Source: Coxiellaceae bacterium
GTDB taxonomy: Bacteria; Pseudomonadota; Gammaproteobacteria; Comchoanobacterales; Comchoanobacteraceae
Direction of reading: 5' to 3'
NCBI GenBank assembly: GCA_902603055.1
Contig: CACKTD010000001.1
Coordinates: forward strand, 248,001-312,000
Length of the DNA: 64,000 nt
Part shown: positions 1 to 64,000 of the stretch, one piece after another
Layout of the letters: each line of letters begins with the position of its first letter
Position numbering within the stretch: the stretch's first letter is position 1
The notes under the pieces: generated by a model
Database searches by the model: none
The model's input: the letters and a program-made list of their open reading frames with translations, nothing else
Told to the model about the DNA's origin: nothing
Made by a program: the position numbers and the translations under genes

Positions 1-3000
1 TAGAGGGTAGAAATAGACTACTGATGGTCATGCTACTAGGAATAGTAGTTTTAGTAGGATTATATTTTGGGTTTGCTTTTTTGAACTCCAGCACATCTGA
101 CACATCAGTTACTAGAACACCAAGAGCACCTGCAAGTATTAGTGGTGTTACAGGTGGAGATATAGCAAATACTCAAGCAGCTAAATTAGTTGAACAACAA
201 AATAGGGCAAAGCTTCAGCGGGCTGAACAAACAGGGCAATCAGTAGTTCCTGTAATCATTGGTCGTGATGTAACAGGCGCCCCAGCGCCCACTAATGTTG
301 AAACGAAGGAAAACCCATGTAGCTTAGAAAATGTAACTAGGGCTCGTGAAGCAGGTGTATCTGCATTTGAATTAAAATGTCAGGGTTGTAGTGCAGCAGT
401 ATTGAAGGAAGCAGGTTATACTGCAGGTGAGCTTGCCGCAGCAGGATTTAGCGCAAAGGCACTAATGGATGCAGGTTTCAGTGCAGCTCAACTGAAAGCT
501 GCAGGGTTTAGTGCAGAAGATTTATTGAAGGCGGGTTTCAGTCCTAAACAACTACTAGAAGCCGGTTATACAGCAGGTGAATTAAGGAATGCGGGAGTAA
601 CTGCAGCAGAACTGAAAGCTGCTGGTCTTACTGCAAGTGAATTAAGAGCTGCAGGATTTACAGCTGATGAGTTGAAAAAAGCAGGTTTTAGTGATGCTGA
701 TATAAAAGCTGCTGGATTTAATACATCATGCCCAATTAAAGAAAATGAAAATAGTCGTTTTAAAGACTGTGATCAAACTTCGCTTGCTCAGGATAGAAGC
801 CGTGGTGTAAGTGCTAAGGTTCAAGAGCAACGTAATTGCAGTGCTTACTCATTAAGAGCTGCAGGATACACTGCTGGTGAATTAAAAGACGCTGGTTATT
901 CAGCACGGAATCTGAATTCTGCAGGATTCAGCGCAACTGATTTGAAAAGTCAAGGCTTCTCACTTAAACAGATGATTGATGCATGTTTTACTCCAACGCA
1001 ACTACGTGCTGCAGGCTTTAGTGCTAAAGATCTATTGGATGCAGGCTTTTCAATTGCAGACCTTAAGAATGCTGGATTCACTGCCGCAGATATGAAAGCA
1101 GCAGGAATATCAGCTGAAGCGCTACGTGCAGCAGGCTATAGCACAAAGGATCTCTTAAATGCAGGATTTTCTCCAGCAGAATTGATGAAATCAGGATTTT
1201 CATGTGGTGAGATGTACAAAGCAGGATCATCTGTAAGTGATTTAAAGAAAGCAGGATGTAGTGCAGCAGAACTACGTAAAGCAGGTGTGTCTGCTCAAGA
1301 TCTTGCTGATGCAGGATACAGTCTTCAGGATTTAAAGGCAGCAGGTTTTACCAATGGCGATCTCTTTAGAGCAGGTCTAACAAAGAATCAACAGCCGAGT
1401 GCAAATGCAGATGATCCGGATGATTTGTGTGCACCAGCAGTATTAAAGCAGGCATTTCAACGGGGAATTTCTGCAAAAAGTTTGAAAGATAAAGGGTGTT
1501 CAGCCAGCGCATTAAGAAATGCAGGATATACGGATCGTCAATTAGTAGATGCAGGGTTCTCACCAGCGCAACTTTTAAAAGCAGGAGTTGATACCGATCT
1601 GGATGGTAATATTCCGGTCGTTAAAGATTGTAGCTTAGCGAGTGTTAAAAAAGCATTTCAGGAAGGGATATCAGCTTCAACACTGAAGAAAAAAGGGTGT
1701 TCAGCAGCCGTGCTTCGTGCAGCAGGTTATAGTGCAGCTGCATTGAGGAATGCAGGATTTACACCAGAAGAGATGAAAGCAGCTGGATTTAATGTTGATG
1801 CTGTACCAGAGAAATGTACTCTGGAAACTGTTAAGAAAGCATATGAAAATGGAGTACCTGCCAAAAAACTATATGATATGGGTTGCCCTGCTTCCTTACT
1901 TAAACAAGCAGGTTACACAGCTGAACAATTAAGAGCTGCAGGATTTAGTGCAGCAGAATTGAAAAAAGCAGGCTTTACGGCAGCTGAACTAAAGGCTGCA
2001 GGATTCTCTGCAGCAGCGCTTAAGGATGCAGGTTTTAGCGCATCAGACTTAAAAGCAGCAGGATTTAGTGCAGCCGATTTACGTGCTGCTGGGTTTAGTG
2101 CAAAGGATCTTAAGGATGCAGGATTTAGTGCTGCAGATTTAAGAAATGCAGGATTCTCTGCTGCAGCTTTAAAGGATGCTGGCTTTACGGCTTCACAACT
2201 TCGTGATGCAGGCTTTAGTGCCGGTGATCTACGTAATGCAGGCTTCTCTGCAAAACAATTGAAGGATGCAGGGTTTTCTCCTAAAGAGCTTGCTGCAGCT
2301 GGATTTTCCGCTGCTCAAATGGCGGCAGCTGGATTTTCTGCGAAGGATTTAAAGGCTCTTGGTTATTCCGCAAGTGATTTAGTTGCTGGCGGCTTTTCAC
2401 CACAAGAACTAGCTGCAGCTGGATTCACTGCAAATGAATTAAAAGGAGCTGGTCTTACGGATGACCAGTTAAAACAAGCAGGTTTTAGCGACGCACAAAT
2501 ACAGGCTGCCACGGGTACAACTACAGCACAACCGAGTGCAGCACAACAGCAAGGTCAAAATCAAACACAAGCTACTACACAAGAAGATGATGTACGTCAA
2601 AGACAAGCAGCGCTGCAACAACAACAATTAAGACAAGCACAATTAAGTGAGATTAATTCAGCAATGCAGTCTGTTGCTTCAAACTTAATTAATAGCTGGT
2701 CACAAGTTAACACACAAAGCTTTAGGCAAGCTAGCTTCCAACCTCAAGATGATACGGCGGCAAATGGTAGTACATCTACAACGAATCAAACTACAGTCCT
2801 AATGGCTGATGGTTCAATGCAGCAAATACCAAGTCAAACATATACTTACGATGGTAAACAACGTAACTCTGGTAGATATAAGGAAGCAAATAAGCTTTCT
2901 AATACTGCATCATTAAGAATACCGAGGGGTACAATGTTATATGCTGTACTTGATATTGGTGCGAATTCAGATGAACCCTCAATGGTTGCAGCTACTGTAG

Positions 3001-3530
3001 TTAGTGGTCCATTACAAGGTTCTAGATTTTTCACATCAACCTCAGGTGGTGAGTTAACCGGTTTCCTTGATCAGCAAATGACACTATCATTTGATTCAAT
3101 TTTGCTTTCTGGTGGGACAAAAACACAAGCAGTAACTGCTGTTGCAGTTGACACTAATACTGCTAGAAGTGCGTTGAATGGCGATGTAAATAATCATATC
3201 ATGCTCCGATATGGTTCATTAATATTAACATCATTTATATCGGGTGTTGGTGATGCGATTACAAACGCCGGTTCAACGAATACAACATCAGAGGGAACTA
3301 CAACAACAGTTTATGATGATCTTTCAAACCCTGAACTCATTACGGTTGGTTTAGGAAATGCTGCCAGTGATTTATCCGATTTTGTTGACCAATGGTCAGA
3401 TTTGGATCCAACAGTAACGATTAATTCGGGTACTGCAGTTGGAATTATGTTTACAACAGATACTGAGATTAAAGTTAGGGGTCAAAATGATTCGTATAGT
3501 GATCTCAATAGTTATTTAGATGTGAGATAG
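1..3530 (+). CDS. dotG: DotG/IcmE, Dot/Icm core-complex protein (5' end outside window)
   Basis: VirB10/TrbI-like protein that links inner and outer membranes in the type IVB secretion core. The reading frame is open to the left edge (codons for E-G-R-N-R-L-L precede the first visible Met at 24) and no Shine-Dalgarno lies before that Met. The true start is therefore probably upstream and the gene is partial. A membrane segment covers roughly the first 20 residues counted from the Met at 24. About 60 decapeptide repeats of the type AGFSAxxLKx fill residues 99-825, then a Gln-rich linker. The last ~240 residues look like the TrbI/VirB10 C-terminal domain. Five Cys-X22-Cys modules open the repeat blocks. 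DotF and DotE follow in the same order as the Legionella icmE-icmG-icmC genes. Identity is firm from the repeat type plus C-domain plus context. Confidence 0.93.
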   Translation, partial: EGRNRLLMVMLLGIVVLVGLYFGFAFLNSSTSDTSVTRTPRAPASISGVTGGDIANTQAAKLVEQQNRAKLQRAEQTGQSVVPVIIGRDVTGAPAPTNVETKENPCSLENVTRAREAGVSAFELKCQGCSAAVLKEAGYTAGELAAAGFSAKALMDAGFSAAQLKAAGFSAEDLLKAGFSPKQLLEAGYTAGELRNAGVTAAELKAAGLTASELRAAGFTADELKKAGFSDADIKAAGFNTSCPIKENENSRFKDCDQTSLAQDRSRGVSAKVQEQRNCSAYSLRAAGYTAGELKDAGYSARNLNSAGFSATDLKSQGFSLKQMIDACFTPTQLRAAGFSAKDLLDAGFSIADLKNAGFTAADMKAAGISAEALRAAGYSTKDLLNAGFSPAELMKSGFSCGEMYKAGSSVSDLKKAGCSAAELRKAGVSAQDLADAGYSLQDLKAAGFTNGDLFRAGLTKNQQPSANADDPDDLCAPAVLKQAFQRGISAKSLKDKGCSASALRNAGYTDRQLVDAGFSPAQLLKAGVDTDLDGNIPVVKDCSLASVKKAFQEGISASTLKKKGCSAAVLRAAGYSAAALRNAGFTPEEMKAAGFNVDAVPEKCTLETVKKAYENGVPAKKLYDMGCPASLLKQAGYTAEQLRAAGFSAAELKKAGFTAAELKAAGFSAAALKDAGFSASDLKAAGFSAADLRAAGFSAKDLKDAGFSAADLRNAGFSAAALKDAGFTASQLRDAGFSAGDLRNAGFSAKQLKDAGFSPKELAAAGFSAAQMAAAGFSAKDLKALGYSASDLVAGGFSPQELAAAGFTANELKGAGLTDDQLKQAGFSDAQIQAATGTTTAQPSAAQQQGQNQTQATTQEDDVRQRQAALQQQQLRQAQLSEINSAMQSVASNLINSWSQVNTQSFRQASFQPQDDTAANGSTSTTNQTTVLMADGSMQQIPSQTYTYDGKQRNSGRYKEANKLSNTASLRIPRGTMLYAVLDIGANSDEPSMVAATVVSGPLQGSRFFTSTSGGELTGFLDQQMTLSFDSILLSGGTKTQAVTAVAVDTNTARSALNGDVNNHIMLRYGSLILTSFISGVGDAITNAGSTNTTSEGTTTTVYDDLSNPELITVGLGNAASDLSDFVDQWSDLDPTVTINSGTAVGIMFTTDTEIKVRGQNDSYSDLNSYLDVR
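318..2507 (+). repeat. Decapeptide-coding tandem repeat array inside dotG
   Basis: Thirty-base units encode variants of AGFSAxxLKx, about 60 in all. They fall into five blocks beginning with cysteine codons at 318, 768, 1428, 1629 and 1815. The last block has about 22 units in an unbroken run, and these are the most alike. The others are more diverged. The repeats are coding and resemble the pentapeptide-like repeats known from DotG proteins. Confidence 0.9.
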
Positions 3531-3553
3531 AATACTTAAATTAGGAGTTAGTT

Positions 3554-4315
3554 ATGGCAGATAACGAAACATATGATTATCAGGGTGAAGATGAATCTGT
3601 AAATGATTATCAAACTTCAGGTGGTAGTTTAAACGATATTCCTCCCCCACAAGGTGGATCAAGTATGGGAAGTCGGTTGATCATTATTTTAGTATTTATG
3701 ATAATTGCATATGCAATTGGATATTTCTTAACAAACATGTCAGGTTCTACAAATACAGCACCAGTACAAGAGGTACCAAGTCCGATCGTGCCACAGCAAC
3801 AACCCCAACCAGCACCTCCACCACCTGTTCAAACAAAGGAGTTTAAGCTGGAAGATAGTGTTGTATTTAAAAACTTTCAGAAACAATCGCAACAGCAGGT
3901 TGATCAATTAAAGAGTCTGAATACTCAATTAGTACAACAAGTTAAGCAGATGAATGATCAGGTCCTAGCTGTTCAAGAAAGTGTAGCTAATGAATCTAAA
4001 AAACAAGTTGAAATGACTACCCAAATGGTAAATGAACTTCGAAACGAGTTGTATGATATCAGAGGGCGTGTAGCCGTTATTGAAGATAAATTGAAGCCTA
4101 AGCCTGTAGAAGTGCATAAAAAACTCAAGACTTTCTATTTAAGAGGGATCATTGAAGGGCGTGCATGGATTAATACACCTAAAGGGGAGAGTATGACGAT
4201 ACGAGTAGGTGATTCAATTCCTGATTATGGTAAAGTGACAGGTATCTTCCCTGATCAAGGCTTCGTTATGACTACGTCTAAAAGAATGATTGTTTTCTCC
4301 AGAAATGATACATAG
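3554..4315 (+). CDS. dotF: DotF/IcmG, Dot/Icm inner-membrane core component
   Basis: 253-residue bitopic inner-membrane protein of the Dot/Icm core, described in Legionella as a DotG partner. The cytoplasmic N-terminus is acidic (residues 1-30). One membrane span lies at about 41-60, followed by a proline/glutamine-rich stretch (about 69-92), a Gln-rich probable coiled coil (about 105-185) and a compact C-terminal domain (about 190-253). The start is supported by AGGAG six bases before the ATG. It begins 23 bases after dotG and its 3' end overlaps dotE, so the three genes are very likely one operon. The call rests on topology, composition and gene order more than on a signature motif. Confidence 0.82.
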   Translation: MADNETYDYQGEDESVNDYQTSGGSLNDIPPPQGGSSMGSRLIIILVFMIIAYAIGYFLTNMSGSTNTAPVQEVPSPIVPQQQPQPAPPPPVQTKEFKLEDSVVFKNFQKQSQQQVDQLKSLNTQLVQQVKQMNDQVLAVQESVANESKKQVEMTTQMVNELRNELYDIRGRVAVIEDKLKPKPVEVHKKLKTFYLRGIIEGRAWINTPKGESMTIRVGDSIPDYGKVTGIFPDQGFVMTTSKRMIVFSRNDT

Positions 4316-4919
4316 CTTAGCAATATGGATTAGTTTTTTTGCAATTTCACTATCAAGTGCAATTGCACAGGATACAACTGCCACAACTGATGGTGTAGCT
4401 GCGACAAATATATTTTTAAACTTATTTAACTCACTTGCAGGCGTTACCAATTTCCTGACTGGCTTTATGTATGTCTTAGGAATAGGTTTAACAGTGTCTG
4501 CGATGATGAAGTTTAAAAAATTTGGTCATAGAACAGCATTTATGAACGTGGAGACAGGGATTGTAGCACCACTTATCCAGTTTGTAGTTGGTGTTGCATT
4601 ACTCTACACACCAAGTCTTCTTGAAATACTCAATTATACGCTATTTAGAGATCCGAATATCATTAATGTAATGAATTACGCACAAACTAATAATCCAGAT
4701 TTCGCAAATGTTCTTGGTCCTGTATTAGGGGTTGTTCAGGTTTTAGGATTGATTGCGTTTATTAGAGGGATGCTTATTCTGTCAAAAGGTGTTCAAAAAG
4801 AGGGTGGTAATCAACCTGGTCAAGTTACTAAGGGGATCGTGCATATTATCTCTGGTGTATTAGGCATTAATGTTATTCAAACGATTAATGTCGTTCAAGC
4901 AACTTTTGGATTGAGCTAA
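4305..4919 (+). CDS. icmC: DotE/IcmC, Dot/Icm inner-membrane protein
   Basis: About 204 residues. The N-terminus (MIHSLAIWISFF..., ending A-I-A-Q) looks like a signal sequence. Roughly four hydrophobic spans follow, near residues 34-65, 85-110, 145-165 and 180-200. I chose the ATG at 4305 over an in-frame TTG at 4290. The ATG gives the cleaner signal peptide and an 11-base overlap with the end of dotF. The motif F-L-T-G-F-M-Y-V-L-G-I followed by M-K-F-K is shared in style with the icmD-like proteins next door, in line with the known relation of IcmC and IcmD. Position after dotG-dotF matches icmE-icmG-icmC in Legionella. Its exact role in the apparatus is not known to me. Confidence 0.82.
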   Translation: MIHSLAIWISFFAISLSSAIAQDTTATTDGVAATNIFLNLFNSLAGVTNFLTGFMYVLGIGLTVSAMMKFKKFGHRTAFMNVETGIVAPLIQFVVGVALLYTPSLLEILNYTLFRDPNIINVMNYAQTNNPDFANVLGPVLGVVQVLGLIAFIRGMLILSKGVQKEGGNQPGQVTKGIVHIISGVLGINVIQTINVVQATFGLS

Positions 4920-4926
4920 TAGCATT

Positions 4927-4958
4927 AAAAAAGGTGCTATGAATTAAATCATAGCACC
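4927..4958 (-). terminator. Rho-independent terminator of the minus-strand icmD-like gene
   Basis: A perfect 10-bp stem (GGTGCTATGA at 4933-4942 pairs with 4949-4958) encloses a 6-base loop. On the minus strand it is followed by six T residues (A run 4927-4932). On the plus strand no T run follows, so it mainly serves the gene ending at 4991. It may still weaken read-through from dotE. Confidence 0.85.
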
Positions 4959-4990
4959 CATTAAACGTTTATGGTTAACTTAAGTTAGTA

Positions 4991-5359
4991 TTAACTTGAA
5001 GCGCCTGGTAATACAGTTGTGTTGGTTGCACCAGCACCAACTGATTGACCACCAAGAAATACTCCAAAGATATTTAAGAAACCTGGTAGAAATATAGCTA
5101 AAACTGATAATCCAAATAATGTTAAAGGTTGACCAATGGTTACCTGTTGTGGATTATCACGGTGTTGTCTAAACTTCATGATCGCTGCTACGAATAGCAT
5201 CAGACCAACAATATACGCCATTCCAGTAAATATTTGGGTTACCATAGAAAATAAACCAACTATAGCTGAAAGTGATTGGGACAAAGTTGTGATCTCCTGA
5301 GCATAAGCCGCACCAAATACAACCAATATAACGAATGATAAAATAAATCCTTTTTTCAT
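4991..5359 (-). CDS. icmD: IcmD/DotP-family protein, copy 1
   Basis: 122-residue small membrane protein. The signal peptide is about residues 1-21 (ends A-Y-A, then Q), with hydrophobic spans near 45-65 and 85-108. The motif K-F-R-Q-H-R-D-N-P-Q-Q between the spans is nearly identical in the copy at 7726-8124, and both end in L-P-G-A-S-S. A longer start at 5386 would overlap a -10 box, while the ATG at 5359 has GGAG six bases upstream, so I use 5359. It is transcribed against dotE and closed by a strong terminator. In Legionella a single icmD follows icmC. Here this copy lies in that place but inverted. Confidence 0.8.
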   Translation of the reverse strand: MKKGFILSFVILVVFGAAYAQEITTLSQSLSAIVGLFSMVTQIFTGMAYIVGLMLFVAAIMKFRQHRDNPQQVTIGQPLTLFGLSVLAIFLPGFLNIFGVFLGGQSVGAGATNTTVLPGASS

Positions 5360-5384
5360 AACTATCTCCATAAACAATGTTTTC

Positions 5385-5412
5385 ATTATAGTATAGATTT
5401 TAAAGTTTGCAT
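5385..5412 (-). promoter_or_regulatory. Promoter of icmD-like copy 1
   Basis: On the minus strand a consensus TATAAT (plus 5385-5390) is followed by GAAAAC. An upstream AACTTTAAAA block matches the one before the neighbouring gene ending at 5425 (AACTTCAAAA). No clear -35 hexamer is visible. The leader is about 20 bases, with GGAG before the ATG at 5359. Confidence 0.6.
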
Positions 5413-5424
5413 GAAATGCTTTAT

Positions 5425-5721
5425 TTATGTTACTAAAAAAGCAGTAAAGTTAATGAAAGCTGGCAATAATGTAGTAACTACTGATAAGATTGATAATGAT
5501 AAAAATTGGTTCATACTCATTGTATCTTTGTAGGATAAATATCTATGTAATTTAAATAGTGCGCCGGCAAGTATAATTATACTGACTACCAGTGTCATGA
5601 TATGAGATGTGATCGTTTGATGCAAAAGTGTGTTCAATGAGTTTTCAAAGCTGAGTCGATCCTGTGCATGCACAATTCCAAGTGTAGAAATAAAAATTAA
5701 AAACCAAATTCCCTTTGACAT
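5425..5721 (-). CDS. Diverged IcmD/DotP-like small membrane protein
   Basis: 98 residues: signal peptide (about 1-19, ending H-A, then Q) and two hydrophobic spans at about 40-56 and 70-95. The layout matches the two IcmD-like proteins nearby: signal peptide, span, K-L-H-R-Y basic turn, span, and a V-T-T-L-L-P-A-F-I-N segment comparable with A-I-F-L-P-G-F-L-N of copy 1. The conserved D-N-P-Q-Q loop is lost and the C-terminal tail is missing. It shares its promoter pattern with copy 1. I infer a diverged third paralogue; homology is weak by eye, so it could be an unrelated two-span protein. Confidence 0.6.
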   Translation of the reverse strand: MSKGIWFLIFISTLGIVHAQDRLSFENSLNTLLHQTITSHIMTLVVSIIILAGALFKLHRYLSYKDTMSMNQFLSLSILSVVTTLLPAFINFTAFLVT

Positions 5722-5745
5722 ATCAGCTCCTTTGCAACAGTTTTC

Positions 5746-5774
5746 ATTATAGTCTAATTTTTTGAAGTTGAATT
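5746..5774 (-). promoter_or_regulatory. Promoter of the diverged icmD-like gene
   Basis: Minus-strand TATAAT at plus 5746-5751, followed by GAAAAC and preceded by AACTTCAAAA. The layout is shared with the promoter at 5385-5412. AAAGGAG lies before the ATG at 5721. It sits back to back with the htpG promoter. Confidence 0.6.
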
Positions 5775-5792
5775 TTTAATAAACGACCCCAT
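5767..5792 (+). promoter_or_regulatory. Sigma-32-type heat-shock promoter of htpG
   Basis: GTTGAAT (5767-5773), a 13-base spacer and CCCCAT (5787-5792, continuing AATA) fit the RpoH consensus CTTGAAA - 13-15 - CCCCATnTA. The predicted transcript start is near 5800, just ahead of GGAG (5811-5814) and the htpG ATG. Confidence 0.7.
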
Positions 5793-5821
5793 AATAATTG
5801 CATAGTCAAAGGAGTAAAAAA

Positions 5822-7696
5822 ATGGTTGAACAACATCAGTTTTCAGCAGACGTTAATAAAGTTTTACAAATCGTGGTTGAATCACTTTACAAAAATGATG
5901 AAGTGTTTTTAAGAGAATTAATTTCTAATGCATCGGATGCTCTAGAAAAAAGACGCTATCTTTCACTACAAGATGAAAAAAAGAAAGCTGATGAAAAACT
6001 TGGCATTGAAGTTAAGTTTGATGATCAATATATCGAGGTCATTGATAATGGGATTGGCATGAATCATGATGATTTAATTGCTCAATTAGGCCAAATTGCA
6101 CACTCTGGTACTGGAGAAATAATAAAAAAAATGCAAGAAGCTAAAAGTAAAAATGAATTGATAGGTCAGTTTGGTGTGGGGTTTTATTCAGCATTTGTAG
6201 TTGCTGATGAGGTCATCGTGAAGTCTCGAAAAGTTGGTGAAAAAGATGGTTGGCTATGGTCTACAAAAACAGATGAGAATTTATATAGCATTGATAAGCT
6301 CGATGGACTTCCTGAGGGAACGTCTGTGCGAATCAAACTCAAAGACGATAAAAAAGAGTTTGCATCATTTCATCGGTTACAAACCATCGTTGATAAATAC
6401 TCCAGCCATATTAGTTTCCCAATTACAATGTATGAGCCAAGTAACGACGAAGATAAAAAAGAAGAGCCAACCCCAACAGTGGTGAATCGGGCTAAAGCAA
6501 TCTGGACTGTACCTAAAAAAGAACTAACTAAAGCAGATTATGATAGTTACTATTCAGATCTTAATCATATGGATGCGGAGCCACCGGTAATTTATGGTGA
6601 CTTCAGAGTGGAGGGTAAAGTCTCCTACAATAGCATCGTTTTTATCCCCAGCAAGGCCCCTTTTGATCTTTGGCATGCTGAGTATAAGCATGGGCTTAAA
6701 TTGTACGTGCAGCGTGTTTTTATTCAGGAAGATCAAGATGCACTATTGCCGATGTATTTGCGTTTTGTAAAGGGGGTTGTCGATACACAAGATTTATCTT
6801 TAAATGTTTCAAGGGAAATGTTGCAAAATAATCCTGTTCTTAATCAAATAAAAACTTCATTAACTAAGAAAACATTGGGTATGTTACAAGATCTCATTAA
6901 AAATGAACCAAAGACATACGATCAGATATGGACTGAATTCGGCTCTGTTTTAAAAACAGGCTTAGGTGAGGACTTTAGTAATCGTGATCAGATTATGTCA
7001 TTATTACGCTTCAAATCAAATCTACGAGATGGTCTAATTTCTTTGAAAGACTATGTTGAAAAAGCAGATAAAAAACAAAAGAAAATATATTATTTGACAA
7101 CTGATCGTTTTGAAGCAGGCTTAACCAGTCCTTATATTGAAATCTTTAATAAGAAAAATATTGAAGTACTTATTTTGGATGATCGTGTTGATGAATGGAT
7201 GGTGAGTAATTTACGTAACTTTGAAGAGATGACGTTACAATCCATTGCACACGGTGGTCTAGAGGATTTTAGTGATAAAAAAGATGATGAGAAAGCTGAA
7301 GACAAAAAATCAACAGAAAATAAAATTCATCAGAAGTTTTTTGATCAAATTAAAAAGTCTCTTGAGAATCAGATTAAAGATGTTCAAGAATCCACTCGAT
7401 TAACACAGTCTCCATGTTGTCTCATTTCTGATACACAAGAGATGAGTAGTCATTTGAAGCGCATGCTTAAAGATGCAGGACAAGAAATTCCAGAATCAAA
7501 ACCAATTCTCGAGCTAAATATGGAGCATCCGTTGATTGTTAGGGCCATGGATGCGAAAGATCAACAGTTTGAAAAGTATATTGAATTGATTCATGGGCAA
7601 GCATTGCTTATGGATGGAGAACAATTGAAAGACCCAACTCAGTTCGTAAAAACGATGAATGAGCTGATGACGGTTGATGTTAATACAACACAGTGA
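5822..7696 (+). CDS. htpG: HtpG, Hsp90-family chaperone
   Basis: 624 residues, the usual HtpG length. It is an ATP-dependent cytoplasmic dimeric chaperone. The N-terminal GHKL ATPase domain shows E-L-I-S-N-A-S-D-A, D-N-G-I-G-M and G-Q-F-G-V-G-F-Y-S. The middle domain has the L-N-V-S-R-E-M-L-Q-N segment, and the C-terminal dimerisation domain follows a Lys/Glu-rich linker (about residues 495-515). The ATG at 5822 is chosen because GGAG lies seven bases upstream and a sigma-32-like promoter ends just before; an in-frame TTG at 5798 would lie at the transcript start. It sits between icmD-like genes, so heat-shock transcription may run into icmD copy 3. Confidence 0.97.
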   Translation: MVEQHQFSADVNKVLQIVVESLYKNDEVFLRELISNASDALEKRRYLSLQDEKKKADEKLGIEVKFDDQYIEVIDNGIGMNHDDLIAQLGQIAHSGTGEIIKKMQEAKSKNELIGQFGVGFYSAFVVADEVIVKSRKVGEKDGWLWSTKTDENLYSIDKLDGLPEGTSVRIKLKDDKKEFASFHRLQTIVDKYSSHISFPITMYEPSNDEDKKEEPTPTVVNRAKAIWTVPKKELTKADYDSYYSDLNHMDAEPPVIYGDFRVEGKVSYNSIVFIPSKAPFDLWHAEYKHGLKLYVQRVFIQEDQDALLPMYLRFVKGVVDTQDLSLNVSREMLQNNPVLNQIKTSLTKKTLGMLQDLIKNEPKTYDQIWTEFGSVLKTGLGEDFSNRDQIMSLLRFKSNLRDGLISLKDYVEKADKKQKKIYYLTTDRFEAGLTSPYIEIFNKKNIEVLILDDRVDEWMVSNLRNFEEMTLQSIAHGGLEDFSDKKDDEKAEDKKSTENKIHQKFFDQIKKSLENQIKDVQESTRLTQSPCCLISDTQEMSSHLKRMLKDAGQEIPESKPILELNMEHPLIVRAMDAKDQQFEKYIELIHGQALLMDGEQLKDPTQFVKTMNELMTVDVNTTQ

Positions 7697-7725
7697 TATT
7701 ATTTGAAAAGATCGGGAGGTAGGTC

Positions 7726-8124
7726 ATGTTAAAAGCTGGATTTTTATTATTATGGTTATCATCTATTGCATTTGCGAATGGTGATGTTGGATTAGGCCAC
7801 CTTGCAGTTGGATTATTAAGTCAGTATCGTTACTTTGCTCAACTGATTTTAGGAACTGCTTTTTTAGCTGGATTATGTTTTTTTGTTGCAGCATTGTTTA
7901 AATTTAAGCAACATAAAGATAACCCTCAACAAACAACGATTGGTACACCATTTGCTTTATTAGCAATTTCTGTAGCTTTAGTATTCCTACCGGGCTTTAT
8001 TAAGCCTGCAGGTGAGAGCTTATTTGGTGCAGACTCAACAATGTCAGCTGGTGTTGCTGGTGATATTAGTCAGTTGCCAGGTGCGTCATCAACAGACGTT
8101 GATTCCTATCAAGACTTTATTTAA
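7726..8124 (+). CDS. icmD: IcmD/DotP-family protein, copy 3
   Basis: 132 residues: signal peptide (about 1-18, ending A-F-A, then N), two hydrophobic spans (about 40-62 and 80-100) and a polar tail containing Q-L-P-G-A-S-S. The inter-span loop K-F-K-Q-H-K-D-N-P-Q-Q-T-T-I-G matches copy 1 (4991-5359) almost residue for residue. GGGAGG lies before the ATG. It follows htpG by 29 bases and precedes rph by 13, so it may be co-transcribed with both. I cannot tell which copy is the functional orthologue of Legionella IcmD. Confidence 0.8.
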   Translation: MLKAGFLLLWLSSIAFANGDVGLGHLAVGLLSQYRYFAQLILGTAFLAGLCFFVAALFKFKQHKDNPQQTTIGTPFALLAISVALVFLPGFIKPAGESLFGADSTMSAGVAGDISQLPGASSTDVDSYQDFI

Positions 8125-8137
8125 GCGTTAGAAATTA

Positions 8138-8863
8138 ATGACAAAACGATTTGAAAATCGATCATTCGATGTGATTAGACCCTTTTCTATAGAAAAAAAT
8201 ACATTTGGTTATGCTACTGGTGGTGTATTAATTTCAATGGGTCAAACAAAAGTGTTATGTTCTGCAACCATCATTGATGGTGTGCCTAGGTTTCTAAAGG
8301 ATCAAGGGCAGGGTTGGCTTACAGCTGAATACATGATGTTACCTAATGCAACGCACACACGCTCTGATCGTGAGTCAATTAAAGGTAAGCAACAAAGCCG
8401 TTCTATTGAAATTCAACGTTTGATTGGTCGTGCTTTACGTCAAGCTATTGATTTAAAGAAGATAGGTGAGCGCACAATTCAAATAGATTGTGATGTTTTA
8501 CAAGCAGATGGTGGTACTCGAGTAGCGAGTATTAACGGTGGAATGGTTGCCTTGATGCTTGCAATTAGACATCTACAGTATGAAAAATTACTCAAACACG
8601 ATCCTATTAGATCAATTGTAACGGCTATTTCGCTGGGTAAGTCTGGTGACGATTTTCTTTTGGACCTTGATTATGAAGAGGATAGCTCTGTTGATATTGA
8701 TTTAAATTTAGTTGCTGATGCCACTGATGGTGTGATTGAGATTCAAGGTACTGCTGAAAAAGCTCCTCTAACATCGTCGCAGTTAAATGCCATGGTCGAA
8801 CTGGGTCTGTCTGGAATAGCAACTGTTCGAGGTTATCAAAAGGAATTCTTAGAAATAGCTTGA
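8138..8863 (+). CDS. rph: Ribonuclease PH
   Basis: 241 residues. It is a phosphorolytic 3'-to-5' exoribonuclease that trims tRNA 3' ends. The N-terminus reads R-x6-R-P-F-S-I-E-K-N, and G-W-L-T-A-E-Y-M-M-L-P and R-S-I-E-I-Q-R-L-I-G-R-A-L-R are typical family signatures. D-C-D-V-L-Q-A-D-G-G-T-R is the conserved catalytic core. Length matches the family (about 238). It begins 13 bases after icmD copy 3. A weak Shine-Dalgarno (around GCGTTAG) leaves initiation possibly coupled to the gene before it. Confidence 0.96.
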   Translation: MTKRFENRSFDVIRPFSIEKNTFGYATGGVLISMGQTKVLCSATIIDGVPRFLKDQGQGWLTAEYMMLPNATHTRSDRESIKGKQQSRSIEIQRLIGRALRQAIDLKKIGERTIQIDCDVLQADGGTRVASINGGMVALMLAIRHLQYEKLLKHDPIRSIVTAISLGKSGDDFLLDLDYEEDSSVDIDLNLVADATDGVIEIQGTAEKAPLTSSQLNAMVELGLSGIATVRGYQKEFLEIA

Positions 8864-8887
8864 TTTTTAAATCAAAGTTTGTAAAAT
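8860..8887 (+). promoter_or_regulatory. Possible promoter of rplU-rpmA
   Basis: TTGATT (8860-8865), a 16-base spacer and TAAAAT (8882-8887) stand before rplU, with AGG nine bases before the ATG at 8912. The -35 overlaps the rph stop codon. Both boxes are imperfect. Confidence 0.4.
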
Positions 8888-8911
8888 AGAAGTTTAATTA
8901 GGTTATATAGT

Positions 8912-9235
8912 ATGTCTCAGTATGCATTAGTAGAAACAGGCGGCAAACAGTATAAGTTTGTACCAGGAAAATCATATAATATTGAAAAAATGACTGCGAA
9001 AGTTGGTGAATCTGTCGTTTTTGATCAGGTTGTATTTGTCAGCCCAGAAAAAGGTGACCCGATGTTTGGTGCACCGTATGTTGCAAAAGCAAAAATCAAA
9101 GGTACCATAGTAGAGCATTTTAGAGATAAAAAAATCAAGGTTGTTAAATTCAAGCGTCGTAAAGGTTATATGCGTACGCAAGGTCATCGACAAAATTTAA
9201 CTAAGGTAAAGATTGATTCAATAGAGGTTAAATAA
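8912..9235 (+). CDS. rplU: 50S ribosomal protein L21
   Basis: 107 residues (family about 103). It is a structural protein of the large subunit, contacting 23S rRNA and L20. [15 protein letters not shown] and the basic C-terminal segment [16 protein letters not shown] are diagnostic. Its TAA stop shares one base with the rpmA ATG (TAATG), so translation of the pair is probably coupled. Confidence 0.97.
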
Positions 9236-9507
9236 TGGCACATAAGAAGGCAGGCGGAAGTACCAAGAACGGAAGAGATTCCAATCCAAAGTATCGAGGC
9301 TTTAAAAGACAAGATGGACAGCTAGTTAGGGCTGGTGAAATTATTTTACGACAAGTTGGCTCTCGTTTTAGAGCGGGAACGAATGCTGGAATTGGTAGAG
9401 ATTACACTATTTTTTCTAAAGTTGATGGGATTGTAAGAATTCGTAAACATGGTCCTGCATCACGCAAGCATGTTTTCATTGATCCTATCATTGTTGAAGC
9501 AGCTTAA
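9235..9507 (+). CDS. rpmA: 50S ribosomal protein L27
   Basis: 90 residues. [19 protein letters not shown] is the classic L27 N-terminus that reaches the peptidyl-transferase centre. The rest has the [15 protein letters not shown] barrel. It overlaps rplU by one base (TAATG). A rho-independent terminator follows 16 bases after its stop. Confidence 0.98.
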
Positions 9508-9523
9508 CAATGAGCTTTTTTTT

Positions 9524-9548
9524 AGGGGCGTAATAGCCCCTTTTTTTT
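9524..9548 (+). terminator. Terminator after rplU-rpmA, abutting the obgE start codon
   Basis: Stem AGGGGC/GCCCCT (9524-9529 and 9536-9541) with a 6-base loop and a run of eight T (9541-9548). The obgE ATG begins at 9549, directly after the last T. Expression of obgE therefore needs leaky termination or a start with almost no leader. Confidence 0.8.
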
Positions 9549-10541
9549 ATGCGTTTTTTAGATGAAGTAAAAATTAGATTGATTGCCGGTAGGGGTGGCA
9601 ATGGGTGTATGAGCTTTCGTAGAGAAAAGTTCATACCGTTTGGTGGTCCTGATGGCGGTAATGGCGGTAAGGGTGGCGACATTATCATTAAGGCAACGCA
9701 TGAACGACATACATTAATGGATTTACGATATCGCTCTATTATTCGAGCACATGCAGGTCATCATGGTAGTAGTTCTTTATTAACTGGTGCACAAGGACAG
9801 GATGAGATTGTAGAGGTGCCTGTTGGTACTTTGGTTTATATTGATGAAACAGATGAATTAATCGTAGATTTAAAATCTGATAATCAAAGTATTGTTATTG
9901 CAAAGGGTGGATCCCCAGGTTTTGGTAATGCTCATTTTAAAAGTAGTACAAACCGAGCTCCTAGGCAGTCTACCAAGGGTGGTTTAGGACAAGAATTGCA
10001 TTTAAGGCTTGAATTAAGGCTTTTGGCTGACGTCGGTTTAGTAGGGTTGCCTAATGCAGGAAAGTCGTCTCTTTTGGGGGTATTATCGGCTGCTAGGCCT
10101 AAGGTTGCGGACTATCCTTTCACTACATTGGTTCCTCAGCTGGGTGTTGTTGATTTAGGACAACAATCTTCCATTGTGCTTGCTGATATACCTGGATTAA
10201 TTGAGCAGGCTGCACAAGGTGTGGGGTTAGGAAATCAGTTTTTAAGGCATATTTCTCGGTGTACATTGTTATTACATCTCATTGATTGTTCAGAGGAAGA
10301 GGCGATTCTAACTAATAAGGCATTGATTGAAAAAGAGCTTATAGATTATCACCCTGATCTAATAAACAAACCAAGATGGTTGGTTTTAACTAAAACTGAC
10401 TTGATTGATAAAGATCAATTAGATCGATTAAAAACCATGTTTGCAAAAGAGCACAACGTGTATTACGTATCGTCGATCACAAATAATGGTTTGAAGAATT
10501 TGAAAAATGCGTTTTTGAAGTTTAAGTCAGATCAGATTTAA
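9549..10541 (+). CDS. obgE: Obg/CgtA GTPase
   Basis: 330 residues. It is an essential GTPase for 50S ribosome assembly and stress response. The glycine-rich Obg fold covers about residues 1-157 (G-G-N-G-C-M-S-F-R-R-E-K-F near the start). The G domain shows G-L-P-N-A-G-K-S-S (G1), D-I-P-G (G3) and T-K-T-D (G4). It is shorter than E. coli ObgE (390) because the acidic C-terminal tail is absent. The start is fixed by the conserved M-R-F-L-D-E-V N-terminus. No Shine-Dalgarno is possible, since a terminator T run directly precedes the ATG. Its 3' end overlaps the convergent rpsT by four bases. Confidence 0.96.
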   Translation: MRFLDEVKIRLIAGRGGNGCMSFRREKFIPFGGPDGGNGGKGGDIIIKATHERHTLMDLRYRSIIRAHAGHHGSSSLLTGAQGQDEIVEVPVGTLVYIDETDELIVDLKSDNQSIVIAKGGSPGFGNAHFKSSTNRAPRQSTKGGLGQELHLRLELRLLADVGLVGLPNAGKSSLLGVLSAARPKVADYPFTTLVPQLGVVDLGQQSSIVLADIPGLIEQAAQGVGLGNQFLRHISRCTLLLHLIDCSEEEAILTNKALIEKELIDYHPDLINKPRWLVLTKTDLIDKDQLDRLKTMFAKEHNVYYVSSITNNGLKNLKNAFLKFKSDQI

Positions 10542-10792
10542 ATAATCTTTTTATTCAATCTACTTTTAATTCTTGATGCTTTGTTGAGGTGAATCAGTTT
10601 TTTAGTAACCATCATATCTACTTTCTTTACAACAGATGGATAGAGAGATTTTGCTTCAGCTTTACTGCCGCTCTCAACTAATTTTAAGAATTTTTTAATA
10701 CATGTGCGCATTGATGAGTTCATACTCATGTTGCGAGAGCGTCTTTTTTCTGCTTGATGAAATCTTTTAGTCGCTGAACTTGTATTTGCCAT
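10538..10792 (-). CDS. rpsT: 30S ribosomal protein S20
   Basis: 84 residues, basic and helical (E. coli 87). M-A-N-T-S-S-A-T-K-R at the start and R-S-R-N-M-S-M-N-S-S-M-R-T followed by L-N-K-A-S-R-I-K-S-R-L are typical of S20. GAGGA precedes the ATG. It is convergent with obgE (four-base overlap), with no terminator hairpin between them. Confidence 0.95.
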   Translation of the reverse strand: MANTSSATKRFHQAEKRRSRNMSMNSSMRTCIKKFLKLVESGSKAEAKSLYPSVVKKVDMMVTKKLIHLNKASRIKSRLNKKII

Positions 10793-10814
10793 TTTTTCCT
10801 CTTATTTAAAAAGA

Positions 10815-11582
10815 TTATCGTGCCATAGTTGGTGGTGTATTGCAACTGTTTTTTAATCCAAAGATGCTCTTAATTACGTTAGATATAAATTCAAGGATTG
10901 TATTGATAGATAAATAGCTATAATAATTTTCCGATGGGAGTTCATTTTGGCATGAATTAATTGCGCTTAAAAGTTGCTCAATAATTTTAGACCGGACATC
11001 TTTTTCGACCATAGAAGTTTGAATTTTTTCCGATTCTTCTTGATATAATTCGACGTACTTTTCAAGATCTGCTAACGATTTTATTTCGTAAAAGTAATTA
11101 AACTCTTTTAAAGTTTTGAGCATTTCATTATTAGGAACTAATTCAACGAATTCTTTTAATTTTTTTAATTCTTGTGTGAACGTCTCTATGGCATCTTGAT
11201 TTGGTTCTGCTGGACTTTTTAATGTTATAACTGAATCATTCAATTCCATAATTCTATTTTGTATTGATTCGATATCATTAAATTTTAAAAATAACTCTCT
11301 ATTTTTTCGATTAGAAAGCTTTTGTAAGATAGAGTTACAATTACCATGAAATAAATTATTAAATGTATTTAGTTTTTCCAATTGACCTTTATGTATTTCT
11401 AGATATCTTTCATTAATTAAATTATGTTCTATCAATTTATCTTCAATTGCTTTTTTTGTTGGAGTAATGAGATGGTTATCTCTTGTTTCAAAAATGCTTG
11501 GAATAATTAGCTTTGCAACATCATCTTCTATTGCTTCTAGTTTATTGTAATGTTTATTTGATAAAGGTATGCGTATAATCAT
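10815..11582 (-). CDS. Unrecognised 255-residue coiled-coil-like protein
   Basis: I do not recognise this protein. It is hydrophilic, with no signal peptide and no clear membrane span except a short hydrophobic patch near residues 228-243 (I-L-E-F-I-S-N-V-I-K-S-I-F-G-L). It is rich in Leu, Glu, Asn and Lys with long helical stretches, especially about 60-215. The tail is short and polar (N-S-C-N-T-P-P-T-M-A-R). A consensus TATAAT lies seven bases before the ATG, so its mRNA probably has little or no leader. Given the Dot/Icm genes in this genome, a secreted effector is possible, but nothing in the sequence proves it. Confidence 0.6.
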   Translation of the reverse strand: MIIRIPLSNKHYNKLEAIEDDVAKLIIPSIFETRDNHLITPTKKAIEDKLIEHNLINERYLEIHKGQLEKLNTFNNLFHGNCNSILQKLSNRKNRELFLKFNDIESIQNRIMELNDSVITLKSPAEPNQDAIETFTQELKKLKEFVELVPNNEMLKTLKEFNYFYEIKSLADLEKYVELYQEESEKIQTSMVEKDVRSKIIEQLLSAINSCQNELPSENYYSYLSINTILEFISNVIKSIFGLKNSCNTPPTMAR

Positions 11583-11589
11583 ACCTTTT

Positions 11590-11595
11590 ATTATA
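11590..11595 (-). promoter_or_regulatory. -10 box of the 255-residue protein gene
   Basis: Consensus TATAAT on the minus strand, ending seven bases before the ATG. A normal +1 would fall at or next to the start codon. No convincing -35 is visible. Confidence 0.55.
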
Positions 11596-11621
11596 CAATT
11601 AATTGATTAAGGAAATATGAA

Positions 11622-12011
11622 CTATAGTAATTTCAAACAAACGGTTACGATTGCACATACTGAAAAACCCCAGAAAAGATCAGCAAACATCAATGCTGCA
11701 GTCCATGGTTTCAGAACACTGTAATTGGTCATTGCAAATACGCCATATGCGATAAGACCATACAAACCACCATACAAAGCAGACGAGAGCAGAGTCATGT
11801 TTTTTGTTAGTGGCATTACAAATACGACTATCCCGAGTACTAGGAGAATATAAACACCAAATGCAGCGGCAATGAGAGCAGGGTTTTGAGCCATATTTGA
11901 ATTGATTAGGTTGCCAAGTGTAGATTGATACATTGGTAATGCGACGCCATATATCCAAATAGCATCAATGATTAAAAAAATAATAAACCCTTTTAAAAAT
12001 GTACTAATCAT
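11622..12011 (-). CDS. DUF2177-family membrane protein
   Basis: 129 residues with about four membrane spans (residues 5-27, 46-68, 76-97, 104-126). The start F-x4-F-L-I-I-D-A-I-W-I-Y-G-V-A and the segment G-G-L-Y-G-L-I-A-Y-G-V-F-A-M-T-N-Y-S fit the DUF2177 family, whose function is unknown. The start overlaps the stop of the DUF1295-like gene by four bases, so the two are co-translated. Such pairs often occur in fatty-acid-modification neighbourhoods in other gammaproteobacteria, though no cyclopropane synthase is seen here. Confidence 0.8.
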   Translation of the reverse strand: MISTFLKGFIIFLIIDAIWIYGVALPMYQSTLGNLINSNMAQNPALIAAAFGVYILLVLGIVVFVMPLTKNMTLLSSALYGGLYGLIAYGVFAMTNYSVLKPWTAALMFADLFWGFSVCAIVTVCLKLL

Positions 12012-12769
12012 ACTATCGAACTCTCCTTTCTAGCCCATGGAATTAATTTTGACGTATTCTTTTGATAAAGTAAATAAAGATATGGACGTTTACTTAGCGC
12101 GTGTTCCTCTGTAACAGGAACTGTTATAAAATTCATGACACAAAATAAAACAATGGGTGAAATAAATGTTAAGTAGGGCAATGAAAAAACAAAGTTCATA
12201 CAGCAAAAGCCAATCCAGATTGTGATTTCAAAAAAGTAATTGGGGTGTCGGGAATATTGCCACCAACCAGTTTTGCAAACACCAAAGTGTCTTTGTTTAT
12301 AAACGAAAAGTTGTATATCGCAAAGCGCTTGATTGATAATCCCAAACAAACTAATAGTACACCCAACCCAGTATAAAAAATTCACCTGATCAATGGGTAG
12401 TAAGAAAAGACGATACAGTGGAGTTGCAATGATTATAATGATAACTAATTGGATACAAAATTGTTTGAACATCGTAAGTTTGAAATTTTGTTGATTCATT
12501 TTTAGCATACGATCGTATCGCTCTTCTTTGATTTGAGGTAGTATGCGTGTAAACAAAAAGAAAGAGAACATGCGATAACCCCAACTTACTAAAAGAATGA
12601 AGGGAATTAAATTATAAATTGTTGGTTTAAGATTAAGGGGCCATATTGAGTACCCGATAATTAAAAATGCAAGCGGCCAAAAAAGATCCACCATGCCGCT
12701 ATTTTGATACAAACATGCTAAGTACCAAAATATACCCATTGCAATCAAAAGAACCAATACACTAACCAT
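12008..12769 (-). CDS. DUF1295 / isoprenylcysteine-methyltransferase-like membrane protein
   Basis: 253 residues with about six spans. The motif G-W-W-Q-Y-S-R-H-P-N-Y-F-F-E (about residues 167-180) is the hallmark of the steroid-reductase/ICMT-like DUF1295 family. The later E-E-H-A-L-S-K-R-P segment is also typical. Members are thought to act on lipids at the inner membrane; the substrate is unknown. AAGGT lies just before the ATG. It is followed by the DUF2177 gene with a four-base overlap and lies 10 bases downstream of ribF, so murJ-ribF-DUF1295-DUF2177 may form one operon. Confidence 0.8.
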   Translation of the reverse strand: MVSVLVLLIAMGIFWYLACLYQNSGMVDLFWPLAFLIIGYSIWPLNLKPTIYNLIPFILLVSWGYRMFSFFLFTRILPQIKEERYDRMLKMNQQNFKLTMFKQFCIQLVIIIIIATPLYRLFLLPIDQVNFLYWVGCTISLFGIINQALCDIQLFVYKQRHFGVCKTGWWQYSRHPNYFFEITIWIGFCCMNFVFSLPYLTFISPIVLFCVMNFITVPVTEEHALSKRPYLYLLYQKNTSKLIPWARKESSIV

Positions 12770-12779
12770 ACCTTAAAGT

Positions 12780-13673
12780 TTAGACGAGAAATGAATATTT
12801 TGCATGTTTAAAAAAGGTGCGAATATTTTGAGTGTCTTTATGCATTTGTGTTTTAAGTTCCTCAAAATCGCTCAGTTTGATTTGATCTCTGATTTTTTTA
12901 CAAAAAACTACGTTTAATCGTTGGCCGTACAAGTCCCCATCAAAGTCCAATAGGTGTGCTTCCATGATGCCATGATTGAGTGGTGCCATAGGACGATGGC
13001 CAATGCTAATTGCTGCGATGTGGAATCGACGATTAGGTAAAATAACATACCCTGCAAAGATACCAGATAGTAAGTAATGCTTTGCATGAATATTAGCGGT
13101 AGGGTAGCCTAATTTTCTCCCAAGGTGTTGACCATGTCGAACAATGCCACTGGCATGAAAAGGGCGTCCTATCAGCTGACTTACCATAGGAATATCACCA
13201 GTTGATAGATAATCACGACAAGCACTACTGCTCACTTTTTTACCATGATAGTTTATATCTTCAACAATGTGTGTCTTAAAATGTTGCCCTAAAACATGGA
13301 TATTACCGGCACGTTGATGACCAAAATGAAAGTCCTTTCCAACAACAATGCATGTCGGGTTTAATGGTTTTAGTATATTTTCTATAAATTCATCCGGTCC
13401 CATTTTGGCGCAATGTGTATTAAAGGGAATCACAATTACACGTTGTATTCCATAAGCTTTTAAAGTTAATAATTTGTCGTAGGTAGTTTGAATTGTATGC
13501 GGTTTATCTACAAAAAATTCTTTTGGATGTGGTGAGAAAGTTAGTAATGCGTTTTTGCTCGATAACGTTTGAGCTTTAGCAATGAGTGCTTGATGACCCA
13601 GGTGCACACCGTCAAAGTTTCCAAGTATTAAAGGACAATTAATGTTTGTTTGTGTCAATGTGTCAACTATCAT
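12780..13673 (-). CDS. ribF: RibF, bifunctional riboflavin kinase / FAD synthetase
   Basis: 297 residues (family about 310). It makes FMN and FAD from riboflavin. The N-terminal nucleotidyltransferase domain shows G-N-F-D-G-V-H-L-G-H (about 18-27) and V-G-K-D-F-H-F-G. The C-terminal flavokinase domain shows G-R-K-L-G-Y-P-T-A-N-I (about 185-195) and the H-L-L-D-F-D-G-D-L-Y-G segment. It lies six bases after murJ on the same strand. The murJ-ribF order is common in gammaproteobacteria. Confidence 0.96.
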   Translation of the reverse strand: MIVDTLTQTNINCPLILGNFDGVHLGHQALIAKAQTLSSKNALLTFSPHPKEFFVDKPHTIQTTYDKLLTLKAYGIQRVIVIPFNTHCAKMGPDEFIENILKPLNPTCIVVGKDFHFGHQRAGNIHVLGQHFKTHIVEDINYHGKKVSSSACRDYLSTGDIPMVSQLIGRPFHASGIVRHGQHLGRKLGYPTANIHAKHYLLSGIFAGYVILPNRRFHIAAISIGHRPMAPLNHGIMEAHLLDFDGDLYGQRLNVVFCKKIRDQIKLSDFEELKTQMHKDTQNIRTFFKHAKYSFLV

Positions 13674-13679
13674 ATGTTA

Positions 13680-15212
13680 TTAAATTAGAATTTGCTCGAG
13701 TAACTTAAATTTTTTCAAAAAAACCCAAAACAATGATAGTACTAATATACCCATACATGTAAATAATTCAAATCGGGCAAATAAACCGGCGTGTACCCAC
13801 CAATCCATAGGCGGGTCTAAAAGTGATAAGAAATAACATGTAATGGTCATTAACATGATTAAAATGCTCCATGGCAATAAAGCTGCAACACTCACCTTAA
13901 TCCACTGACGCTTGTATGCCCATAGTGAAAGTAGTAACAACTGAACCCAGTTGGCAATGCTTAGAGAGATTGCTAGTGCAACATGTTGATAATGGGGGAT
14001 AAGAATAATATTTAATACAATGGTAATTATGCCGTTCATAATTGCAATTATAGTCGGTGTTTTTAATCTTCTATGGGCATAAAAAATCACCATAAGAATT
14101 TTGTTAAACATGATAGCAGGAAGGCCAATATTCATCGCTATTAAAGCATAGTGAGTCATTAAAGCATCTTGTAGGCTGTAGGAGCCATGGAGATAGATTG
14201 TGATAATCATTGGTATACCAAGTAAACCAATAACTAAAACACATGGTAACATACCACAAAGGGTCAGTTTTAATGCCCAGTTGATATGGCTTCGTTGTAA
14301 AGCCGTATCTTTATCGCTGATGGCTTTGGAGAGCTTTGGTAATAAAAGAGTTGCTACTGCAACTGCAATAATGCCAATGGGTAGATTAATCAGTCGGTCA
14401 GCATAATACAGCCAAGAAATACTCCCAGAGGGTAAAAAAGATAAAAACATGGTATCAATAATTAAATTCAATTGGGTGATAATTGTTCCACCAACAATAA
14501 TTAAGAATGATCTAAATAAGATTTTAATCTTCTTAGATTGAAAGTTGATGCTAGGAAAATCAATTTGACCTTTGTAAAAATATAAAATAGTGCAAAGTTG
14601 GGCAAAGCCTGCTATTGGTATAGCATAAGCTAATCCATATATAGGTTCCTGTAAATTGTTACTAAAAATAGCACCCAATATCATAATAAAGTTTAACAAA
14701 ATTGGAGTTGCAGCAGTCACTGTAAAGTAGCCATAACAGTTGTTCACAGTACCATATAATGTGACTAGTGCAATCAACATTAAATAGGGCATCGTTAATC
14801 TTAAAAGGTTTGCAGTAAGATCAAACATGTAAGGATTATCTGTTATACCAAATGCAAATAACGTGATAATTACCTTAGGAAATGCAATCACAAATAAAGT
14901 TAAAAGAGTTAAAACTACTATTAATCCGCCAGCACTTTGAGAAACAAAATGATTTGCAGAGGTTTTATCCCCTTGTATTTCTGAGAATATAGGAACAAAT
15001 GCTTGTGAAAATGCACCTTCGGCAAATATCCTACGCATAAAGTTAGGTATTTTAAATGCAATTAGGAAGGCATCTAAAAATAGACTGGCCCCAAATGTGT
15101 TTGCAAGCACCATATCTCGGGCAAAACCACCAATACGAGACAATAGTGTCATCGAGGCAATTTTGCTGATAGAAAGCAAGAAAGGCATTCTGACTTTCAT
15201 GGTACGTTTCAT
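13680..15212 (-). CDS. murJ: MurJ lipid II flippase
   Basis: About 510 residues with some 13-14 membrane spans. It moves lipid II across the inner membrane for peptidoglycan synthesis. Typical MurJ segments are S-R-I-G-G-F-A-R-D near residue 25 and F-K-I-P-N-F-M-R-R-I-F-A-E-G-A-F-S-Q-A-F-V-P. I use the ATG at 15212 (AGGAG 11 bases upstream); an in-frame TTG at 15221 lies only two bases from AGGAG. The gene diverges from the 607-residue membrane protein gene, with a palindromic -10-like block between them. Confidence 0.95.
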   Translation of the reverse strand: MKRTMKVRMPFLLSISKIASMTLLSRIGGFARDMVLANTFGASLFLDAFLIAFKIPNFMRRIFAEGAFSQAFVPIFSEIQGDKTSANHFVSQSAGGLIVVLTLLTLFVIAFPKVIITLFAFGITDNPYMFDLTANLLRLTMPYLMLIALVTLYGTVNNCYGYFTVTAATPILLNFIMILGAIFSNNLQEPIYGLAYAIPIAGFAQLCTILYFYKGQIDFPSINFQSKKIKILFRSFLIIVGGTIITQLNLIIDTMFLSFLPSGSISWLYYADRLINLPIGIIAVAVATLLLPKLSKAISDKDTALQRSHINWALKLTLCGMLPCVLVIGLLGIPMIITIYLHGSYSLQDALMTHYALIAMNIGLPAIMFNKILMVIFYAHRRLKTPTIIAIMNGIITIVLNIILIPHYQHVALAISLSIANWVQLLLLSLWAYKRQWIKVSVAALLPWSILIMLMTITCYFLSLLDPPMDWWVHAGLFARFELFTCMGILVLSLFWVFLKKFKLLEQILI

Positions 15213-15245
15213 TGTATACAAGGCTCCTAAACAATTGATTGCAAA

Positions 15246-15259
15246 ATATAATATTATAT
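15246..15259. promoter_or_regulatory. Palindromic, possibly two-way -10 region between murJ and a membrane-protein gene
   Basis: ATATAATATTATAT is a perfect 14-base palindrome. It holds TATAAT on both strands in the 105-base gap between the divergent genes. It would place a murJ transcript start near 15240. The plus-strand gene has a second candidate, TATAAA at about 15285. Confidence 0.4.
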
Positions 15260-15317
15260 GATAGTATCTAATAAGTAAAATTACTATAAAAGTGAATATA
15301 TGGAGATAATATTTAAT

Positions 15318-17141
15318 ATGTCACAATTCCAAAAAACTGCTTCAGAAATATTAAAAAACTATATCGGTCCTGCGTTGTTAGGTTTGTTTTGCGTAGCTCA
15401 GGCTGCGATCACATGGCCAGCACTGATCGGTTTTGGTTTTGGGGTCCCATTAACTGCTGTCATTTGTTTTTTAACCATTTTTGGTTACCTTGCAGTATAT
15501 GGACAAACGCTTTCTAAAGAAAAGTATGTCAAGGGATTTGAAAGCAGATTACATTACAAATCAACACGAGCTTTTGATAAAGCAATATTTGATTTAGGTA
15601 TAGTGGAGAATTTAGGTGAAAAATCTGAAATATCTCCTGATTCTTCAGAGTTTAAAACCATTGGTCTTGTATGGCTGTCCCATATGTTTTATGAAAAAAC
15701 AAAATCTGGAGAGTTTGAATCAAGTCAAGATTTTAAATCTTTTGTTGGATCAATTCCTCTAAATGAGGAGAAATATGGATCGTGGAAAAGCTCATTCTTA
15801 AATAGTAGAGATATAGAGCGTGCTTATGAATCACTGAGAGCCATCCAAATTAACGAAGCAGATCCAACACTCGCATATGCATTAATGGAGTGTAAACTAA
15901 GAATCATTCTTGACGATAACTATGATTATACCAGACGGGATTATGTTATTAGTAAGGCAATGGCAAATTTTTCAGAAAAAACTGATGAAGCTGAACAATC
16001 TCTATTAGACGCAAATAGAAATAAAATCAGATCGATTGCAGAAGCCACAGAGCACTTTGTAGATGAATGGAAAAATGCATGTGGTGAAACTTATAACAAG
16101 GTTCGTCATTACGTTGTTACGCATGATCAAAAAAGAATTGCCAAACCCAATCAAAATTGGATTGATAATCTAGTTGATGGCGTTGGTTTAACAAACGTTT
16201 TAGTTGGTAATAGTGTATTAGGTCTTTATGGTGCTGTAATAGGCTTTTTGGTTATTGCATCATTTTTTCCAAGTGGTACTGCAGTAGGGATTGGGTTGAA
16301 GGCATTTGTAGCTGTTTTAGGGTTCTTTGCAGCCAGTTATGCAGCGTATGTAATGACGTGGCCATATCTTCGAAAATGTAGCAGTCAAATCAAACGATGG
16401 GCTATGAAATTTGATTTTCAAGATATGAGCTGGGGACAGATTATAATGAGTCCTTTTTCGAGTATACGTAAATTTTTGACTACTTTCTGTTGGACTGTGG
16501 TCATGATTGCTGCCATAAACTTTAATATTTTTGCTGCATGGACTTTACCTACAAATTTAGCGCAGCTATTCTCTGGAAGTATGCTGGGTGCATTTTTCAG
16601 CAACTTTCCAATGTCATTACGCGTTTTATGTGTTATCACACAAGCGATTACAGGTTTATTCTGTGCAGGTGCAATTTATTTAATATGCTGTTTCAATCAA
16701 TATATCGGAAAAGCAGATAAAAAGTCCCTAAATACTACACTGGTTTTTGACAAGATTAAGCAAGCTTTGAGTAATTTATCCTCTAAACAAGCTATGTTAC
16801 TCACTATGGTTTTAAGTGTAAGTATTCTTTGTACGGTTGGACAGGTTTGTATATGGCTTGCTGCTCTATCATTCCCAGTACAAATGATTCTACTTGTTCC
16901 AGGGGCTTTAATATACTTTGCATTTTTCTGTGAAGCACTTTTGAGCTTTGTATCCGATAACCCTCAAAATATTCCACAAGTAAAATCAGCAGTAGACCCT
17001 AAACCAGCTTTAGAATTAGGGGATTTTGGACCTGAAAATAGTAAAACTATAGCAGGTGTAGTAAGTTTTCTACCAGGTGCAGATGTAGATGAAAGTGACC
17101 TCTCAGCCAGGGGCTCCATTATTATTCCTAAATCAGGTTGA
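15318..17141 (+). CDS. Unrecognised 607-residue multi-hairpin membrane protein
   Basis: I do not recognise it. It has an N-terminal pair of spans (about residues 16-64), a 230-residue soluble, charged, helical domain, then three further hydrophobic hairpins (roughly 290-350, 390-470 and 490-545) and a 50-residue polar tail. A short motif, [FL]-C-[VT]-x2-Q, occurs at the first, third and fourth hairpin regions, which hints at internal duplication. I place the start at ATG 15318 with GGAG upstream rather than ATG 15300, since a TATAAA box ends near 15289. The 3' end overlaps convergent lpxH by 14 bases. It may belong with the large membrane proteins at 18944-25327 in style. Confidence 0.65.
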   Translation: MSQFQKTASEILKNYIGPALLGLFCVAQAAITWPALIGFGFGVPLTAVICFLTIFGYLAVYGQTLSKEKYVKGFESRLHYKSTRAFDKAIFDLGIVENLGEKSEISPDSSEFKTIGLVWLSHMFYEKTKSGEFESSQDFKSFVGSIPLNEEKYGSWKSSFLNSRDIERAYESLRAIQINEADPTLAYALMECKLRIILDDNYDYTRRDYVISKAMANFSEKTDEAEQSLLDANRNKIRSIAEATEHFVDEWKNACGETYNKVRHYVVTHDQKRIAKPNQNWIDNLVDGVGLTNVLVGNSVLGLYGAVIGFLVIASFFPSGTAVGIGLKAFVAVLGFFAASYAAYVMTWPYLRKCSSQIKRWAMKFDFQDMSWGQIIMSPFSSIRKFLTTFCWTVVMIAAINFNIFAAWTLPTNLAQLFSGSMLGAFFSNFPMSLRVLCVITQAITGLFCAGAIYLICCFNQYIGKADKKSLNTTLVFDKIKQALSNLSSKQAMLLTMVLSVSILCTVGQVCIWLAALSFPVQMILLVPGALIYFAFFCEALLSFVSDNPQNIPQVKSAVDPKPALELGDFGPENSKTIAGVVSFLPGADVDESDLSARGSIIIPKSG

Positions 17142-17835
17142 TCTTATTTTCAGATATAAGACAGTAGGAAAATGCGTCTTTTGACCAGTCATTTAAAACC
17201 ACTCGGGTAAAATTTTTATGAGGGTATATTCCTTTCTTGTGAATATGGCCATGCACTAGAATATCTGATTGGTGATGCTTTCTCATTTGTTTAAGGGTTT
17301 CGGTGTCGGGTGCATATTTACGGTATTTAGTTTTTTTGATTTGGCTTTGAGAGGGGTGTTTTCTAAGTTGATTGGCAATGGTCTTTTTTAAAAATAAAGG
17401 CAATAAGTTAAAGCATGTCTGAACAATTTGATTACGTACTAGATTACGGTATATTAAATAACCTATATCGTTGGTACATAATTCGTCTCCATGCATTAAT
17501 GTGACTTTTTTACGACCAACTAAAACATGGTCAATCGCTTTCAGTGGTTGAATATTTGCAAGTTTAAGCCATTTCTTTGCAGGTAAAAAATCACGATTAC
17601 CAGGAAGAAAAAAAACAGGTATAGAAAGCTTACTGATTGCTTCAGCTATGTTTTGATGAAATTCACTCATTGCACTATCACCAAGCCAATAGTCAAAGAA
17701 GTCACCTAAAATAAGCAATGCTTCGACTTTAGGTGGGATGCGAGACAAAAAATTTAAAAATTGATTGGTCAGAGCAGTATCTTGAGCACTCAAATGTAGG
17801 TCAGCAATGCATATGATTTGATTAAATTTTTTCAT
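17128..17835 (-). CDS. lpxH: LpxH, UDP-2,3-diacylglucosamine diphosphatase
   Basis: 235 residues (family about 240). It is a peripheral membrane Mn-dependent hydrolase that makes lipid X in lipid A synthesis. Metallophosphoesterase motifs are A-D-L-H-L-S, G-D-F-F-D-Y-W-L-G-D, G-N-R-D-F, H-G-D-E-L and H-G-H-I-H-K. It overlaps the end of lpxB by 14 bases and so is probably co-translated with it. Its product and a further monosaccharide are joined by LpxB, encoded next door. Confidence 0.96.
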   Translation of the reverse strand: MKKFNQIICIADLHLSAQDTALTNQFLNFLSRIPPKVEALLILGDFFDYWLGDSAMSEFHQNIAEAISKLSIPVFFLPGNRDFLPAKKWLKLANIQPLKAIDHVLVGRKKVTLMHGDELCTNDIGYLIYRNLVRNQIVQTCFNLLPLFLKKTIANQLRKHPSQSQIKKTKYRKYAPDTETLKQMRKHHQSDILVHGHIHKKGIYPHKNFTRVVLNDWSKDAFSYCLISENKINLI

Positions 17836-18928
17836 TGAGAAATTGGTGAATGGCTTGTCCTGGAGACTGTGCGCCTGCCTGACTAGTTTGACTGCGAATG
17901 AGGCTCAAAATAGAGCGTGTACTTTGAATAAAACGTGGACTATTGAGGTGATGTTCCATTTGAGTTGTTAGATTATCTACATTTAAATCATTTTGCAATA
18001 ATTCAGGAACCACAGCATTATTTGCGATTAAGTTTGGTAAACTGACATACGGTATATTGATTAGTTGTTTCACAATCCAAGCAGTGATTGTGGAGAAACG
18101 ATACACGACAATCATAGGAATGGTTTGAAGCATTAGCTCAAAGGACATGGTGCCAGATACACACACGGCAAAATGACATGCTTGTGTGACAGCATGTGGA
18201 TTTTCTTCAATGATATTTATCTTTAAGTTTGGAACGTCTAATAAACACTGATTGATTAGCATTTTAAGTTCCGGGCGTGCCAATATTAAGTTAAACTCAC
18301 ATGTGTTATCTTGCTTATGAATTCTAGAGCATGCTTCTAGCATAATCGGTAAGCATTGTGTGATCTCATTTTTACGACTGCCTGGACAGAGCGCAATTTT
18401 TTTAGGAATGTAGTTTTTCCCTGGCTTTATCATACTGAGTAGAGGATGACTTATGGGTTTTGTTTGTATGTTTAATCGTTTAAAGTGAATATTTTCAAAT
18501 TCATACAGGGGTATGACAAAATCACAATAGCGCCGTATCCTACGTGCTCTCCAAGATGCCCAGGCCCAAACTTTCGGTGGTATATAGTACACCACAGGTA
18601 TATTCATTTTTTTAGCGGCCTTCGCTATTTTAAGATTGAGTGCACCAGAGTCAATTAAAATCACTAATTTAGGCTTATGTTTTATACTTTGGATTAGTTT
18701 TTTTTGCAGTGCCTTAAGTTGCAAAGGTTTTGATAATAGTTCAGTAAAACCCATGACGTGCGGTAGGTCACTTTCAACAATGTTTTCAACGCCTGCTTCA
18801 AGGGACTTTGGTCCGCATAAGCCTCTCAGAGGGGTATTGCATTGAAGTGCCTTCAGTTCTTTAGCTAGCAATGCAGCATAAAAGTCCCCACTTTGCTCAG
18901 CACATGATATAAATATCCAATTAAACAT
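17822..18928 (-). CDS. lpxB: LpxB, lipid-A-disaccharide synthase
   Basis: 368 residues (E. coli 382). It is a GT19 glycosyltransferase that condenses UDP-diacylglucosamine with lipid X. The N-terminus has A-E-Q-S-G-D, and the core shows Y-Y-I-P-P-K-V-W-A-W, L-C-P-G-S-R-K-N-E-I and the C-V-S-G-T-M-S-F-E-L segment. AAGGA precedes the ATG. The unknown 998-residue gene ends 15 bases upstream on the same strand, so lpxB and lpxH may sit in an operon with two giant membrane proteins. Confidence 0.97.
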   Translation of the reverse strand: MFNWIFISCAEQSGDFYAALLAKELKALQCNTPLRGLCGPKSLEAGVENIVESDLPHVMGFTELLSKPLQLKALQKKLIQSIKHKPKLVILIDSGALNLKIAKAAKKMNIPVVYYIPPKVWAWASWRARRIRRYCDFVIPLYEFENIHFKRLNIQTKPISHPLLSMIKPGKNYIPKKIALCPGSRKNEITQCLPIMLEACSRIHKQDNTCEFNLILARPELKMLINQCLLDVPNLKINIIEENPHAVTQACHFAVCVSGTMSFELMLQTIPMIVVYRFSTITAWIVKQLINIPYVSLPNLIANNAVVPELLQNDLNVDNLTTQMEHHLNSPRFIQSTRSILSLIRSQTSQAGAQSPGQAIHQFLNEKI

Positions 18929-18943
18929 TAATATTCCTTTTTC

Positions 18944-21940
18944 TTAATGATAAAATCCATTCGGATTTTGTTCAAGTTCATCGGTTTCATCCAGTTTTTC
19001 AGATGGTAAAAATAATGATGATGAGATGTTTTGTCCCCATAGTACCATATCGGATAATCCAGAGAATGAGTAACTCTCATCATATTTAGATATCCATTTT
19101 TCAAACTCAGGATGTGCCACTAATAAGATGATTGATATCGTTAAAGGTATCAACAACATAGCATAGTTAAAAACACCTAAAGTACATGCCCACACTGGGA
19201 ATGCAATGGATAAACCTAAGCTTACAGAATATAATGCGCTCAGCCATTTTGCAAACACACCAATAATGACATTTATACCATCAGTATCAACATGTAATTG
19301 TTCAAGAACGAACCTGAATATATTATTAGATTCTACAGGATGGATATTCTTACTTGGAGGCTCTAAACGTTCAATGAGATCACGATTGTCCATTCTAAGA
19401 TAATTTTCAAAGTGTAATGTAAATATTTGCCATAAACCAAAAATAAAGCAAATCGTGCAAAGAGATAGAATGAACGTATTAATTACATGTAATGTAAATA
19501 ATAAACAAATAATTAATACGGATATCGCAGTGAAAAATCCAATATGGGCTTTTGTGAGATAGTAAATTACATTTTCTAATTTAGAACGTTTTTCAAGTCG
19601 ATGTTGTGTTGCATCAAGTGCAATTTCTCGATCATTTGAAATAATAAAACTATCTGTAAATGCTAATAGAATGGCTAAATCATTGATTATTGCAACGTGT
19701 TCTTGATCAAGATTTTGTTGGTTTTTTTGCAATATATAAAGTGTGACCTGGATACGTTGTAAGAATGAAAATATAGACAATGGTTTGTCTTGCGAGATCT
19801 CAATTATAGTTGTCAGGTTTTGATCTGCAAGGTGACTTTTGATAAAAATATTTAATAGTTCATGAATTGTGTTGATCGTATGTTTGAGGGTATTTGCAGA
19901 AATTGTTTCTTTAAAATATAGACGTTGAAATTCATCATGGTTAATAAACTCTTTTTTTACAATATGCGCTAGCATATCTTTGATTAGTAATGAGCTAAAT
20001 AAGGACGTCAGTGGAGTTTGTAGCGCTTTGATAATAAGATCATGAAAAAAGAAAAAATTTTGTGTCGACGCTTCTGGTTGTTCTAAAAATTTTTGCAAAT
20101 GGTCTTTAATAGAGGCACTGATTCTTCGAGCATACTCTTCAATGAAAGTGGACTCTACAGGATTTTCCTTAAAGTAAATCTCCAATGTCCTTTGAACAAT
20201 ATGAAACAATAGTAATTCACCTTCTGAATATTGATCAGGAGATTGAGCGGTTGAAAAAAACTTTGCGAAAAATTTAGCTAAATTTGAATAGGTCCCTGCA
20301 GAGTTTTCAAGAAATATAGACTTTAACGCATTGAGCGCAGTATCACTTTCATTTTTCATGGCCAGAGGATACATTTCATTATAGGCAGGAATAAATCCAG
20401 CTAAACATTCGTTCGGTATTGCATGAAATAAGTCGTTGAGTTCAGTTCGGAAGTTCTTAGCATCAATGATAGCTTGGCGCATTTTTTTTACTTGTTTTTT
20501 TGCATTTTGTATCAATGCTTCTTTTTCCTTGAATGACTTTAAATTTAAAGATGGGTCATATACGTTGAGCTTGGAATTAGCGAGTGCTAGCGTATCGATT
20601 TGAGGGACATGGGCCCCATTTATATGAAATGGTAATGGTTTATTAGAAAGTGCATGAATTGCGTCATTTGCGGCGACAAATAGTTTATTTGAAAGGTAAT
20701 ACGGGATACTGCATACATGGCAAATTGTATTTATTAAAATTTGGATGACTTTGCGACGCCCTGATGGTTTTAAACATAACCATAAAAAATGATAACTGTT
20801 TTTAAGTTTATGATCTCGGTGGCTAGAGATAGGGTTTAAAAATAGAAGCTTTATGATTGGCAAGATAATGTCGTAATTAATTACTCTTACTATTGAAAAA
20901 ATGTCTTCGGGCAAACGGGATGATATGAATTTATTAAAAGTTTCTTCGTTATATACTTGCGTTGCATAAAAATCATTATGGTCCAAATACTTAAGTATGG
21001 TTGCATAAGTGATTTGTGAATAGTAGCTACTATCATTAATAATAGGAGGTTTCTTTGAATGTGTGAAAGAATACACATTAGCAATTTCTGATGAAACATT
21101 AAACCAAAGACTAATCATGGAGTTATCTAAGTGTATTTTTTTACGAGATTGCGCTATCACGTCTTTAACGAAGAGGGGACCGGAAGCATTAGCGACAATA
21201 CGTTTACCATGAAGGTGTACTTGAAACGCACTGTAAGCTGCTCGCATTTTTATTTGAATATCTACATCATCATGATTTTTTTCAACGAAATCAATTAAAT
21301 TAAACTTGTCAGAGCAGCCACTCAATGTGGAATCAAGACCAAGAGCAGTGATTGCAATGATTTTTGTGATCGGAGTATCAATTGATTGTAAATAATCGAG
21401 TGCAACGGTTGATTTTGTATGGGAGTCTTTTAAAGGTGAGAAGGTCGATAAATACCCACCTACAGCACTGAATGTACCACCAATATTAGCTTGACTTGAA
21501 AGTTGAAGAGATTCTTTATATTCATAAACTGACTTTAACGGCTCAAAAGAAGATAGGGGAGCTGTATCAGATAACGGCTGATTAATATAATCAAATGGAC
21601 TTTCAAAAGTTGATGTAAGGTTAAAGTGCTTAATAAACAAATCAAACTCTTTATTAAGGTTTCTTCGACTAATTTCTAAATCTGTATTAATCTGAATCAG
21701 TTGTGTGTTGAGAGTTTGGGTATCATTTGAAGGATCAAGTTGGTTGGCATTGAATAAATTAATAGTGGATGAGGTAGGATTATTGGGTGGTTGTTCTACT
21801 GGCTCAATAGTCTCTTGTGAAGCGGTTGTTACTTTATTTTGAATATCTAATTGGAGCGATAACAATCTGAAGAACTCACGAATTTGCTTTTTTACGTGAG
21901 CGAGTTCAAGCCATAATATTATTTCAAACTTACCTTCCAC
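18944..21940 (-). CDS. Unrecognised 998-residue protein with a C-terminal double membrane hairpin
   Basis: Not recognised. Residues 1-790 are largely soluble and helical, with Gln/Asn-rich parts near the start and one or two weak hydrophobic stretches near 360-430. Residues about 795-945 hold two membrane hairpins separated by a soluble loop of about 60 residues. The same layout occurs twice in the 1113-residue neighbour. The tail is acidic (L-D-E-T-D-E-L-E-Q, then N-P-N-G-F-Y-H), reminiscent of the Glu-rich C-terminal signals of many Dot/Icm substrates. The start is a GTG at 21940 without a clear Shine-Dalgarno. An in-frame stop 12 bases upstream limits alternatives. It lies between the 1113-residue gene and lpxB. 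Confidence 0.6.
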   Translation of the reverse strand: MEGKFEIILWLELAHVKKQIREFFRLLSLQLDIQNKVTTASQETIEPVEQPPNNPTSSTINLFNANQLDPSNDTQTLNTQLIQINTDLEISRRNLNKEFDLFIKHFNLTSTFESPFDYINQPLSDTAPLSSFEPLKSVYEYKESLQLSSQANIGGTFSAVGGYLSTFSPLKDSHTKSTVALDYLQSIDTPITKIIAITALGLDSTLSGCSDKFNLIDFVEKNHDDVDIQIKMRAAYSAFQVHLHGKRIVANASGPLFVKDVIAQSRKKIHLDNSMISLWFNVSSEIANVYSFTHSKKPPIINDSSYYSQITYATILKYLDHNDFYATQVYNEETFNKFISSRLPEDIFSIVRVINYDIILPIIKLLFLNPISSHRDHKLKNSYHFLWLCLKPSGRRKVIQILINTICHVCSIPYYLSNKLFVAANDAIHALSNKPLPFHINGAHVPQIDTLALANSKLNVYDPSLNLKSFKEKEALIQNAKKQVKKMRQAIIDAKNFRTELNDLFHAIPNECLAGFIPAYNEMYPLAMKNESDTALNALKSIFLENSAGTYSNLAKFFAKFFSTAQSPDQYSEGELLLFHIVQRTLEIYFKENPVESTFIEEYARRISASIKDHLQKFLEQPEASTQNFFFFHDLIIKALQTPLTSLFSSLLIKDMLAHIVKKEFINHDEFQRLYFKETISANTLKHTINTIHELLNIFIKSHLADQNLTTIIEISQDKPLSIFSFLQRIQVTLYILQKNQQNLDQEHVAIINDLAILLAFTDSFIISNDREIALDATQHRLEKRSKLENVIYYLTKAHIGFFTAISVLIICLLFTLHVINTFILSLCTICFIFGLWQIFTLHFENYLRMDNRDLIERLEPPSKNIHPVESNNIFRFVLEQLHVDTDGINVIIGVFAKWLSALYSVSLGLSIAFPVWACTLGVFNYAMLLIPLTISIILLVAHPEFEKWISKYDESYSFSGLSDMVLWGQNISSSLFLPSEKLDETDELEQNPNGFYH

Positions 21941-21985
21941 ATGAATAATTTATTACATTTATCAATGAATAGCAATTATTCAAGA

Positions 21986-24900
21986 TCAGCGTGGTTGTAA
22001 GGGTGAAGAGGCGCTAGAGGATTCATTTTCCGATATCACACTAACCCTCCCTAGGACTGCTCTTTGAGGAATTTGATTTGAAGAAACAGGATTTAGAAGG
22101 TCTAGAGGGCTATTAGGCACCAAGTATTTGATAGACCATAAATAATCAACAACGTAATCGATAATTAAGTTTAGGAAAATGAAGCAAAGTGGTAGGACCA
22201 TGAATAAACTAAAACTTTGTGTTGCTATGAGTGAGAACAGCATTGTTGTAAACAGGATTATAAATGAAAAACCTAAGAATATTCGCAAGTGGTTTTTAAT
22301 CGTGTCTTTCGCTTCCTCAATCATGCTTACGCGATTTGATACAAGTTTAGTCAAAAAGAAGGCGTTCGTGTTTTCAGCATTATTCACTTTTTGTGTAATT
22401 GGACCGAAGTCTTCTGGGGAGCCAAGTTTTTGTTTGGGTCTTAAAAAAGTAGTAATACGCGCACTTAATTTATAACCAGAAGACATCAGTATGATCCCAA
22501 TCAAAATGAGACCAAGTATCCCGAGTGCTGAAAGATTACAGGAGATTGCGATTGAAGTGATAATAATGGTTAAACTAAATAGTGTTATGGATGCTAGCAT
22601 TGAGGAAAACTTCTTTTCAACAAGGTTTTTGTAGATGCCATTAAAGGTTTCTACTCCTTCCTCTATCATGTGATAATCATGTAGTGCTTGGCTTACGTGT
22701 CTTAAATGATGATGTATTGCTTCATGATTTGGGTGCTCTTTATTTAAAGAAACACAAATATAATCAAGCAGGTGAATGACAAACTCTATCCAATTTCTAA
22801 GATCACGTCTAGCCTCCGTGTTGTTTTCAATTTTATTAATGATGGATCGCAAATTTTTAACAATCAGGTGTTTGGCTGGGTTTTTGTCCAGATTTCTAGT
22901 CGAGTGATTTAATGCTGCAAATAAAGCATCCACCCAGTGCGTTTGACAATTTTCATCTAGAAGGTATTCAATGATTGATTTATCAATTTGAAGATCTTGA
23001 TCGATCAGTTGATTGATTGAAAACAAATAGGCTTGAAGGTGTGTTTCGTCTAGATGAGACTCCACAAAATATTTAGTGAAAATGCTAACTAAATCGATCA
23101 TGAAAGCCATAGGTGTGAAGAGCTCTTTATCTAAAGCATTATTTACGAGGTTAGTTATGGACAATGCCTTTCTAGAAAATGCAGTTTGAGTGATACTTTC
23201 GTTCAGGTGCGTGCGTACAGCATCCCATCTATTTTTCAGCTTAGGTTGTGTATCTTCTTGAAATTGATTTAAAATATGAAATGTATGGGCAAATGCACCC
23301 GTCATTAGAGCAGTGGTTGCAGATTCTGAATTTCGTTTTTGGCTGACTCTACTTATTAGTGAATCTAAGCTTTCATTTGAAGTTACAATTGCCCATATTT
23401 CATTCCATAACATTTTCATAACATTATCTAAATCTTTAGAGATACTTTTAAAGAAAGGGTTTTCTTGATTCTTGTTGGAGGTCATTGTTTTTGAGTCACC
23501 ATCAATGAATTGGACGTCATTTTTAATACTTTGACTCATTACATCTCTTTGGATGTTTCTCGTTTCAGTTAAGCTTGAAAATGCTTTATAAATTAATGTT
23601 GCACTTATAATGGTTGTTAAGGTATATAAAGAGCCAGCCAATACTCCAGCAGTATAAAGTGGAACAAAGTAAAGGCCAAAACAACTCACTAGAATTGCAC
23701 ACCCCACTAAACTTGAAATAGTTAATGCTTTAAAAATACGAATGCTGATGTTTTCTATATAATTAATTTTGATTGCACTACGGTTGAGTAAAACTCCGAT
23801 TTGATTTTGAGATTCATTGGCAAAATCATTCTCAGGTATGACATGACTTAAATTACTGAGCTGTTCTGTAAATACATCTTCGTGTATGGTTTTAAAATCC
23901 TCAAGTTCGTCCTTGCTTGCAAAGAACACAAGGGCCGCAATCAAGGTACATGTAATAATGTAGGATGTGATCAAAATTAATGGTAAATTGGCCAATCCTA
24001 AAAAGAATAATGATAATACAAGTGCAATGCCTGTAATTGTAAACATTGCTATCCCATAATATAATCTGCTTTGAATAAAACTGTATAAGTTTTCACTTAA
24101 GTCAATGCTGCGTTCAATACATTTTAGGGAGTAATTAATGTCTTCCCAGAGCTCAAGGGCAATACTTTTCAGTTGGTTATCACGATTTATATCATCTGAA
24201 CCTAAATATAATAATTCAGATAAGTTGATGAGGGTGGCTAAAGGTTTATGGCCTTGATTAAGTTCTTTACTGGAATAACCAAATTCTTTGAGTATATTTT
24301 CAGAGAAAAAGTGTTTTCTAAGTTGTACGGGATTATAGCCATTACTAAGTAAATTTCGTGCCCATTTTCTTTGAGTGGATGCATCTTGTTGACTTACAGA
24401 GCTTCTGAAGTTTTCTTCATTAAGTTCATCACTTAAGCCAAGATGAAGAAGCTGCTCACGACAAATATATGTTGCCTTTAAACAGTCTTCATTGATGGTC
24501 AGTGCTTTTTGCTTCCATGGAATATCTTGCTCATCAACAAATTGAGTTAATTGATAAATATTCCTGAAAAGATCAAAATTTGGGTATGCTGTTTGCATCC
24601 TTTGTATTTTCTTATACCAGGTTGCGTGTTCTGGTATTTGTTTAAGGAAAACCTTTTTAAGGTCAAATGAGCTTATATCGGGGTTAATATGTCGAGTACT
24701 TGCTAATACATTAGAGAATAAAGCTTCAATAAATGTCTTATCTTGAAGTTTAAGTGCAATTTGCGGTATTTCAGAAAGTGGGGCATTTTCCAATGAAAGC
24801 CATTTGATGATCGCTTTTGCAATTTGTTTCGTTTCATTGTTCGCGGTTGCATTGTTATCGATGGCTTGATTAATATCTATTAAGACTAAGCTTTCTTCTA

Positions 24901-25327
24901 GAAAACGATCCTTAAGGTACTGAATCTGAAACTTAGGGATTCGAGAGTCATTCACGTCATGGTTAGAGATGTATTCAATGAACTCATTGATGGTCTTGGT
25001 GCCACCCGAAGCTTTAATTAGAGAGTGGACACGATGTTTTTCGTTGAGTATAAGTAGTTCGTTTTCGCGATTGATGATGTTATTAAGGATGCTAATCGCA
25101 GAGTGAATAATTGCAGGGACGCAGTCTTGGTTCGGGAATAAGGATATAAATCTTGGGTTTTTAAGTATGGCATCTAATTCTTTTATAATAGCCACTAATT
25201 GATATTCAGTGACAGAATTTTCCTGCATTGCGGATATGGTTTTAATGATGTTATTTACGTGGCTTTTCAAATACAGTGAATTTGTGCAATTTCCAATCGA
25301 TGATGTAAACCAAGAATAAATATCCAT
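21986..25327 (-). CDS. Unrecognised 1113-residue protein with two double-hairpin membrane modules
   Basis: Not recognised. Residues 1-415 are soluble and helical. A first membrane module spans about 423-585 (two hairpins with a loop ending in I-S-I-R-I-F-K-A-L). A long soluble part follows (about 590-900), then a second module at about 905-1067 (loop ending K-N-H-L-R-I-F-L-G-F) and a Ser-rich polar tail. In both modules the R-I-F lies about 106 residues after the first span begins, and an N-R pair lies 14-16 residues before it, which suggests duplication. A TATGAT box ends eight bases before the ATG, with no Shine-Dalgarno. It diverges from rnhB and is followed by the 998-residue gene. Confidence 0.6.
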   Translation of the reverse strand: MDIYSWFTSSIGNCTNSLYLKSHVNNIIKTISAMQENSVTEYQLVAIIKELDAILKNPRFISLFPNQDCVPAIIHSAISILNNIINRENELLILNEKHRVHSLIKASGGTKTINEFIEYISNHDVNDSRIPKFQIQYLKDRFLEESLVLIDINQAIDNNATANNETKQIAKAIIKWLSLENAPLSEIPQIALKLQDKTFIEALFSNVLASTRHINPDISSFDLKKVFLKQIPEHATWYKKIQRMQTAYPNFDLFRNIYQLTQFVDEQDIPWKQKALTINEDCLKATYICREQLLHLGLSDELNEENFRSSVSQQDASTQRKWARNLLSNGYNPVQLRKHFFSENILKEFGYSSKELNQGHKPLATLINLSELLYLGSDDINRDNQLKSIALELWEDINYSLKCIERSIDLSENLYSFIQSRLYYGIAMFTITGIALVLSLFFLGLANLPLILITSYIITCTLIAALVFFASKDELEDFKTIHEDVFTEQLSNLSHVIPENDFANESQNQIGVLLNRSAIKINYIENISIRIFKALTISSLVGCAILVSCFGLYFVPLYTAGVLAGSLYTLTTIISATLIYKAFSSLTETRNIQRDVMSQSIKNDVQFIDGDSKTMTSNKNQENPFFKSISKDLDNVMKMLWNEIWAIVTSNESLDSLISRVSQKRNSESATTALMTGAFAHTFHILNQFQEDTQPKLKNRWDAVRTHLNESITQTAFSRKALSITNLVNNALDKELFTPMAFMIDLVSIFTKYFVESHLDETHLQAYLFSINQLIDQDLQIDKSIIEYLLDENCQTHWVDALFAALNHSTRNLDKNPAKHLIVKNLRSIINKIENNTEARRDLRNWIEFVIHLLDYICVSLNKEHPNHEAIHHHLRHVSQALHDYHMIEEGVETFNGIYKNLVEKKFSSMLASITLFSLTIIITSIAISCNLSALGILGLILIGIILMSSGYKLSARITTFLRPKQKLGSPEDFGPITQKVNNAENTNAFFLTKLVSNRVSMIEEAKDTIKNHLRIFLGFSFIILFTTMLFSLIATQSFSLFMVLPLCFIFLNLIIDYVVDYLWSIKYLVPNSPLDLLNPVSSNQIPQRAVLGRVSVISENESSSASSPLQPR

Positions 25328-25395
25328 AAGTATTCATCATACTATCGCATAAATATTAAGGAAATGTTAAATTTTTAGTTATATAAGGAGTTAAA

Positions 25396-25959
25396 ATGTT
25401 TGAAGTTGGTGTTGATGAAGTTGGTCGAGGACCATTGGCGGGCCCTGTAGTAGCTGCTGCAGTTATGTTAGAGCCTGAGGATGACTTTCCTTATACTGAT
25501 TCCAAGCTCATGACGCCAAAAAAACGTATGCATGTTTTCTCACATTTATTATCCAATGCAAAAGCATGGTCTGTTGGTATTGTTGGAGTACAGCGTATTG
25601 ATGAAATTAATATTCTACAAGCATCTCTTGAAGCGATGCACATTGCTGTAAAGCGCATTTATATTGATGGTGCAAATGTGTTAGTAGATGGAAATAAACT
25701 CCCTCATTGGGATTACCCTTCAAAAGCTATTATCAAAGGGGATCTTACACAACGATGTATTGCTGCTGCATCAAACATTGCAAAAGTTGTGCGTGATGAG
25801 CTGATGGTCGCGTATTCCGAACGCTTTCCAAACTATGGGTTTGAAAGCCATAAAGGGTATCCTACAAAGCATCATACAGATGCTATGATGGAGTGGGGTT
25901 TAACACCAATTCATCGGCGATCCTACGCGCCTGTGAAAAAAATATTAGAACATTGCTAG
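25396..25959 (+). CDS. rnhB: Ribonuclease HII
   Basis: 187 residues. It cuts RNA in RNA-DNA hybrids and removes single ribonucleotides from DNA. The N-terminal G-V-D-E-V-G-R-G-P-L-A-G-P-V-V-A-A-A-V carries the catalytic Asp-Glu pair. D-S-K-L-M (about residue 34), V-D-G-N-K (about 97) and the later S-H-K-G-Y-P-T-K-H-H segment complete the family pattern. AAGGAG lies before the ATG. Length is close to the family norm (about 195-215). Confidence 0.97.
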   Translation: MFEVGVDEVGRGPLAGPVVAAAVMLEPEDDFPYTDSKLMTPKKRMHVFSHLLSNAKAWSVGIVGVQRIDEINILQASLEAMHIAVKRIYIDGANVLVDGNKLPHWDYPSKAIIKGDLTQRCIAAASNIAKVVRDELMVAYSERFPNYGFESHKGYPTKHHTDAMMEWGLTPIHRRSYAPVKKILEHC

Positions 25960-26003
25960 AAATTTGGTCGCGCTTACGATAAAATTCAGAATGAGGTGAA
26001 GGT

Positions 26004-26642
26004 ATGCGGATAAAAAATCTATTGTTGTTGTGTGTCGTGGCATGTGCCAGTGCTGAATTTTATATATCAGGTGGATTATCTTTAACGGGTTACAATGAAG
26101 AATATGATTATTCCAATAGTACTACCACGCTTGATATAGAAAGTGGTGTAACATCGCCTGGCTTTGGTTTATTCACAGGTTATCAGTCTACCAGAGAAAG
26201 TTCGCGAGAAAGCAATTTAGGCTACTTCTTCGATGCAGGTTTGAACGTGATGCCTAGTGAACAAGAAATGGTTTCTGCAGATACTGATGCAGTGAATGTG
26301 GATATCAAAACCACATCAAGCTACGCGTATTTATTAAGAGCAGGCTCCATGTTTAGAGCTTCATCCAATCTTTTCCCTTTTATATTAGGATCATTAATGT
26401 TTGAGCCTGACTATGAAGTTACTCTGACTGAGGGAAGTACAACTACAGAATTTACTAAAGATATTACAAGTTTTGGTCTAGGTGTTGGTCTTCGTGGTTA
26501 TGCTGGAGAAAGTGGATTTTACGAATTTAGTTATTTGTATACCTCTGGTGGCGATTTAGATATTGTAAGTGGCACAACGAACACCTTCACAATTAATCCA
26601 CAACGTAGTATATTTTTAGCAGCCATAGGGCGAAATTTTTAA
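26004..26642 (+). CDS. Putative outer-membrane beta-barrel protein
   Basis: 212 residues. A signal peptide covers about 1-17 (ends A-S-A, then E). The mature part is made of alternating amphipathic strands with Gly, Tyr, Thr and Ser. It ends in ...I-F-L-A-A-I-G-R-N-F, and a C-terminal Phe is the usual barrel-assembly signal. The length suggests an eight-stranded barrel. GAAGG precedes the ATG. I cannot name a family; opacity-type or OmpA-like small barrels are the nearest fit. It stands alone between rnhB and dnaE, so its job is not indicated by context. Confidence 0.7.
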   Translation: MRIKNLLLLCVVACASAEFYISGGLSLTGYNEEYDYSNSTTTLDIESGVTSPGFGLFTGYQSTRESSRESNLGYFFDAGLNVMPSEQEMVSADTDAVNVDIKTTSSYAYLLRAGSMFRASSNLFPFILGSLMFEPDYEVTLTEGSTTTEFTKDITSFGLGVGLRGYAGESGFYEFSYLYTSGGDLDIVSGTTNTFTINPQRSIFLAAIGRNF

Positions 26643-26675
26643 TTTTTAATCATTAAAATCATAAGGTGATTGTTA

Positions 26676-29600
26676 GTGGCATCGTTCTGTCATTTACGCG
26701 TACACAGTGAATTCAGTATTAAAGACGGTATCATCAAGATACCGAGTCTTATTGAACAGGCATCCAAGGATAGCGGTATGGAGGCTGTGGCTCTTACGGA
26801 TGACGGTAATTTATATGCTGCATTAAAATTCTACAATGCGGCAGTACAACAGTCAGTTAGACCGATCATAGGTGCTGATCTTCGCATTCGTCATACCAAT
26901 GGTCAAGAAGGTAATTTTACATTGCTCTGTCGAAACTGGGACGGTTATTTACAGTTATCTCGTTGGCTCACAAAAGCATATATTGAACAATCAAACGCAG
27001 TGATTTCATCAGAGTGGATAGAGGCTGGTGATTGCTCTGGCTTTATTGTACTGTCAGGTGGGTATCATGCAGATTGGATTGAGGCATTAAGAAATCAAGC
27101 GCCTAAAGTGGCTGCAGAATGCTTAAACTTTTGGAAAAAACATTTTCCAGATGCGTATTATTTAGAATTACAACGAATTGGCTGGAAGAATGAAAAGGGT
27201 TTTATTCGAAAATCTGCAGCGATCTCGTTAGAGTATGATTTACCACTTGTTGCCACAAACCCTGTATTGTTTGTTCATGCAGTAGATTATGATGCACAGC
27301 AAGCGCGTTATTGTATTGGTGAGGGACAATATTTAGCGGCAACAGAAAATGAATACACCGCTAAGCAACATTTTCGTTCCAGTGAAGAAATGGTGTCACT
27401 TTTTGCTGATTTCCCAGAAGCCATTGAAAATAGTGTTTATATCTCAGAGCGTTGTGTAGTTGAGATGCCTCAAGGTCAAACTCATTTACCACAATTTGAG
27501 GTTCCAGATGGCTCGTCTGATAAAGAAACATTGGCGAAAGAGGCTATTGAAGGGCTTCAATCTAAAATCGGAGACATCACCTCAGAATATCAAGAGCGTT
27601 TAGATTTTGAGCTTGCAATCATAAATAAAATGGGCTTTGCCAGTTACTTTTTAATTGTTGCTGATTTTATTGGTTGGGCAAAGAAAAACGAAATACCTGT
27701 TGGTCCTGGTCGGGGTTCTGGTGCTGGCTCAATGGTTGCATATGGTTTGGATATAACTGACTTAGATCCTTTAGTTCATGGCTTGCTTTTTGAGCGTTTT
27801 TTGAATCCCATGCGGGTATCTATGCCGGATTTTGATATTGATTTTTGTATGGAAAAGCGTGATTTGGTCATCGACTATGTGTTTAGGACGTATGGTCAAG
27901 ATAAAGTGGCACAAATCATTACTTATGGTACATTGGCTGCAAAGGCAGTGGTTCGTGATGTTGGCCGAGTTCTCGGGATTCCATACCCTCGGGTGGATGG
28001 AATAGCAAAGCTCATACCTTTTGAATTAGGTATCACTCTAGAAGATGCGCTTAAACAAGAACCTAGATTGAAGGTTGAGATTAAAGAAGACGAAGCCATT
28101 GCACAACTATTTGAATTAGCTCTAAAGCTAGAGGGTGTTGTCAGAAACGTAGGTAAGCATGCGGGTGGTGTCGTGATTGCGCCACGCGCGATTGATACGT
28201 TTATGCCATTGTATCAAGATACGAGTGCATCTCAGCCTGTGACCCAGTTTGATAAAGATGATGTTGAAAAGATGGGTCTGGTTAAGTTCGATTTCTTAGG
28301 GTTAAGAACATTGACCATTATTGATTGGGCTTTCAAGAATATTGCAGCTAACTTACAGAAAAATATTACAACACGAGATATTGCATTAGATGATGAGGCT
28401 ACTTTTGAATACCTGCATAAAAACAAAAGTGTTGCTATTTTTCAGCTGGAATCTCAGGGAATGCAAGAGCTTGTAAATCGATTGCAGCCAGATCGATTTG
28501 ATGACTTGGTGGCATTGGTTGCGTTATATCGACCAGGTCCATTGCAATCAGGGATGGTGGATGAGTATGTGGATCGTAAACATGGTCGTAAAAAGATCGT
28601 TTATTTACACCCCAAATTGGGGCCTATTTTAGATGATACGTATGGTGTTATTCTTTATCAGGAGCAGGTGATGCAGATTGCACAGGATCTGGCTGGTTAT
28701 ACACTTGGTTCTGCTGACTTGCTTCGAAGAGCGATGGGTAAAAAGAAGCCAGAAGAAATGGCCAAACAGCGTCAGGTATTTATTGATGGATGTCATGAGA
28801 ATGATATTGATGAGAAGGTCGCCATTGAGATATTTGATTTAATTGAGAAATTTGCAGGCTATGGTTTTAACAAATCGCACTCTGCGGCATATGCGTTACT
28901 CACATATCAAACAGCTTGGCTTAAGGTGCATTATCCAGCGTCGTTTATGGCGGCTGTTTTAACCTCAGAATTAGATAATACAGATAAGATTATGACATTG
29001 ATTGATGATTGTCGTATCAATGAAGTTAAAATACATTCCCCCTGTATTAATTCAAGTACAGCAACGTTTTCCCCCATCAATACCTCAGAGGTTAGCTATG
29101 GCCTAGCAGCCATCAAAGGTATTGGTGGTGCACTTGCAAATAACATTATTGCTGAAAGAACTACGCCATTTTCTGATTTATCGGATATTTGTATTCGCTT
29201 ACACAAAAAAATCAATAAGCGTGCTTTGGAAGCATTGATTGGTTCGGGTGCCTTGGACTCTTTTGGTTGTGAGCGTTCAGTTTTATATGCATCCATTGAT
29301 AAAGCCATCAAACAAGCAGAGCAGCAAGCAAATGCAGACCTTCAAGGCCAAATGGACTTATTGTCCACAATGACAGATGCACCTTCTGTGTTTGAGTATA
29401 TTCAAGCAAAGCCTTTTTCATTATTTCAGAAGCTTCAACTGGAAAAAGAAAGCCTTGGTTATTATTTATCTGGGCATCCGATAGATGAATATGCATCAGA
29501 GCTGGATGCTTTGAAGATTGTGCCTTTACAAAAAGTGGATCGAACTAAAAAAAGTGTCACAGTGGTTGGTCTTCAATCTGCGAAGCGAGTGATTAATGGC

Positions 29601-30056
29601 AAAAGAGGACGCTTTGCGTTTGTCAGGCTTGAGGATGCTTCAGGTGCTTTGGAAACAGCATTCTTTAATGACACGTATGATCAATTTGTTGATATTCTCA
29701 ATGAGGGTGGCCCAATCGTGTGTCAAGGTAGTATGGAGTTTGATGATTTTAGCAAGGGCTATCGATTAGAGATAAAAAAGATTTGGTCTCTAGAGGAATT
29801 TAGAGCTTTAAAGCATGCAGAGCTTTTCATCACATTTAATCCTAAGATTACTGATATTGATTGTAAGAAAGTATCTGCACTTTTGAAAAAATCCAATGGA
29901 CGATGTCAGGTCAAATTTGATTTGAATGTAGAGGATATTCAGTCCAAATTAATCGCAGAACAAAAGGTTGCGATCAATCAGCCGTTGATAGAGGCGCTAA
30001 GTCAAATAAATTCTATCCAATCAATCCAAGTAAGATATCCTAGTTTAAAGCAGTAG
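26676..30056 (+). CDS. dnaE: DNA polymerase III alpha subunit
   Basis: 1126 residues (E. coli 1160). It is the replicative polymerase catalytic subunit. The PHP domain lies at the N-terminus (H-L-R-V-H-S-E-F-S-I), the palm region contains G-P-G-R-G-S-G-A-G-S and the catalytic P-D-F-D-I-D-F, and helix-hairpin-helix and OB-fold regions lie towards the C-terminus. I choose GTG at 26676, with AAGGTG seven bases upstream, over TTG at 26670, which is only two bases from that site. No polC-type exonuclease insertion is seen, so this is the ordinary proteobacterial form that uses separate DnaQ. Confidence 0.97.
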   Translation: MASFCHLRVHSEFSIKDGIIKIPSLIEQASKDSGMEAVALTDDGNLYAALKFYNAAVQQSVRPIIGADLRIRHTNGQEGNFTLLCRNWDGYLQLSRWLTKAYIEQSNAVISSEWIEAGDCSGFIVLSGGYHADWIEALRNQAPKVAAECLNFWKKHFPDAYYLELQRIGWKNEKGFIRKSAAISLEYDLPLVATNPVLFVHAVDYDAQQARYCIGEGQYLAATENEYTAKQHFRSSEEMVSLFADFPEAIENSVYISERCVVEMPQGQTHLPQFEVPDGSSDKETLAKEAIEGLQSKIGDITSEYQERLDFELAIINKMGFASYFLIVADFIGWAKKNEIPVGPGRGSGAGSMVAYGLDITDLDPLVHGLLFERFLNPMRVSMPDFDIDFCMEKRDLVIDYVFRTYGQDKVAQIITYGTLAAKAVVRDVGRVLGIPYPRVDGIAKLIPFELGITLEDALKQEPRLKVEIKEDEAIAQLFELALKLEGVVRNVGKHAGGVVIAPRAIDTFMPLYQDTSASQPVTQFDKDDVEKMGLVKFDFLGLRTLTIIDWAFKNIAANLQKNITTRDIALDDEATFEYLHKNKSVAIFQLESQGMQELVNRLQPDRFDDLVALVALYRPGPLQSGMVDEYVDRKHGRKKIVYLHPKLGPILDDTYGVILYQEQVMQIAQDLAGYTLGSADLLRRAMGKKKPEEMAKQRQVFIDGCHENDIDEKVAIEIFDLIEKFAGYGFNKSHSAAYALLTYQTAWLKVHYPASFMAAVLTSELDNTDKIMTLIDDCRINEVKIHSPCINSSTATFSPINTSEVSYGLAAIKGIGGALANNIIAERTTPFSDLSDICIRLHKKINKRALEALIGSGALDSFGCERSVLYASIDKAIKQAEQQANADLQGQMDLLSTMTDAPSVFEYIQAKPFSLFQKLQLEKESLGYYLSGHPIDEYASELDALKIVPLQKVDRTKKSVTVVGLQSAKRVINGKRGRFAFVRLEDASGALETAFFNDTYDQFVDILNEGGPIVCQGSMEFDDFSKGYRLEIKKIWSLEEFRALKHAELFITFNPKITDIDCKKVSALLKKSNGRCQVKFDLNVEDIQSKLIAEQKVAINQPLIEALSQINSIQSIQVRYPSLKQ

Positions 30057-30082
30057 TTTGCTCCGAAAGCGCATATTTTTGC

Positions 30083-30088
30083 TATAAT
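30083..30088 (+). promoter_or_regulatory. -10 box of the 256-residue protein gene
   Basis: Consensus TATAAT, with TTGCTC 19 bases upstream as a weak -35. AAGGAT lies between it and the ATG at 30117, giving a leader of about 20 bases. Confidence 0.5.
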
Positions 30089-30116
30089 AAAAGTATAACA
30101 AAAATAAGGATTTATT

Positions 30117-30887
30117 ATGCCTTTAACAAACCGAAATGAAAGCTATGAAAAACATGCTGGCACATTTAAAAGTCTATATTCGCGTTTCAAAACATTAAAT
30201 AAGTTTTTTAATAGCGTTGGGCCTCAAGCAGTAGATATAACAATTTTGTGTAAGGGTCAAAAAATTCAAAAGACCGAAGGTCTAAATATCACAACAGATA
30301 ACAGAATTCATCTTAAAATCGATAAAGAGTTAAGGGATAGCATTAAAAAAATAATGAATGTGTCTTCTGATACTTTAAGAGAATTTGAAAGTGGACTCAC
30401 ACGTGAAACCGTTAAGGATATATACACCGAGCAAAATTGCGAATTGTATGACAATCATTTGAATTCTAAAATTAAGGCAAATAGAAAGGATGCACTGAAT
30501 AAGGACCCTAGTCAGGCGTTAACAAATGCTAGTAATGCTCTAGATATGGTAGAATCTACTGTTTGCTACTTGGCGGGGAATAAAGGTATTGATGTATACT
30601 CAGTAGGTGAAAATTTGCAACCGCAGTATATAGATAAGTTAACTGAATCTCTAGGCTTAGATGAGTCTGGTAAAGAAATATTTAAGAACCTCCCAATAGG
30701 GATAGTCTCTAATTTAATAGATAATAAATCAGCTAAATTGGATGATTTAAGAGGTTTCATTCAAGGGTTTTGTGGCACTAAAGATGGTGCTATGAAGCAT
30801 AAAACCTTTGACATTGGAAAAATCATAGGAGATATGGTTAATGAGCCCAAATCACCTAGAAGTGTTACTTCCCCTACCAGTCAATAA
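30117..30887 (+). CDS. Unrecognised 256-residue soluble protein
   Basis: Not recognised. It has no signal peptide or membrane span. The N-terminus is charged and Lys/Arg-rich (about 1-40), the middle is helical with many Asn, Lys, Asp and Ser residues, and the last 17 residues are unstructured and rich in Ser, Pro and Thr (E-P-K-S-P-R-S-V-T-S-P-T-S-Q). It has its own consensus -10 box and a Shine-Dalgarno-like AAGGAT. The 3' end overlaps convergent ung by 14 bases. A polar, flexible C-terminus in a lone gene of a Dot/Icm-bearing genome fits an effector, but this is inference only. Confidence 0.6.
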   Translation: MPLTNRNESYEKHAGTFKSLYSRFKTLNKFFNSVGPQAVDITILCKGQKIQKTEGLNITTDNRIHLKIDKELRDSIKKIMNVSSDTLREFESGLTRETVKDIYTEQNCELYDNHLNSKIKANRKDALNKDPSQALTNASNALDMVESTVCYLAGNKGIDVYSVGENLQPQYIDKLTESLGLDESGKEIFKNLPIGIVSNLIDNKSAKLDDLRGFIQGFCGTKDGAMKHKTFDIGKIIGDMVNEPKSPRSVTSPTSQ

Positions 30888-31527
30888 TCTCACGATTATC
30901 TTTACTCAAAAGTGCATTTGTTTTAGAAAAGTGTTTGCAGCCTAAAAACCCTCGATGAGCTGATAAAGGTGATGGATGTGTCGTCTTTAATATGTGATGT
31001 TTTATTGGATCAATCTCTTTGGCTGTTTGTTGTGCAAATGCTCCCCATAATAAAAAAACGACACCTTCAAGGTGAGTGTTAATTGATTGAATAATATGGT
31101 GAGTAAACTGATCCCAGCCCCATTTAGAATGAGAGCCTGCTTGACCTGCTTCAACAGTCAGTGTGTGGTTTAATAATAAGACACCTTGTTTTGCCCAATG
31201 CTCCAAGCAGCCACTTGATGGAGTTTTCACTCCACAATCATTTTCAAGCTCTTTAAAAATATTACGAAGTGATGGTGGAAACGGAGTTCCAGGAAGTACT
31301 GAAAAACATAAACCGTGAGCTTGTCCAGGTCCATGGTAGGGGTCTTGGCCGAGAATGACTACTTTGATTTTATTAAAGGGAGTTAATTTAATGGCATTAA
31401 AAATATTTTCTTTAGCGGGGTAGATGACCTTGTTTTGACTATAAGCGTGATCAAGCTTTTTGAGGATTTCTTTAAAGTAGGGTTTGGCTTTTTCAGGGCC
31501 AAGTAGTGTATTCCAATCAACTGACAT
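30874..31527 (-). CDS. ung: Uracil-DNA glycosylase
   Basis: 217 residues (E. coli 229). It removes uracil from DNA in base-excision repair. Family-1 motifs are present: G-Q-D-P-Y-H-G with the catalytic Asp, G-T-P-F-P-P-S-L-R-N, L-L-L-N-H-T-L-T-V and H-P-S-P-L-S-A-H-R-G-F. Its -10 TATAAT ends seven bases before the ATG, so the mRNA is probably leaderless. It diverges from gmk with overlapping -35 regions. Confidence 0.97.
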   Translation of the reverse strand: MSVDWNTLLGPEKAKPYFKEILKKLDHAYSQNKVIYPAKENIFNAIKLTPFNKIKVVILGQDPYHGPGQAHGLCFSVLPGTPFPPSLRNIFKELENDCGVKTPSSGCLEHWAKQGVLLLNHTLTVEAGQAGSHSKWGWDQFTHHIIQSINTHLEGVVFLLWGAFAQQTAKEIDPIKHHILKTTHPSPLSAHRGFLGCKHFSKTNALLSKDNREIIDW

Positions 31528-31534
31528 TTTAACG

Positions 31535-31564
31535 ATTATACCTTCTTTTTGATCAGCGCTTCAA
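31535..31564 (-). promoter_or_regulatory. ung promoter
   Basis: Minus-strand TTGAAG (plus 31559-31564), an 18-base spacer and TATAAT (plus 31535-31540). The -10 ends seven bases from the ung ATG. The -35 shares bases with that of gmk on the other strand. Confidence 0.65.
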
Positions 31565-31588
31565 TAAGTTTCCATATTATGCTATATT
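31560..31588 (+). promoter_or_regulatory. gmk promoter
   Basis: TTCAAT (31560-31565), a 17-base spacer and TATATT (31583-31588), ending seven bases before the gmk ATG. The -35 overlaps the divergent ung -35, so the two polymerases probably compete. Confidence 0.55.
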
Positions 31589-31595
31589 TTCCAAC

Positions 31596-32246
31596 ATGAA
31601 TGCCGGTCAATTATTTATTATCACAGCACCTTCTGGAACGGGTAAAACCACGTTGATAAAGCGTGCTTTAGCCGAAATCAATAATTTAGCAGTTTCAATA
31701 TCGTATACCACTCGAAAAAAACGGCCTTCTGAGAAAAATGGGAAAAGCTATCATTTCGTTTCACAGGAAGAATTTAAAGAGAAGGTGAAAGTGGGAGCGT
31801 TTGCTGAATATGCAGATGTTTTTGGGCACCTATATGGAACAGCATGGCAAGATTTAGTGGATTTAAGAGCTAAACAAGTGGATGTAATATTAGAACTTGA
31901 TTATCAAGGAGCTTTGTCCATTCAAAAGCTGATGCCTGAAGTTATTTCTATTTTTATTTTACCACCGGATTTTGATACCTTAAAAGAGCGTCTTGATAAA
32001 CGAAATGAGGACAATAAAAAATCCATTAAGGTGCGCTTAGACCGTGCTTGCGATGAAATGCGCATGGCTGGCGAATTTGATTTTATTATTTTTAATGAGA
32101 ACATTGATCAAGCATTTGATGAGTTACGCTCCATTATATGCGCGCAACGATTGAAGTGGAGTGCAATGAGTGCTAAAAAGGTACAAAGCTTCCAAAATCT
32201 TACAAATCATGATAGAATTGCTATTTATTCGAATAAGGAAGATTAA
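31596..32246 (+). CDS. gmk: Guanylate kinase
   Basis: 216 residues. It phosphorylates GMP to GDP with ATP. The P-loop A-P-S-G-T-G-K-T-T is at about residues 11-19. The GMP-binding region shows [20 protein letters not shown]. No Shine-Dalgarno precedes the ATG and a -10 box ends seven bases away. It heads the classic gmk-rpoZ-spoT order. rpoZ starts one base after its stop. Confidence 0.97.
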
Positions 32247-32247
32247 A

Positions 32248-32457
32248 ATGGCTCGAGTTACCATAGAAGATTGTTTATTAAAAGAAGATGACCGATTTAG
32301 GATCGTTTTAGCAGCAGCTAAAAGAGCAAAAGCAATTCAATTAGGCGCTGAGCCTCATGTTGAGATTGAAAATGATAAATCAACAGTTGTTGCATTGCGA
32401 GAAATTGCTGCAGGCCATCATCAACCACAACCAGTAGTAGAAGATTCCGAGATTTAA
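32248..32457 (+). CDS. rpoZ: RNA polymerase omega subunit
   Basis: 69 residues, shorter than the E. coli protein (91). It helps assemble RNA polymerase and is part of the ppGpp site. [17 protein letters not shown] is the standard N-terminus and [10 protein letters not shown] is also typical. AAGGAAGAT precedes the ATG at 32248. A longer in-frame reading from 32170 overlaps gmk and is not needed. spoT follows 19 bases later. Confidence 0.96.
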
Positions 32458-32476
32458 ACTCGGTTAGGTCATTAAG

Positions 32477-34594
32477 ATGAGTGGTTTTAATGATCTAAAA
32501 AAAGAACTTGATTACCTTGAATTAGAGCAACTCAATAAAGTTGAAGAAGCTTTTTCGCTTGCTAACGCAGCTCATGAGGGTCAAAAACGGGTTTCAGGCG
32601 ATCCATACATTTGTCATCCGGTAGAAGTTACTAAAATATTAGCGTCATATATGATGGATTATGAATCCATCATTGCAGGTTTACTTCATGATGTTATTGA
32701 AGACACACAAATCACAAAGATAGAAATTAAGGAGCAATTTGGAGATCAAGTTGCAAACTTGGTTGATGGTTTAAGTAAGTTAAAAAAAGCTGAATTTAAA
32801 AATAGAACCATTGCACAAGGTGAGAATTTTCGTAAGATGTTGTTAGCAATGGCTAACGATATTCGCGTCATTATTATCAAGCTTGCAGATCGATTGCATA
32901 ATATTCGCACCATCCATGTGCTTTCAGATGAGCGTCGAACACGTATCGCTACTGAAACCCTGGAAATATTTTCGCCTATTGCGCGTCGATTGGGGATGCA
33001 TGATGTTTCTTTAGAGCTTGAGGATTTATCATTTAAAACACTTTACCCAAAACGTTATCGAGTGTTGCAGCAAGCATTGCGTAAAATTGAATCTCAGCAT
33101 CAACATACCATGCAAAAAATTCTAAATCGTATTCGAGATGCAATCACAAAAGCAGGTATTAAATTATTATCGCTAGAGTCGCGTAAGAAAAATTTATACA
33201 GTATTTATCTAAAAATGAAACGCAAACGTCTATCATTTTCTGAGCTAACCGATGTTTTTGCCAGTCGTATCATTTTAACAAATGAAGCAGATTGCTATCG
33301 TGTTTTAGGAATTGTACATAAATTATTTATGCCTCTGTATGAAAAGTTTAAAGATTATATCGCGGTTCCTAAGCCTAATGGATACCAATCGTTGCATACA
33401 GTGCTTTTTGGTCCATCAGGAATACCGATTGAAGTCCAAATTAGAACTCAAATGATGGAAGAAATGGCCTCAAGTGGGATTGCTGCCCACTGGCAATATA
33501 AAATCGGTAAATTTGAAGATAAAGAACATCGTTGGCTTGAAAGCCTTATTAGTATTCAGAAAGTTATTGGGAACTCTGAAGAGTTTATTAAAAATGTCAA
33601 AATGGATCTTTTTAATGAAGAAGTTTACGTATTTACACCTGCAGGGGAAATTATAGAGTTACCCCACAATGCGACTGCAATGGATTTTGCATTCGCGGTT
33701 CATACTGAAATTGGAAAACATTGTGTTGCAGCTAAGATAGATAGACAGTTGGCGCCGTTATCGAGTGTGTTGAGTAATGGGCAAACGGTTGAAATTATTA
33801 CGGCTGAATCTGCCTCGCCCTCTGCTGTCTGGTTAGACATAGTGGTAACACCAAAAGCAAAAACTACAATTCATAATCACATAAAAAATCAGCAGAAAAA
33901 AGAATCCATTGATTTGGGTGAGAAACTGTTGGCACATTCTTTTCAAAAATACAACGTAAAGCTAAAAGACATTTTAGATCGTGATCTCAATGATTTTTTA
34001 ATACACAGTCATTGTCATTCACTCGATGATTTATATATGTCCATTGGTATGGGTAATTTCTCACCAGACCTTATTGCAGAACAAATAATCAATCAAGTCC
34101 ATCCAGGAGCTAAACGCAAACGGACAAGAAAGAAAACTCCTACAATCCCGATGCCTATAAAAGGCACAGAAGGATATATTTTAAAATATGCAGATTGTTG
34201 TTACCCAATTCCAGGCGACCCAATTATTGGGATATTGACGGCAGGTAAAGGACTGTTAGTGCATTGTGAGAGTTGTGCAAAAACTTTAAAGGTGCGTAAG
34301 GTTGCTGATCGTTATATTCATCTAGAATGGTCGTTGAAAGACATCAGTAAAGCTTTTTTAGTGCCCATTAAGATATATGCAACAAATCATAAGGGTGTTT
34401 TAGCATCTATCACCTCGATTATTTCAGAGCTTTCAATCAATATTCAGGATCTTGAGATTCATCATGCGGATGAAAAACATGTCCATATTTGTATGTATGT
34501 AAACGTTAAAGACCGAAATCAGTTGGCAAATTTGATAAAACGGCTTAGAATATTAAAATACGTAGACAAAATAGCTCGATATACTAAACAATGA
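32477..34594 (+). CDS. spoT: SpoT/Rel bifunctional (p)ppGpp synthetase-hydrolase
   Basis: 705 residues, the family norm. It makes and breaks the stringent-response alarmone. The HD hydrolase domain (about 25-175) keeps H-D-V-I-E-D-T, so hydrolysis should be active. The synthetase domain (about 230-345) has R-x-K-N-L-Y-S and E-V-Q-I-R-T. A TGS domain (about 385-445) and a C-terminal ACT domain (about 630-705) follow. It sits in gmk-rpoZ-spoT. If no separate relA exists this would be the only long Rel protein, which this window cannot show. Its TGA stop overlaps the folD ATG (ATGA). Confidence 0.96.
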   Translation: MSGFNDLKKELDYLELEQLNKVEEAFSLANAAHEGQKRVSGDPYICHPVEVTKILASYMMDYESIIAGLLHDVIEDTQITKIEIKEQFGDQVANLVDGLSKLKKAEFKNRTIAQGENFRKMLLAMANDIRVIIIKLADRLHNIRTIHVLSDERRTRIATETLEIFSPIARRLGMHDVSLELEDLSFKTLYPKRYRVLQQALRKIESQHQHTMQKILNRIRDAITKAGIKLLSLESRKKNLYSIYLKMKRKRLSFSELTDVFASRIILTNEADCYRVLGIVHKLFMPLYEKFKDYIAVPKPNGYQSLHTVLFGPSGIPIEVQIRTQMMEEMASSGIAAHWQYKIGKFEDKEHRWLESLISIQKVIGNSEEFIKNVKMDLFNEEVYVFTPAGEIIELPHNATAMDFAFAVHTEIGKHCVAAKIDRQLAPLSSVLSNGQTVEIITAESASPSAVWLDIVVTPKAKTTIHNHIKNQQKKESIDLGEKLLAHSFQKYNVKLKDILDRDLNDFLIHSHCHSLDDLYMSIGMGNFSPDLIAEQIINQVHPGAKRKRTRKKTPTIPMPIKGTEGYILKYADCCYPIPGDPIIGILTAGKGLLVHCESCAKTLKVRKVADRYIHLEWSLKDISKAFLVPIKIYATNHKGVLASITSIISELSINIQDLEIHHADEKHVHICMYVNVKDRNQLANLIKRLRILKYVDKIARYTKQ

Positions 34595-35481
34595 AAAATT
34601 TAATTAACGGAAAAGAAATTGCTCAAAAATATAATCTTCACACAGAAGAAGTGGCCACATTATTTCTGAATAAATATGGATCCAAGCCTTGTCTGCATGT
34701 TTATCGTATTGGTAATGATCCTGCTTCCGTAATTTACACGGGACATAAATTAAAAAAGGGGCTTGAATGTGGGCTTCATGTTGATATTATTGCCTTGCCA
34801 GAAAGTATATCAGAGTCTGAGTTAATACAGCGCATTGAAACCGATAACGCTAATGAGAGTGTGCATGGAATGATTGTCCAGCTTCCGTTGCCTAGTCATT
34901 TAGATCCCAGTGTAGTCATTAACACCATTGATGCCAAAAAAGATGTGGATGCACTAACAGATGTTAATTTAGGGAGACTCCTTAAGGGTCCATCATCCAT
35001 TGCGCCATGTACGCCTAAGGGCATTGTTGCGTTACTCAAAACCATCCGAAAAGATTGGCATGGTGTTGATGCAGTTGTTGTAGGGAAGTCGCAAATTGTG
35101 GGTAAGCCCATGGTTTTAGAACTCTTGCATTTAGGGTGTACAGTCACTGTTTGTCATAAATCCACTCATAATTTACAGGATAAAATTGCGATGGCAGACC
35201 TTGTGGTTGTTGCTATTGGTAAAAGTGGGGTTATACAGCCTGAATGGTTTAAAAATAAAGCTGTTGTTATCGATGTGGGCATTAATCGTGACGACTCTGG
35301 AAAGATTAAAGGTGATGTTCCCTATGCCTCCTGTGATCAAGTGAGTTACATTACACCGGTACCCAATGGTGTCGGTCCAATGACTGTTGCGATGCTTTTA
35401 CAAAATACATTAATTGCAGCATGTGAACAAAAAGATGATACAGATTTACTAGCGCAGTCTAATGTGGAGCAGGGTATATGA
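34591..35481 (+). CDS. folD: FolD, methylene-tetrahydrofolate dehydrogenase / cyclohydrolase
   Basis: 296 residues. It interconverts methylene-, methenyl- and formyl-THF. Typical pieces are V-Q-L-P-L-P (about 96-101), D-A-K-K-D-V-D-A-L-T-D-V-N-L-G, C-T-P-K-G-I, the NADP-binding V-V-G-K-S-Q-I-V-G-K-P-M and the final T-P-V-P-N-G-V-G-P-M-T-V-A-M-L. The ATG overlaps the spoT stop by four bases. The next small membrane-protein gene overlaps its stop in the same way (ATGA). Confidence 0.97.
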   Translation: MKNLINGKEIAQKYNLHTEEVATLFLNKYGSKPCLHVYRIGNDPASVIYTGHKLKKGLECGLHVDIIALPESISESELIQRIETDNANESVHGMIVQLPLPSHLDPSVVINTIDAKKDVDALTDVNLGRLLKGPSSIAPCTPKGIVALLKTIRKDWHGVDAVVVGKSQIVGKPMVLELLHLGCTVTVCHKSTHNLQDKIAMADLVVVAIGKSGVIQPEWFKNKAVVIDVGINRDDSGKIKGDVPYASCDQVSYITPVPNGVGPMTVAMLLQNTLIAACEQKDDTDLLAQSNVEQGI

Positions 35482-35843
35482 TGGCAATGTACTATTCTTT
35501 TTTGGGTGGTTTTATCGGATGGTTCCTGGCGCGTCAATTAGGTGGTGCATGGGACCACTTTTGGAGCCGATTTCATCCATTTATGATGCATTTCATTGCT
35601 GTTGTTGTTATGGGCTTTGGGTTTGGGTTAGAAGAGCCCTTACAGTCCATTCTCGTAGTGTTTTTATTGACAAGAACCTATTTGATAACAACTGTGTGGC
35701 GTAAGTGCTATCTCCCTGCAATTGAGCACCGAGATTATCTTTATTTGGTGTTGCTTGTAATATTAGCTTCGTTAATAGGTATTGGTAGTTATATGCTTGG
35801 ACTATCGTTTTCAAATTTAGTCGTACATCAAATCATCAAGTGA
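35478..35843 (+). CDS. Unrecognised 121-residue membrane protein
   Basis: Not recognised. It has about four hydrophobic spans, near residues 5-20, 36-52, 55-74 and 86-110, with aromatic and His residues at the borders of the first two (W-D-H-F-W-S-R-F-H-P-F). It begins by four-base overlap with the folD stop, so it rides on the spoT-folD transcript. Its 3' end overlaps the end of convergent icmS by 27 bases. The position invites the idea of a Dot/Icm accessory protein, but no motif supports that. Confidence 0.6.
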   Translation: MMAMYYSFLGGFIGWFLARQLGGAWDHFWSRFHPFMMHFIAVVVMGFGFGLEEPLQSILVVFLLTRTYLITTVWRKCYLPAIEHRDYLYLVLLVILASLIGIGSYMLGLSFSNLVVHQIIK

Positions 35844-36155
35844 GATTGTCACTCCATCTCCGACACGACCCATCTCATAAATTTGGTCAATGATATATAA
35901 GATCCCTTCAATGGATATTTCATCTTCCGGAAATGTAACCACTTTACCCAAGGTGCTTTCTTTTTCAGCTTTAATTTCACCATTGATCGTTGATCCTGTG
36001 CATAGCATGGATACTTGGTTGGCTCTTCTAACGATGCCAGGAAGTAGCCCTTTAGGAGAGAAGACGTTTTCAGGAGCAACTGTTTCACCTTTGAGTTTAT
36101 ACTTCCAGCCAATTTTGTTGGATATTGCAACTAACTGAGTGACAAACTTCTCCAT
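35817..36155 (-). CDS. icmS: IcmS, Dot/Icm substrate chaperone subunit
   Basis: 112 residues, about the length of Legionella IcmS (114). It is a small acidic cytoplasmic protein which, with IcmW, delivers effectors to the DotL coupling complex. The segment G-L-L-P-G-I-V-R-R-A-N-Q and the C-terminus L-D-D-L-M-Y-D match the Legionella protein as I know it (G-L-L-P-A-I-x-x-R-A-x-Q and L-D-E-L-M-Y-D). The start ATG at 36155 shares one base with the icmT stop (TAATG). A longer TTG start at 36167 would run into icmT. icmW is not in this window. Confidence 0.92.
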   Translation of the reverse strand: MEKFVTQLVAISNKIGWKYKLKGETVAPENVFSPKGLLPGIVRRANQVSMLCTGSTINGEIKAEKESTLGKVVTFPEDEISIEGILYIIDQIYEMGRVGDGVTISLDDLMYD

Positions 36156-36415
36156 TAATCCCACCAATTAACTGCAATCTTACGTGGGCCTGCAATAAAA
36201 CTTCTTAACAGTCTTAAAAATTTTGTAACCGTTAAGCCATAATAATTTAATATGGTTAAGAATGCGAAAACAGTGGTTGCAAGAATGATCGTCCATGTTT
36301 GAATATTATAAAGCATGATGAGGAGAGGGAACACTGAATTTGCATTAAAAATCCATAGTTTTGCTTCTCTTGCAGAGTCTCTCCAGCTGGCATCTGGGTC
36401 GGGTGTCGTAATCAT
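36155..36415 (-). CDS. icmT: IcmT, Dot/Icm inner-membrane protein
   Basis: 86 residues, the same length as Legionella IcmT. Its N-terminal W-R-D-S-A region is followed by two hydrophobic segments (about 29-58) and a basic C-terminal part with L-R-x2-R-S-F-I-A-G-P-R-K-I-A, matching the Legionella pattern. IcmT is needed for pore formation and egress in Legionella. ATG 36415 has AGGA eight bases upstream; an in-frame TTG at 36418 is less likely. icmT-icmS order is as in Legionella. Confidence 0.92.
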   Translation of the reverse strand: MITTPDPDASWRDSAREAKLWIFNANSVFPLLIMLYNIQTWTIILATTVFAFLTILNYYGLTVTKFLRLLRSFIAGPRKIAVNWWD

Positions 36416-36489
36416 CAATCAATTCCTATATAATCTCATTGTAGTATTTTGTTTTTATTCTTGCAACGTAATAAAGCATATAGGAGCTT

Positions 36490-37884
36490 ATGACAGCAAA
36501 GCCATTTTTACAATCTGACTTTTGGGAAAAGTGCTCAGGTATTTATCATGATAAGCAGGAGATGGCCTGGGATGGGGTGCCATATTATTATACTTGCAAT
36601 CCTAAAGTAGCTGAATTTATCGCTCAATCCATTGAGCAACTCGGTGCGCTGTATCCAAACCAGACACTTCAGATTGTGGATCTTGGGTGTGGCTCGGGAA
36701 TTTTTTCTCATTACTTATATAGAGTTTTAAATGAGCGCAATGTGGATTTTCGTTTATTGCTTGCTGATTTAGTGCCAGAGAATATTGAGTTTTTAAAAAA
36801 TCATCCTCAGTGGAAAGATAAAAATGTAGCATTTCAAGCCTACGATATACTCAAAGCAAAAGAGCAGCGTTTGAATGTTTCAGAAGGTCCTGTCTTTATC
36901 ATTATGAACTATCTTCTTGATTCATTGCCATTTGATGCATTGAAAATAAAAAATAATAAAATATATCAATGTGAAATTGATACAAGCCGTACAAAAACAC
37001 CTTTCTTATTAAAAGATGTGAAGTTTTCAAGCAAGGTCACAGATTTTAAATCATTACATCCAACAACAAGATCAATGTTGTCGCACTATCAAGGCTTTGA
37101 AGGGTACCTCTCTTTTCCAGTGATCTTTCAAGAGTGGATTAGTGCACTGAGTAAACAACATCATGATGTAGTGTGTTTCATACATGATAAAGGCACAATA
37201 GATCCGACGAATAATCGCTTTAATGAAAAGCTTTCGTTTGTTCAAGATGGTGCCTTACATACTAAAGTTAATTTTCATGCCATCAAAAACTGGTGTATGG
37301 ATCTTGGGGGTGTGTTTTGTCATGATGAGTCCGATAGGTATGGTAACTTATGTTTTATGAGTTTGGCTGAAAATCAATCATTAGGTCAATTAATGCGCGC
37401 TCTTCTAACAGGGGTTTCGTGGCGAGATATTCATCTACTACATATCCGATTATCACAAAAGAAGAAATTAACCTTCTCTGAAATAGAGGTTTTGTTACAC
37501 TATTCCAACTTTTCAGATTTCGTATATGCTAATGTCCATGCGCCATTAATGAATTTAATTGTAGAGCAACCAGATTATTTAAGTGGTGCCAAAAAGATAT
37601 TAGAAAAAGTATATGATCAATATTATTGGCACCCTACAAAATTCACCTCCTTTTTTATATTGATAGAGGGGCTTTGCAAATTACAGTTACAACAAAAAGC
37701 ACTGGAGCTTTTAAATGATTATGGACACTATTTTGATAATCAGTATTTGATACATCTTTCGTACGGCCGAGTGTATTACCTTTTGCAAGAAGGGGATCGG
37801 GCGAAAAAATATTTCGATAAGGCCTTACGAATAAAACCGAATTGTGAAGAGAGCCAACGCTTTATTGATTTATTATCTGATTAA
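36490..37884 (+). CDS. SAM-dependent methyltransferase with C-terminal TPR region
   Basis: 464 residues. Motif I, V-D-L-G-C-G-S-G-I-F-S, lies at about 63-73 in a Rossmann methyltransferase fold. The F-I-I-M-N-Y-L-L-D-S-L-P-F-D region recalls the N-E-x-x-D-A-x-P segment of the MidA/DUF185 group. The last ~110 residues look like tetratricopeptide helices (A-K-K-Y-F-D-K-A-L-R-I-K-P-N near the end). AGGAG lies three bases before the ATG. The substrate is unknown. It runs in the same direction as dotDCB and ends just before the dotD promoter, between icmT and dotD. Confidence 0.75.
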   Translation: MTAKPFLQSDFWEKCSGIYHDKQEMAWDGVPYYYTCNPKVAEFIAQSIEQLGALYPNQTLQIVDLGCGSGIFSHYLYRVLNERNVDFRLLLADLVPENIEFLKNHPQWKDKNVAFQAYDILKAKEQRLNVSEGPVFIIMNYLLDSLPFDALKIKNNKIYQCEIDTSRTKTPFLLKDVKFSSKVTDFKSLHPTTRSMLSHYQGFEGYLSFPVIFQEWISALSKQHHDVVCFIHDKGTIDPTNNRFNEKLSFVQDGALHTKVNFHAIKNWCMDLGGVFCHDESDRYGNLCFMSLAENQSLGQLMRALLTGVSWRDIHLLHIRLSQKKKLTFSEIEVLLHYSNFSDFVYANVHAPLMNLIVEQPDYLSGAKKILEKVYDQYYWHPTKFTSFFILIEGLCKLQLQQKALELLNDYGHYFDNQYLIHLSYGRVYYLLQEGDRAKKYFDKALRIKPNCEESQRFIDLLSD

Positions 37885-37899
37885 GGTCGGAATAAATTC

Positions 37900-37928
37900 T
37901 TGACAGTGCTGTTGCATCTTGATTAGAT
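37900..37928 (+). promoter_or_regulatory. Promoter of the dotD-dotC-dotB operon
   Basis: A perfect -35 TTGACA (37900-37905), a 17-base spacer and TTAGAT (37923-37928). The predicted transcript start is near 37935, about 20 bases before the dotD ATG, with AGGAGG and AGGA between. Confidence 0.65.
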
Positions 37929-37954
37929 ATGTGAGTAGGAGGATAGGAATTCCA

Positions 37955-38482
37955 ATGATACGAATATGCGCAATTTTAATTGTGGCAAGCTTAACAGGGT
38001 GTGGACTACTACCACGAGATGAGCAAGTCACTTTTACTGAAAAAGATCTTAGAATGCCTGCGGTATCCGCTGCATCCAGAGCAGATCGTGATCGTAGCGA
38101 TATGGAGTTTCAAAACCTTATCAAACAAACAGCTGTCTCGTCCACACGTGCTGTTCAAAAGCTATCCCAATTAGAAAGAGCGGCAAAACCCTATGTCAGG
38201 CCAAAGCCGGCACCAAACCCGGTAAAACTTGGAATGGATCAGCGTGTTTCAATTGATTGGACGGGTCCCGTTGAGCCTGTGTTACAGCGATTAGCTGAAA
38301 ATGCACATTACCGTGTCAATACATTAGGCCAAGCACCAGTGGTGCCTATTTTGGTATCTTTGAATCGACAAAATACATTCTTATCTGATGTAATCCAAGA
38401 CATTTCTTATCAGATTCAGCGACAAGCCGATATTAACATCGTTGCTTCCGAGAAATTAATTGAATTGCGGTATCGTCGTTAA
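37955..38482 (+). CDS. dotD: DotD, Dot/Icm outer-membrane lipoprotein
   Basis: 175 residues. The lipoprotein signal is L-T-G-C with Cys at 16, and Gly at +2 suggests outer-membrane sorting. The C-terminal ~85 residues form the secretin-N-like domain known for DotD. DotD with DotC targets DotH to the outer membrane in Legionella. I choose ATG 37955 because the earlier in-frame TTG at 37919 lies inside the promoter. The stop overlaps the dotC ATG by one base (TAATG). Confidence 0.92.
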   Translation: MIRICAILIVASLTGCGLLPRDEQVTFTEKDLRMPAVSAASRADRDRSDMEFQNLIKQTAVSSTRAVQKLSQLERAAKPYVRPKPAPNPVKLGMDQRVSIDWTGPVEPVLQRLAENAHYRVNTLGQAPVVPILVSLNRQNTFLSDVIQDISYQIQRQADINIVASEKLIELRYRR

Positions 38483-39270
38483 TGAGATTCTTATTAGCTA
38501 TTTTAGTTAGTGTCATTATTGTAGGGTGCTCAAGTTCTACCCAATCTGCGGATGAGTCCTCTGGGATCGTACGTAAACAGATTATCACTGAGGAGGCCAT
38601 GTCTTTCGGTGCTCAGAATGCACTTGCTTATTATGGCACGCGTTATAATGTTATTCTTGAAAAAAATGCGAACCAATTGGATAATATTTTCAACTTCAGG
38701 CCTTTCATTTTAAAGAACAATGTATTGCCACCAGTCGTACGTCAGGCCCGTAATGATTTAAAGGTAGATGATCCCAATACGTTACGATTATCTGATCGCA
38801 TTATTGAAATTCTTACCCCTGCAAAATTTGTTACTACAGCACCGACTTGGCGAGATTATTTAGTTATGCCAATCCGTAGAGCTAACCTGCCTATGCAACG
38901 TCTTAGACCAACGAGTCGTGATGAATATAATACATGGGTTCAGAATGTTACGATTGGATGGGCTCAAGGAAGAAAGCAGGCTTATGATGTAATTAATAAA
39001 CGCTTGGCATTCCTAAAACGTGATTACACGGGTATGAGCTTATATTATCAATTATTAGTGCAGAATATGATTTCTGAGCCGCAAGTTGGTCGTTCCAACT
39101 TAGGTATTACTGGAAATAGTAAGAAGGTGCGTTTGAATGATCAATTGATGCGGATTACTGCTAATTCAGATCTCAAGCCACGTGGTGCCAATCACTGGGA
39201 GCCTGTGGTTGTGAGTGAAATGGAAGTGCCAAAACACGCCAGTGTTCCTACGGGAGAGTCTAGTAAATAA
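38482..39270 (+). CDS. dotC: DotC, Dot/Icm outer-membrane lipoprotein
   Basis: 262 residues. Lipobox I-V-G-C with Cys at 16 and Ser at +2, then a long periplasmic domain. The segments E-x-A-M-S-F-G-A-Q-N-A-L-A-Y-Y-G and W-x-N-V-T-I-G-W-A-Q-G-R-K-Q-A are typical of DotC-type proteins. It partners DotD and DotH in the outer ring of the core complex. It is coupled by one-base TAATG overlaps to dotD before and dotB after it. Confidence 0.93.
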   Translation: MRFLLAILVSVIIVGCSSSTQSADESSGIVRKQIITEEAMSFGAQNALAYYGTRYNVILEKNANQLDNIFNFRPFILKNNVLPPVVRQARNDLKVDDPNTLRLSDRIIEILTPAKFVTTAPTWRDYLVMPIRRANLPMQRLRPTSRDEYNTWVQNVTIGWAQGRKQAYDVINKRLAFLKRDYTGMSLYYQLLVQNMISEPQVGRSNLGITGNSKKVRLNDQLMRITANSDLKPRGANHWEPVVVSEMEVPKHASVPTGESSK

Positions 39271-40412
39271 TGGTCGAATCAACACCCCCACAGCCCGATT
39301 TATCGTTACTCATACCCAATGAGCCTCCCCGGATCCAAACCAGTGAGGATCTTGATTCCATTTTAGCTCATTGTTGCGAGCATAACGCATCAGATATCAC
39401 CTTTCAGACAGGTACTCATGTTATTGCGGATTGTTACGGTAAGTTATTACAAGTCACCAATCGACCTTTATCTAATAGTGAAGTTGGTCAGCTTTTAAAT
39501 TCAATCTATGGATCTAATGGTACGACACAGCTACTCAGTGGAGTAGATATTGATACTTATTATGAGTTTAGGCCAAATCGTTACATGCGTTATCGATTTA
39601 GGGTTAATGGTACTGCCTGTCTGGTAGAAGGACATGATGGTATACAAATTACACTGAGGAGTATTCCTATTGATCCACCAGAATTAAGTTCATTGGATTT
39701 ACCTCAGCCTATTCTTGAAACAATTAAGCCTCAAGATGGTGTTGTTTATGTTTGTGGAACTACTGGTTCTGGTAAAAGTACGCTTTTAGCTTCAATTATT
39801 CGAGATATTATCGAGGAGCCTGAGTGTCATCGTAAGATTTTAACATATGAAGCACCCATAGAATTTGTGTATGACAATATTACAAAGCTTTCAGCCATTG
39901 TAAGTCAGTCTGAGATACCAAGGCATATACCTTCATTTGCTGATGGGGTACGTAATGCATTACGTCGTAAACCACGATTGATATTGGTTGGTGAAAGTCG
40001 TGATTCTGAAACCATTAATGCGGTTATCGAGGCGGCTTTAACAGGACACCCAGTATATACGACTGTTCACAGTAATGGTGTGGGTGAAACTGTTAGACGA
40101 TTGGTTGGTAGTTTTCCTCAAGAGGAGCGTTACGCTAAAAGCATTGATATTATGGAAACAGCTCGACTCATTGTTTGGCAAATGCTTGTACCAGCAACCA
40201 ATGGGCAACGTGTTGCTTTGAGAGAATTTTTATCATTTGATGAAGAAACACGAGACATTTTGTTGAAAAAAGATTTAGAGCGTGTTGCTGATTTTGCGCG
40301 TGAAATGGTGATTGAAAAAGGTCAATCCATGTTAGATGATGCGAAAAAGAAATTCGAAGAAGGGCTGATTGAACAAAGAACATTGGATATTATTAAAAAA
40401 GGGTTTGAATAA
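39270..40412 (+). CDS. dotB: DotB, Dot/Icm hexameric ATPase
   Basis: 380 residues (Legionella 377). It is a cytoplasmic PilT/VirB11-like ATPase that docks on DotO at the base of the apparatus. Walker A is G-T-T-G-S-G-K-S-T (about 162-170). Further motifs are the Asp/Glu boxes around T-Y-E-A-P-I-E-F-V, Walker B L-I-L-V-G-E-S-R-D and the His box T-G-H-P-V-Y-T-T-V-H-S-N. It overlaps dotC and the following Cache-protein gene by one base each (TAATG). Confidence 0.97.
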   Translation: MVESTPPQPDLSLLIPNEPPRIQTSEDLDSILAHCCEHNASDITFQTGTHVIADCYGKLLQVTNRPLSNSEVGQLLNSIYGSNGTTQLLSGVDIDTYYEFRPNRYMRYRFRVNGTACLVEGHDGIQITLRSIPIDPPELSSLDLPQPILETIKPQDGVVYVCGTTGSGKSTLLASIIRDIIEEPECHRKILTYEAPIEFVYDNITKLSAIVSQSEIPRHIPSFADGVRNALRRKPRLILVGESRDSETINAVIEAALTGHPVYTTVHSNGVGETVRRLVGSFPQEERYAKSIDIMETARLIVWQMLVPATNGQRVALREFLSFDEETRDILLKKDLERVADFAREMVIEKGQSMLDDAKKKFEEGLIEQRTLDIIKKGFE

Positions 40413-40975
40413 TGCGTAAAATTTTTATAGGAGTAATGTTGCTCATTTCAATGACTGGTAGCTCTTTTGCAACTTGGTCTTCTAAGTATAGTATGCTGAC
40501 AGAATATGCAACACGAATTGCAGATGCTATTAAAGTTGACATCGATGAACATACGTTAACAGATGGTCAGATATATACGTATTTATCCTCATTGGTATCA
40601 TATGATAATCGTATCTGGAGTGCCACGATCGGATTTTCACCAGAGTTTTTTAAAAATAGAGAGAATCGTCAGTGGTGGATTTCAAAACAGTGGCAAAATA
40701 ATTACAAGCAATCAAGAAAAGAGCTCTATGCGCCTTATGTTTGGCGTAATATGGATAATCTTCTTACTGCTGCAGATATTGGAGATCTAACCAGTAATTT
40801 TGGATATGATTATACTGATACGAAGTGGGATTGGTGGCATCGTACAATGGAAAGCCAGAAACCAACGTGGTCAGGTCCCTATAGCAGTAATCTTACTGGG
40901 CACTCCATGATTACGTATAGCGTACCGATACGCAAAGATGCTGTATTAAGCTTTAATGTTTGGTATAACCCTTAA
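40412..40975 (+). CDS. Secreted single-domain Cache-like protein
   Basis: 187 residues. A signal peptide covers about 1-20 (ends S-F-A, then T). The mature part reads like an extracytoplasmic Cache sensor domain: a helical start, I-Y-T-Y-L-S-S-L-V-S-Y-D-N-R-I-W-S-A-T-I-G-F, then Y-A-P-Y-V, D-Y-T-D-T-K-W-D-W-W, and W-S-G-P-Y followed by M-I-T-Y-S-V-P-I. It stops right at the domain end. No membrane anchor, kinase, HAMP or chemoreceptor part follows. Its ATG shares one base with the dotB stop, so it is translationally coupled to dotB, and a dotA-like gene follows. I infer a periplasmic ligand-binding partner of the Dot/Icm machine; function is unproven. Confidence 0.7.
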   Translation: MRKIFIGVMLLISMTGSSFATWSSKYSMLTEYATRIADAIKVDIDEHTLTDGQIYTYLSSLVSYDNRIWSATIGFSPEFFKNRENRQWWISKQWQNNYKQSRKELYAPYVWRNMDNLLTAADIGDLTSNFGYDYTDTKWDWWHRTMESQKPTWSGPYSSNLTGHSMITYSVPIRKDAVLSFNVWYNP

Positions 40976-40998
40976 TCCATTTAAATAGGATTATCACA

Positions 40999-43908
40999 GT
41001 GTGGAAATTGTTTTTTAGAGTATCACTCCTTTTTTGTATTGCATCAACACTGGCTGATATGACAGAGGGCCAACAATTTCTTATTCCATCTGCCAATGAC
41101 CTTTCTTTAAAATACCTTGGAACAATGTTTGGTGCTGTTGGCAACAATTTTACCGGCTTTGTTAACCCTCTGATGGCCCAAGTTTTTACGATCTATAATT
41201 ATGGAATTCTTTCAATTGCAATGATTGTATTGGGATATACACTAACCTTCGTAGTTGTCAATGATATGACTTCTGGCCAACCATTAGCTCAGCATATGGA
41301 CGTCTCATCGGTATCGCGTGTTGTGATTGGTAATGGAATGTTGCTGCCTGTCTACAATGGCTATTCGTTCATTCAGGTTATTTTGATGCAAGTAGTAATT
41401 TCTGGTGTAGGTTTGGCAGATAATCTATGGTCCAATGTGATTGGATTAATTAATACAAATAGTGTTATGAGTACCACTTCAACTACTGATTTAACGACAT
41501 ATGTGACTAACGATGTATTAGGGCAAGACGTGAACCTTGCTCCAAGTACTGCTAGCACCAATGATGCTACCAATATCGCAAATGTTTTGACATTATTCGG
41601 TTATGCAATTTGTGGTGAAACCCAATATCGTAATGATGCAATTTCTGATAGTACAGTATCTAGATCAGATTATCAGTGGCGCTGTAATGGTTATACCTGT
41701 CAAGTGGGTAAAAATGGTGATTGTGCGACCATTCAGTTAGTAAATACTGATACACTGACACCAACCCAATTATCTGCAGCTTCTAATTCATTGGGGGCAG
41801 CAATAGCGTCTATAAATTCTTATGTTATTAATCTTTACGATGCAGGGTTTGCTGCTGGAAATGATTTTGCAACCATTTTAAATTGCCCATTGAATGGGGT
41901 GCAGGGTGCTTGTGATCAAGGAAGTACGTTGGGTTTGAATGCGTTATCTTATTTCGAAGGGTTGCAAAGTAATGCGTACACCACACAGCAGTCAGGTAAT
42001 TGTAGTTCATCCACTGACGATGCTATGCAAGATAGTATTAATAATGGATGGGTAACTGCTGGCACCTATCTTCTGCAACTGATGAGTCTTCAAGGCGATG
42101 ATTCTTGTACAGAGAAGCAAGTATTTGATGAGAATTTATTGTTAGCGATGATGTATCGATTGACGGGTGTTAACACTAATTACTCTCCTGCAAATAGCAC
42201 CGGTACACGCTTTTATTCTATGTACCAATACATGGCGTCCACTGCTGGAATTAATCCAAGTGTTAGTTCTAATAGTTATAACTGGACTGCGATGGTTTCA
42301 GCAGCAAATGATTTTTCACCGTCACCGTCTTCCTCAGTCACATATACTGTTTATGGTGAAGCAGCAGCTCAATATGTTTCAGAATATTATGCTCAAGAGT
42401 CCAGTTCGAGTTCCAGTTTTAATTGTAGTGGTAGTAGTAATGAAAACCCATACTTAGATACCGCGTTGAGTGTGCTCTATAATAACTGGTTAAAATATCA
42501 AGCAAATCAAGGGCCCTATGACTCGTTTGATTTGGATGCAGAATCCTTTTTAACGGCTAAGCTAGATTTTGCGAATACTGCTGAGCCAATTTATATCTCA
42601 ATTTATCAGCGTAATTTATTTATGTTACTAAATAGAACGATGGAAGATTTAACTGGATTAATGTATTTTCCAGATGATAGTAGTCAGGCTTACAGTGCTA
42701 ATTACTATAATTCCAATATTTCTCAATTAAGTAGTAATTGTAGTAATTCATCTCAACCACAAGGTTGTTATTGTGCTTTAGTAAATAGTAAGGGTGTTGT
42801 TAATAGTGGTCAGGGATTATTTGGTTCACTGGTTGCACAATCCCAAGGCTATAATATTGATGCACTTCGTATGATTCAGGCAATGGGAACAAACATGTTA
42901 AATCATGGTGTATTATCGATTACCCAGACCTATTCAGATGCATTGGATTTACAGTCAAGTATTGGAGCAGGTTATGCAACTGCTGCAGCCATTACAGCAA
43001 CACCTTATATGTTGATGGTTACAACGTTATTTATCTTTGCAGGTAATGTATTTAGTACATCATTAGCATCGATGGCTAGTGTTGGTTTGGAGATGCTTAA
43101 TAAAACTTGGCGCTTTATGCAGGATTTGGATTATTTAAATGCATTTCTTTTCCAACCCATCAGTTCTACTTTTTCTGCATTGATTCCAGTTTTTGGTCTA
43201 TTGTTGGGGGTTTATGTTCCAGCAATTCCAGCAATTTATCATTTGTTTGGTGTCATAGCTTGGATGATTGCTGTTATTGAGCTTATGATTGCAGCGCCTG
43301 TGATTGCGATGGCGATGTCAACGACAACTGGCCACCAAATTGCAGGTAATGCTGAACCTGCTTTGGTTTTGATTTTACAGATATTTTTGAGGCCAGCACT
43401 CATTATCTTTGGCCTGATGTCAGGACTCTTATTGTCTAATGTGGTGTTAAGTTTATTAAATCAGTCAATGGTGGCATTTATTGCAAGTTTTTCTGCCTCA
43501 TTTCAAACAGTCACAGGACAAGTAAGTGCTGCATCCATGTTGATTGCTACGGGTTTGGCGGTGGTGTTTTATGGCTATGTTGTTACAACACTTGTTGCTA
43601 ATTGCTATTCGCTTATATTCCGACTCAACGATCGAATTTTACAATACGTTGGTGGTCAGATTGAATACTCTGGACTTGAGGAAATGATTAAAGGTGTTCG
43701 TTCAGATACGATGGGTAAATTCAGTGCAGCAGCAAGTTCTGGTACTCAATTTGATCCAGGTGATGCTAAGGGTACTGGTTATCAAATTGATCCAGGCAGA
43801 AATTATCAGGGTGATCAGGATGAAGCCGCTGGCGGAGGTGGTGGCGAAGGATCCGGTGGTGGAGGCTCCGGTGGTGGAGGTGCTGGAGGCGCTCCAAGCA
43901 GTAAATAA
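40999..43908 (+). CDS. dotA: DotA/TraY-family membrane protein, copy 1
   Basis: 969 residues (Legionella DotA 1048). A signal peptide covers about 1-19. The N-terminus has S-A-N-D-L-S-L-K-Y-L-G-T-M-F-G, as in DotA, with spans near 70-90 and 125-150. A large Ser/Thr/Cys-rich periplasmic region (about 155-640) follows, then a cluster of spans (about 655-905) with A-A-P-V-I-A-M-A-M, G-H-Q-I-A-G-N-A-E-P and F-L-R-P-A. The tail is glycine-rich (43831-43893). The start is GTG with AGGA eight bases upstream. It likely ends the dotDCB-Cache operon. Confidence 0.88.
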   Translation: MWKLFFRVSLLFCIASTLADMTEGQQFLIPSANDLSLKYLGTMFGAVGNNFTGFVNPLMAQVFTIYNYGILSIAMIVLGYTLTFVVVNDMTSGQPLAQHMDVSSVSRVVIGNGMLLPVYNGYSFIQVILMQVVISGVGLADNLWSNVIGLINTNSVMSTTSTTDLTTYVTNDVLGQDVNLAPSTASTNDATNIANVLTLFGYAICGETQYRNDAISDSTVSRSDYQWRCNGYTCQVGKNGDCATIQLVNTDTLTPTQLSAASNSLGAAIASINSYVINLYDAGFAAGNDFATILNCPLNGVQGACDQGSTLGLNALSYFEGLQSNAYTTQQSGNCSSSTDDAMQDSINNGWVTAGTYLLQLMSLQGDDSCTEKQVFDENLLLAMMYRLTGVNTNYSPANSTGTRFYSMYQYMASTAGINPSVSSNSYNWTAMVSAANDFSPSPSSSVTYTVYGEAAAQYVSEYYAQESSSSSSFNCSGSSNENPYLDTALSVLYNNWLKYQANQGPYDSFDLDAESFLTAKLDFANTAEPIYISIYQRNLFMLLNRTMEDLTGLMYFPDDSSQAYSANYYNSNISQLSSNCSNSSQPQGCYCALVNSKGVVNSGQGLFGSLVAQSQGYNIDALRMIQAMGTNMLNHGVLSITQTYSDALDLQSSIGAGYATAAAITATPYMLMVTTLFIFAGNVFSTSLASMASVGLEMLNKTWRFMQDLDYLNAFLFQPISSTFSALIPVFGLLLGVYVPAIPAIYHLFGVIAWMIAVIELMIAAPVIAMAMSTTTGHQIAGNAEPALVLILQIFLRPALIIFGLMSGLLLSNVVLSLLNQSMVAFIASFSASFQTVTGQVSAASMLIATGLAVVFYGYVVTTLVANCYSLIFRLNDRILQYVGGQIEYSGLEEMIKGVRSDTMGKFSAAASSGTQFDPGDAKGTGYQIDPGRNYQGDQDEAAGGGGGEGSGGGGSGGGGAGGAPSSK

Positions 43909-43933
43909 CGGAGTATTCTGCAATGATATTTCG

Positions 43934-43962
43934 TTGTGTTTTGTTTTGAATAAACGTATAAT
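43934..43962 (+). promoter_or_regulatory. Promoter of icmV and the second and third dotA-like genes
   Basis: TTGTGT (43934-43939), a 17-base spacer and consensus TATAAT (43957-43962). The ATG of icmV is 11 bases beyond the -10, so the leader is only about five bases. Confidence 0.7.
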
Positions 43963-43973
43963 CTTTGATTAGT

Positions 43974-44408
43974 ATGGCAGGTTTTTTTCGAGGGACATTC
44001 AAACGGCACTTCAACTTCAGTCAATGGATTGGGTTAAAGTTCATATTTAGTTCGTTCAGAGTTATCCCAAACATTATCAATGGAATTGCTAACCCACCAA
44101 AAGCAGAGTATTCAGAGAGTTTTGAGCAGGCTGTTGTGAGGTTAGGCTTGAAAAAGGAGGACCTCAATCGACGTTTGAAAGAGTACTTTTGGACATCTGT
44201 ACTTTATCTAGTTTTGGGGTTGGCGTGTTTCTTTTATGCAGCATCATTTATACCAGCAGGGCTTTTCAATGGATTTCTGATGGCAACAATCGTTGGCTTT
44301 ATATTCATAGCTCATGCATTTAGATCGCATTTTTGGTATGCCCAAATCTCTAAAAAACGTTTAGGTATGACGATCTCAGAGTGGGTATGCTTTTTATTCG
44401 GTATCTAA
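43974..44408 (+). CDS. icmV: IcmV, Dot/Icm inner-membrane protein
   Basis: About 144 residues (Legionella 151). A basic amphipathic N-terminus, the pattern S-F-E-Q-A-V-V-R-L-G-L-K-K-E-D-L, two spans (about 70-92 and 97-116), then H-F-W-Y-x-Q-I and R-L-G-M-T-I-S-E-W. This is the arrangement I know from IcmV. I take ATG 43974; a TTG at 43965 lies within a few bases of the -10 box. In Legionella icmV leads icmW and icmX, with dotA diverging. Here it is followed by a dotA-like gene and neither icmW nor icmX is present nearby. Confidence 0.85.
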   Translation: MAGFFRGTFKRHFNFSQWIGLKFIFSSFRVIPNIINGIANPPKAEYSESFEQAVVRLGLKKEDLNRRLKEYFWTSVLYLVLGLACFFYAASFIPAGLFNGFLMATIVGFIFIAHAFRSHFWYAQISKKRLGMTISEWVCFLFGI

Positions 44409-47400
44409 TATTCCTGTTTTTTTTGGGCTGTAATTTAGCATTAGCCCAATCGACTCAAACCGTTCAATCCGTTTGTGGTGCACCACAATTATTTGAATTT
44501 AGCTCAAGTGATGTCTCAATTGCTTACTTAAATAATATTTTTGGTGGTATTCCAAGAATCTTATGCACTGGTGCAGACAATATGCTCATGCAACAGGTAT
44601 TTACCATTTATAATCTAGGTGTGTTAGTCATCGTTGGTGTGATTTTAATTTATGGAACGGTTGTTGTTGTGATGCAAACCTCTCAACAAGGGGCGCAAAT
44701 GGGTAGGAAAATTAGTCCATTTGCAGCATTGCGTGTTGTTTTTGGGGCATCACTATTAGTGCCAATGGCCAACACAGGCTATTCGGCTATACAGGCATTC
44801 ACTATGTGGATGATTACTCAAGGTATTGCCTTTGCAGATCAACTTTGGATTGCTGCTTTAGAGAATTATGAAGCATCTGGGGGATTGTATTCTTCGACTG
44901 TTCAAAGCGATACTTTTTATTCTGCTGCAAGTGTACCCATAATGTGTCCAGGTTCTTCGGGTAGTACTGATTGCCAGGTAACTTCAGCAAATGGTGATAC
45001 AAATATTGTTTTCTCATTAGATCGTCTTACTGCAGCAACCATTTGTACACAGGCTTGGTATCAACAGGACCTTCAAGATGATCCATCAACATCTAGTGGA
45101 AACTATGGAATGTTTATGGATTCAACTTGTAATTCGGGTGCGAATGGTAGCTTTAGAGGTGTTTGTTTTGGTAAAAGAGGCAGTGATTCAACAGCCACTA
45201 ATTATCAGTCTGATATTCAACGGTGTGGCGTTGCATTTGCACCCATGGAGCCTGGTACTACCAATTCATGTTCTCAGGATTCATCTAATTCGGATTGTGC
45301 AACTAATTATCTAGCCATTCAAGATGTTTATAATAACATCAGCTCATTTGTTCGTACGACATTTCAAACAGCTATGAGTAACTTTGAAATGAACAACAGT
45401 CAAAACGATGTTGCAAACTTTTTAGCCTGTGTCAGTGGTACATTTGGCACTACACCAACAGAAAGTTGTGCACAATCGATTACTTATGGAAATATTTCTA
45501 CGATTTATTTGACAGATTTGGGGAACCAAATTTATGATGATAGCTCATCATCATCCAACACTTCAAATGATTGTTCGACGTTGATTGATGAAGCAAAGCA
45601 GGCAGGGTGGGTAATGGCTGGACGTTACTATACTGGATTGGCATCTTGCTCTAATGATAGTAGCTCGACTTCAGCACAGGGTTCAACAGAATCAAGTACT
45701 ACTGTAAATACCGATAATGTTAAAGCAGCAATGTTTTTAAGTGATCGACCAACCAGCAGTCCTGCTATTTCCTGTGATAGTAATCTTTATGCCAGTGATG
45801 GACCATTATCTAGTTCATCGGGATCTCCCCAGCAAGTCTATAATGCGTATATGTATGGATCCTATTCATCGGCAGATGGTTGGTCTTTTAACACATCATC
45901 CCAATCATGTTTTGGGATGCTGTCTACTTATTATACGGGTTCTTCAACAGCAGACCAAGAAACCTATGGGAATGCGTATTTAGCTTCGCTTGCTCCTGAT
46001 TCAAATGTTAATGAAGATTCTCCACAATGTCCTGCAAGTGTTGAGACGAGTTTAGACAATGCAATTTATAATTTATCTCAGTATTGGCTCGAGCAGAATG
46101 CGAACTCAGATGCGTATAGTAATTGGGCATTGACAGGTTCAGCTTCCTATTCAATTTGGGCACAAGGTCTTGATAGTAGTTTTGACCCTGCAGAGACTTA
46201 CAACACCTCTGTTCCACAACAAAATTTATTCATGTTATTAAACTATACAGCATCCCAATTGACAGGCTTAAAATATTTTAAAGATGAAAAACAGACTACA
46301 TTTTATGACGGTGGACTGAGCGGTAATATTCGTTCTGGTGACTGGAGTGATGCGTGTGCAAATGGTGCGACTGGATGCTGGGTTAATGCATGTCAAAATA
46401 ACTTAATACACACTCCTCATGGTATTTTTGGAATGATTAATGCAAATCTTATCGGTCAGATCGTGGATCCAGTAGCCCAATTAAAATACATGGGTATCAA
46501 TATCATGAGTTGGGGGGTGACATATTTTGATCAAACTATTGGACAAACCATTCAGTCTACTATAAACATTGCTGGTTTGTATGCCGGTGTTCAAATTGCA
46601 TTAGCGGCTGTTATGACAGCGGTTGTTGGTGCATCCGCAGCTAGCCCCGCACCAAGTATTCCACTTGCAGTTGGGCAAATTGCCAATTTCCTTTTATCAA
46701 CCTATGGATCAATTGCACAAATTTATTTAACAATCGATAATACGCATTTGAATTTATTTAATGGCTTAGCTTCATCTGTTGCAGTTATTTATACAATGCT
46801 TGGGTTCTATTTGGGTGTTTATGTTTCTAATATCGCTGCAATTATCTGGGTATTCGCAGTAATTGGATATTTCATTCTAGTGATTGAGGCAATGGTTGCA
46901 GCACCCATTGCAGCAATGGGCTTAGCCAGTGTTGAAGGTCATGATTTATTGGGTAGTGCAACGCCCTCAGTATTATTGTTATTCGCAATTTTCATTAGAC
47001 CTGCTGGGATGATCTTGGGGTTGATCTTTGGGATAGCTATTTTGATTCCGGCATTTAATCTAGTGAATTTTGTATTTATAGCAATTTTAGGTGATTTGTT
47101 TAACTTCTTCTCTCAACAAGGATTTAAAGCTGGAAGTGTTGTTGCTCTGATGGGCGCAGTAGGAGTGCTTCTCCTTTATGCTTATCTTGCAATGACCGTA
47201 GTCAATGCATGCTTTAGTATGATCTTCTCATTGATGGATAAACTGCCCAAATGGATTGGTGGTTCACCAGAACAATCAGGTATTGCCCAGCAAGTCTCTG
47301 AAGTTAAACAGCAAGCAGGTGGTGCTGGTGAAAAAGCTGCTCAGGGTGGAGCACAAGCTACAGGTACTGCTGGAAGACAGGTTAGTGGTGGTCAAGTATC

Positions 47401-47617
47401 GGCTGCATCAGGATGGAAGGGTGGTGAAAAGGAGAAAAGCTCTGGTGTGACTGGTGATGAGTCTGGTGGTGGCGATGGCGGAGAAGGTAGCAAAGGCACT
47501 GGCGCAGACGGTAGCAAAACTAATGAAATGACGGGTCAAAATACTATAGACCCTAACAGTACTGGCGGAGGCTCCGGTAACAATGGCTCCAGCGGTGGCG
47601 ATGGTAAAAAACAATAG
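44387..47617 (+). CDS. dotA: DotA/TraY-family membrane protein, copy 2
   Basis: About 1076 residues, closest in length to Legionella DotA. The signal peptide ends A-L-A, then Q. The periplasmic region (about 160-700) is long and Ser/Thr/Asn/Cys-rich. The C-terminal membrane cluster holds V-E-A-M-V-A-A-P-I-A-A-M-G, G-H-D-L-L-G-S-A and F-I-R-P-A. The G-H-D-x-L-G form is what I recall for canonical DotA, so this may be the true orthologue. The tail of about 130 residues is Gly/Lys/Ser-rich. The start overlaps the 3' end of icmV by about 22 bases (ATG 44387; an in-frame GTG at 44381 is also possible). The third copy begins three bases after it. Confidence 0.9.
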   Translation: MLFIRYLIFLFFLGCNLALAQSTQTVQSVCGAPQLFEFSSSDVSIAYLNNIFGGIPRILCTGADNMLMQQVFTIYNLGVLVIVGVILIYGTVVVVMQTSQQGAQMGRKISPFAALRVVFGASLLVPMANTGYSAIQAFTMWMITQGIAFADQLWIAALENYEASGGLYSSTVQSDTFYSAASVPIMCPGSSGSTDCQVTSANGDTNIVFSLDRLTAATICTQAWYQQDLQDDPSTSSGNYGMFMDSTCNSGANGSFRGVCFGKRGSDSTATNYQSDIQRCGVAFAPMEPGTTNSCSQDSSNSDCATNYLAIQDVYNNISSFVRTTFQTAMSNFEMNNSQNDVANFLACVSGTFGTTPTESCAQSITYGNISTIYLTDLGNQIYDDSSSSSNTSNDCSTLIDEAKQAGWVMAGRYYTGLASCSNDSSSTSAQGSTESSTTVNTDNVKAAMFLSDRPTSSPAISCDSNLYASDGPLSSSSGSPQQVYNAYMYGSYSSADGWSFNTSSQSCFGMLSTYYTGSSTADQETYGNAYLASLAPDSNVNEDSPQCPASVETSLDNAIYNLSQYWLEQNANSDAYSNWALTGSASYSIWAQGLDSSFDPAETYNTSVPQQNLFMLLNYTASQLTGLKYFKDEKQTTFYDGGLSGNIRSGDWSDACANGATGCWVNACQNNLIHTPHGIFGMINANLIGQIVDPVAQLKYMGINIMSWGVTYFDQTIGQTIQSTINIAGLYAGVQIALAAVMTAVVGASAASPAPSIPLAVGQIANFLLSTYGSIAQIYLTIDNTHLNLFNGLASSVAVIYTMLGFYLGVYVSNIAAIIWVFAVIGYFILVIEAMVAAPIAAMGLASVEGHDLLGSATPSVLLLFAIFIRPAGMILGLIFGIAILIPAFNLVNFVFIAILGDLFNFFSQQGFKAGSVVALMGAVGVLLLYAYLAMTVVNACFSMIFSLMDKLPKWIGGSPEQSGIAQQVSEVKQQAGGAGEKAAQGGAQATGTAGRQVSGGQVSAASGWKGGEKEKSSGVTGDESGGGDGGEGSKGTGADGSKTNEMTGQNTIDPNSTGGGSGNNGSSGGDGKKQ

Positions 47618-47620
47618 ACC

Positions 47621-50600
47621 ATGTTTCGTACTTTCCTGATTGCTTTAACCCTATTAATTCCTGCTGTATTTGCTCAGGATCAACCGGTTAATCCATTAGA
47701 AACTGTTAATACGTTTTTACAAAGTAATGCAGGGGATGTCGCTGAAAACCGAGCTGCTGTAGTTTCTATGGTTCAGTCGTTCTTTAAACCGAGTGATGGC
47801 TATTTTAATCCCCAAGTATTTAACCCTGATTTTGGGTCTGGTGAAGTCAATGATTTATCGATTCAATACCTTACTCAAATATTTGGTGTTATTCCAGGTG
47901 TTCTGTCATCATCCAGCGCCCCATCGACTATATTGAGCACGATGTTTTATGTGTTTAATGTGGGCTTGATGGCTATTTTGGGTTTATTACTTGCCTTTAC
48001 AATTGTCGTTGGTACTGCTGAAACTGCCGCACAAGGTGAGTTTATGGGGCGAAAACAACAGGCACCCCAATTTCTGATTTTTAGAAATGTATTAAGTGTG
48101 GCGCTATTAGTGCCTCAATTTAATAACTATAATGCGATCCAATATATGATCATGTCTGTTGCTACACAAGGTGCTTATTTTGCTGATTCCTTGTGGGGTG
48201 AGGTTGAGAACATTGTCAATGTTTCAGGATCTGTTGTGCCTTTTGTGAAACTTGCACCACAACAGACAAATGTCTCTGATAACACAAGCGCAGACTCTGA
48301 AGATATGGTGATTAATAATTTTAAAAATGCCAATTTATCCACCACAATTACGGCTACTGAAAATATTTTAAAGTTTCATGCATGTGTTGATTATTATTTA
48401 CAGGTCCAACAGCAAAGTTATGATCAGTGCGTTCAATACTATGGTGATACCAATGAAAAAGTTGTGTGTGCACAAACAACACGTTGCGATATTCTAAATA
48501 TTGATCAATCCACCTATACAGTTTCTCTTAAATCGCTTAGTATGCCGCCACAGGATACGGGTGCAGGTAGTCAGGCTCCAATATGTGGAAACTTAACTTT
48601 AAATTTAACAGCCATCAATGACATCGATACTAAAAATGAATACTGGCAGATATTCTTGGATGAGTTGTTCTATCCTTTGGCAGGCTCTAATAACAGTAAT
48701 TTTTATAATTGTGGTTATGATTCAGCAACTACGACGCCACCCCCTTATAATGCAAATAACTTATTGTATTCTCCGATTTATGATGCGTATTACAATTGTG
48801 AAGATGGAACAACATGTACACCACCAACATATGTTGATGACCCTGCTTGTCAAAGTCAGTTTACTCAAGGTGATCCATTTACCTGTGGAGGCACCAACGC
48901 AACGGATATTGCTGATTCAGTTGTAGCAGAGGATTTTGTTGGTAATCCAAATATTTATAACAATACAGTAGGGCAGTCATCATCAACATCTGCCTCACCA
49001 CAAGGTTCGATTGTTGATAATTATTTACAGGCTTTAGGTGAACAATCTTGGACGGTCTCGAGTGATACAAACAACACCTCCACAACAGGAAGTTCTCAGT
49101 CATACTTAAGCTTTGTGCCTGGTGGCTGGATCACAGCTGGAACAAGCTATTCGACATTAGCATTCCATTTGGTGAATTTAAGTACAAACCCTGTGATGAC
49201 GTATCCTCCCATTCAGCTAAAAAGCTATTCAGCAGGTAACACTAGCTTTCAGGATATTGATCAATATATTCTACCTTCTGCTACCTATGACCTGAATCCC
49301 TCTTCAACAAGTGCTCCAACGACTCCATTTTCTTTCGATCTTTTTATGCAGACATGGTATTCACTAAATCCCTATCCGATGCAAGCAAACTCAACCGCTA
49401 CCACCACAGGCTCTCCTTATGCAGTTGGGTGGGCTATTTATGCTTGTCTGACTGGTGCCAGTGAAGTTTATGGACAAAAGTGTAGTGACTTCCCAATGTA
49501 TCCATCTGATCCAAGTAGCTCGGTTACAAGTATTCCAATGCCGAATAGTGATCCAACCTATCCTCTGAATAATCCCATTCCTGATGATGTTAAAATGCAT
49601 AATCTACAGGATCCAGGTTCAACCACTGACCCAAGTAGTCCATCCAATAGTAGTACTTATTTCCCAGAGTTTTATTTGCCACTAGGCTTTATCTCTGCGG
49701 GTTACAACTACATGTATAATCAGTATAGCCCTCCAAGCTCAGATTCCTCATCCAGTTCATCTTCATCAAGTGGCGGCTTAATAGGTAATCTTGTGACAGG
49801 CTATAACAAAATGGTTGATGGAACGACTGATTTAGCAGATACGACTGCAGATTCTTTCAAATGGTATTTTGGACAATTTAGCTATCAAGATGTTTTTGGA
49901 GATGCCGTAAATACATATATTAATCGCTTGATCATGGCATCTACGGTTGCATTTTTTGGTGGATATGATGCCTTTTCACTCGTGGACCCTGTGTTTAGGA
50001 TGCAAAACTATGGTTTAAGTATTATAGATATATCTCTAACTTACTTTAGTGCTGTAATCAGTAAGGCTATAAATTTTGCATCTGATGTGTTGTTCACGTG
50101 GTTCCTAACAGTACAGATACTAGTTTATGCTTTAACGTTGATTACGATATTAGGGTCAGCCATAGCAATGTTACTTTATACGCTTGCTATGTGGCTTATA
50201 GCTACGGGGGTGGGCCTTCTGGGCTCGATACTTCTAATTCCAGTAGGAATTATACTTATTGCACTTGGTGTTGTTGTACTCTTTACATCGATGACAGTAC
50301 TCTTTTTATTCTACGCAGGGTCCATGACGATGACTGTGATTTGTTCATTGGTTCCTATCTATTTGCAGTTTTTGTTTTTAACCGTATTTAAATGGTTTGA
50401 TGTTTATGTTTATTTGGCTATTCCTCTATTTATCTTAGGTGGATATATGGGTATTTTTGTAGCATTGGCACCATTTTTAGTATTCTTAATGACTGTTACA
50501 GGTTGGTACTTTTTAGTAGTTGAAGCCATGATAGCAGGGCCAATAATTGCTTTAGGTATTGCTTATGCTCAGGCCTCTCATGATGTGTTCGGGCGTTCTG

Positions 50601-51220
50601 AAGCATTGGTATCTTTGCTAATTATCCTATTTTTAAGGCCAGCAGCTATTGTGATTGGTTTTATATTTGGGATTATTCTAGCTTCTGCCTCACTTTATTT
50701 ATTAAATATTATTCTATTCCCAGTCTTTGTTGATATGATCGGGTATGTATGGGGTAATCCTGGCCTCAGTTTGACCTTAAGTGAAGCATTCTTAAGTGGG
50801 GATAATGCTGCTGGACAGGCTTTAAATCTAGATACAACTCAGCTTTTAACATTATGGGGTGTTGGGATGTTGTATGCATACATTGCAGCATCTGTTGTAT
50901 ATCAATGTTTTAGTTTAACCTATGTAGTACCGTTTAGAATGATTCGTTGGATTGACCCTAGAGCAGGGGAAAGTATTGAGGAAGTTCAAGGAAGCATGAA
51001 TGATGCTAAACAACTTTTTGTGCAGGAGTTTGTTACAGGATTAGCCAATGGGATTGCCAGCCTCACTCAACTTTCACAGAGAATGTTTGCTATGGTTGGT
51101 GCGCATACGGGTACAGGCGGTGCTTTCCAACAACCTAGTGTAGATACAACATTGCCTGATACCTCTGGATCTGATCAAGCGCCATCGGCTTCAGGCACAA
51201 ACACTACAAAATCAGAATAA
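47621..51220 (+). CDS. dotA: DotA/TraY-family membrane protein, copy 3
   Basis: 1199 residues, the longest of the three. The signal peptide ends V-F-A, then Q. The N-terminal part has L-S-I-Q-Y-L-T-Q-I-F-G-V and G-E-F-M-G-R-K-Q. The periplasmic region is very large (about 190-750) and rich in Ser, Thr, Asn, Pro and Cys. The membrane cluster at about 820-1105 is longer than in the other copies, with extra spans around 820-950. Its signature is V-E-A-M-I-A-G-P-I-I-A-L-G, S-H-D-V-F-G-R and F-L-R-P-A, with His-Asp kept but Gly replaced by Ser. The tail is polar, not poly-Gly. It is co-transcribed with icmV and copy 2. Confidence 0.87.
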   Translation: MFRTFLIALTLLIPAVFAQDQPVNPLETVNTFLQSNAGDVAENRAAVVSMVQSFFKPSDGYFNPQVFNPDFGSGEVNDLSIQYLTQIFGVIPGVLSSSSAPSTILSTMFYVFNVGLMAILGLLLAFTIVVGTAETAAQGEFMGRKQQAPQFLIFRNVLSVALLVPQFNNYNAIQYMIMSVATQGAYFADSLWGEVENIVNVSGSVVPFVKLAPQQTNVSDNTSADSEDMVINNFKNANLSTTITATENILKFHACVDYYLQVQQQSYDQCVQYYGDTNEKVVCAQTTRCDILNIDQSTYTVSLKSLSMPPQDTGAGSQAPICGNLTLNLTAINDIDTKNEYWQIFLDELFYPLAGSNNSNFYNCGYDSATTTPPPYNANNLLYSPIYDAYYNCEDGTTCTPPTYVDDPACQSQFTQGDPFTCGGTNATDIADSVVAEDFVGNPNIYNNTVGQSSSTSASPQGSIVDNYLQALGEQSWTVSSDTNNTSTTGSSQSYLSFVPGGWITAGTSYSTLAFHLVNLSTNPVMTYPPIQLKSYSAGNTSFQDIDQYILPSATYDLNPSSTSAPTTPFSFDLFMQTWYSLNPYPMQANSTATTTGSPYAVGWAIYACLTGASEVYGQKCSDFPMYPSDPSSSVTSIPMPNSDPTYPLNNPIPDDVKMHNLQDPGSTTDPSSPSNSSTYFPEFYLPLGFISAGYNYMYNQYSPPSSDSSSSSSSSSGGLIGNLVTGYNKMVDGTTDLADTTADSFKWYFGQFSYQDVFGDAVNTYINRLIMASTVAFFGGYDAFSLVDPVFRMQNYGLSIIDISLTYFSAVISKAINFASDVLFTWFLTVQILVYALTLITILGSAIAMLLYTLAMWLIATGVGLLGSILLIPVGIILIALGVVVLFTSMTVLFLFYAGSMTMTVICSLVPIYLQFLFLTVFKWFDVYVYLAIPLFILGGYMGIFVALAPFLVFLMTVTGWYFLVVEAMIAGPIIALGIAYAQASHDVFGRSEALVSLLIILFLRPAAIVIGFIFGIILASASLYLLNIILFPVFVDMIGYVWGNPGLSLTLSEAFLSGDNAAGQALNLDTTQLLTLWGVGMLYAYIAASVVYQCFSLTYVVPFRMIRWIDPRAGESIEEVQGSMNDAKQLFVQEFVTGLANGIASLTQLSQRMFAMVGAHTGTGGAFQQPSVDTTLPDTSGSDQAPSASGTNTTKSE

Positions 51221-51281
51221 ATTCAGTTATTATGGGTATTAATTAAATGAAAATTAAGATGATAGTTAAAGTGAGGGAAAT

Positions 51282-52400
51282 ATGAAGATAGGGGTATTGA
51301 AGGAAATAAAGTCGGACGAGTACCGTGTAGGCATGACACCTGATGCTGTACGTGAATGTTGTGATAATGGTCATGAAGTATTTGTTGAAACAAATGCAGG
51401 CATGGGTGTTGGGCTCGATGATGCACAATATCAAGAGTCTGGTGCTACTATCCTTAAAACACCGCAAGACATTTTTGATTTATCAGAGTTAATCATTAAG
51501 GTTAAAGAGCCTCAGCCAAAAGAATGTAAGGCGCTCACTGCAAAACATACACTTTTTACTTATTTACATCTTGCCGCAGATTCTAAGCAAGCAGAATTAT
51601 TACAAAAATCAGGCTGTACAGCCATTGCTTATGAAACGGTTACTGATCGTAATGGTGGATTGCCTCTATTGGCTCCAATGAGCCAGGTTGCGGGACGTTT
51701 CAGTGTTCAAGCAGGCGCTCACCATCTTGAAAAACCACAAGGTGGACGAGGTGTTCTTTTAGGCGGTGTTCCTGGTGTTGCTAAAGCGAATGTCGTAATC
51801 CTAGGTGGTGGTGTTGTTGGAGAAAATGCTGCGAATATGGCTCTTGGCAAGGGTGCAAACGTATATATTGTCGACAAAAATATAGAGCGACTAGCAACGT
51901 TAAATGGTATCTACGGTGAGCGTTTAAATACAATATTTGCCAACAATGCGAATATTGATCGATTGATTAAAACTGCCGATCTTGTTATTGGTGCTGTTCT
52001 AATTCCTGGAGATAGTGCTCCAAAACTCATCAAAAAGGATGATTTGGCAAAGATGCAAAAGGGTGCCGTTTTAGTAGATGTAGCGATTGATCAAGGTGGT
52101 TGTTTTGAAACGTCCAAACCAACTACACACTCCAATCCAGCTTATGAAATAGATGGTGTCATTCATTACTGTGTTGCTAATATGCCTGGAGCTGTTGCAC
52201 GCTCATCCACCTATGCATTAAATAATGTCACATTGCCATTTATCATGAAGTTAGCCAATCAAGGTATACAAGCAGCCTGTTTAAATGATCCTCATCTTTT
52301 GATGGGTGTGAATGTATATAAGGGTGTAATCACGCACCCAGGGGTATCCAAAGCCTTGAATGCTAGTTATAATGATCCTAATAAATTATTTGCAGTGTAG
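51282..52400 (+). CDS. ald: Alanine dehydrogenase
   Basis: 372 residues. It is an NAD-dependent enzyme that interconverts alanine and pyruvate. The N-terminal substrate domain starts M-K-I-G-V-L-K-E-I-K and has R-V-G-M-T-P and V-K-V-K-E-P-type segments. The Rossmann domain shows I-L-G-G-G-V-V-G-E-N-A-A (about 170-181). The late H-Y-C-V-A-N-M-P-G-A-V segment is diagnostic. GAGGGA precedes the ATG. It lies just after the dotA genes and directly before an aminopeptidase, which fits use of host-derived peptides and amino acids as carbon sources. Confidence 0.95.
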   Translation: MKIGVLKEIKSDEYRVGMTPDAVRECCDNGHEVFVETNAGMGVGLDDAQYQESGATILKTPQDIFDLSELIIKVKEPQPKECKALTAKHTLFTYLHLAADSKQAELLQKSGCTAIAYETVTDRNGGLPLLAPMSQVAGRFSVQAGAHHLEKPQGGRGVLLGGVPGVAKANVVILGGGVVGENAANMALGKGANVYIVDKNIERLATLNGIYGERLNTIFANNANIDRLIKTADLVIGAVLIPGDSAPKLIKKDDLAKMQKGAVLVDVAIDQGGCFETSKPTTHSNPAYEIDGVIHYCVANMPGAVARSSTYALNNVTLPFIMKLANQGIQAACLNDPHLLMGVNVYKGVITHPGVSKALNASYNDPNKLFAV

Positions 52401-52406
52401 GTGCCT

Positions 52407-53744
52407 ATGATACAAATCCATCTAGTTTCAGGAGAAAATGTCGATCAATACTTAAAGGAAGATTGGCAGTCTAATCAAGCCAAACGTATTGATTTTTCGG
52501 GTAAGCCAAATGATATATTGGTATTAATAAATCCAGATGGAGAGATTGATAGTGTACTTTATGGCTATGAAGACGCTCCTCATTTAAGATGGAATGTTGC
52601 TGCATTATGTAAAAAATTACCGCCTGGAGTATATCAGTTTGATGCAGAAGCCTTATCGCCTGAAAGTGTATTCCAAATACATCTTGCATGGCACTTAGAG
52701 CAATATAAGTTTGATCGTTATCTGACCCAGGTTAAAACAAAAGTATTATTAGAAAATCACCCTAGTGTTGATCAAGAACGATTAAATGCGATGGTTAAAT
52801 CTGTCACATGGGCTCGAGATCTAATCAATACACCTGCTGAAGATATGGGTCCTGAAGAATTAGCTCAGCAGTTTATTGATTTAGCACAAACCTTTAATGT
52901 TGATGTTGAGACGGTGGTGGGAGATGCACTTTTAGATGAAGGCTATCCACTTGTTCATGCAGTTGGGCGAGCAAGCCAAAGAGCACCACGTGTGATTAGA
53001 ATGTCTTGGGGTGAAAGTGATCATCCTAAATTGACGTTGATTGGAAAGGGGGTATGTTTTGATACAGGTGGACTGAATTTAAAGCCTGGTGTCGGTATGC
53101 GTCGTATGAAGAAAGATATGGCAGGTGCAGCGCACGTTATCGCATTAGCTAATTTAGTCATGACTCTGGATTTACCCATCCAATTAGAGCTTTTTGTACC
53201 CATTGTGGATAATAACATTGGTTCTAAATCTTATCGACCTGGAGATATTTTCATAGCTAGAAATGGTAAGAGTGTAGAAATCGATAATACCGATGCTGAA
53301 GGCCGTTTGATTTTAGCCGATGTCTTGGTTGCAGCATGTGAGTCAGGATCTGATCTGATTATTGATTTTGCCACATTAACAGGTAATAGAGCCTTAGGAA
53401 TTGTGGGTTCGTGCTTTTCTAGAAATGTAACCATGACTCGTAATATTCAAGACGTTGGTCATGGTGTTCATGATCCTGTTTGGAGTATGCCATTGGTTGA
53501 AGAGTATTGTGACTTATACAAAGGACCAATCAGTGATCTAGTCAATGTTGTACACACGCCTGTTGATTGTGGGACTGCAGTTGCTGCAGCATTTTTAGAC
53601 CATTTTGTGGATCGTCAAACGGATTGGATTCATTGCGATATTTTAGGCCAAAACAACTTTGCACTCCCAGGTAAACCAAAGGGTGGTGATGTTTTTGGTA
53701 TTCGTGCAATTTTTGAATTTCTAGAGCAACACTGGAATAAATAG
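52407..53744 (+). CDS. Leucyl aminopeptidase family (M17) protein
   Basis: About 445 residues. It is a zinc or manganese metalloaminopeptidase of family M17. The metal and active-site motifs are [22 protein letters not shown] and [12 protein letters not shown]. The N-terminal macro-like domain is short compared with PepA (about 500), so PepB-like naming is possible. The start is uncertain: ATG 52407 or an in-frame GTG at 52401 directly after the ald stop. It is very likely co-transcribed with ald. Its stop codon abuts the 3' CCA of the tRNA gene on the other strand. Confidence 0.93.
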
Positions 53745-53821
53745 TGGCACGCCCGGAGAGATTCGAACTCCCGACCGCCTGGTTCGAAGCCAGGTACTCT
53801 ATCCAACTGAGCTACGGGCGC
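53745..53821 (-). tRNA. tRNA-Arg (anticodon UCG)
   Basis: A 77-base cloverleaf including encoded CCA. The acceptor stem is GCGCCCG with CGGGCGT (G-U at the end), the D arm contains AGCTCAGTTGGATAGAGT, the anticodon stem CCTGG/CCAGG encloses CTTCGAA (anticodon TCG), and the T arm has GTTCGAATC. It reads CGA codons. It lies tail to tail with the aminopeptidase gene with no gap. Confidence 0.95.
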
Positions 53822-53869
53822 AATAAGGTTATCCTAATCAAATTTTAAGCATAAATAAAGCGTTGATAT

Positions 53870-54208
53870 TTATTCGTCAGCTGGATTTTGATCTAAATAC
53901 TGTTTCTTATCTTTCTTTTTCGCCCATTCATCAGCGTCTGCAGGTGGTGTCTTTTTGTGGTCAATCATTGGCCATTGTGTAGATAAGTCAGCATTAATTT
54001 GGATATATTCTTTTAAGTTGTGAGGTACATCATCTTCAGCATAAATAGCTTCAACAGGACAAGAAGGAACGCATAAATTACAATCAATACATTCTTCAGG
54101 ATCAATTACTAGAAAGTTTTTGCCTTCTCTGAAGCAATCAACAGGACAAACCTCAACACAATCCATATATTTGCATTTAATACACGATTCAGTAACAACA
54201 TAGGTCAT
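53870..54208 (-). CDS. fdxA: FdxA, seven-iron (3Fe-4S/4Fe-4S) ferredoxin
   Basis: 112 residues. It is a small electron carrier. The N-terminal cysteines [17 protein letters not shown] and the second set [12 protein letters not shown] bind the two clusters, and an acidic C-terminal tail follows, as in the FdxA family. I start at M-T-Y-V-V-T-E (ATG 54208), the conserved family start, not at ATG 54214. A TATAAT box ends only two bases from the latter and eight from the former, so the mRNA is probably leaderless. It diverges from bolA. Confidence 0.95.
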
Positions 54209-54216
54209 AATCATTG

Positions 54217-54222
54217 ATTATA
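54217..54222 (-). promoter_or_regulatory. fdxA -10 box
   Basis: Consensus TATAAT on the minus strand, eight bases before the chosen ATG at 54208. No good -35 is visible. Confidence 0.5.
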
Positions 54223-54295
54223 TGGCAACCTTTGGTGTATTAAAAGTGATTTATTTAAATAGATAAAATCATTAATAATGTGTTAATATAAAAGG

Positions 54296-54529
54296 ATGAT
54301 AAGTAAAGAAATGATTTTAGAGTGGCTCAGCGAAAAATTGGTCGGAGCAAAGATTGTTGTTCAAGGCGATGATGGTGCACATTTTCATGCAAAGATAGAA
54401 TATAGTGGGTTTAAGGGCCTTACCAAGATAAAACAGCATCGAATAGTCTATGATGCGCTTGGAGAGCGTGTCGGTGGGCAGATACATGCATTGAGTTTAA
54501 CCACGTTAGTTCCAGTAGAGGAGATTTAA
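54296..54529 (+). CDS. BolA/IbaG-family protein
   Basis: 77 residues. It is a class II KH-like small protein that forms [2Fe-2S] complexes with monothiol glutaredoxins. V-V-Q-G-D-D-G-A-H-F-H-A-K-I and K-Q-H-R-I-V-Y-D-A-L-G are typical; the His in H-F-H and the later H-A-L are likely cluster ligands. The stop is directly followed by the grxD ATG, and the genomic pairing with GrxD fits the known protein partnership. An A/T-rich -10-like stretch (TATAAA, about 54287) stands just before the start. Confidence 0.92.
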   Translation: MISKEMILEWLSEKLVGAKIVVQGDDGAHFHAKIEYSGFKGLTKIKQHRIVYDALGERVGGQIHALSLTTLVPVEEI

Positions 54530-54835
54530 ATGGATATTAATGAAAAAATAACAGCTCAAATCAATCATGATGATGTTGTGTTGTATATGAAAGGTGATCC
54601 TACAATGCCGATGTGTGGTTTTTCTGCTCAGGTAGTACAGATTTTAGATCAATATGATATCGATTTTCAAAGTTATAACATACTCGCTGATGATGATTTA
54701 CGTCAGGGTTTAAAGTTGTATAGTGATTGGCCAACATTTCCTCAATTATATGTAAATGGTGAGCTAATAGGTGGATGCGATATAATATCAGAAATGCACG
54801 ACAGTGGTGAGCTTGCAACACTGCTTAAAGGTTAG
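54530..54835 (+). CDS. grxD: Monothiol glutaredoxin (Grx4/GrxD type)
   Basis: 101 residues. It carries and transfers [2Fe-2S] clusters. The active site is C-G-F-S at residues 29-32 after K-G-D-P-T-M-P-M, with later W-P-T-F-P-Q-L-Y-V-N-G and G-G-C-D-I for glutathione binding. GAGGAG lies before the ATG, which follows the bolA stop without a gap. The 3' end overlaps a small convergent gene by four bases. Confidence 0.96.
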   Translation: MDINEKITAQINHDDVVLYMKGDPTMPMCGFSAQVVQILDQYDIDFQSYNILADDDLRQGLKLYSDWPTFPQLYVNGELIGGCDIISEMHDSGELATLLKG

Positions 54836-55023
54836 TCCTCAGGCCATTCAATATTTTTTTGTTTACTAGTAGGGGGTATACTATTATCACGACGTTTAGA
54901 AATAGATTGGTGTTTGTCAATTTCCTTTCGTTGAGAACGAGTGGGTGCATTATCATTATCAAATTGTTGCATATATTGATCAATCGCACTTTTGAATTTT
55001 TTATTCATCTTTTTAAACCACAT
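54832..55023 (-). CDS. Small basic conserved-looking hypothetical protein
   Basis: 63 residues from ATG 55023 (AAGGA eight bases upstream). It starts M-W-F-K-K and is highly charged. The segment R-K-E-I-D-K-H-Q-S-I-S-K-R-R-D resembles a small gammaproteobacterial family I recall only vaguely, with a similar E-I-x-K-x-Q-x-I-x-x-x-R-D stretch. The last residues are polar and acidic. It is convergent with grxD and diverges from the flavoprotein gene. A plus-strand reading frame across the same DNA is less protein-like. Confidence 0.55.
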   Translation of the reverse strand: MWFKKMNKKFKSAIDQYMQQFDNDNAPTRSQRKEIDKHQSISKRRDNSIPPTSKQKNIEWPED

Positions 55024-55058
55024 GATAGTCATCCTTTTAATCATTATTTTAAAAGAAA

Positions 55059-55064
55059 TATACT
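55059..55064 (+). promoter_or_regulatory. -10 box of the flavoprotein fusion gene
   Basis: TATACT, nine bases before the ATG at 55074, with no Shine-Dalgarno between. The transcript is probably leaderless or nearly so. Confidence 0.45.
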
Positions 55065-55073
55065 AAAGATACA

Positions 55074-58000
55074 ATGGCAATATTAAAAGACAATTATTCA
55101 AAATTCGTCAGCTGTGCTGAAAAACTCAATACACATGAGGCATTAATGCATGTGGATCATGCATTTATTCAGTTTTTAAAGCGTGAGTCTCAAGAGTTAT
55201 CCACCAAGATCCAACAACAGCGTGAGCATAAGCATTACTTAAACCAGCAGGATATCATTGATATTAGTATTCATCTAGAAACATTTTTAGTTGATTTTTT
55301 TGATATAAAGTCAAAATATCATGAGTTACAGTCCAATTGGAACGAGTTGAGTGTTTTACGTTACCTGTATCAACATGTGCAAAAAGGTGTTCGACATCAA
55401 TTTGGGCGTTTAGACCATACTGTTGAAAAACCAAAAGACAAGGTACTACAAAAATTTTTAGACGATACTGATGCCGCTGAACTTGCATTGGCAAATTATG
55501 CACAGTCACACCCTGAGGACAGTGAACGGATTCAGGCAGTTCTCTTATGGGCAAAACAACAGGGTTTTAAGTGGTTGTGTTTACGTTTTCCTGAAAAACG
55601 TGATCCGATGACCAGTGTGGATTATGAGGTAGATGATAAAAAACAAATGATCGGGAAACCAGAAATTCACCGTGATGGGTTTGATCATAACTTGTCTTAC
55701 ATTTCTGCGCGTGAGGCCTTTCATGAATCGCAGTATTGTATTTATTGTCATAAATCAAATACTGATTTTTGTAGACAAGGCTTTCCTGTGAAAAAAGGCC
55801 TACCAGAAATCAAAAAAGACGTCCATGAAGTTGATTTAACTGGATGTCCCTTGGATGAGAAAATTTCAGAAATGAACTGGTTACAACAAGTAGGGCACCC
55901 ATTGGCAGCTTTTGCAGTTATTTTGTGTGATAATCCAATGGCGCCTGCTACTGGGCATCGAATATGCAATGATTGTATTAAAGCCTGTGTGTATCAAAAG
56001 CAGACACCTGTGGATGTTCCCAAAATTGAGAGTCATGTTTTAAAAGAAGTCCTATCACTTTCTTGGGGTGTGGAAATTTATAATCTATTGGTAAAGTGGA
56101 ACCCACTACGAATACGCCAATGGGTACAACAGCCTGATCGCTCTGAAAGTGTTTTGGTCATGGGTATGGGGCCTGCGGGTTTTACGATGGCACATCATCT
56201 ACGTATGGAAGGCTTTCAAGTAGTTGGTATGGATGGTATGGCCATGTCTTTATTGCCAAAAAAATGGATTGATAAACCCATTGAAAACTATCAGTCAATT
56301 TATGAAGCTGGTGAAAAAAGACCGTTCAGAGGGTTTGGTGGTGTTAGTGAGTATGGTATTACAGCGCGTTGGGATAAAAATTTTCTAAAACTCATTCAAC
56401 TTTCATTATTAAGGCGAAATGTGCATTTACTTGGTGGTGTGCGTTTTGGTGGAACCATAAATTTTGATGATGCTTGGTCATGGGGCTTTAACCATTTTAC
56501 AATTGCGGTGGGAGCAGGGTTACCCAAAGCTCTAGATATTCCAAATAGTATGGCGACAGGCATGCGACAAGCGAATGATTTTTTAATGAGCCTACACTTA
56601 GGTGCATACCATCATTCATCTGAACTTGAAATCCGTCTACCAGCCGTCGTCATTGGGAGTGGGCTCACTGCTGTCGATACAGCAACAGAGCTACAAGCGT
56701 ATTATATCCGACAAGTGACTCGCTGTTATGACTATTATCAAATGTTGAAGGAAAAAAACCAAATAAACTCTGTAAAGCAGTCGTTATCAGCCAAACAATG
56801 GGCTGCATTAATGACTTTTGTAGAACATGGCTCTCAAATAAAACAGTGTCGTATTGAGGCTCAGAAAAAAAATAGTGATCCTAACTTCGCGCCACTTATT
56901 CGATCTTGGGGTGGTGTGACTATCATATATCGTCGATCCCTAGTCGAGTCTCCTGCATATCGTTTAAATCATGAGGAAGTTGATTTTGCATTCAAGCAAG
57001 GAGTGCAATATTTAGAATATACAACACCAAAAAAGGTACTTTTAGATGAAGATGAGCATGTTTGCGGTATTGAGGTGACAGACCAAAATGGTGATCCTCA
57101 GATTTTGGAAGCAGGCGCAATCCTTGCAGCCACGGGTGCTTATCCGAATATTGCATATGGGTTTGAGCATCGTGATGTATTGGAAAAAAATGGTCGATAT
57201 TATCAAGGTTTTTATTGGAAGAATCATCAACTGATCAAAGCAGATTCTGGATTACATTGTAAAGATAAGCCCATAGCGCCACTTACAAATTATAATCAAG
57301 ATGGTCATAGGGTATCATTTATTGGTGATGGTCAACCTGCTTTCCATGGGAGTGTAGTTAAAGCGATTGCATCAGCAGCACAGGCATATACTCAAATTGT
57401 TGATGTGATTGATGATGAAAAGCCAAGCGGTCATTTAGATTTAAATAAATTACACGCTGATTTTAAACAAGTCTTGATCAGCGAAAAGAAAATTGGACAG
57501 TGGTATCAAACCGTTATAAAAGCACCACTGATTGCGCGAAAGTGGAGGCCAGGACACTTTGTGCGTATGGAGTTTGATGATTGTAATGAGCCATTAACTG
57601 TTTACCCCTATGCTGCTGACGAAAGCTGTATCTATATTTATGGGTTACATCCAATTGAAGGAAAGTCCTTTAAATTAATGGGGCCATCAGGTGTGCATCT
57701 TTTTGAACCTAAAGAGAAAGGCGCTATCTTATTATATATTGATGAAGAGGGTGTTGGTGCAGGTTATAGTTTTGCCAAATCGTTAATTGAAAAGCATCAT
57801 GAAGTGACTATTTTAACTAATCAAGCCAGCTTTCCCATCTTAAAAGAAATACCAGGTGTTCAGTTAGAAACCTCTTCAAGACAATTATTGAAACACCATT
57901 ATTCGCACGTCTGGGTATTGGCAAAGCCTGAGGGTGTTGAGGTGATTCAAAGCATGAAAAAAGATGGTTACTTTATGGACACAACAGATTTTGTTGCAGC

Positions 58001-58226
58001 GACCTATGGTCCAATGCAATGCATGTTAAAAGGAGTATGCGCTCAGTGTTTACAATGGCAAATTGATCCAATGACACATCGACGAACAAAAGCAGTGTAT
58101 GCATGCTCTTGGCAACACCAGCCGATGGATATTGTTGCATGGGATCACGCACAACAACGAAGAAAAGTTAATCCAGTCTTGAAAACCATGTCACAAATGT
58201 GGTTAAACTATCCTAAGGAAACTTAA
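55074..58226 (+). CDS. Large iron-sulfur flavoprotein: GltD/NfnB-like oxidoreductase fused to a PyrK/NfnA-like reductase
   Basis: 1050 residues. Residues 1-210 are a helical N-terminal extension I do not recognise. At about 220-330 cysteines typical of the GltD-type Fe-S domain follow (C-I-Y-C-H-K-S, C-P-L-D-E-K-I, C-N-D-C-I-K-A-C). A first Rossmann fold (G-M-G-P-A-G-F) and a second (G-S-G-L-T-A-V-D-T-A) bind FAD and NAD(P). The C-terminal ~260 residues resemble the ferredoxin-NADP reductase fold of PyrK/NfnA, ending with cysteines C-M-L-K-G-V-C-A-Q-C and a fourth in V-Y-A-C-S-W. Both halves of an Nfn-like electron-transfer enzyme thus seem joined. The cellular partner is unknown. dedA follows without a gap. 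Confidence 0.78.
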   Translation: MAILKDNYSKFVSCAEKLNTHEALMHVDHAFIQFLKRESQELSTKIQQQREHKHYLNQQDIIDISIHLETFLVDFFDIKSKYHELQSNWNELSVLRYLYQHVQKGVRHQFGRLDHTVEKPKDKVLQKFLDDTDAAELALANYAQSHPEDSERIQAVLLWAKQQGFKWLCLRFPEKRDPMTSVDYEVDDKKQMIGKPEIHRDGFDHNLSYISAREAFHESQYCIYCHKSNTDFCRQGFPVKKGLPEIKKDVHEVDLTGCPLDEKISEMNWLQQVGHPLAAFAVILCDNPMAPATGHRICNDCIKACVYQKQTPVDVPKIESHVLKEVLSLSWGVEIYNLLVKWNPLRIRQWVQQPDRSESVLVMGMGPAGFTMAHHLRMEGFQVVGMDGMAMSLLPKKWIDKPIENYQSIYEAGEKRPFRGFGGVSEYGITARWDKNFLKLIQLSLLRRNVHLLGGVRFGGTINFDDAWSWGFNHFTIAVGAGLPKALDIPNSMATGMRQANDFLMSLHLGAYHHSSELEIRLPAVVIGSGLTAVDTATELQAYYIRQVTRCYDYYQMLKEKNQINSVKQSLSAKQWAALMTFVEHGSQIKQCRIEAQKKNSDPNFAPLIRSWGGVTIIYRRSLVESPAYRLNHEEVDFAFKQGVQYLEYTTPKKVLLDEDEHVCGIEVTDQNGDPQILEAGAILAATGAYPNIAYGFEHRDVLEKNGRYYQGFYWKNHQLIKADSGLHCKDKPIAPLTNYNQDGHRVSFIGDGQPAFHGSVVKAIASAAQAYTQIVDVIDDEKPSGHLDLNKLHADFKQVLISEKKIGQWYQTVIKAPLIARKWRPGHFVRMEFDDCNEPLTVYPYAADESCIYIYGLHPIEGKSFKLMGPSGVHLFEPKEKGAILLYIDEEGVGAGYSFAKSLIEKHHEVTILTNQASFPILKEIPGVQLETSSRQLLKHHYSHVWVLAKPEGVEVIQSMKKDGYFMDTTDFVAATYGPMQCMLKGVCAQCLQWQIDPMTHRRTKAVYACSWQHQPMDIVAWDHAQQRRKVNPVLKTMSQMWLNYPKET

Positions 58227-58859
58227 ATGGAATATTTGTTACATCTCGATTATTATCTACTATCACTTATACCTAAGATTGGATCAGGTATCTATTTATT
58301 ATTATTCCTTGTCATTTTCCTTGAATCAGCCTGTATTTTAACCCCATTTTTACCTGGTGATGGTTTATTGTTTGCACTTGGTTTGCTGATTGCTAAAAAT
58401 ATGCTCAGTGCAACCATTTTGATCCCATTAGTATTTTTATCTACAGTCGCAGGATATACCCTCAATTATTTTTTAGGCACATTGTGTAGTAAGAAAATAC
58501 TACCCTGGTTACAACGATGGGATCTAGAAAAGCATTATGAAAATACACGAAAACATTTTCATGAAAATGGTACGAATTCACTTTTACTGGGTCGTTTTAT
58601 TCCAATATTTAGAACATTTTTACCTTTTGTGAGCGGTGTTTTCAATATTACATTTAGTCGATTTATGATCGCAAACCTTTTAGGAGCCACGATTTGGTTG
58701 ACGGTTTTATTTACTTTTGGCTGGATTGTGGGCAAAATTCCGATGCTTGAATCCTTCGGGGCAACATTCATTATTCTCATCATGATCATTAGTATGTCTC
58801 CCATGACCATTGGGATTATTAAACATTTTATAAGACGCGTAAAATGGTCACCATCGTAG
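58227..58859 (+). CDS. DedA-family membrane protein
   Basis: 210 residues with about five hydrophobic segments. DedA proteins include undecaprenyl-phosphate and phospholipid flippases or transporters. F-L-E-S-A-C-I-L-T-P-F-L-P-G-D and the G-R-F-I-P-I-F-R-T-F-L-P-F-V-S-G motif are the family signatures. The ATG follows the flavoprotein stop with no gap, and the gpsA start lies inside its 3' end (16-base overlap). The three genes are co-transcribed. Confidence 0.93.
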   Translation: MEYLLHLDYYLLSLIPKIGSGIYLLLFLVIFLESACILTPFLPGDGLLFALGLLIAKNMLSATILIPLVFLSTVAGYTLNYFLGTLCSKKILPWLQRWDLEKHYENTRKHFHENGTNSLLLGRFIPIFRTFLPFVSGVFNITFSRFMIANLLGATIWLTVLFTFGWIVGKIPMLESFGATFIILIMIISMSPMTIGIIKHFIRRVKWSPS

Positions 58860-59752
58860 GCGGTGGGCAATGGGGACAGGCATTAGGACAATTGATTCAA
58901 AAGTCTCATCCTATTTCTTTTTTGCTTCGTAATGCCAATCATCCGCACATAGCACCAAAACTTATTACTAACCAGTGGAAGGCAGATTCGATATTGCTTT
59001 ATGCAGCACCTGCCAAAGTGTTTCCACAAGTGATAATGCCAGTTTTAAAATCTCCTCCTGAAATGATCATCATTACTTCAAAAGGATTATTTGAATATGA
59101 CCATCAAATTTGGTTTTATGATGACTGGTTGCGTGCACATAATTACATGGGTGAGGTTGTTTTTTTATCAGGACCTTCTTTTGCAGGAGAGGTAAAGTCG
59201 GGTGCTCCAACTGTAGTAAATGTTTGTTGTCAAAATATAGACACCACATTAACGGTTATGAATCTTTTTAAGGGTTCAAATTTATTGTGTCGCCAATTAA
59301 AGGATGTGAAAGGCATTCAATTGATGGGAGTCTTTAAGAATATTCTTGCCATATTAATCGGTTGGCTTTCTGCAAAACAATGTAGTTCAAATAGCTTATC
59401 TGCTGTCATGGTGCAGATGATTCATGAAATGATGAGGCTGATTGAAAGTCTTGGTGGTCATGCAGATACTGTCTATGAGTATGCTGGAATAGGGGATGTG
59501 ATATTAACCGCTTCAAGCAATCAATCTAGGAATTTCCGGTTTGGTCAATTAATTGCTAATGGTCTATCCGTAGCTGATGCCAAAGACGCCATTGGTGAAG
59601 TCGTCGAAGGTGAATCATCATTAAACACGTTAACGCAATTACTTAAGCAGCATGCTTTAAGCTCTAAGCTTGCATCTACGACCCATGAACTCCTTTCTAA
59701 TAATATGAGCTTAGATGAGAGCTTCAAGCTTATTTTTAGTGATTATAATTAA
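58844..59752 (+). CDS. gpsA: GpsA, NAD(P)-dependent glycerol-3-phosphate dehydrogenase
   Basis: 302 residues, somewhat shorter than usual (about 330). It makes sn-glycerol-3-phosphate for phospholipids. The N-terminus is V-G-G-G-Q-W-G-Q-A-L-G, followed by T-S-K-G-L, L-S-G-P-S-F-A-G-E-V, V-F-K-N-I-L-A-I (with the catalytic Lys) and A-G-I-G-D-V-I-L-T. The R-N-F-R-F-G stretch is also typical. It overlaps dedA upstream, and its 3' end overlaps convergent trmL by 17 bases. Confidence 0.95.
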   Translation: MVTIVGGGQWGQALGQLIQKSHPISFLLRNANHPHIAPKLITNQWKADSILLYAAPAKVFPQVIMPVLKSPPEMIIITSKGLFEYDHQIWFYDDWLRAHNYMGEVVFLSGPSFAGEVKSGAPTVVNVCCQNIDTTLTVMNLFKGSNLLCRQLKDVKGIQLMGVFKNILAILIGWLSAKQCSSNSLSAVMVQMIHEMMRLIESLGGHADTVYEYAGIGDVILTASSNQSRNFRFGQLIANGLSVADAKDAIGEVVEGESSLNTLTQLLKQHALSSKLASTTHELLSNNMSLDESFKLIFSDYN

Positions 59753-60197
59753 ACGCTTGTTGGCGTAATGCCTCAAATAAACCAATTGCAACAGTGTTTG
59801 AAAGATTAAGACTGCGTTGATTTTTTGACATGGGAATGCGTACACAGGTGCTTTGTTCGTGATTGCGAACTGATAATGGTAACCCACGAGTCTCAGGACC
59901 AAAAATTAAAATACTGGGCTTTGAATATGATGGAGTATGATATGCAATATTCCCATGTGTTGAAAAGCTAAAAAAGCTATGGCCTTTCCGAGATGCTATC
60001 CATGAATCAAAAGAAGCGTAAATCGTTAAATTTGCAGTATCATGGTAATCTAATCCAGCTCTTTTTAATTGTTTATCATCAATTTTGAATCCGAGTGGTT
60101 CGATTAATGAAAGTTTTGTATCAGTATTAGCACAGAGCCTGATAATATTCCCAGTATTAGGTGGTATCTCAGGCTCATAAAGAACAATTTCATTCAT
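59736..60197 (-). CDS. trmL: TrmL, tRNA (cytidine/uridine-34 2'-O)-methyltransferase
   Basis: 153 residues. It is a SPOUT methyltransferase acting on the wobble base of tRNA-Leu. Motifs are E-I-P-P-N-T-G-N-I-I-R-L, F-G-P-E-T-R-G-L-P and the knotted C-terminal I-P-M-x-K-N-Q-R-S-L-N-L-S-N-T-V. The start overlaps the end of mlaA by eight bases, so it is co-translated with it. Confidence 0.95.
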   Translation of the reverse strand: MNEIVLYEPEIPPNTGNIIRLCANTDTKLSLIEPLGFKIDDKQLKRAGLDYHDTANLTIYASFDSWIASRKGHSFFSFSTHGNIAYHTPSYSKPSILIFGPETRGLPLSVRNHEQSTCVRIPMSKNQRSLNLSNTVAIGLFEALRQQAFNYNH

Positions 60198-60864
60198 TAC
60201 GAAGTTGTTCGTAGATCTTGTTTCGTTTTGTTAGATAGGCTTCTCGAACCGCAATGTAACGATCTAGCTGCAGTGCCATTAAATCTTCGTATTTTAGATA
60301 TTGTGCACGGTTATTGACTACTTCTAAGATGTCAGCAGAATCAATGATCCAGCTATCTGCATTAATCGTTGTGTAGTATGCGAGTGCAGATTCTGGGATT
60401 TTTCCAATCGTATCACGTAAGGTTGATGGACCTACAAAGGGAATCATTAAGAATGGTGTCTTTGCATTTCCTGTCCACATGGCAAGTGTCATTCCAAAAT
60501 CTTGAGGTCTCTTTTGAATGTCGGCCACTTGGCTTGCAACATCATTTAATCCAAACACACCTAATGTTGAATTGAGCCAGAAACGGTGAAGGTCATCAGA
60601 TGCACCTTGACCATTTAACTGAAGCACATCGTTTACAAATCGAAGTGGTTCATTTAAATTGCTAAAGAAATTTACGATAATCAACTGAACATCATTGACA
60701 ACAATGGCATCATAAACCTGACTTATTGGCTTAATAATAAATCGATCAATTGTATCATTAAAATGAAAAATGCCACGGTTAATGGGCTCAATTGGATCTT
60801 GTGGGTGATTTGAACTGCATGCTGATAATGCAACTATTAATAAAAAAATAGAACTTCTAATCAT
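60190..60864 (-). CDS. mlaA: MlaA/VacJ-family outer-membrane lipoprotein
   Basis: 224 residues. It is a lipoprotein with L-S-A-C (Cys 16) and Ser at +2. D-P-I-E-P-I-N-R-G-I-F-H-F-N-D is the family hallmark. It works with outer-membrane porins to remove misplaced phospholipids and hand them to the Mla pathway. MlaF and MlaE are encoded divergently 1.5 kb away, beyond lptC and kdsD. AGGAT-like bases precede the ATG. Confidence 0.95.
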   Translation of the reverse strand: MIRSSIFLLIVALSACSSNHPQDPIEPINRGIFHFNDTIDRFIIKPISQVYDAIVVNDVQLIIVNFFSNLNEPLRFVNDVLQLNGQGASDDLHRFWLNSTLGVFGLNDVASQVADIQKRPQDFGMTLAMWTGNAKTPFLMIPFVGPSTLRDTIGKIPESALAYYTTINADSWIIDSADILEVVNNRAQYLKYEDLMALQLDRYIAVREAYLTKRNKIYEQLRNE

Positions 60865-60881
60865 ATCTTAATCCTCAACTC

Positions 60882-61412
60882 TCAATCTTGTTTAGTGTAA
60901 ATGAGTTTACCACTCGTTGGCAAATAAATTTCATTTTTAGTTAAATCATATTGAATATTGTCCGAAATGAGCAATTGGTGAAATGTAATAATATGCGTGT
61001 TACCAACGGTTGCATATTTTTTGTTTTGTTCATCAATTACTAGTTCTTCACAGGATATTTTAGAGAGTTTATCAACATTACTTCGACCTACAACATGTTC
61101 TCTAAGAACAGTGGTATTGTTATTTAAGTTCATGGTGGCGTAGTTGGCATGGAGCTCCCAGAATTCTTTTTGGTTTGTTTTACGAGTAATCCAAGGAGCC
61201 GCAACCGACCAAACGTTTTTTTTGTCTTCAGTTGCTTTTTGTGATTTGATTTCAATTACTTGAGTAGGGTCTTGAGCTGTGATTTTTGCATCATCAAAAT
61301 AAGATACTTGTGTTTTGGAGTTTGAATGATGGCGGTGGTGTTTGAAAAAATGTAGTGGTAAGAATGCTGTTATTAAGCAGCATAAACTGAGCGATAACAG
61401 CGTTTTATTCAT
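60882..61412 (-). CDS. lptC: LptC-like LPS export protein
   Basis: 176 residues (E. coli 191). One N-terminal hydrophobic segment (about 3-20) is followed by a His-rich stretch (F-F-K-H-H-R-H-H) and a beta-rich periplasmic domain. LptC sits on the LptBFG transporter and passes LPS to LptA. The sequence is diverged, and the call leans on length, topology and the position directly after kdsD (four-base ATGA overlap), which is the usual kdsD-(kdsC)-lptC order. kdsC is missing in between. Confidence 0.8.
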   Translation of the reverse strand: MNKTLLSLSLCCLITAFLPLHFFKHHRHHSNSKTQVSYFDDAKITAQDPTQVIEIKSQKATEDKKNVWSVAAPWITRKTNQKEFWELHANYATMNLNNNTTVLREHVVGRSNVDKLSKISCEELVIDEQNKKYATVGNTHIITFHQLLISDNIQYDLTKNEIYLPTSGKLIYTKQD

Positions 61413-62383
61413 GAGAAAAGTTTAAGAAGATCATGAATATGCACCAAACCCACAAATTGATTTTGTTTTGAAAATACCAAAAGGGATGTAATAGCATGTT
61501 GTTGCATGGTTTGGAGTGCCTCTTTGGCTAAAGTAGATGTTGAACAGGTTCTATAACTTTGATTTGCTACATTAAGGACAGCAATGTTTAGATCTGGTTG
61601 CTGTTCGATGGTCCGTCGTAAATCCCCATCAGTGAAAATCCCCATTACGGATCCTTGTTCCTCAATGATGACACATCCACAAAGCCCACTAGTCATTAAA
61701 GAAAGTAGATCTAAAACGGTATCTGTGGGTGTACACATCGGCAATTGGCTTTTAGGTCTCATGACTGTTTCAACCGTAATATTTAATAGTTTTCCAAGGT
61801 TCCCTGCGGGGTGATTGGCTGCAAAAGTATTTACAGAGATGCCTTTTTGTTGGCAAACACACATTAAAAGTGTGTAACCCATACTTAACATTGTTACCAG
61901 GCTTGTGGTGGGCATCATGTGTAGAGGCCACGCTTCATCCGTTATTTTGGTATGGATATCTAAACAAACAGTAGCAATCTTCCCCAACTGACTTTCCACA
62001 TTGTGAGTAAAAAGGATGGTTTTTTTCGGTTCAACAGAGCGATGTATGTTGTATATATCAGGGCTTTTACCTGAAAAACTAAAATATAGTACTAAATCCT
62101 CACTTGGATTTACGATCCCCATGTCTCCATGGTTAGCTTCGTTGGCATGTAAAAATACAGCGTTTAATCCAACACTTTGAAAGCTCGAACAGATCAGGCG
62201 TGCAAGATGCCCTGTCTTACCTAAACCACAAAAAACTAACTTTCCTTTGGTATTTAGGATAAGTTCTAGTGCCTCATTAAATGAGTTATCAAGGTTTGTT
62301 GCCAGGTTAGAAATTTTTTGGGAAAAATGCTCCAGTAGCTCTGTAGCTTGGGTATTTAATGATGTTGCTTTTACACTTGCCAT
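61409..62383 (-). CDS. kdsD: KdsD, arabinose-5-phosphate isomerase
   Basis: 324 residues, the family norm. It makes D-arabinose-5-phosphate, the first step to Kdo of LPS. The N-terminal SIS domain shows C-G-L-G-K-T-G-H-L-A-R and the F-S-F-S-G-K-S-P-D segment. A-A-N-H-P-A-G-N-L-G-K precedes two C-terminal CBS domains (about 205-324). Its start lies 32 bases from the divergent mlaF start, and the mlaF -35 overlaps its first codons. Confidence 0.96.
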   Translation of the reverse strand: MASVKATSLNTQATELLEHFSQKISNLATNLDNSFNEALELILNTKGKLVFCGLGKTGHLARLICSSFQSVGLNAVFLHANEANHGDMGIVNPSEDLVLYFSFSGKSPDIYNIHRSVEPKKTILFTHNVESQLGKIATVCLDIHTKITDEAWPLHMMPTTSLVTMLSMGYTLLMCVCQQKGISVNTFAANHPAGNLGKLLNITVETVMRPKSQLPMCTPTDTVLDLLSLMTSGLCGCVIIEEQGSVMGIFTDGDLRRTIEQQPDLNIAVLNVANQSYRTCSTSTLAKEALQTMQQHAITSLLVFSKQNQFVGLVHIHDLLKLFS

Positions 62384-62406
62384 AACTGTTTCAAATAGGA
62401 TATGCT
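62377..62406 (+). promoter_or_regulatory. mlaF promoter
   Basis: TTGCCA (62377-62382), an 18-base spacer and TATGCT (62401-62406). The -10 ends nine bases before the ATG at 62416. Confidence 0.5.
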
Positions 62407-62415
62407 CGAATGATT

Positions 62416-63243
62416 ATGATAGCTAATTTAAATTCAAAAATAAATCCTAAAGAGGAGAACTTTTTAGAAGTTCAGAATGTTAGCTTTCATCGTGATACAC
62501 ATAAGGTCATAAAGAACATTTCATTAAAAATAAAAAAAGGTAAGATCGTTGCGATCATGGGTCCAAGCGGAACAGGTAAAAGTACACTGCTTAAGCTTTT
62601 AACGGGTCAACTCAAGCCGCGTCATGGTAAAGTGACTGTCATGGGTCATCGTGTGGATCAGTTGAAGAATAAATCCTTACTTGAGTATCGAAGGAAAATT
62701 GGTGTTTTGTTGCAACAAAATGCATTGTTCAATGGGCTCAGTGTATTTGAAAATGTAGCGTATCCTCTGAGAGAAATATATGATCTCCCTGAAGAAATCA
62801 TTCAATCCATTGTGCGTTTAAAACTAGAGTGTGTTGGGTTGAGGGGCGCAATGTCCTTAAATCCTGATCAGTTATCTGGTGGTATGGCACGACGGGTTTC
62901 TTTAGCCCGGGCAGTTATTTCAGACCCTGATCTAATGTTTTATGATGAGCCATTTACAGGTCAAGATCCCATTACTCGAGTTATGTTAATGAATCTTATT
63001 AAAAGATTACATGATCATTTAAACATGACCAGTATTATTATTTCGCATCAAGTTGAAATGATGAATCAGATTGCCGATGAGGTCTTTATATTATCTAATG
63101 GTCATATTGTAGCTTCAGGTACACCGACACAGGTATTTAAAAGCTCAGATCCTGTTGTCAGGCAGTTTGTTGATGGCTATGTGGCCTCCAAAGAGGTTGC
63201 TTTCCATCATCCTGCTGTGGATATAAGAAAGGATCTCTTATGA
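62416..63243 (+). CDS. mlaF: MlaF, ABC-transporter ATPase of phospholipid transport
   Basis: About 275 residues. It energises the MlaFEDB complex that moves phospholipids between the membranes. Walker A is G-P-S-G-T-G-K-S-T, signature L-S-G-G-M-A-R-R, Walker B D-L-M-F-Y-D-E-P-F-T-G-Q-D-P, and H-loop S-H-Q. I place the start at ATG 62416, because an earlier ATG at 62410 is three bases from a -10 box. Its stop overlaps the mlaE start (ATGA). Confidence 0.95.
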   Translation: MIANLNSKINPKEENFLEVQNVSFHRDTHKVIKNISLKIKKGKIVAIMGPSGTGKSTLLKLLTGQLKPRHGKVTVMGHRVDQLKNKSLLEYRRKIGVLLQQNALFNGLSVFENVAYPLREIYDLPEEIIQSIVRLKLECVGLRGAMSLNPDQLSGGMARRVSLARAVISDPDLMFYDEPFTGQDPITRVMLMNLIKRLHDHLNMTSIIISHQVEMMNQIADEVFILSNGHIVASGTPTQVFKSSDPVVRQFVDGYVASKEVAFHHPAVDIRKDLL

Positions 63244-64000
63244 AAAATTATTTAATACAGCTGGGTTCCGGAACAATATCATCCATCGAAGGTCTTGGAA
63301 AAGGTGCTTGTCTGACCATTAGCGCATTGATCCGTTTTTTTGTGAATCGACGTAACTGGGTATCCTTAATTGAACAGATCCACTTCATGGGGGTTCTATC
63401 TTTACCGTTAATTGGTATGTCTGCCTTTTTTATAGGGATGGTGTTTACTGTACAATCTTACATTGTGCTTGAAGCATTTGGTGCTGCCAGTGAAGTTGGT
63501 CTAGTGCTTGCAATGAGTATTTTTAGAGAGTTAGGTCCCGTGATATCAGCATTATTGTTTGTAGGGCGGGCAGGATCGTCTGTGACTGCAGAGCTTGGGC
63601 TAATGAAGACCACTGATCAAATGACCTCAATGGAGCTGATGTCTGTTGATCCGATTACTCGAACCATTGCTCCAAAATTACTTGCAATGGTCGTATCACT
63701 CCCACTTTTGACTATTATCTTTAATTGGATTGCACTGGTCGGTAGTTCATTTGTTGCACAAGGTTTATTAGGTATGGACGGTGGTACATTTTGGTCGAAT
63801 ATTCAAAATGGTGTTTCATTTAAGGTGGATGTATTGCCTGGTATTTTCAAGTCTATTGTTTTTGCTGTTGTAATTGGCTGGGTTGCGTTTTATCATGGAT
63901 ACTTTGGAGTTGCGACACCAACAGCCGTTGCAAAAAATTCGACTAAAACAGTCGTGCAAGGGTCGATGTTGATATTAGCATTTGACTATATACTTGTTTC
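63240..64000 (+). CDS. mlaE: MlaE, phospholipid ABC-transporter permease (3' end outside window)
   Basis: The open frame runs off the right edge; about 253 residues are visible of an expected ~260. Translation gives F-I-G-M-V-F-T-V-Q, then F-R-E-L-G-P-V-I-S-A-L-L-F-V-G-R-A-G-S and A-E-L-G-L-M-K-T-T-D-Q, which are the MlaE-family signatures. Five or so membrane spans are visible. It overlaps mlaF by four bases (ATGA). mlaD would be expected just beyond the window. Confidence 0.94.
   Translation, partial: MKNYLIQLGSGTISSIEGLGKGACLTISALIRFFVNRRNWVSLIEQIHFMGVLSLPLIGMSAFFIGMVFTVQSYIVLEAFGAASEVGLVLAMSIFRELGPVISALLFVGRAGSSVTAELGLMKTTDQMTSMELMSVDPITRTIAPKLLAMVVSLPLLTIIFNWIALVGSSFVAQGLLGMDGGTFWSNIQNGVSFKVDVLPGIFKSIVFAVVIGWVAFYHGYFGVATPTAVAKNSTKTVVQGSMLILAFDYILV

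What the first reader, a model, noticed from the sequence alone, without database searches (positions are those of the whole stretch)
40999..51220. Three different dotA-like genes in tandem
The sequence shows three long proteins (969, about 1076 and 1199 residues) of the same plan: signal peptide, DotA-like N-terminus, huge periplasmic loop and a C-terminal membrane cluster with a shared A-[AG]-P-[IV]-x-A, [GS]-H and [FI]-[LI]-R-P-A signature. Legionella and Coxiella carry one dotA, as far as I know. The copies differ strongly in the periplasmic loop and tail. That suggests separate roles (different cargo, different hosts, or a hetero-oligomeric pore) rather than a recent duplication. Copy 2 keeps G-H-D-x-L-G and may be the true DotA.
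Basis: partly seen in the sequence, partly recalled or inferred. Interest (0 to 1): 0.72.

Follow-up and report, generated by a model that had tools for sequence, protein, structure and literature searches.

The report
Mixed-subunit DotA secretion channel array
A small-genomed marine bacterium, of a group that includes obligate partners of choanoflagellates, carries three very different versions of the gene for DotA, the channel subunit of the Legionella-type injection machine, side by side, and most relatives examined carry two to four, so its channel is likely built from unlike rather than identical subunits.

Summary
Three intact, co-directional genes (969, 1078, 1199 residues) all score above the DotA/TraY cut-off (TIGR04346), with icmV between copies 1 and 2 and dotD-dotC-dotB upstream. 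The genome belongs to Ca. Comchoanobacterales (UBA7916), marine protist associates. The array is order-wide: 13 of 14 genomes hold at least two dotA-like genes (up to 4); the other is cut by a contig end. Copy 3 belongs to a lineage with a member in 12 of 14 genomes; copies 1 and 2 are sisters that split before the two nearest relatives diverged. Recent triplication is rejected (AU p 2e-44). In 10 of 10 relatives with icmV assembled, the copy after icmV keeps the motif HPEGHD; 24 of 25 other copies lack it. Copy 2 is thus the positional DotA, though it reads SVEGHD. Tandem dotA arrays arose in at least seven other lineages (up to five copies; one is Legionella massiliensis), usually beside one icmX. 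My best reading, untested, is a channel of unlike DotA subunits under a mostly single IcmX, convergent with the tandem VirB6 genes of Rickettsiales. My searches of open-licence papers found no description of dotA multiplication.

The parts
37919..38482 (+). dotD (outer-membrane lipoprotein of the Dot/Icm system)
   Evidence: NCBIfam NF033882 135.9 bits (cut-off 140), Pfam PF16816 85.6 bits (cut-off 27)
38482..39270 (+). dotC
   Evidence: Pfam PF16932 T4SS_TraI 206.4 bits; named dotC from its place and family, recalled
39270..40412 (+). dotB ATPase
   Evidence: TIGR02524 570.1 bits, cut-off 463.3; plasmid TraJ model 251.5
40412..40975 (+). PDC/Cache-domain protein with a signal-peptide-like start, inside the array, lineage-specific
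   Evidence: PF22673 54.4 bits; homologues only in G001, G002, G011 of the loci compared
40999..43908 (+). dotA copy 1 (sister of copy 2; motif drifted to TTGHQIAG)
   Evidence: TIGR04346 179.2 bits; trees; AlphaFold model matches 9ngy DotA E 9.4e-16
43965..44408 (+). icmV
   Evidence: NF038219 93.3 bits, cut-off 100; one match in each of 11 of 14 family genomes, none in 3
44381..47617 (+). dotA copy 2, positional DotA (overlaps icmV by 28 bases; EGHDLLG kept)
   Evidence: TIGR04346 209.6 bits, NF033886 274.3 bits; icmV-dotA order as in single-copy relatives
47621..51220 (+). dotA copy 3, member of the order-wide B lineage
   Evidence: TIGR04346 133.8 bits; B clade of 12 rows 99/96; AlphaFold model matches 9ngy DotA E 6.4e-10
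24..3530 (+). dotG/icmE, part of the same machine, second dot/icm cluster
   Evidence: NF033900 1026.7 bits, cut-off 750; dotM, dotI and an icmQ-like gene lie just left of the window
3554..4315 (+). dotF/icmG-like
   Evidence: NF038218 119.8 bits, cut-off 200

Best explanation
[quoted passage not shown] Comchoanobacterales bacterium, and their products likely assemble together into one channel of unlike subunits. Shown: homology of all three to DotA, one co-directional gene run, divergence older than the split from the nearest relatives, arrays across the order in genomes of about 1 Mb, one detected icmX in this genome, and the canonical motif kept in relatives by the copy after icmV. Taken from papers: Legionella DotA forms a pentamer with IcmX that opens into the effector channel. 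Inferred: the copy after icmV (copy 2 here) keeps the core DotA function, copies 1 and 3 take other positions of the same ring, and their divergent periplasmic loops change the wall or gate of the channel under a shared IcmX cap. Stoichiometry and effect on cargo are unknown.
For: All three pass TIGR04346. 9ngy DotA is the only meaningful PDB match by sequence (copy 1's glycine-rich tail also hits engineered linkers) and, for copies 1 and 3, the only Foldseek match at E <= 0.001. Gene spacing from dotB to dotA3 runs from a 28-base overlap to a 56-base gap, consistent with co-expression. 13 of 14 family genomes hold at least two copies. The B lineage (copy 3) has a member in 12 of 14 genomes, 99/96 support. 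Complete Comchoano-1 (G003) has 4 DotA and one detected IcmX; G000 and G001 have 3 DotA and one detected IcmX. Of 10 multi-dotA loci outside the order, 7 show one IcmX-like ORF beside the array and 3 none. HPEGHD sits in the copy after icmV in 10 of 10 relatives with icmV assembled, and in 1 of the 25 other family copies in the tree (G009). DotA-IcmX is a pentamer (PMC12981334; PMC12857230; passages only). Rickettsiales keep 4-5 tandem, strongly diverged VirB6 genes and have no VirB5 (PMC2653234, PMC7648143, PMC11077975; passages only).
Against: No evidence of co-assembly was obtained; no complex could be predicted here. G009 has apparently three IcmX-like genes for three DotA and G006 two for four, which fits paired alternative channels. 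IcmX identity is itself weak: the public model hits 7 of 14 family genomes, none over its cut-off, and my profile 9 of 14, so diverged copies may be missed. In the five-copy arrays elsewhere every paralogue keeps the canonical motif, so 'one canonical plus partners' is not general. In this very genome no copy keeps HPEGHD. None of the three reaches the NF033886 T4SS_DotA cut-off of 500 bits. The AlphaFold models are of modest confidence (mean pLDDT 68.8 and 56.6) and superpose poorly on 9ngy overall (TM-score 0.26-0.38). Expression of the three copies together was not tested.
Confidence: 0.45

Rival explanations
1. Alternative channels: each DotA copy makes its own homopentamer, used in different host cells, life stages or for different cargo, and the copies share or each have an IcmX partner.
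For: G009 has three DotA and apparently three IcmX-like genes, G006 two IcmX-like genes; loops diverge most between copies (15-24% identity); in the L080/L090 arrays all five copies keep the full motif.
Against: Copies sit in one tight gene run, with one icmV in each of the 11 genomes where it was found; G000, G001, G003, G007 and G010 have one detected IcmX for 2-4 DotA, and 7 of 10 multi-dotA loci outside the order one; 24 of 25 family copies not directly after icmV lack HPEGHD, a motif in 33 of 57 DotA rows outside the order.
Confidence: 0.27
2. Only the copy after icmV is the channel; the other copies are accessory or exported proteins that keep the DotA fold but act elsewhere, for example at the cell surface.
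For: Absence of the canonical motif in 24 of 25 other family copies; DotA is reported to be released from Legionella (PMC12981334) and VirB6-3/VirB6-4 of Anaplasma to be surface exposed (PMC7648143, passages).
Against: N- and C-terminal membrane blocks are kept in all three copies and are more conserved between G000 and G001 orthologues (43-56%) than the loop (32-36%), as expected for a membrane part of the machine; the copies stay in the dot gene run.
Confidence: 0.2
3. Passing tandem duplications with no function, or an assembly artefact.
For: Copy number varies between relatives (2 to 4), and copies 1 and 2 arose within one sub-lineage.
Against: Long open frames are kept in every array read; three orthologous sets in three genomes of two genera; G000-G001 identity 32-56% by region; an array also in the complete Comchoano-1 chromosome; AU test rejects recent triplication.
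Confidence: 0.03

Closest known systems
DotA of Legionella/Coxiella Dot/Icm (DotA/TraY family, TIGR04346; structure 9ngy)
   Same: Family score above cut-off, N-terminal and C-terminal membrane blocks, linkage to icmV and dotDCB, the only meaningful PDB match by sequence and (copies 1 and 3) by predicted fold.
   Different: Three (in relatives 2-4) old, divergent copies instead of one; below the DotA equivalog cut-off; motif HPEGHD not intact in any of the three.
RvhB6a-e / VirB6-1 to -4 of Rickettsiales (extended VirB6 of a type IVA system)
   Same: Tandem array of 4-5 long, strongly diverged copies of the VirB6-class channel subunit, kept across an order of intracellular bacteria (PMC2653234, PMC7648143, passages).
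   Different: Another protein family and T4SS class; no Pfam VirB6/TrbL match to the three proteins at E <= 1; Rickettsiales lack VirB5, whereas an IcmX-like gene is present here.
pT4SSi of Ca. Comchoanobacter and Ca. Synchoanobacter (Needham et al. 2022, PMC9418006)
   Same: Same order and kind of machine; the paper reports all its pT4SSi genes expressed in a Pacific metatranscriptome.
   Different: The main text has no occurrence of dotA, and the passages seen do not discuss copy number; its Fig. 4a was not available to me and may show the genes.
TraY of IncI conjugation
   Same: Same superfamily model TIGR04346.
   Different: Neighbours are dotB (570 bits against TraJ 251) and icmV (93 bits against TraX 19), so a Dot/Icm system.

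Membership tests
DotA/TraY family (TIGR04346) | Score above the curated cut-off of 100 bits | tested here: met
   179.2, 209.6, 133.8 bits
T4SS_DotA equivalog (NF033886) | Score above the curated cut-off of 500 bits | tested here: not met
   249.9, 274.3, 230.1 bits; L. longbeachae DotA scores 1084
DotA of a Dot/Icm system | Linked to icmV and other dot genes | tested here: met
   dotD, dotC, dotB, icmV in the same run; dotG, dotF, dotM, dotI in the second cluster
DotA of a Dot/Icm system | DotA fold | tested here: met
   Sole Foldseek match at E <= 0.001 is 9ngy for copies 1 and 3; models of modest confidence, TM-score 0.26-0.38; copy 2 by sequence only
DotA of a Dot/Icm system | Motif HPEGHD in the C-terminal cluster (a marker chosen here, not a curated rule) | tested here: not met
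   0 of 3 window copies; 11 of 36 family rows; 33 of 57 rows outside the family
DotA of a Dot/Icm system | Pentamer with IcmX in the channel | not testable with these tools
   An IcmX-like gene is present at G000:C4:28594-30633; assembly not testable
VirB6/TrbL (RvhB6 type) | Pfam VirB6/TrbL domain match | tested here: not met
   No such Pfam match at E <= 1 for any of the three

The most novel reading that the evidence does not exclude
The DotA ring of Comchoanobacterales is an obligate hetero-pentamer: one canonical subunit tied to icmV plus specialised partners, under a mostly single IcmX cap. Multiplying the VirB6-class channel subunit would then be a convergent, repeated way for intracellular bacteria to build asymmetric injection channels, seen in Rickettsiales (RvhB6) and separately in at least eight Legionellales-related lineages.
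Probability: 0.33. Interest if true: 0.82.

Novelty: new variant of a known kind. Interest (0 to 1): 0.62.

Why it matters
The Dot/Icm channel is pictured as five identical DotA chains. Retention of several old DotA types across an order with genomes of about 1 Mb, and repeated separate dotA arrays elsewhere, suggest that subunit diversity in the channel is selected. It mirrors the unexplained VirB6 multiplication of Rickettsiales in another T4SS class and gives several natural systems, one with a complete genome, in which to test whether T4SS channels can be asymmetric.

Tried and rejected
Rejected: (1) recent local triplication (AU p 2.2e-44). A softer version, all nine copies of G000-G002 as one clade, is rejected only marginally (p 0.041), so the depth of the B lineage rests on tree support (99/96) and on its presence in 12 of 14 genomes. 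(2) An unrelated membrane family for copies 1 and 3. (3) 'IcmX lost in five family genomes': my IcmX profile hits 9 of 14, and RuvB, encoded close to icmX, hits the same 9 of 14, so in the other five that locus is probably just unassembled. (4) A limit of five copies: G055 has six DotA-like genes, four in the array and two elsewhere. (5) The 867- and 855-residue neighbours of icmX in G005 and G013 as sure IcmX paralogues: below the inclusion threshold. Led nowhere: first genome-contig scan with a single sequence; first big tree (MAFFT timeout); two paper searches on dotA copies returned the chelator DOTA. Not used: viral contigs, search_dna_similar (phages, plasmids, E. coli) and the search for homologous proteins.

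Rows dropped: the 42-row tree left out DotA-like ORFs under 780 aa (6 of 48). For the 93-row tree I listed 33 of the 77 named loci (13 with several copies or two contigs, 20 single); one, L076, apparently the G029 locus again, was switched off, and ORFs under 650 aa were left out. G004's first copy, in a frame with N, and G011's end-cut copy are in no tree. The 10 of 67 count of arrays comes from the best 80 of 132 matches of one scan and is no census.
Full report
Observation. The window carries three long ORFs on the + strand at 40999-43908, 44381-47617 and 47621-51220 (969, 1078, 1199 aa). hmmscan puts all three above the DotA/TraY family cut-off (179.2, 209.6 and 133.8 bits; cut-off 100), but none above the stricter T4SS_DotA equivalog cut-off (249.9, 274.3, 230.1; cut-off 500). 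All three match the solved Legionella DotA (9ngy/9nh0) by sequence. Between copies 1 and 2 lies icmV; upstream, in one co-directional run with spacings from a 28-base overlap to a 56-base gap, lie dotD, dotC, dotB and a PDC-domain protein with a signal-peptide-like start. dotG, dotF and a TraQ-like gene lie at the left end of the window, with dotM, dotI and an IcmQ-like gene beyond it. So the genome (977 kb in 24 contigs, 73.8% complete) holds a Dot/Icm system.

Which organism. Needham et al. 2022 (PMC9418006; abstract and passages seen) describe these two as obligate associates of a marine choanoflagellate with an expressed Coxiella-like T4SS. The word dotA does not occur in its main text; its Fig. 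4a was not available to me.

The array is order-wide. Of the 14 genomes of the family, 13 show at least two DotA-like genes: three in this genome, in G001 and in G002 (copy 3 of G002 appears split over two contig ends), four in Comchoano-1 and Comchoano-2, two or three (some cut by contig ends) in seven others, and at least two in G004 (one in a frame with N). G011 shows one that runs into a contig end. Of 40 other genomes of the class in the same search, 6 had a match, and five of these show one DotA ORF and G036 two.

Tree. A maximum-likelihood tree of 93 DotA rows on 309 columns places copy 3 in a clade of 12 rows with one member from each of 12 family genomes (support 99/96; I call it B). 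Copies 1 and 2 are sister sets of three (98/91), each uniting G000, G001 and G002 (100/100 and 100/99). A first tree of 42 rows shows the same groups. Holding the three window copies together is rejected (p 2.2e-44). Holding the nine copies of G000-G002 together is rejected only marginally (p 0.041), so the depth of the B lineage is likely, not certain. In this genome the copies share 28-41% identity in the N-terminal block, 15-24% in the loop and 19-29% in the C-terminal cluster; each copy and its G001 orthologue share 45-56%, 32-36% and 43-52%.

Which copy is DotA. In single-copy relatives (G029, G037, G042, G043) dotA follows icmV directly, and in a Legionella longbeachae locus likewise. 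Copy 2 follows icmV here. icmV was found in 11 of 14 family genomes. In the 10 besides this one, the copy directly after icmV reads HPEGHD in all 10; of the other 25 family copies in the tree one (G009) does. Copy 2 in this window reads SVEGHD, copy 1 TTTGHQ, copy 3 AQASHD. So copy 2 is the positional DotA, and even it is drifting.

IcmX. Papers report that Legionella DotA forms a pentamer with IcmX that opens into the translocation channel (PMC12981334, PMC12857230; passages; the primary paper is not held). The public IcmX model hits 7 of 14 family genomes, none over its cut-off; a profile built here hits 9 of 14, the same nine in which ruvB, encoded close by, is assembled. This genome, G001, Comchoano-1, G007 and G010 have one detected IcmX for 2-4 DotA. 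Comchoano-2 has two, G009 apparently three (one in pieces at two contig ends), and G005 and G013 one plus a doubtful neighbour. Of 10 multi-dotA loci outside the order, 7 show one IcmX-like ORF by the array and 3 none. A whole-genome search with the public model finds one in 5 of 13 multi-copy genomes (two of the 13 are Comchoano-1 and -2) and none in 8; that model misses the IcmX of Comchoano-1, so its silence means little.

Recurrence. Of 67 named loci outside the order (from the best 80 of 132 matches of one scan, so no census), 10 hold two or more DotA ORFs of 650 aa or more. Whole-genome counts: 5 in each of two Coxiellaceae MAGs, 6 in a third (4 in the array), 3 in SW_17, 2 side by side in each of five uncultured genomes and in Legionella massiliensis, and 2 on separate contigs in one more. 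G036 has 2 side by side. In the tree the paralogues group by lineage, which makes at least seven origins besides Comchoanobacterales.

Folds. AlphaFold models of copies 1 and 3 (mean pLDDT 68.8 and 56.6; loop of copy 3 largely below 50) find 9ngy DotA as the only PDB match with E <= 0.001 (9.4e-16, 6.4e-10). Overall superposition is poor (TM-score 0.26-0.38), so this confirms kinship, not detail.

Mechanism. The most likely reading is a mixed channel: old, divergent DotA types kept together in one gene run, with one icmV and usually one detected IcmX, and in the relatives one more canonical member tied to icmV. The parallel is the Rickettsiales rvh system, with 4-5 tandem, strongly diverged extended VirB6 genes kept across the order and no VirB5 (PMC2653234, PMC7648143, PMC11077975; passages). 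[quoted passage not shown] not held). Alternative homomeric channels and accessory or surface roles remain open.

Novelty. I found no description of dotA multiplication in the searches made (open-licence PMC papers only; listings seen, papers opened only where cited). The Berkiella genome paper names dotA once, without a copy number (passages). I file it as a new variant of a known kind of machine.

Noticed in passing
40412-40975: A PDC/Cache-domain protein (PF22673) with a signal-peptide-like start sits between dotB and dotA1; found only in G000, G001, G002 and G011 of the loci compared, where dotB and dotA1 run in the same direction.
   Followed up: partly
18944-21940 and 21986-25327 (-): Two adjacent proteins of 998 and 1113 residues with no NCBIfam or Pfam match at the thresholds used and no significant similarity to each other.
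   Followed up: partly
G000:C4:28594-30633 (L148) and L144-L151, L164, L165: IcmX-like ORFs of Comchoanobacterales are long (547-799 aa against 464 in L. longbeachae), lie close to ruvC-ruvA-ruvB, and are multiplied in Comchoano-2 (2) and apparently G009 (3).
   Followed up: partly
L127: Legionella massiliensis carries two intact dotA genes side by side that are each other's sisters in the tree.
   Followed up: partly
L080, L090: Two Coxiellaceae MAGs carry five dotA genes in one tandem array, all with the motif HPEGHD.
   Followed up: partly
36490-37884: A methyltransferase-like protein with weak TPR hits at its C-terminus lies just upstream of dotD.
   Followed up: no
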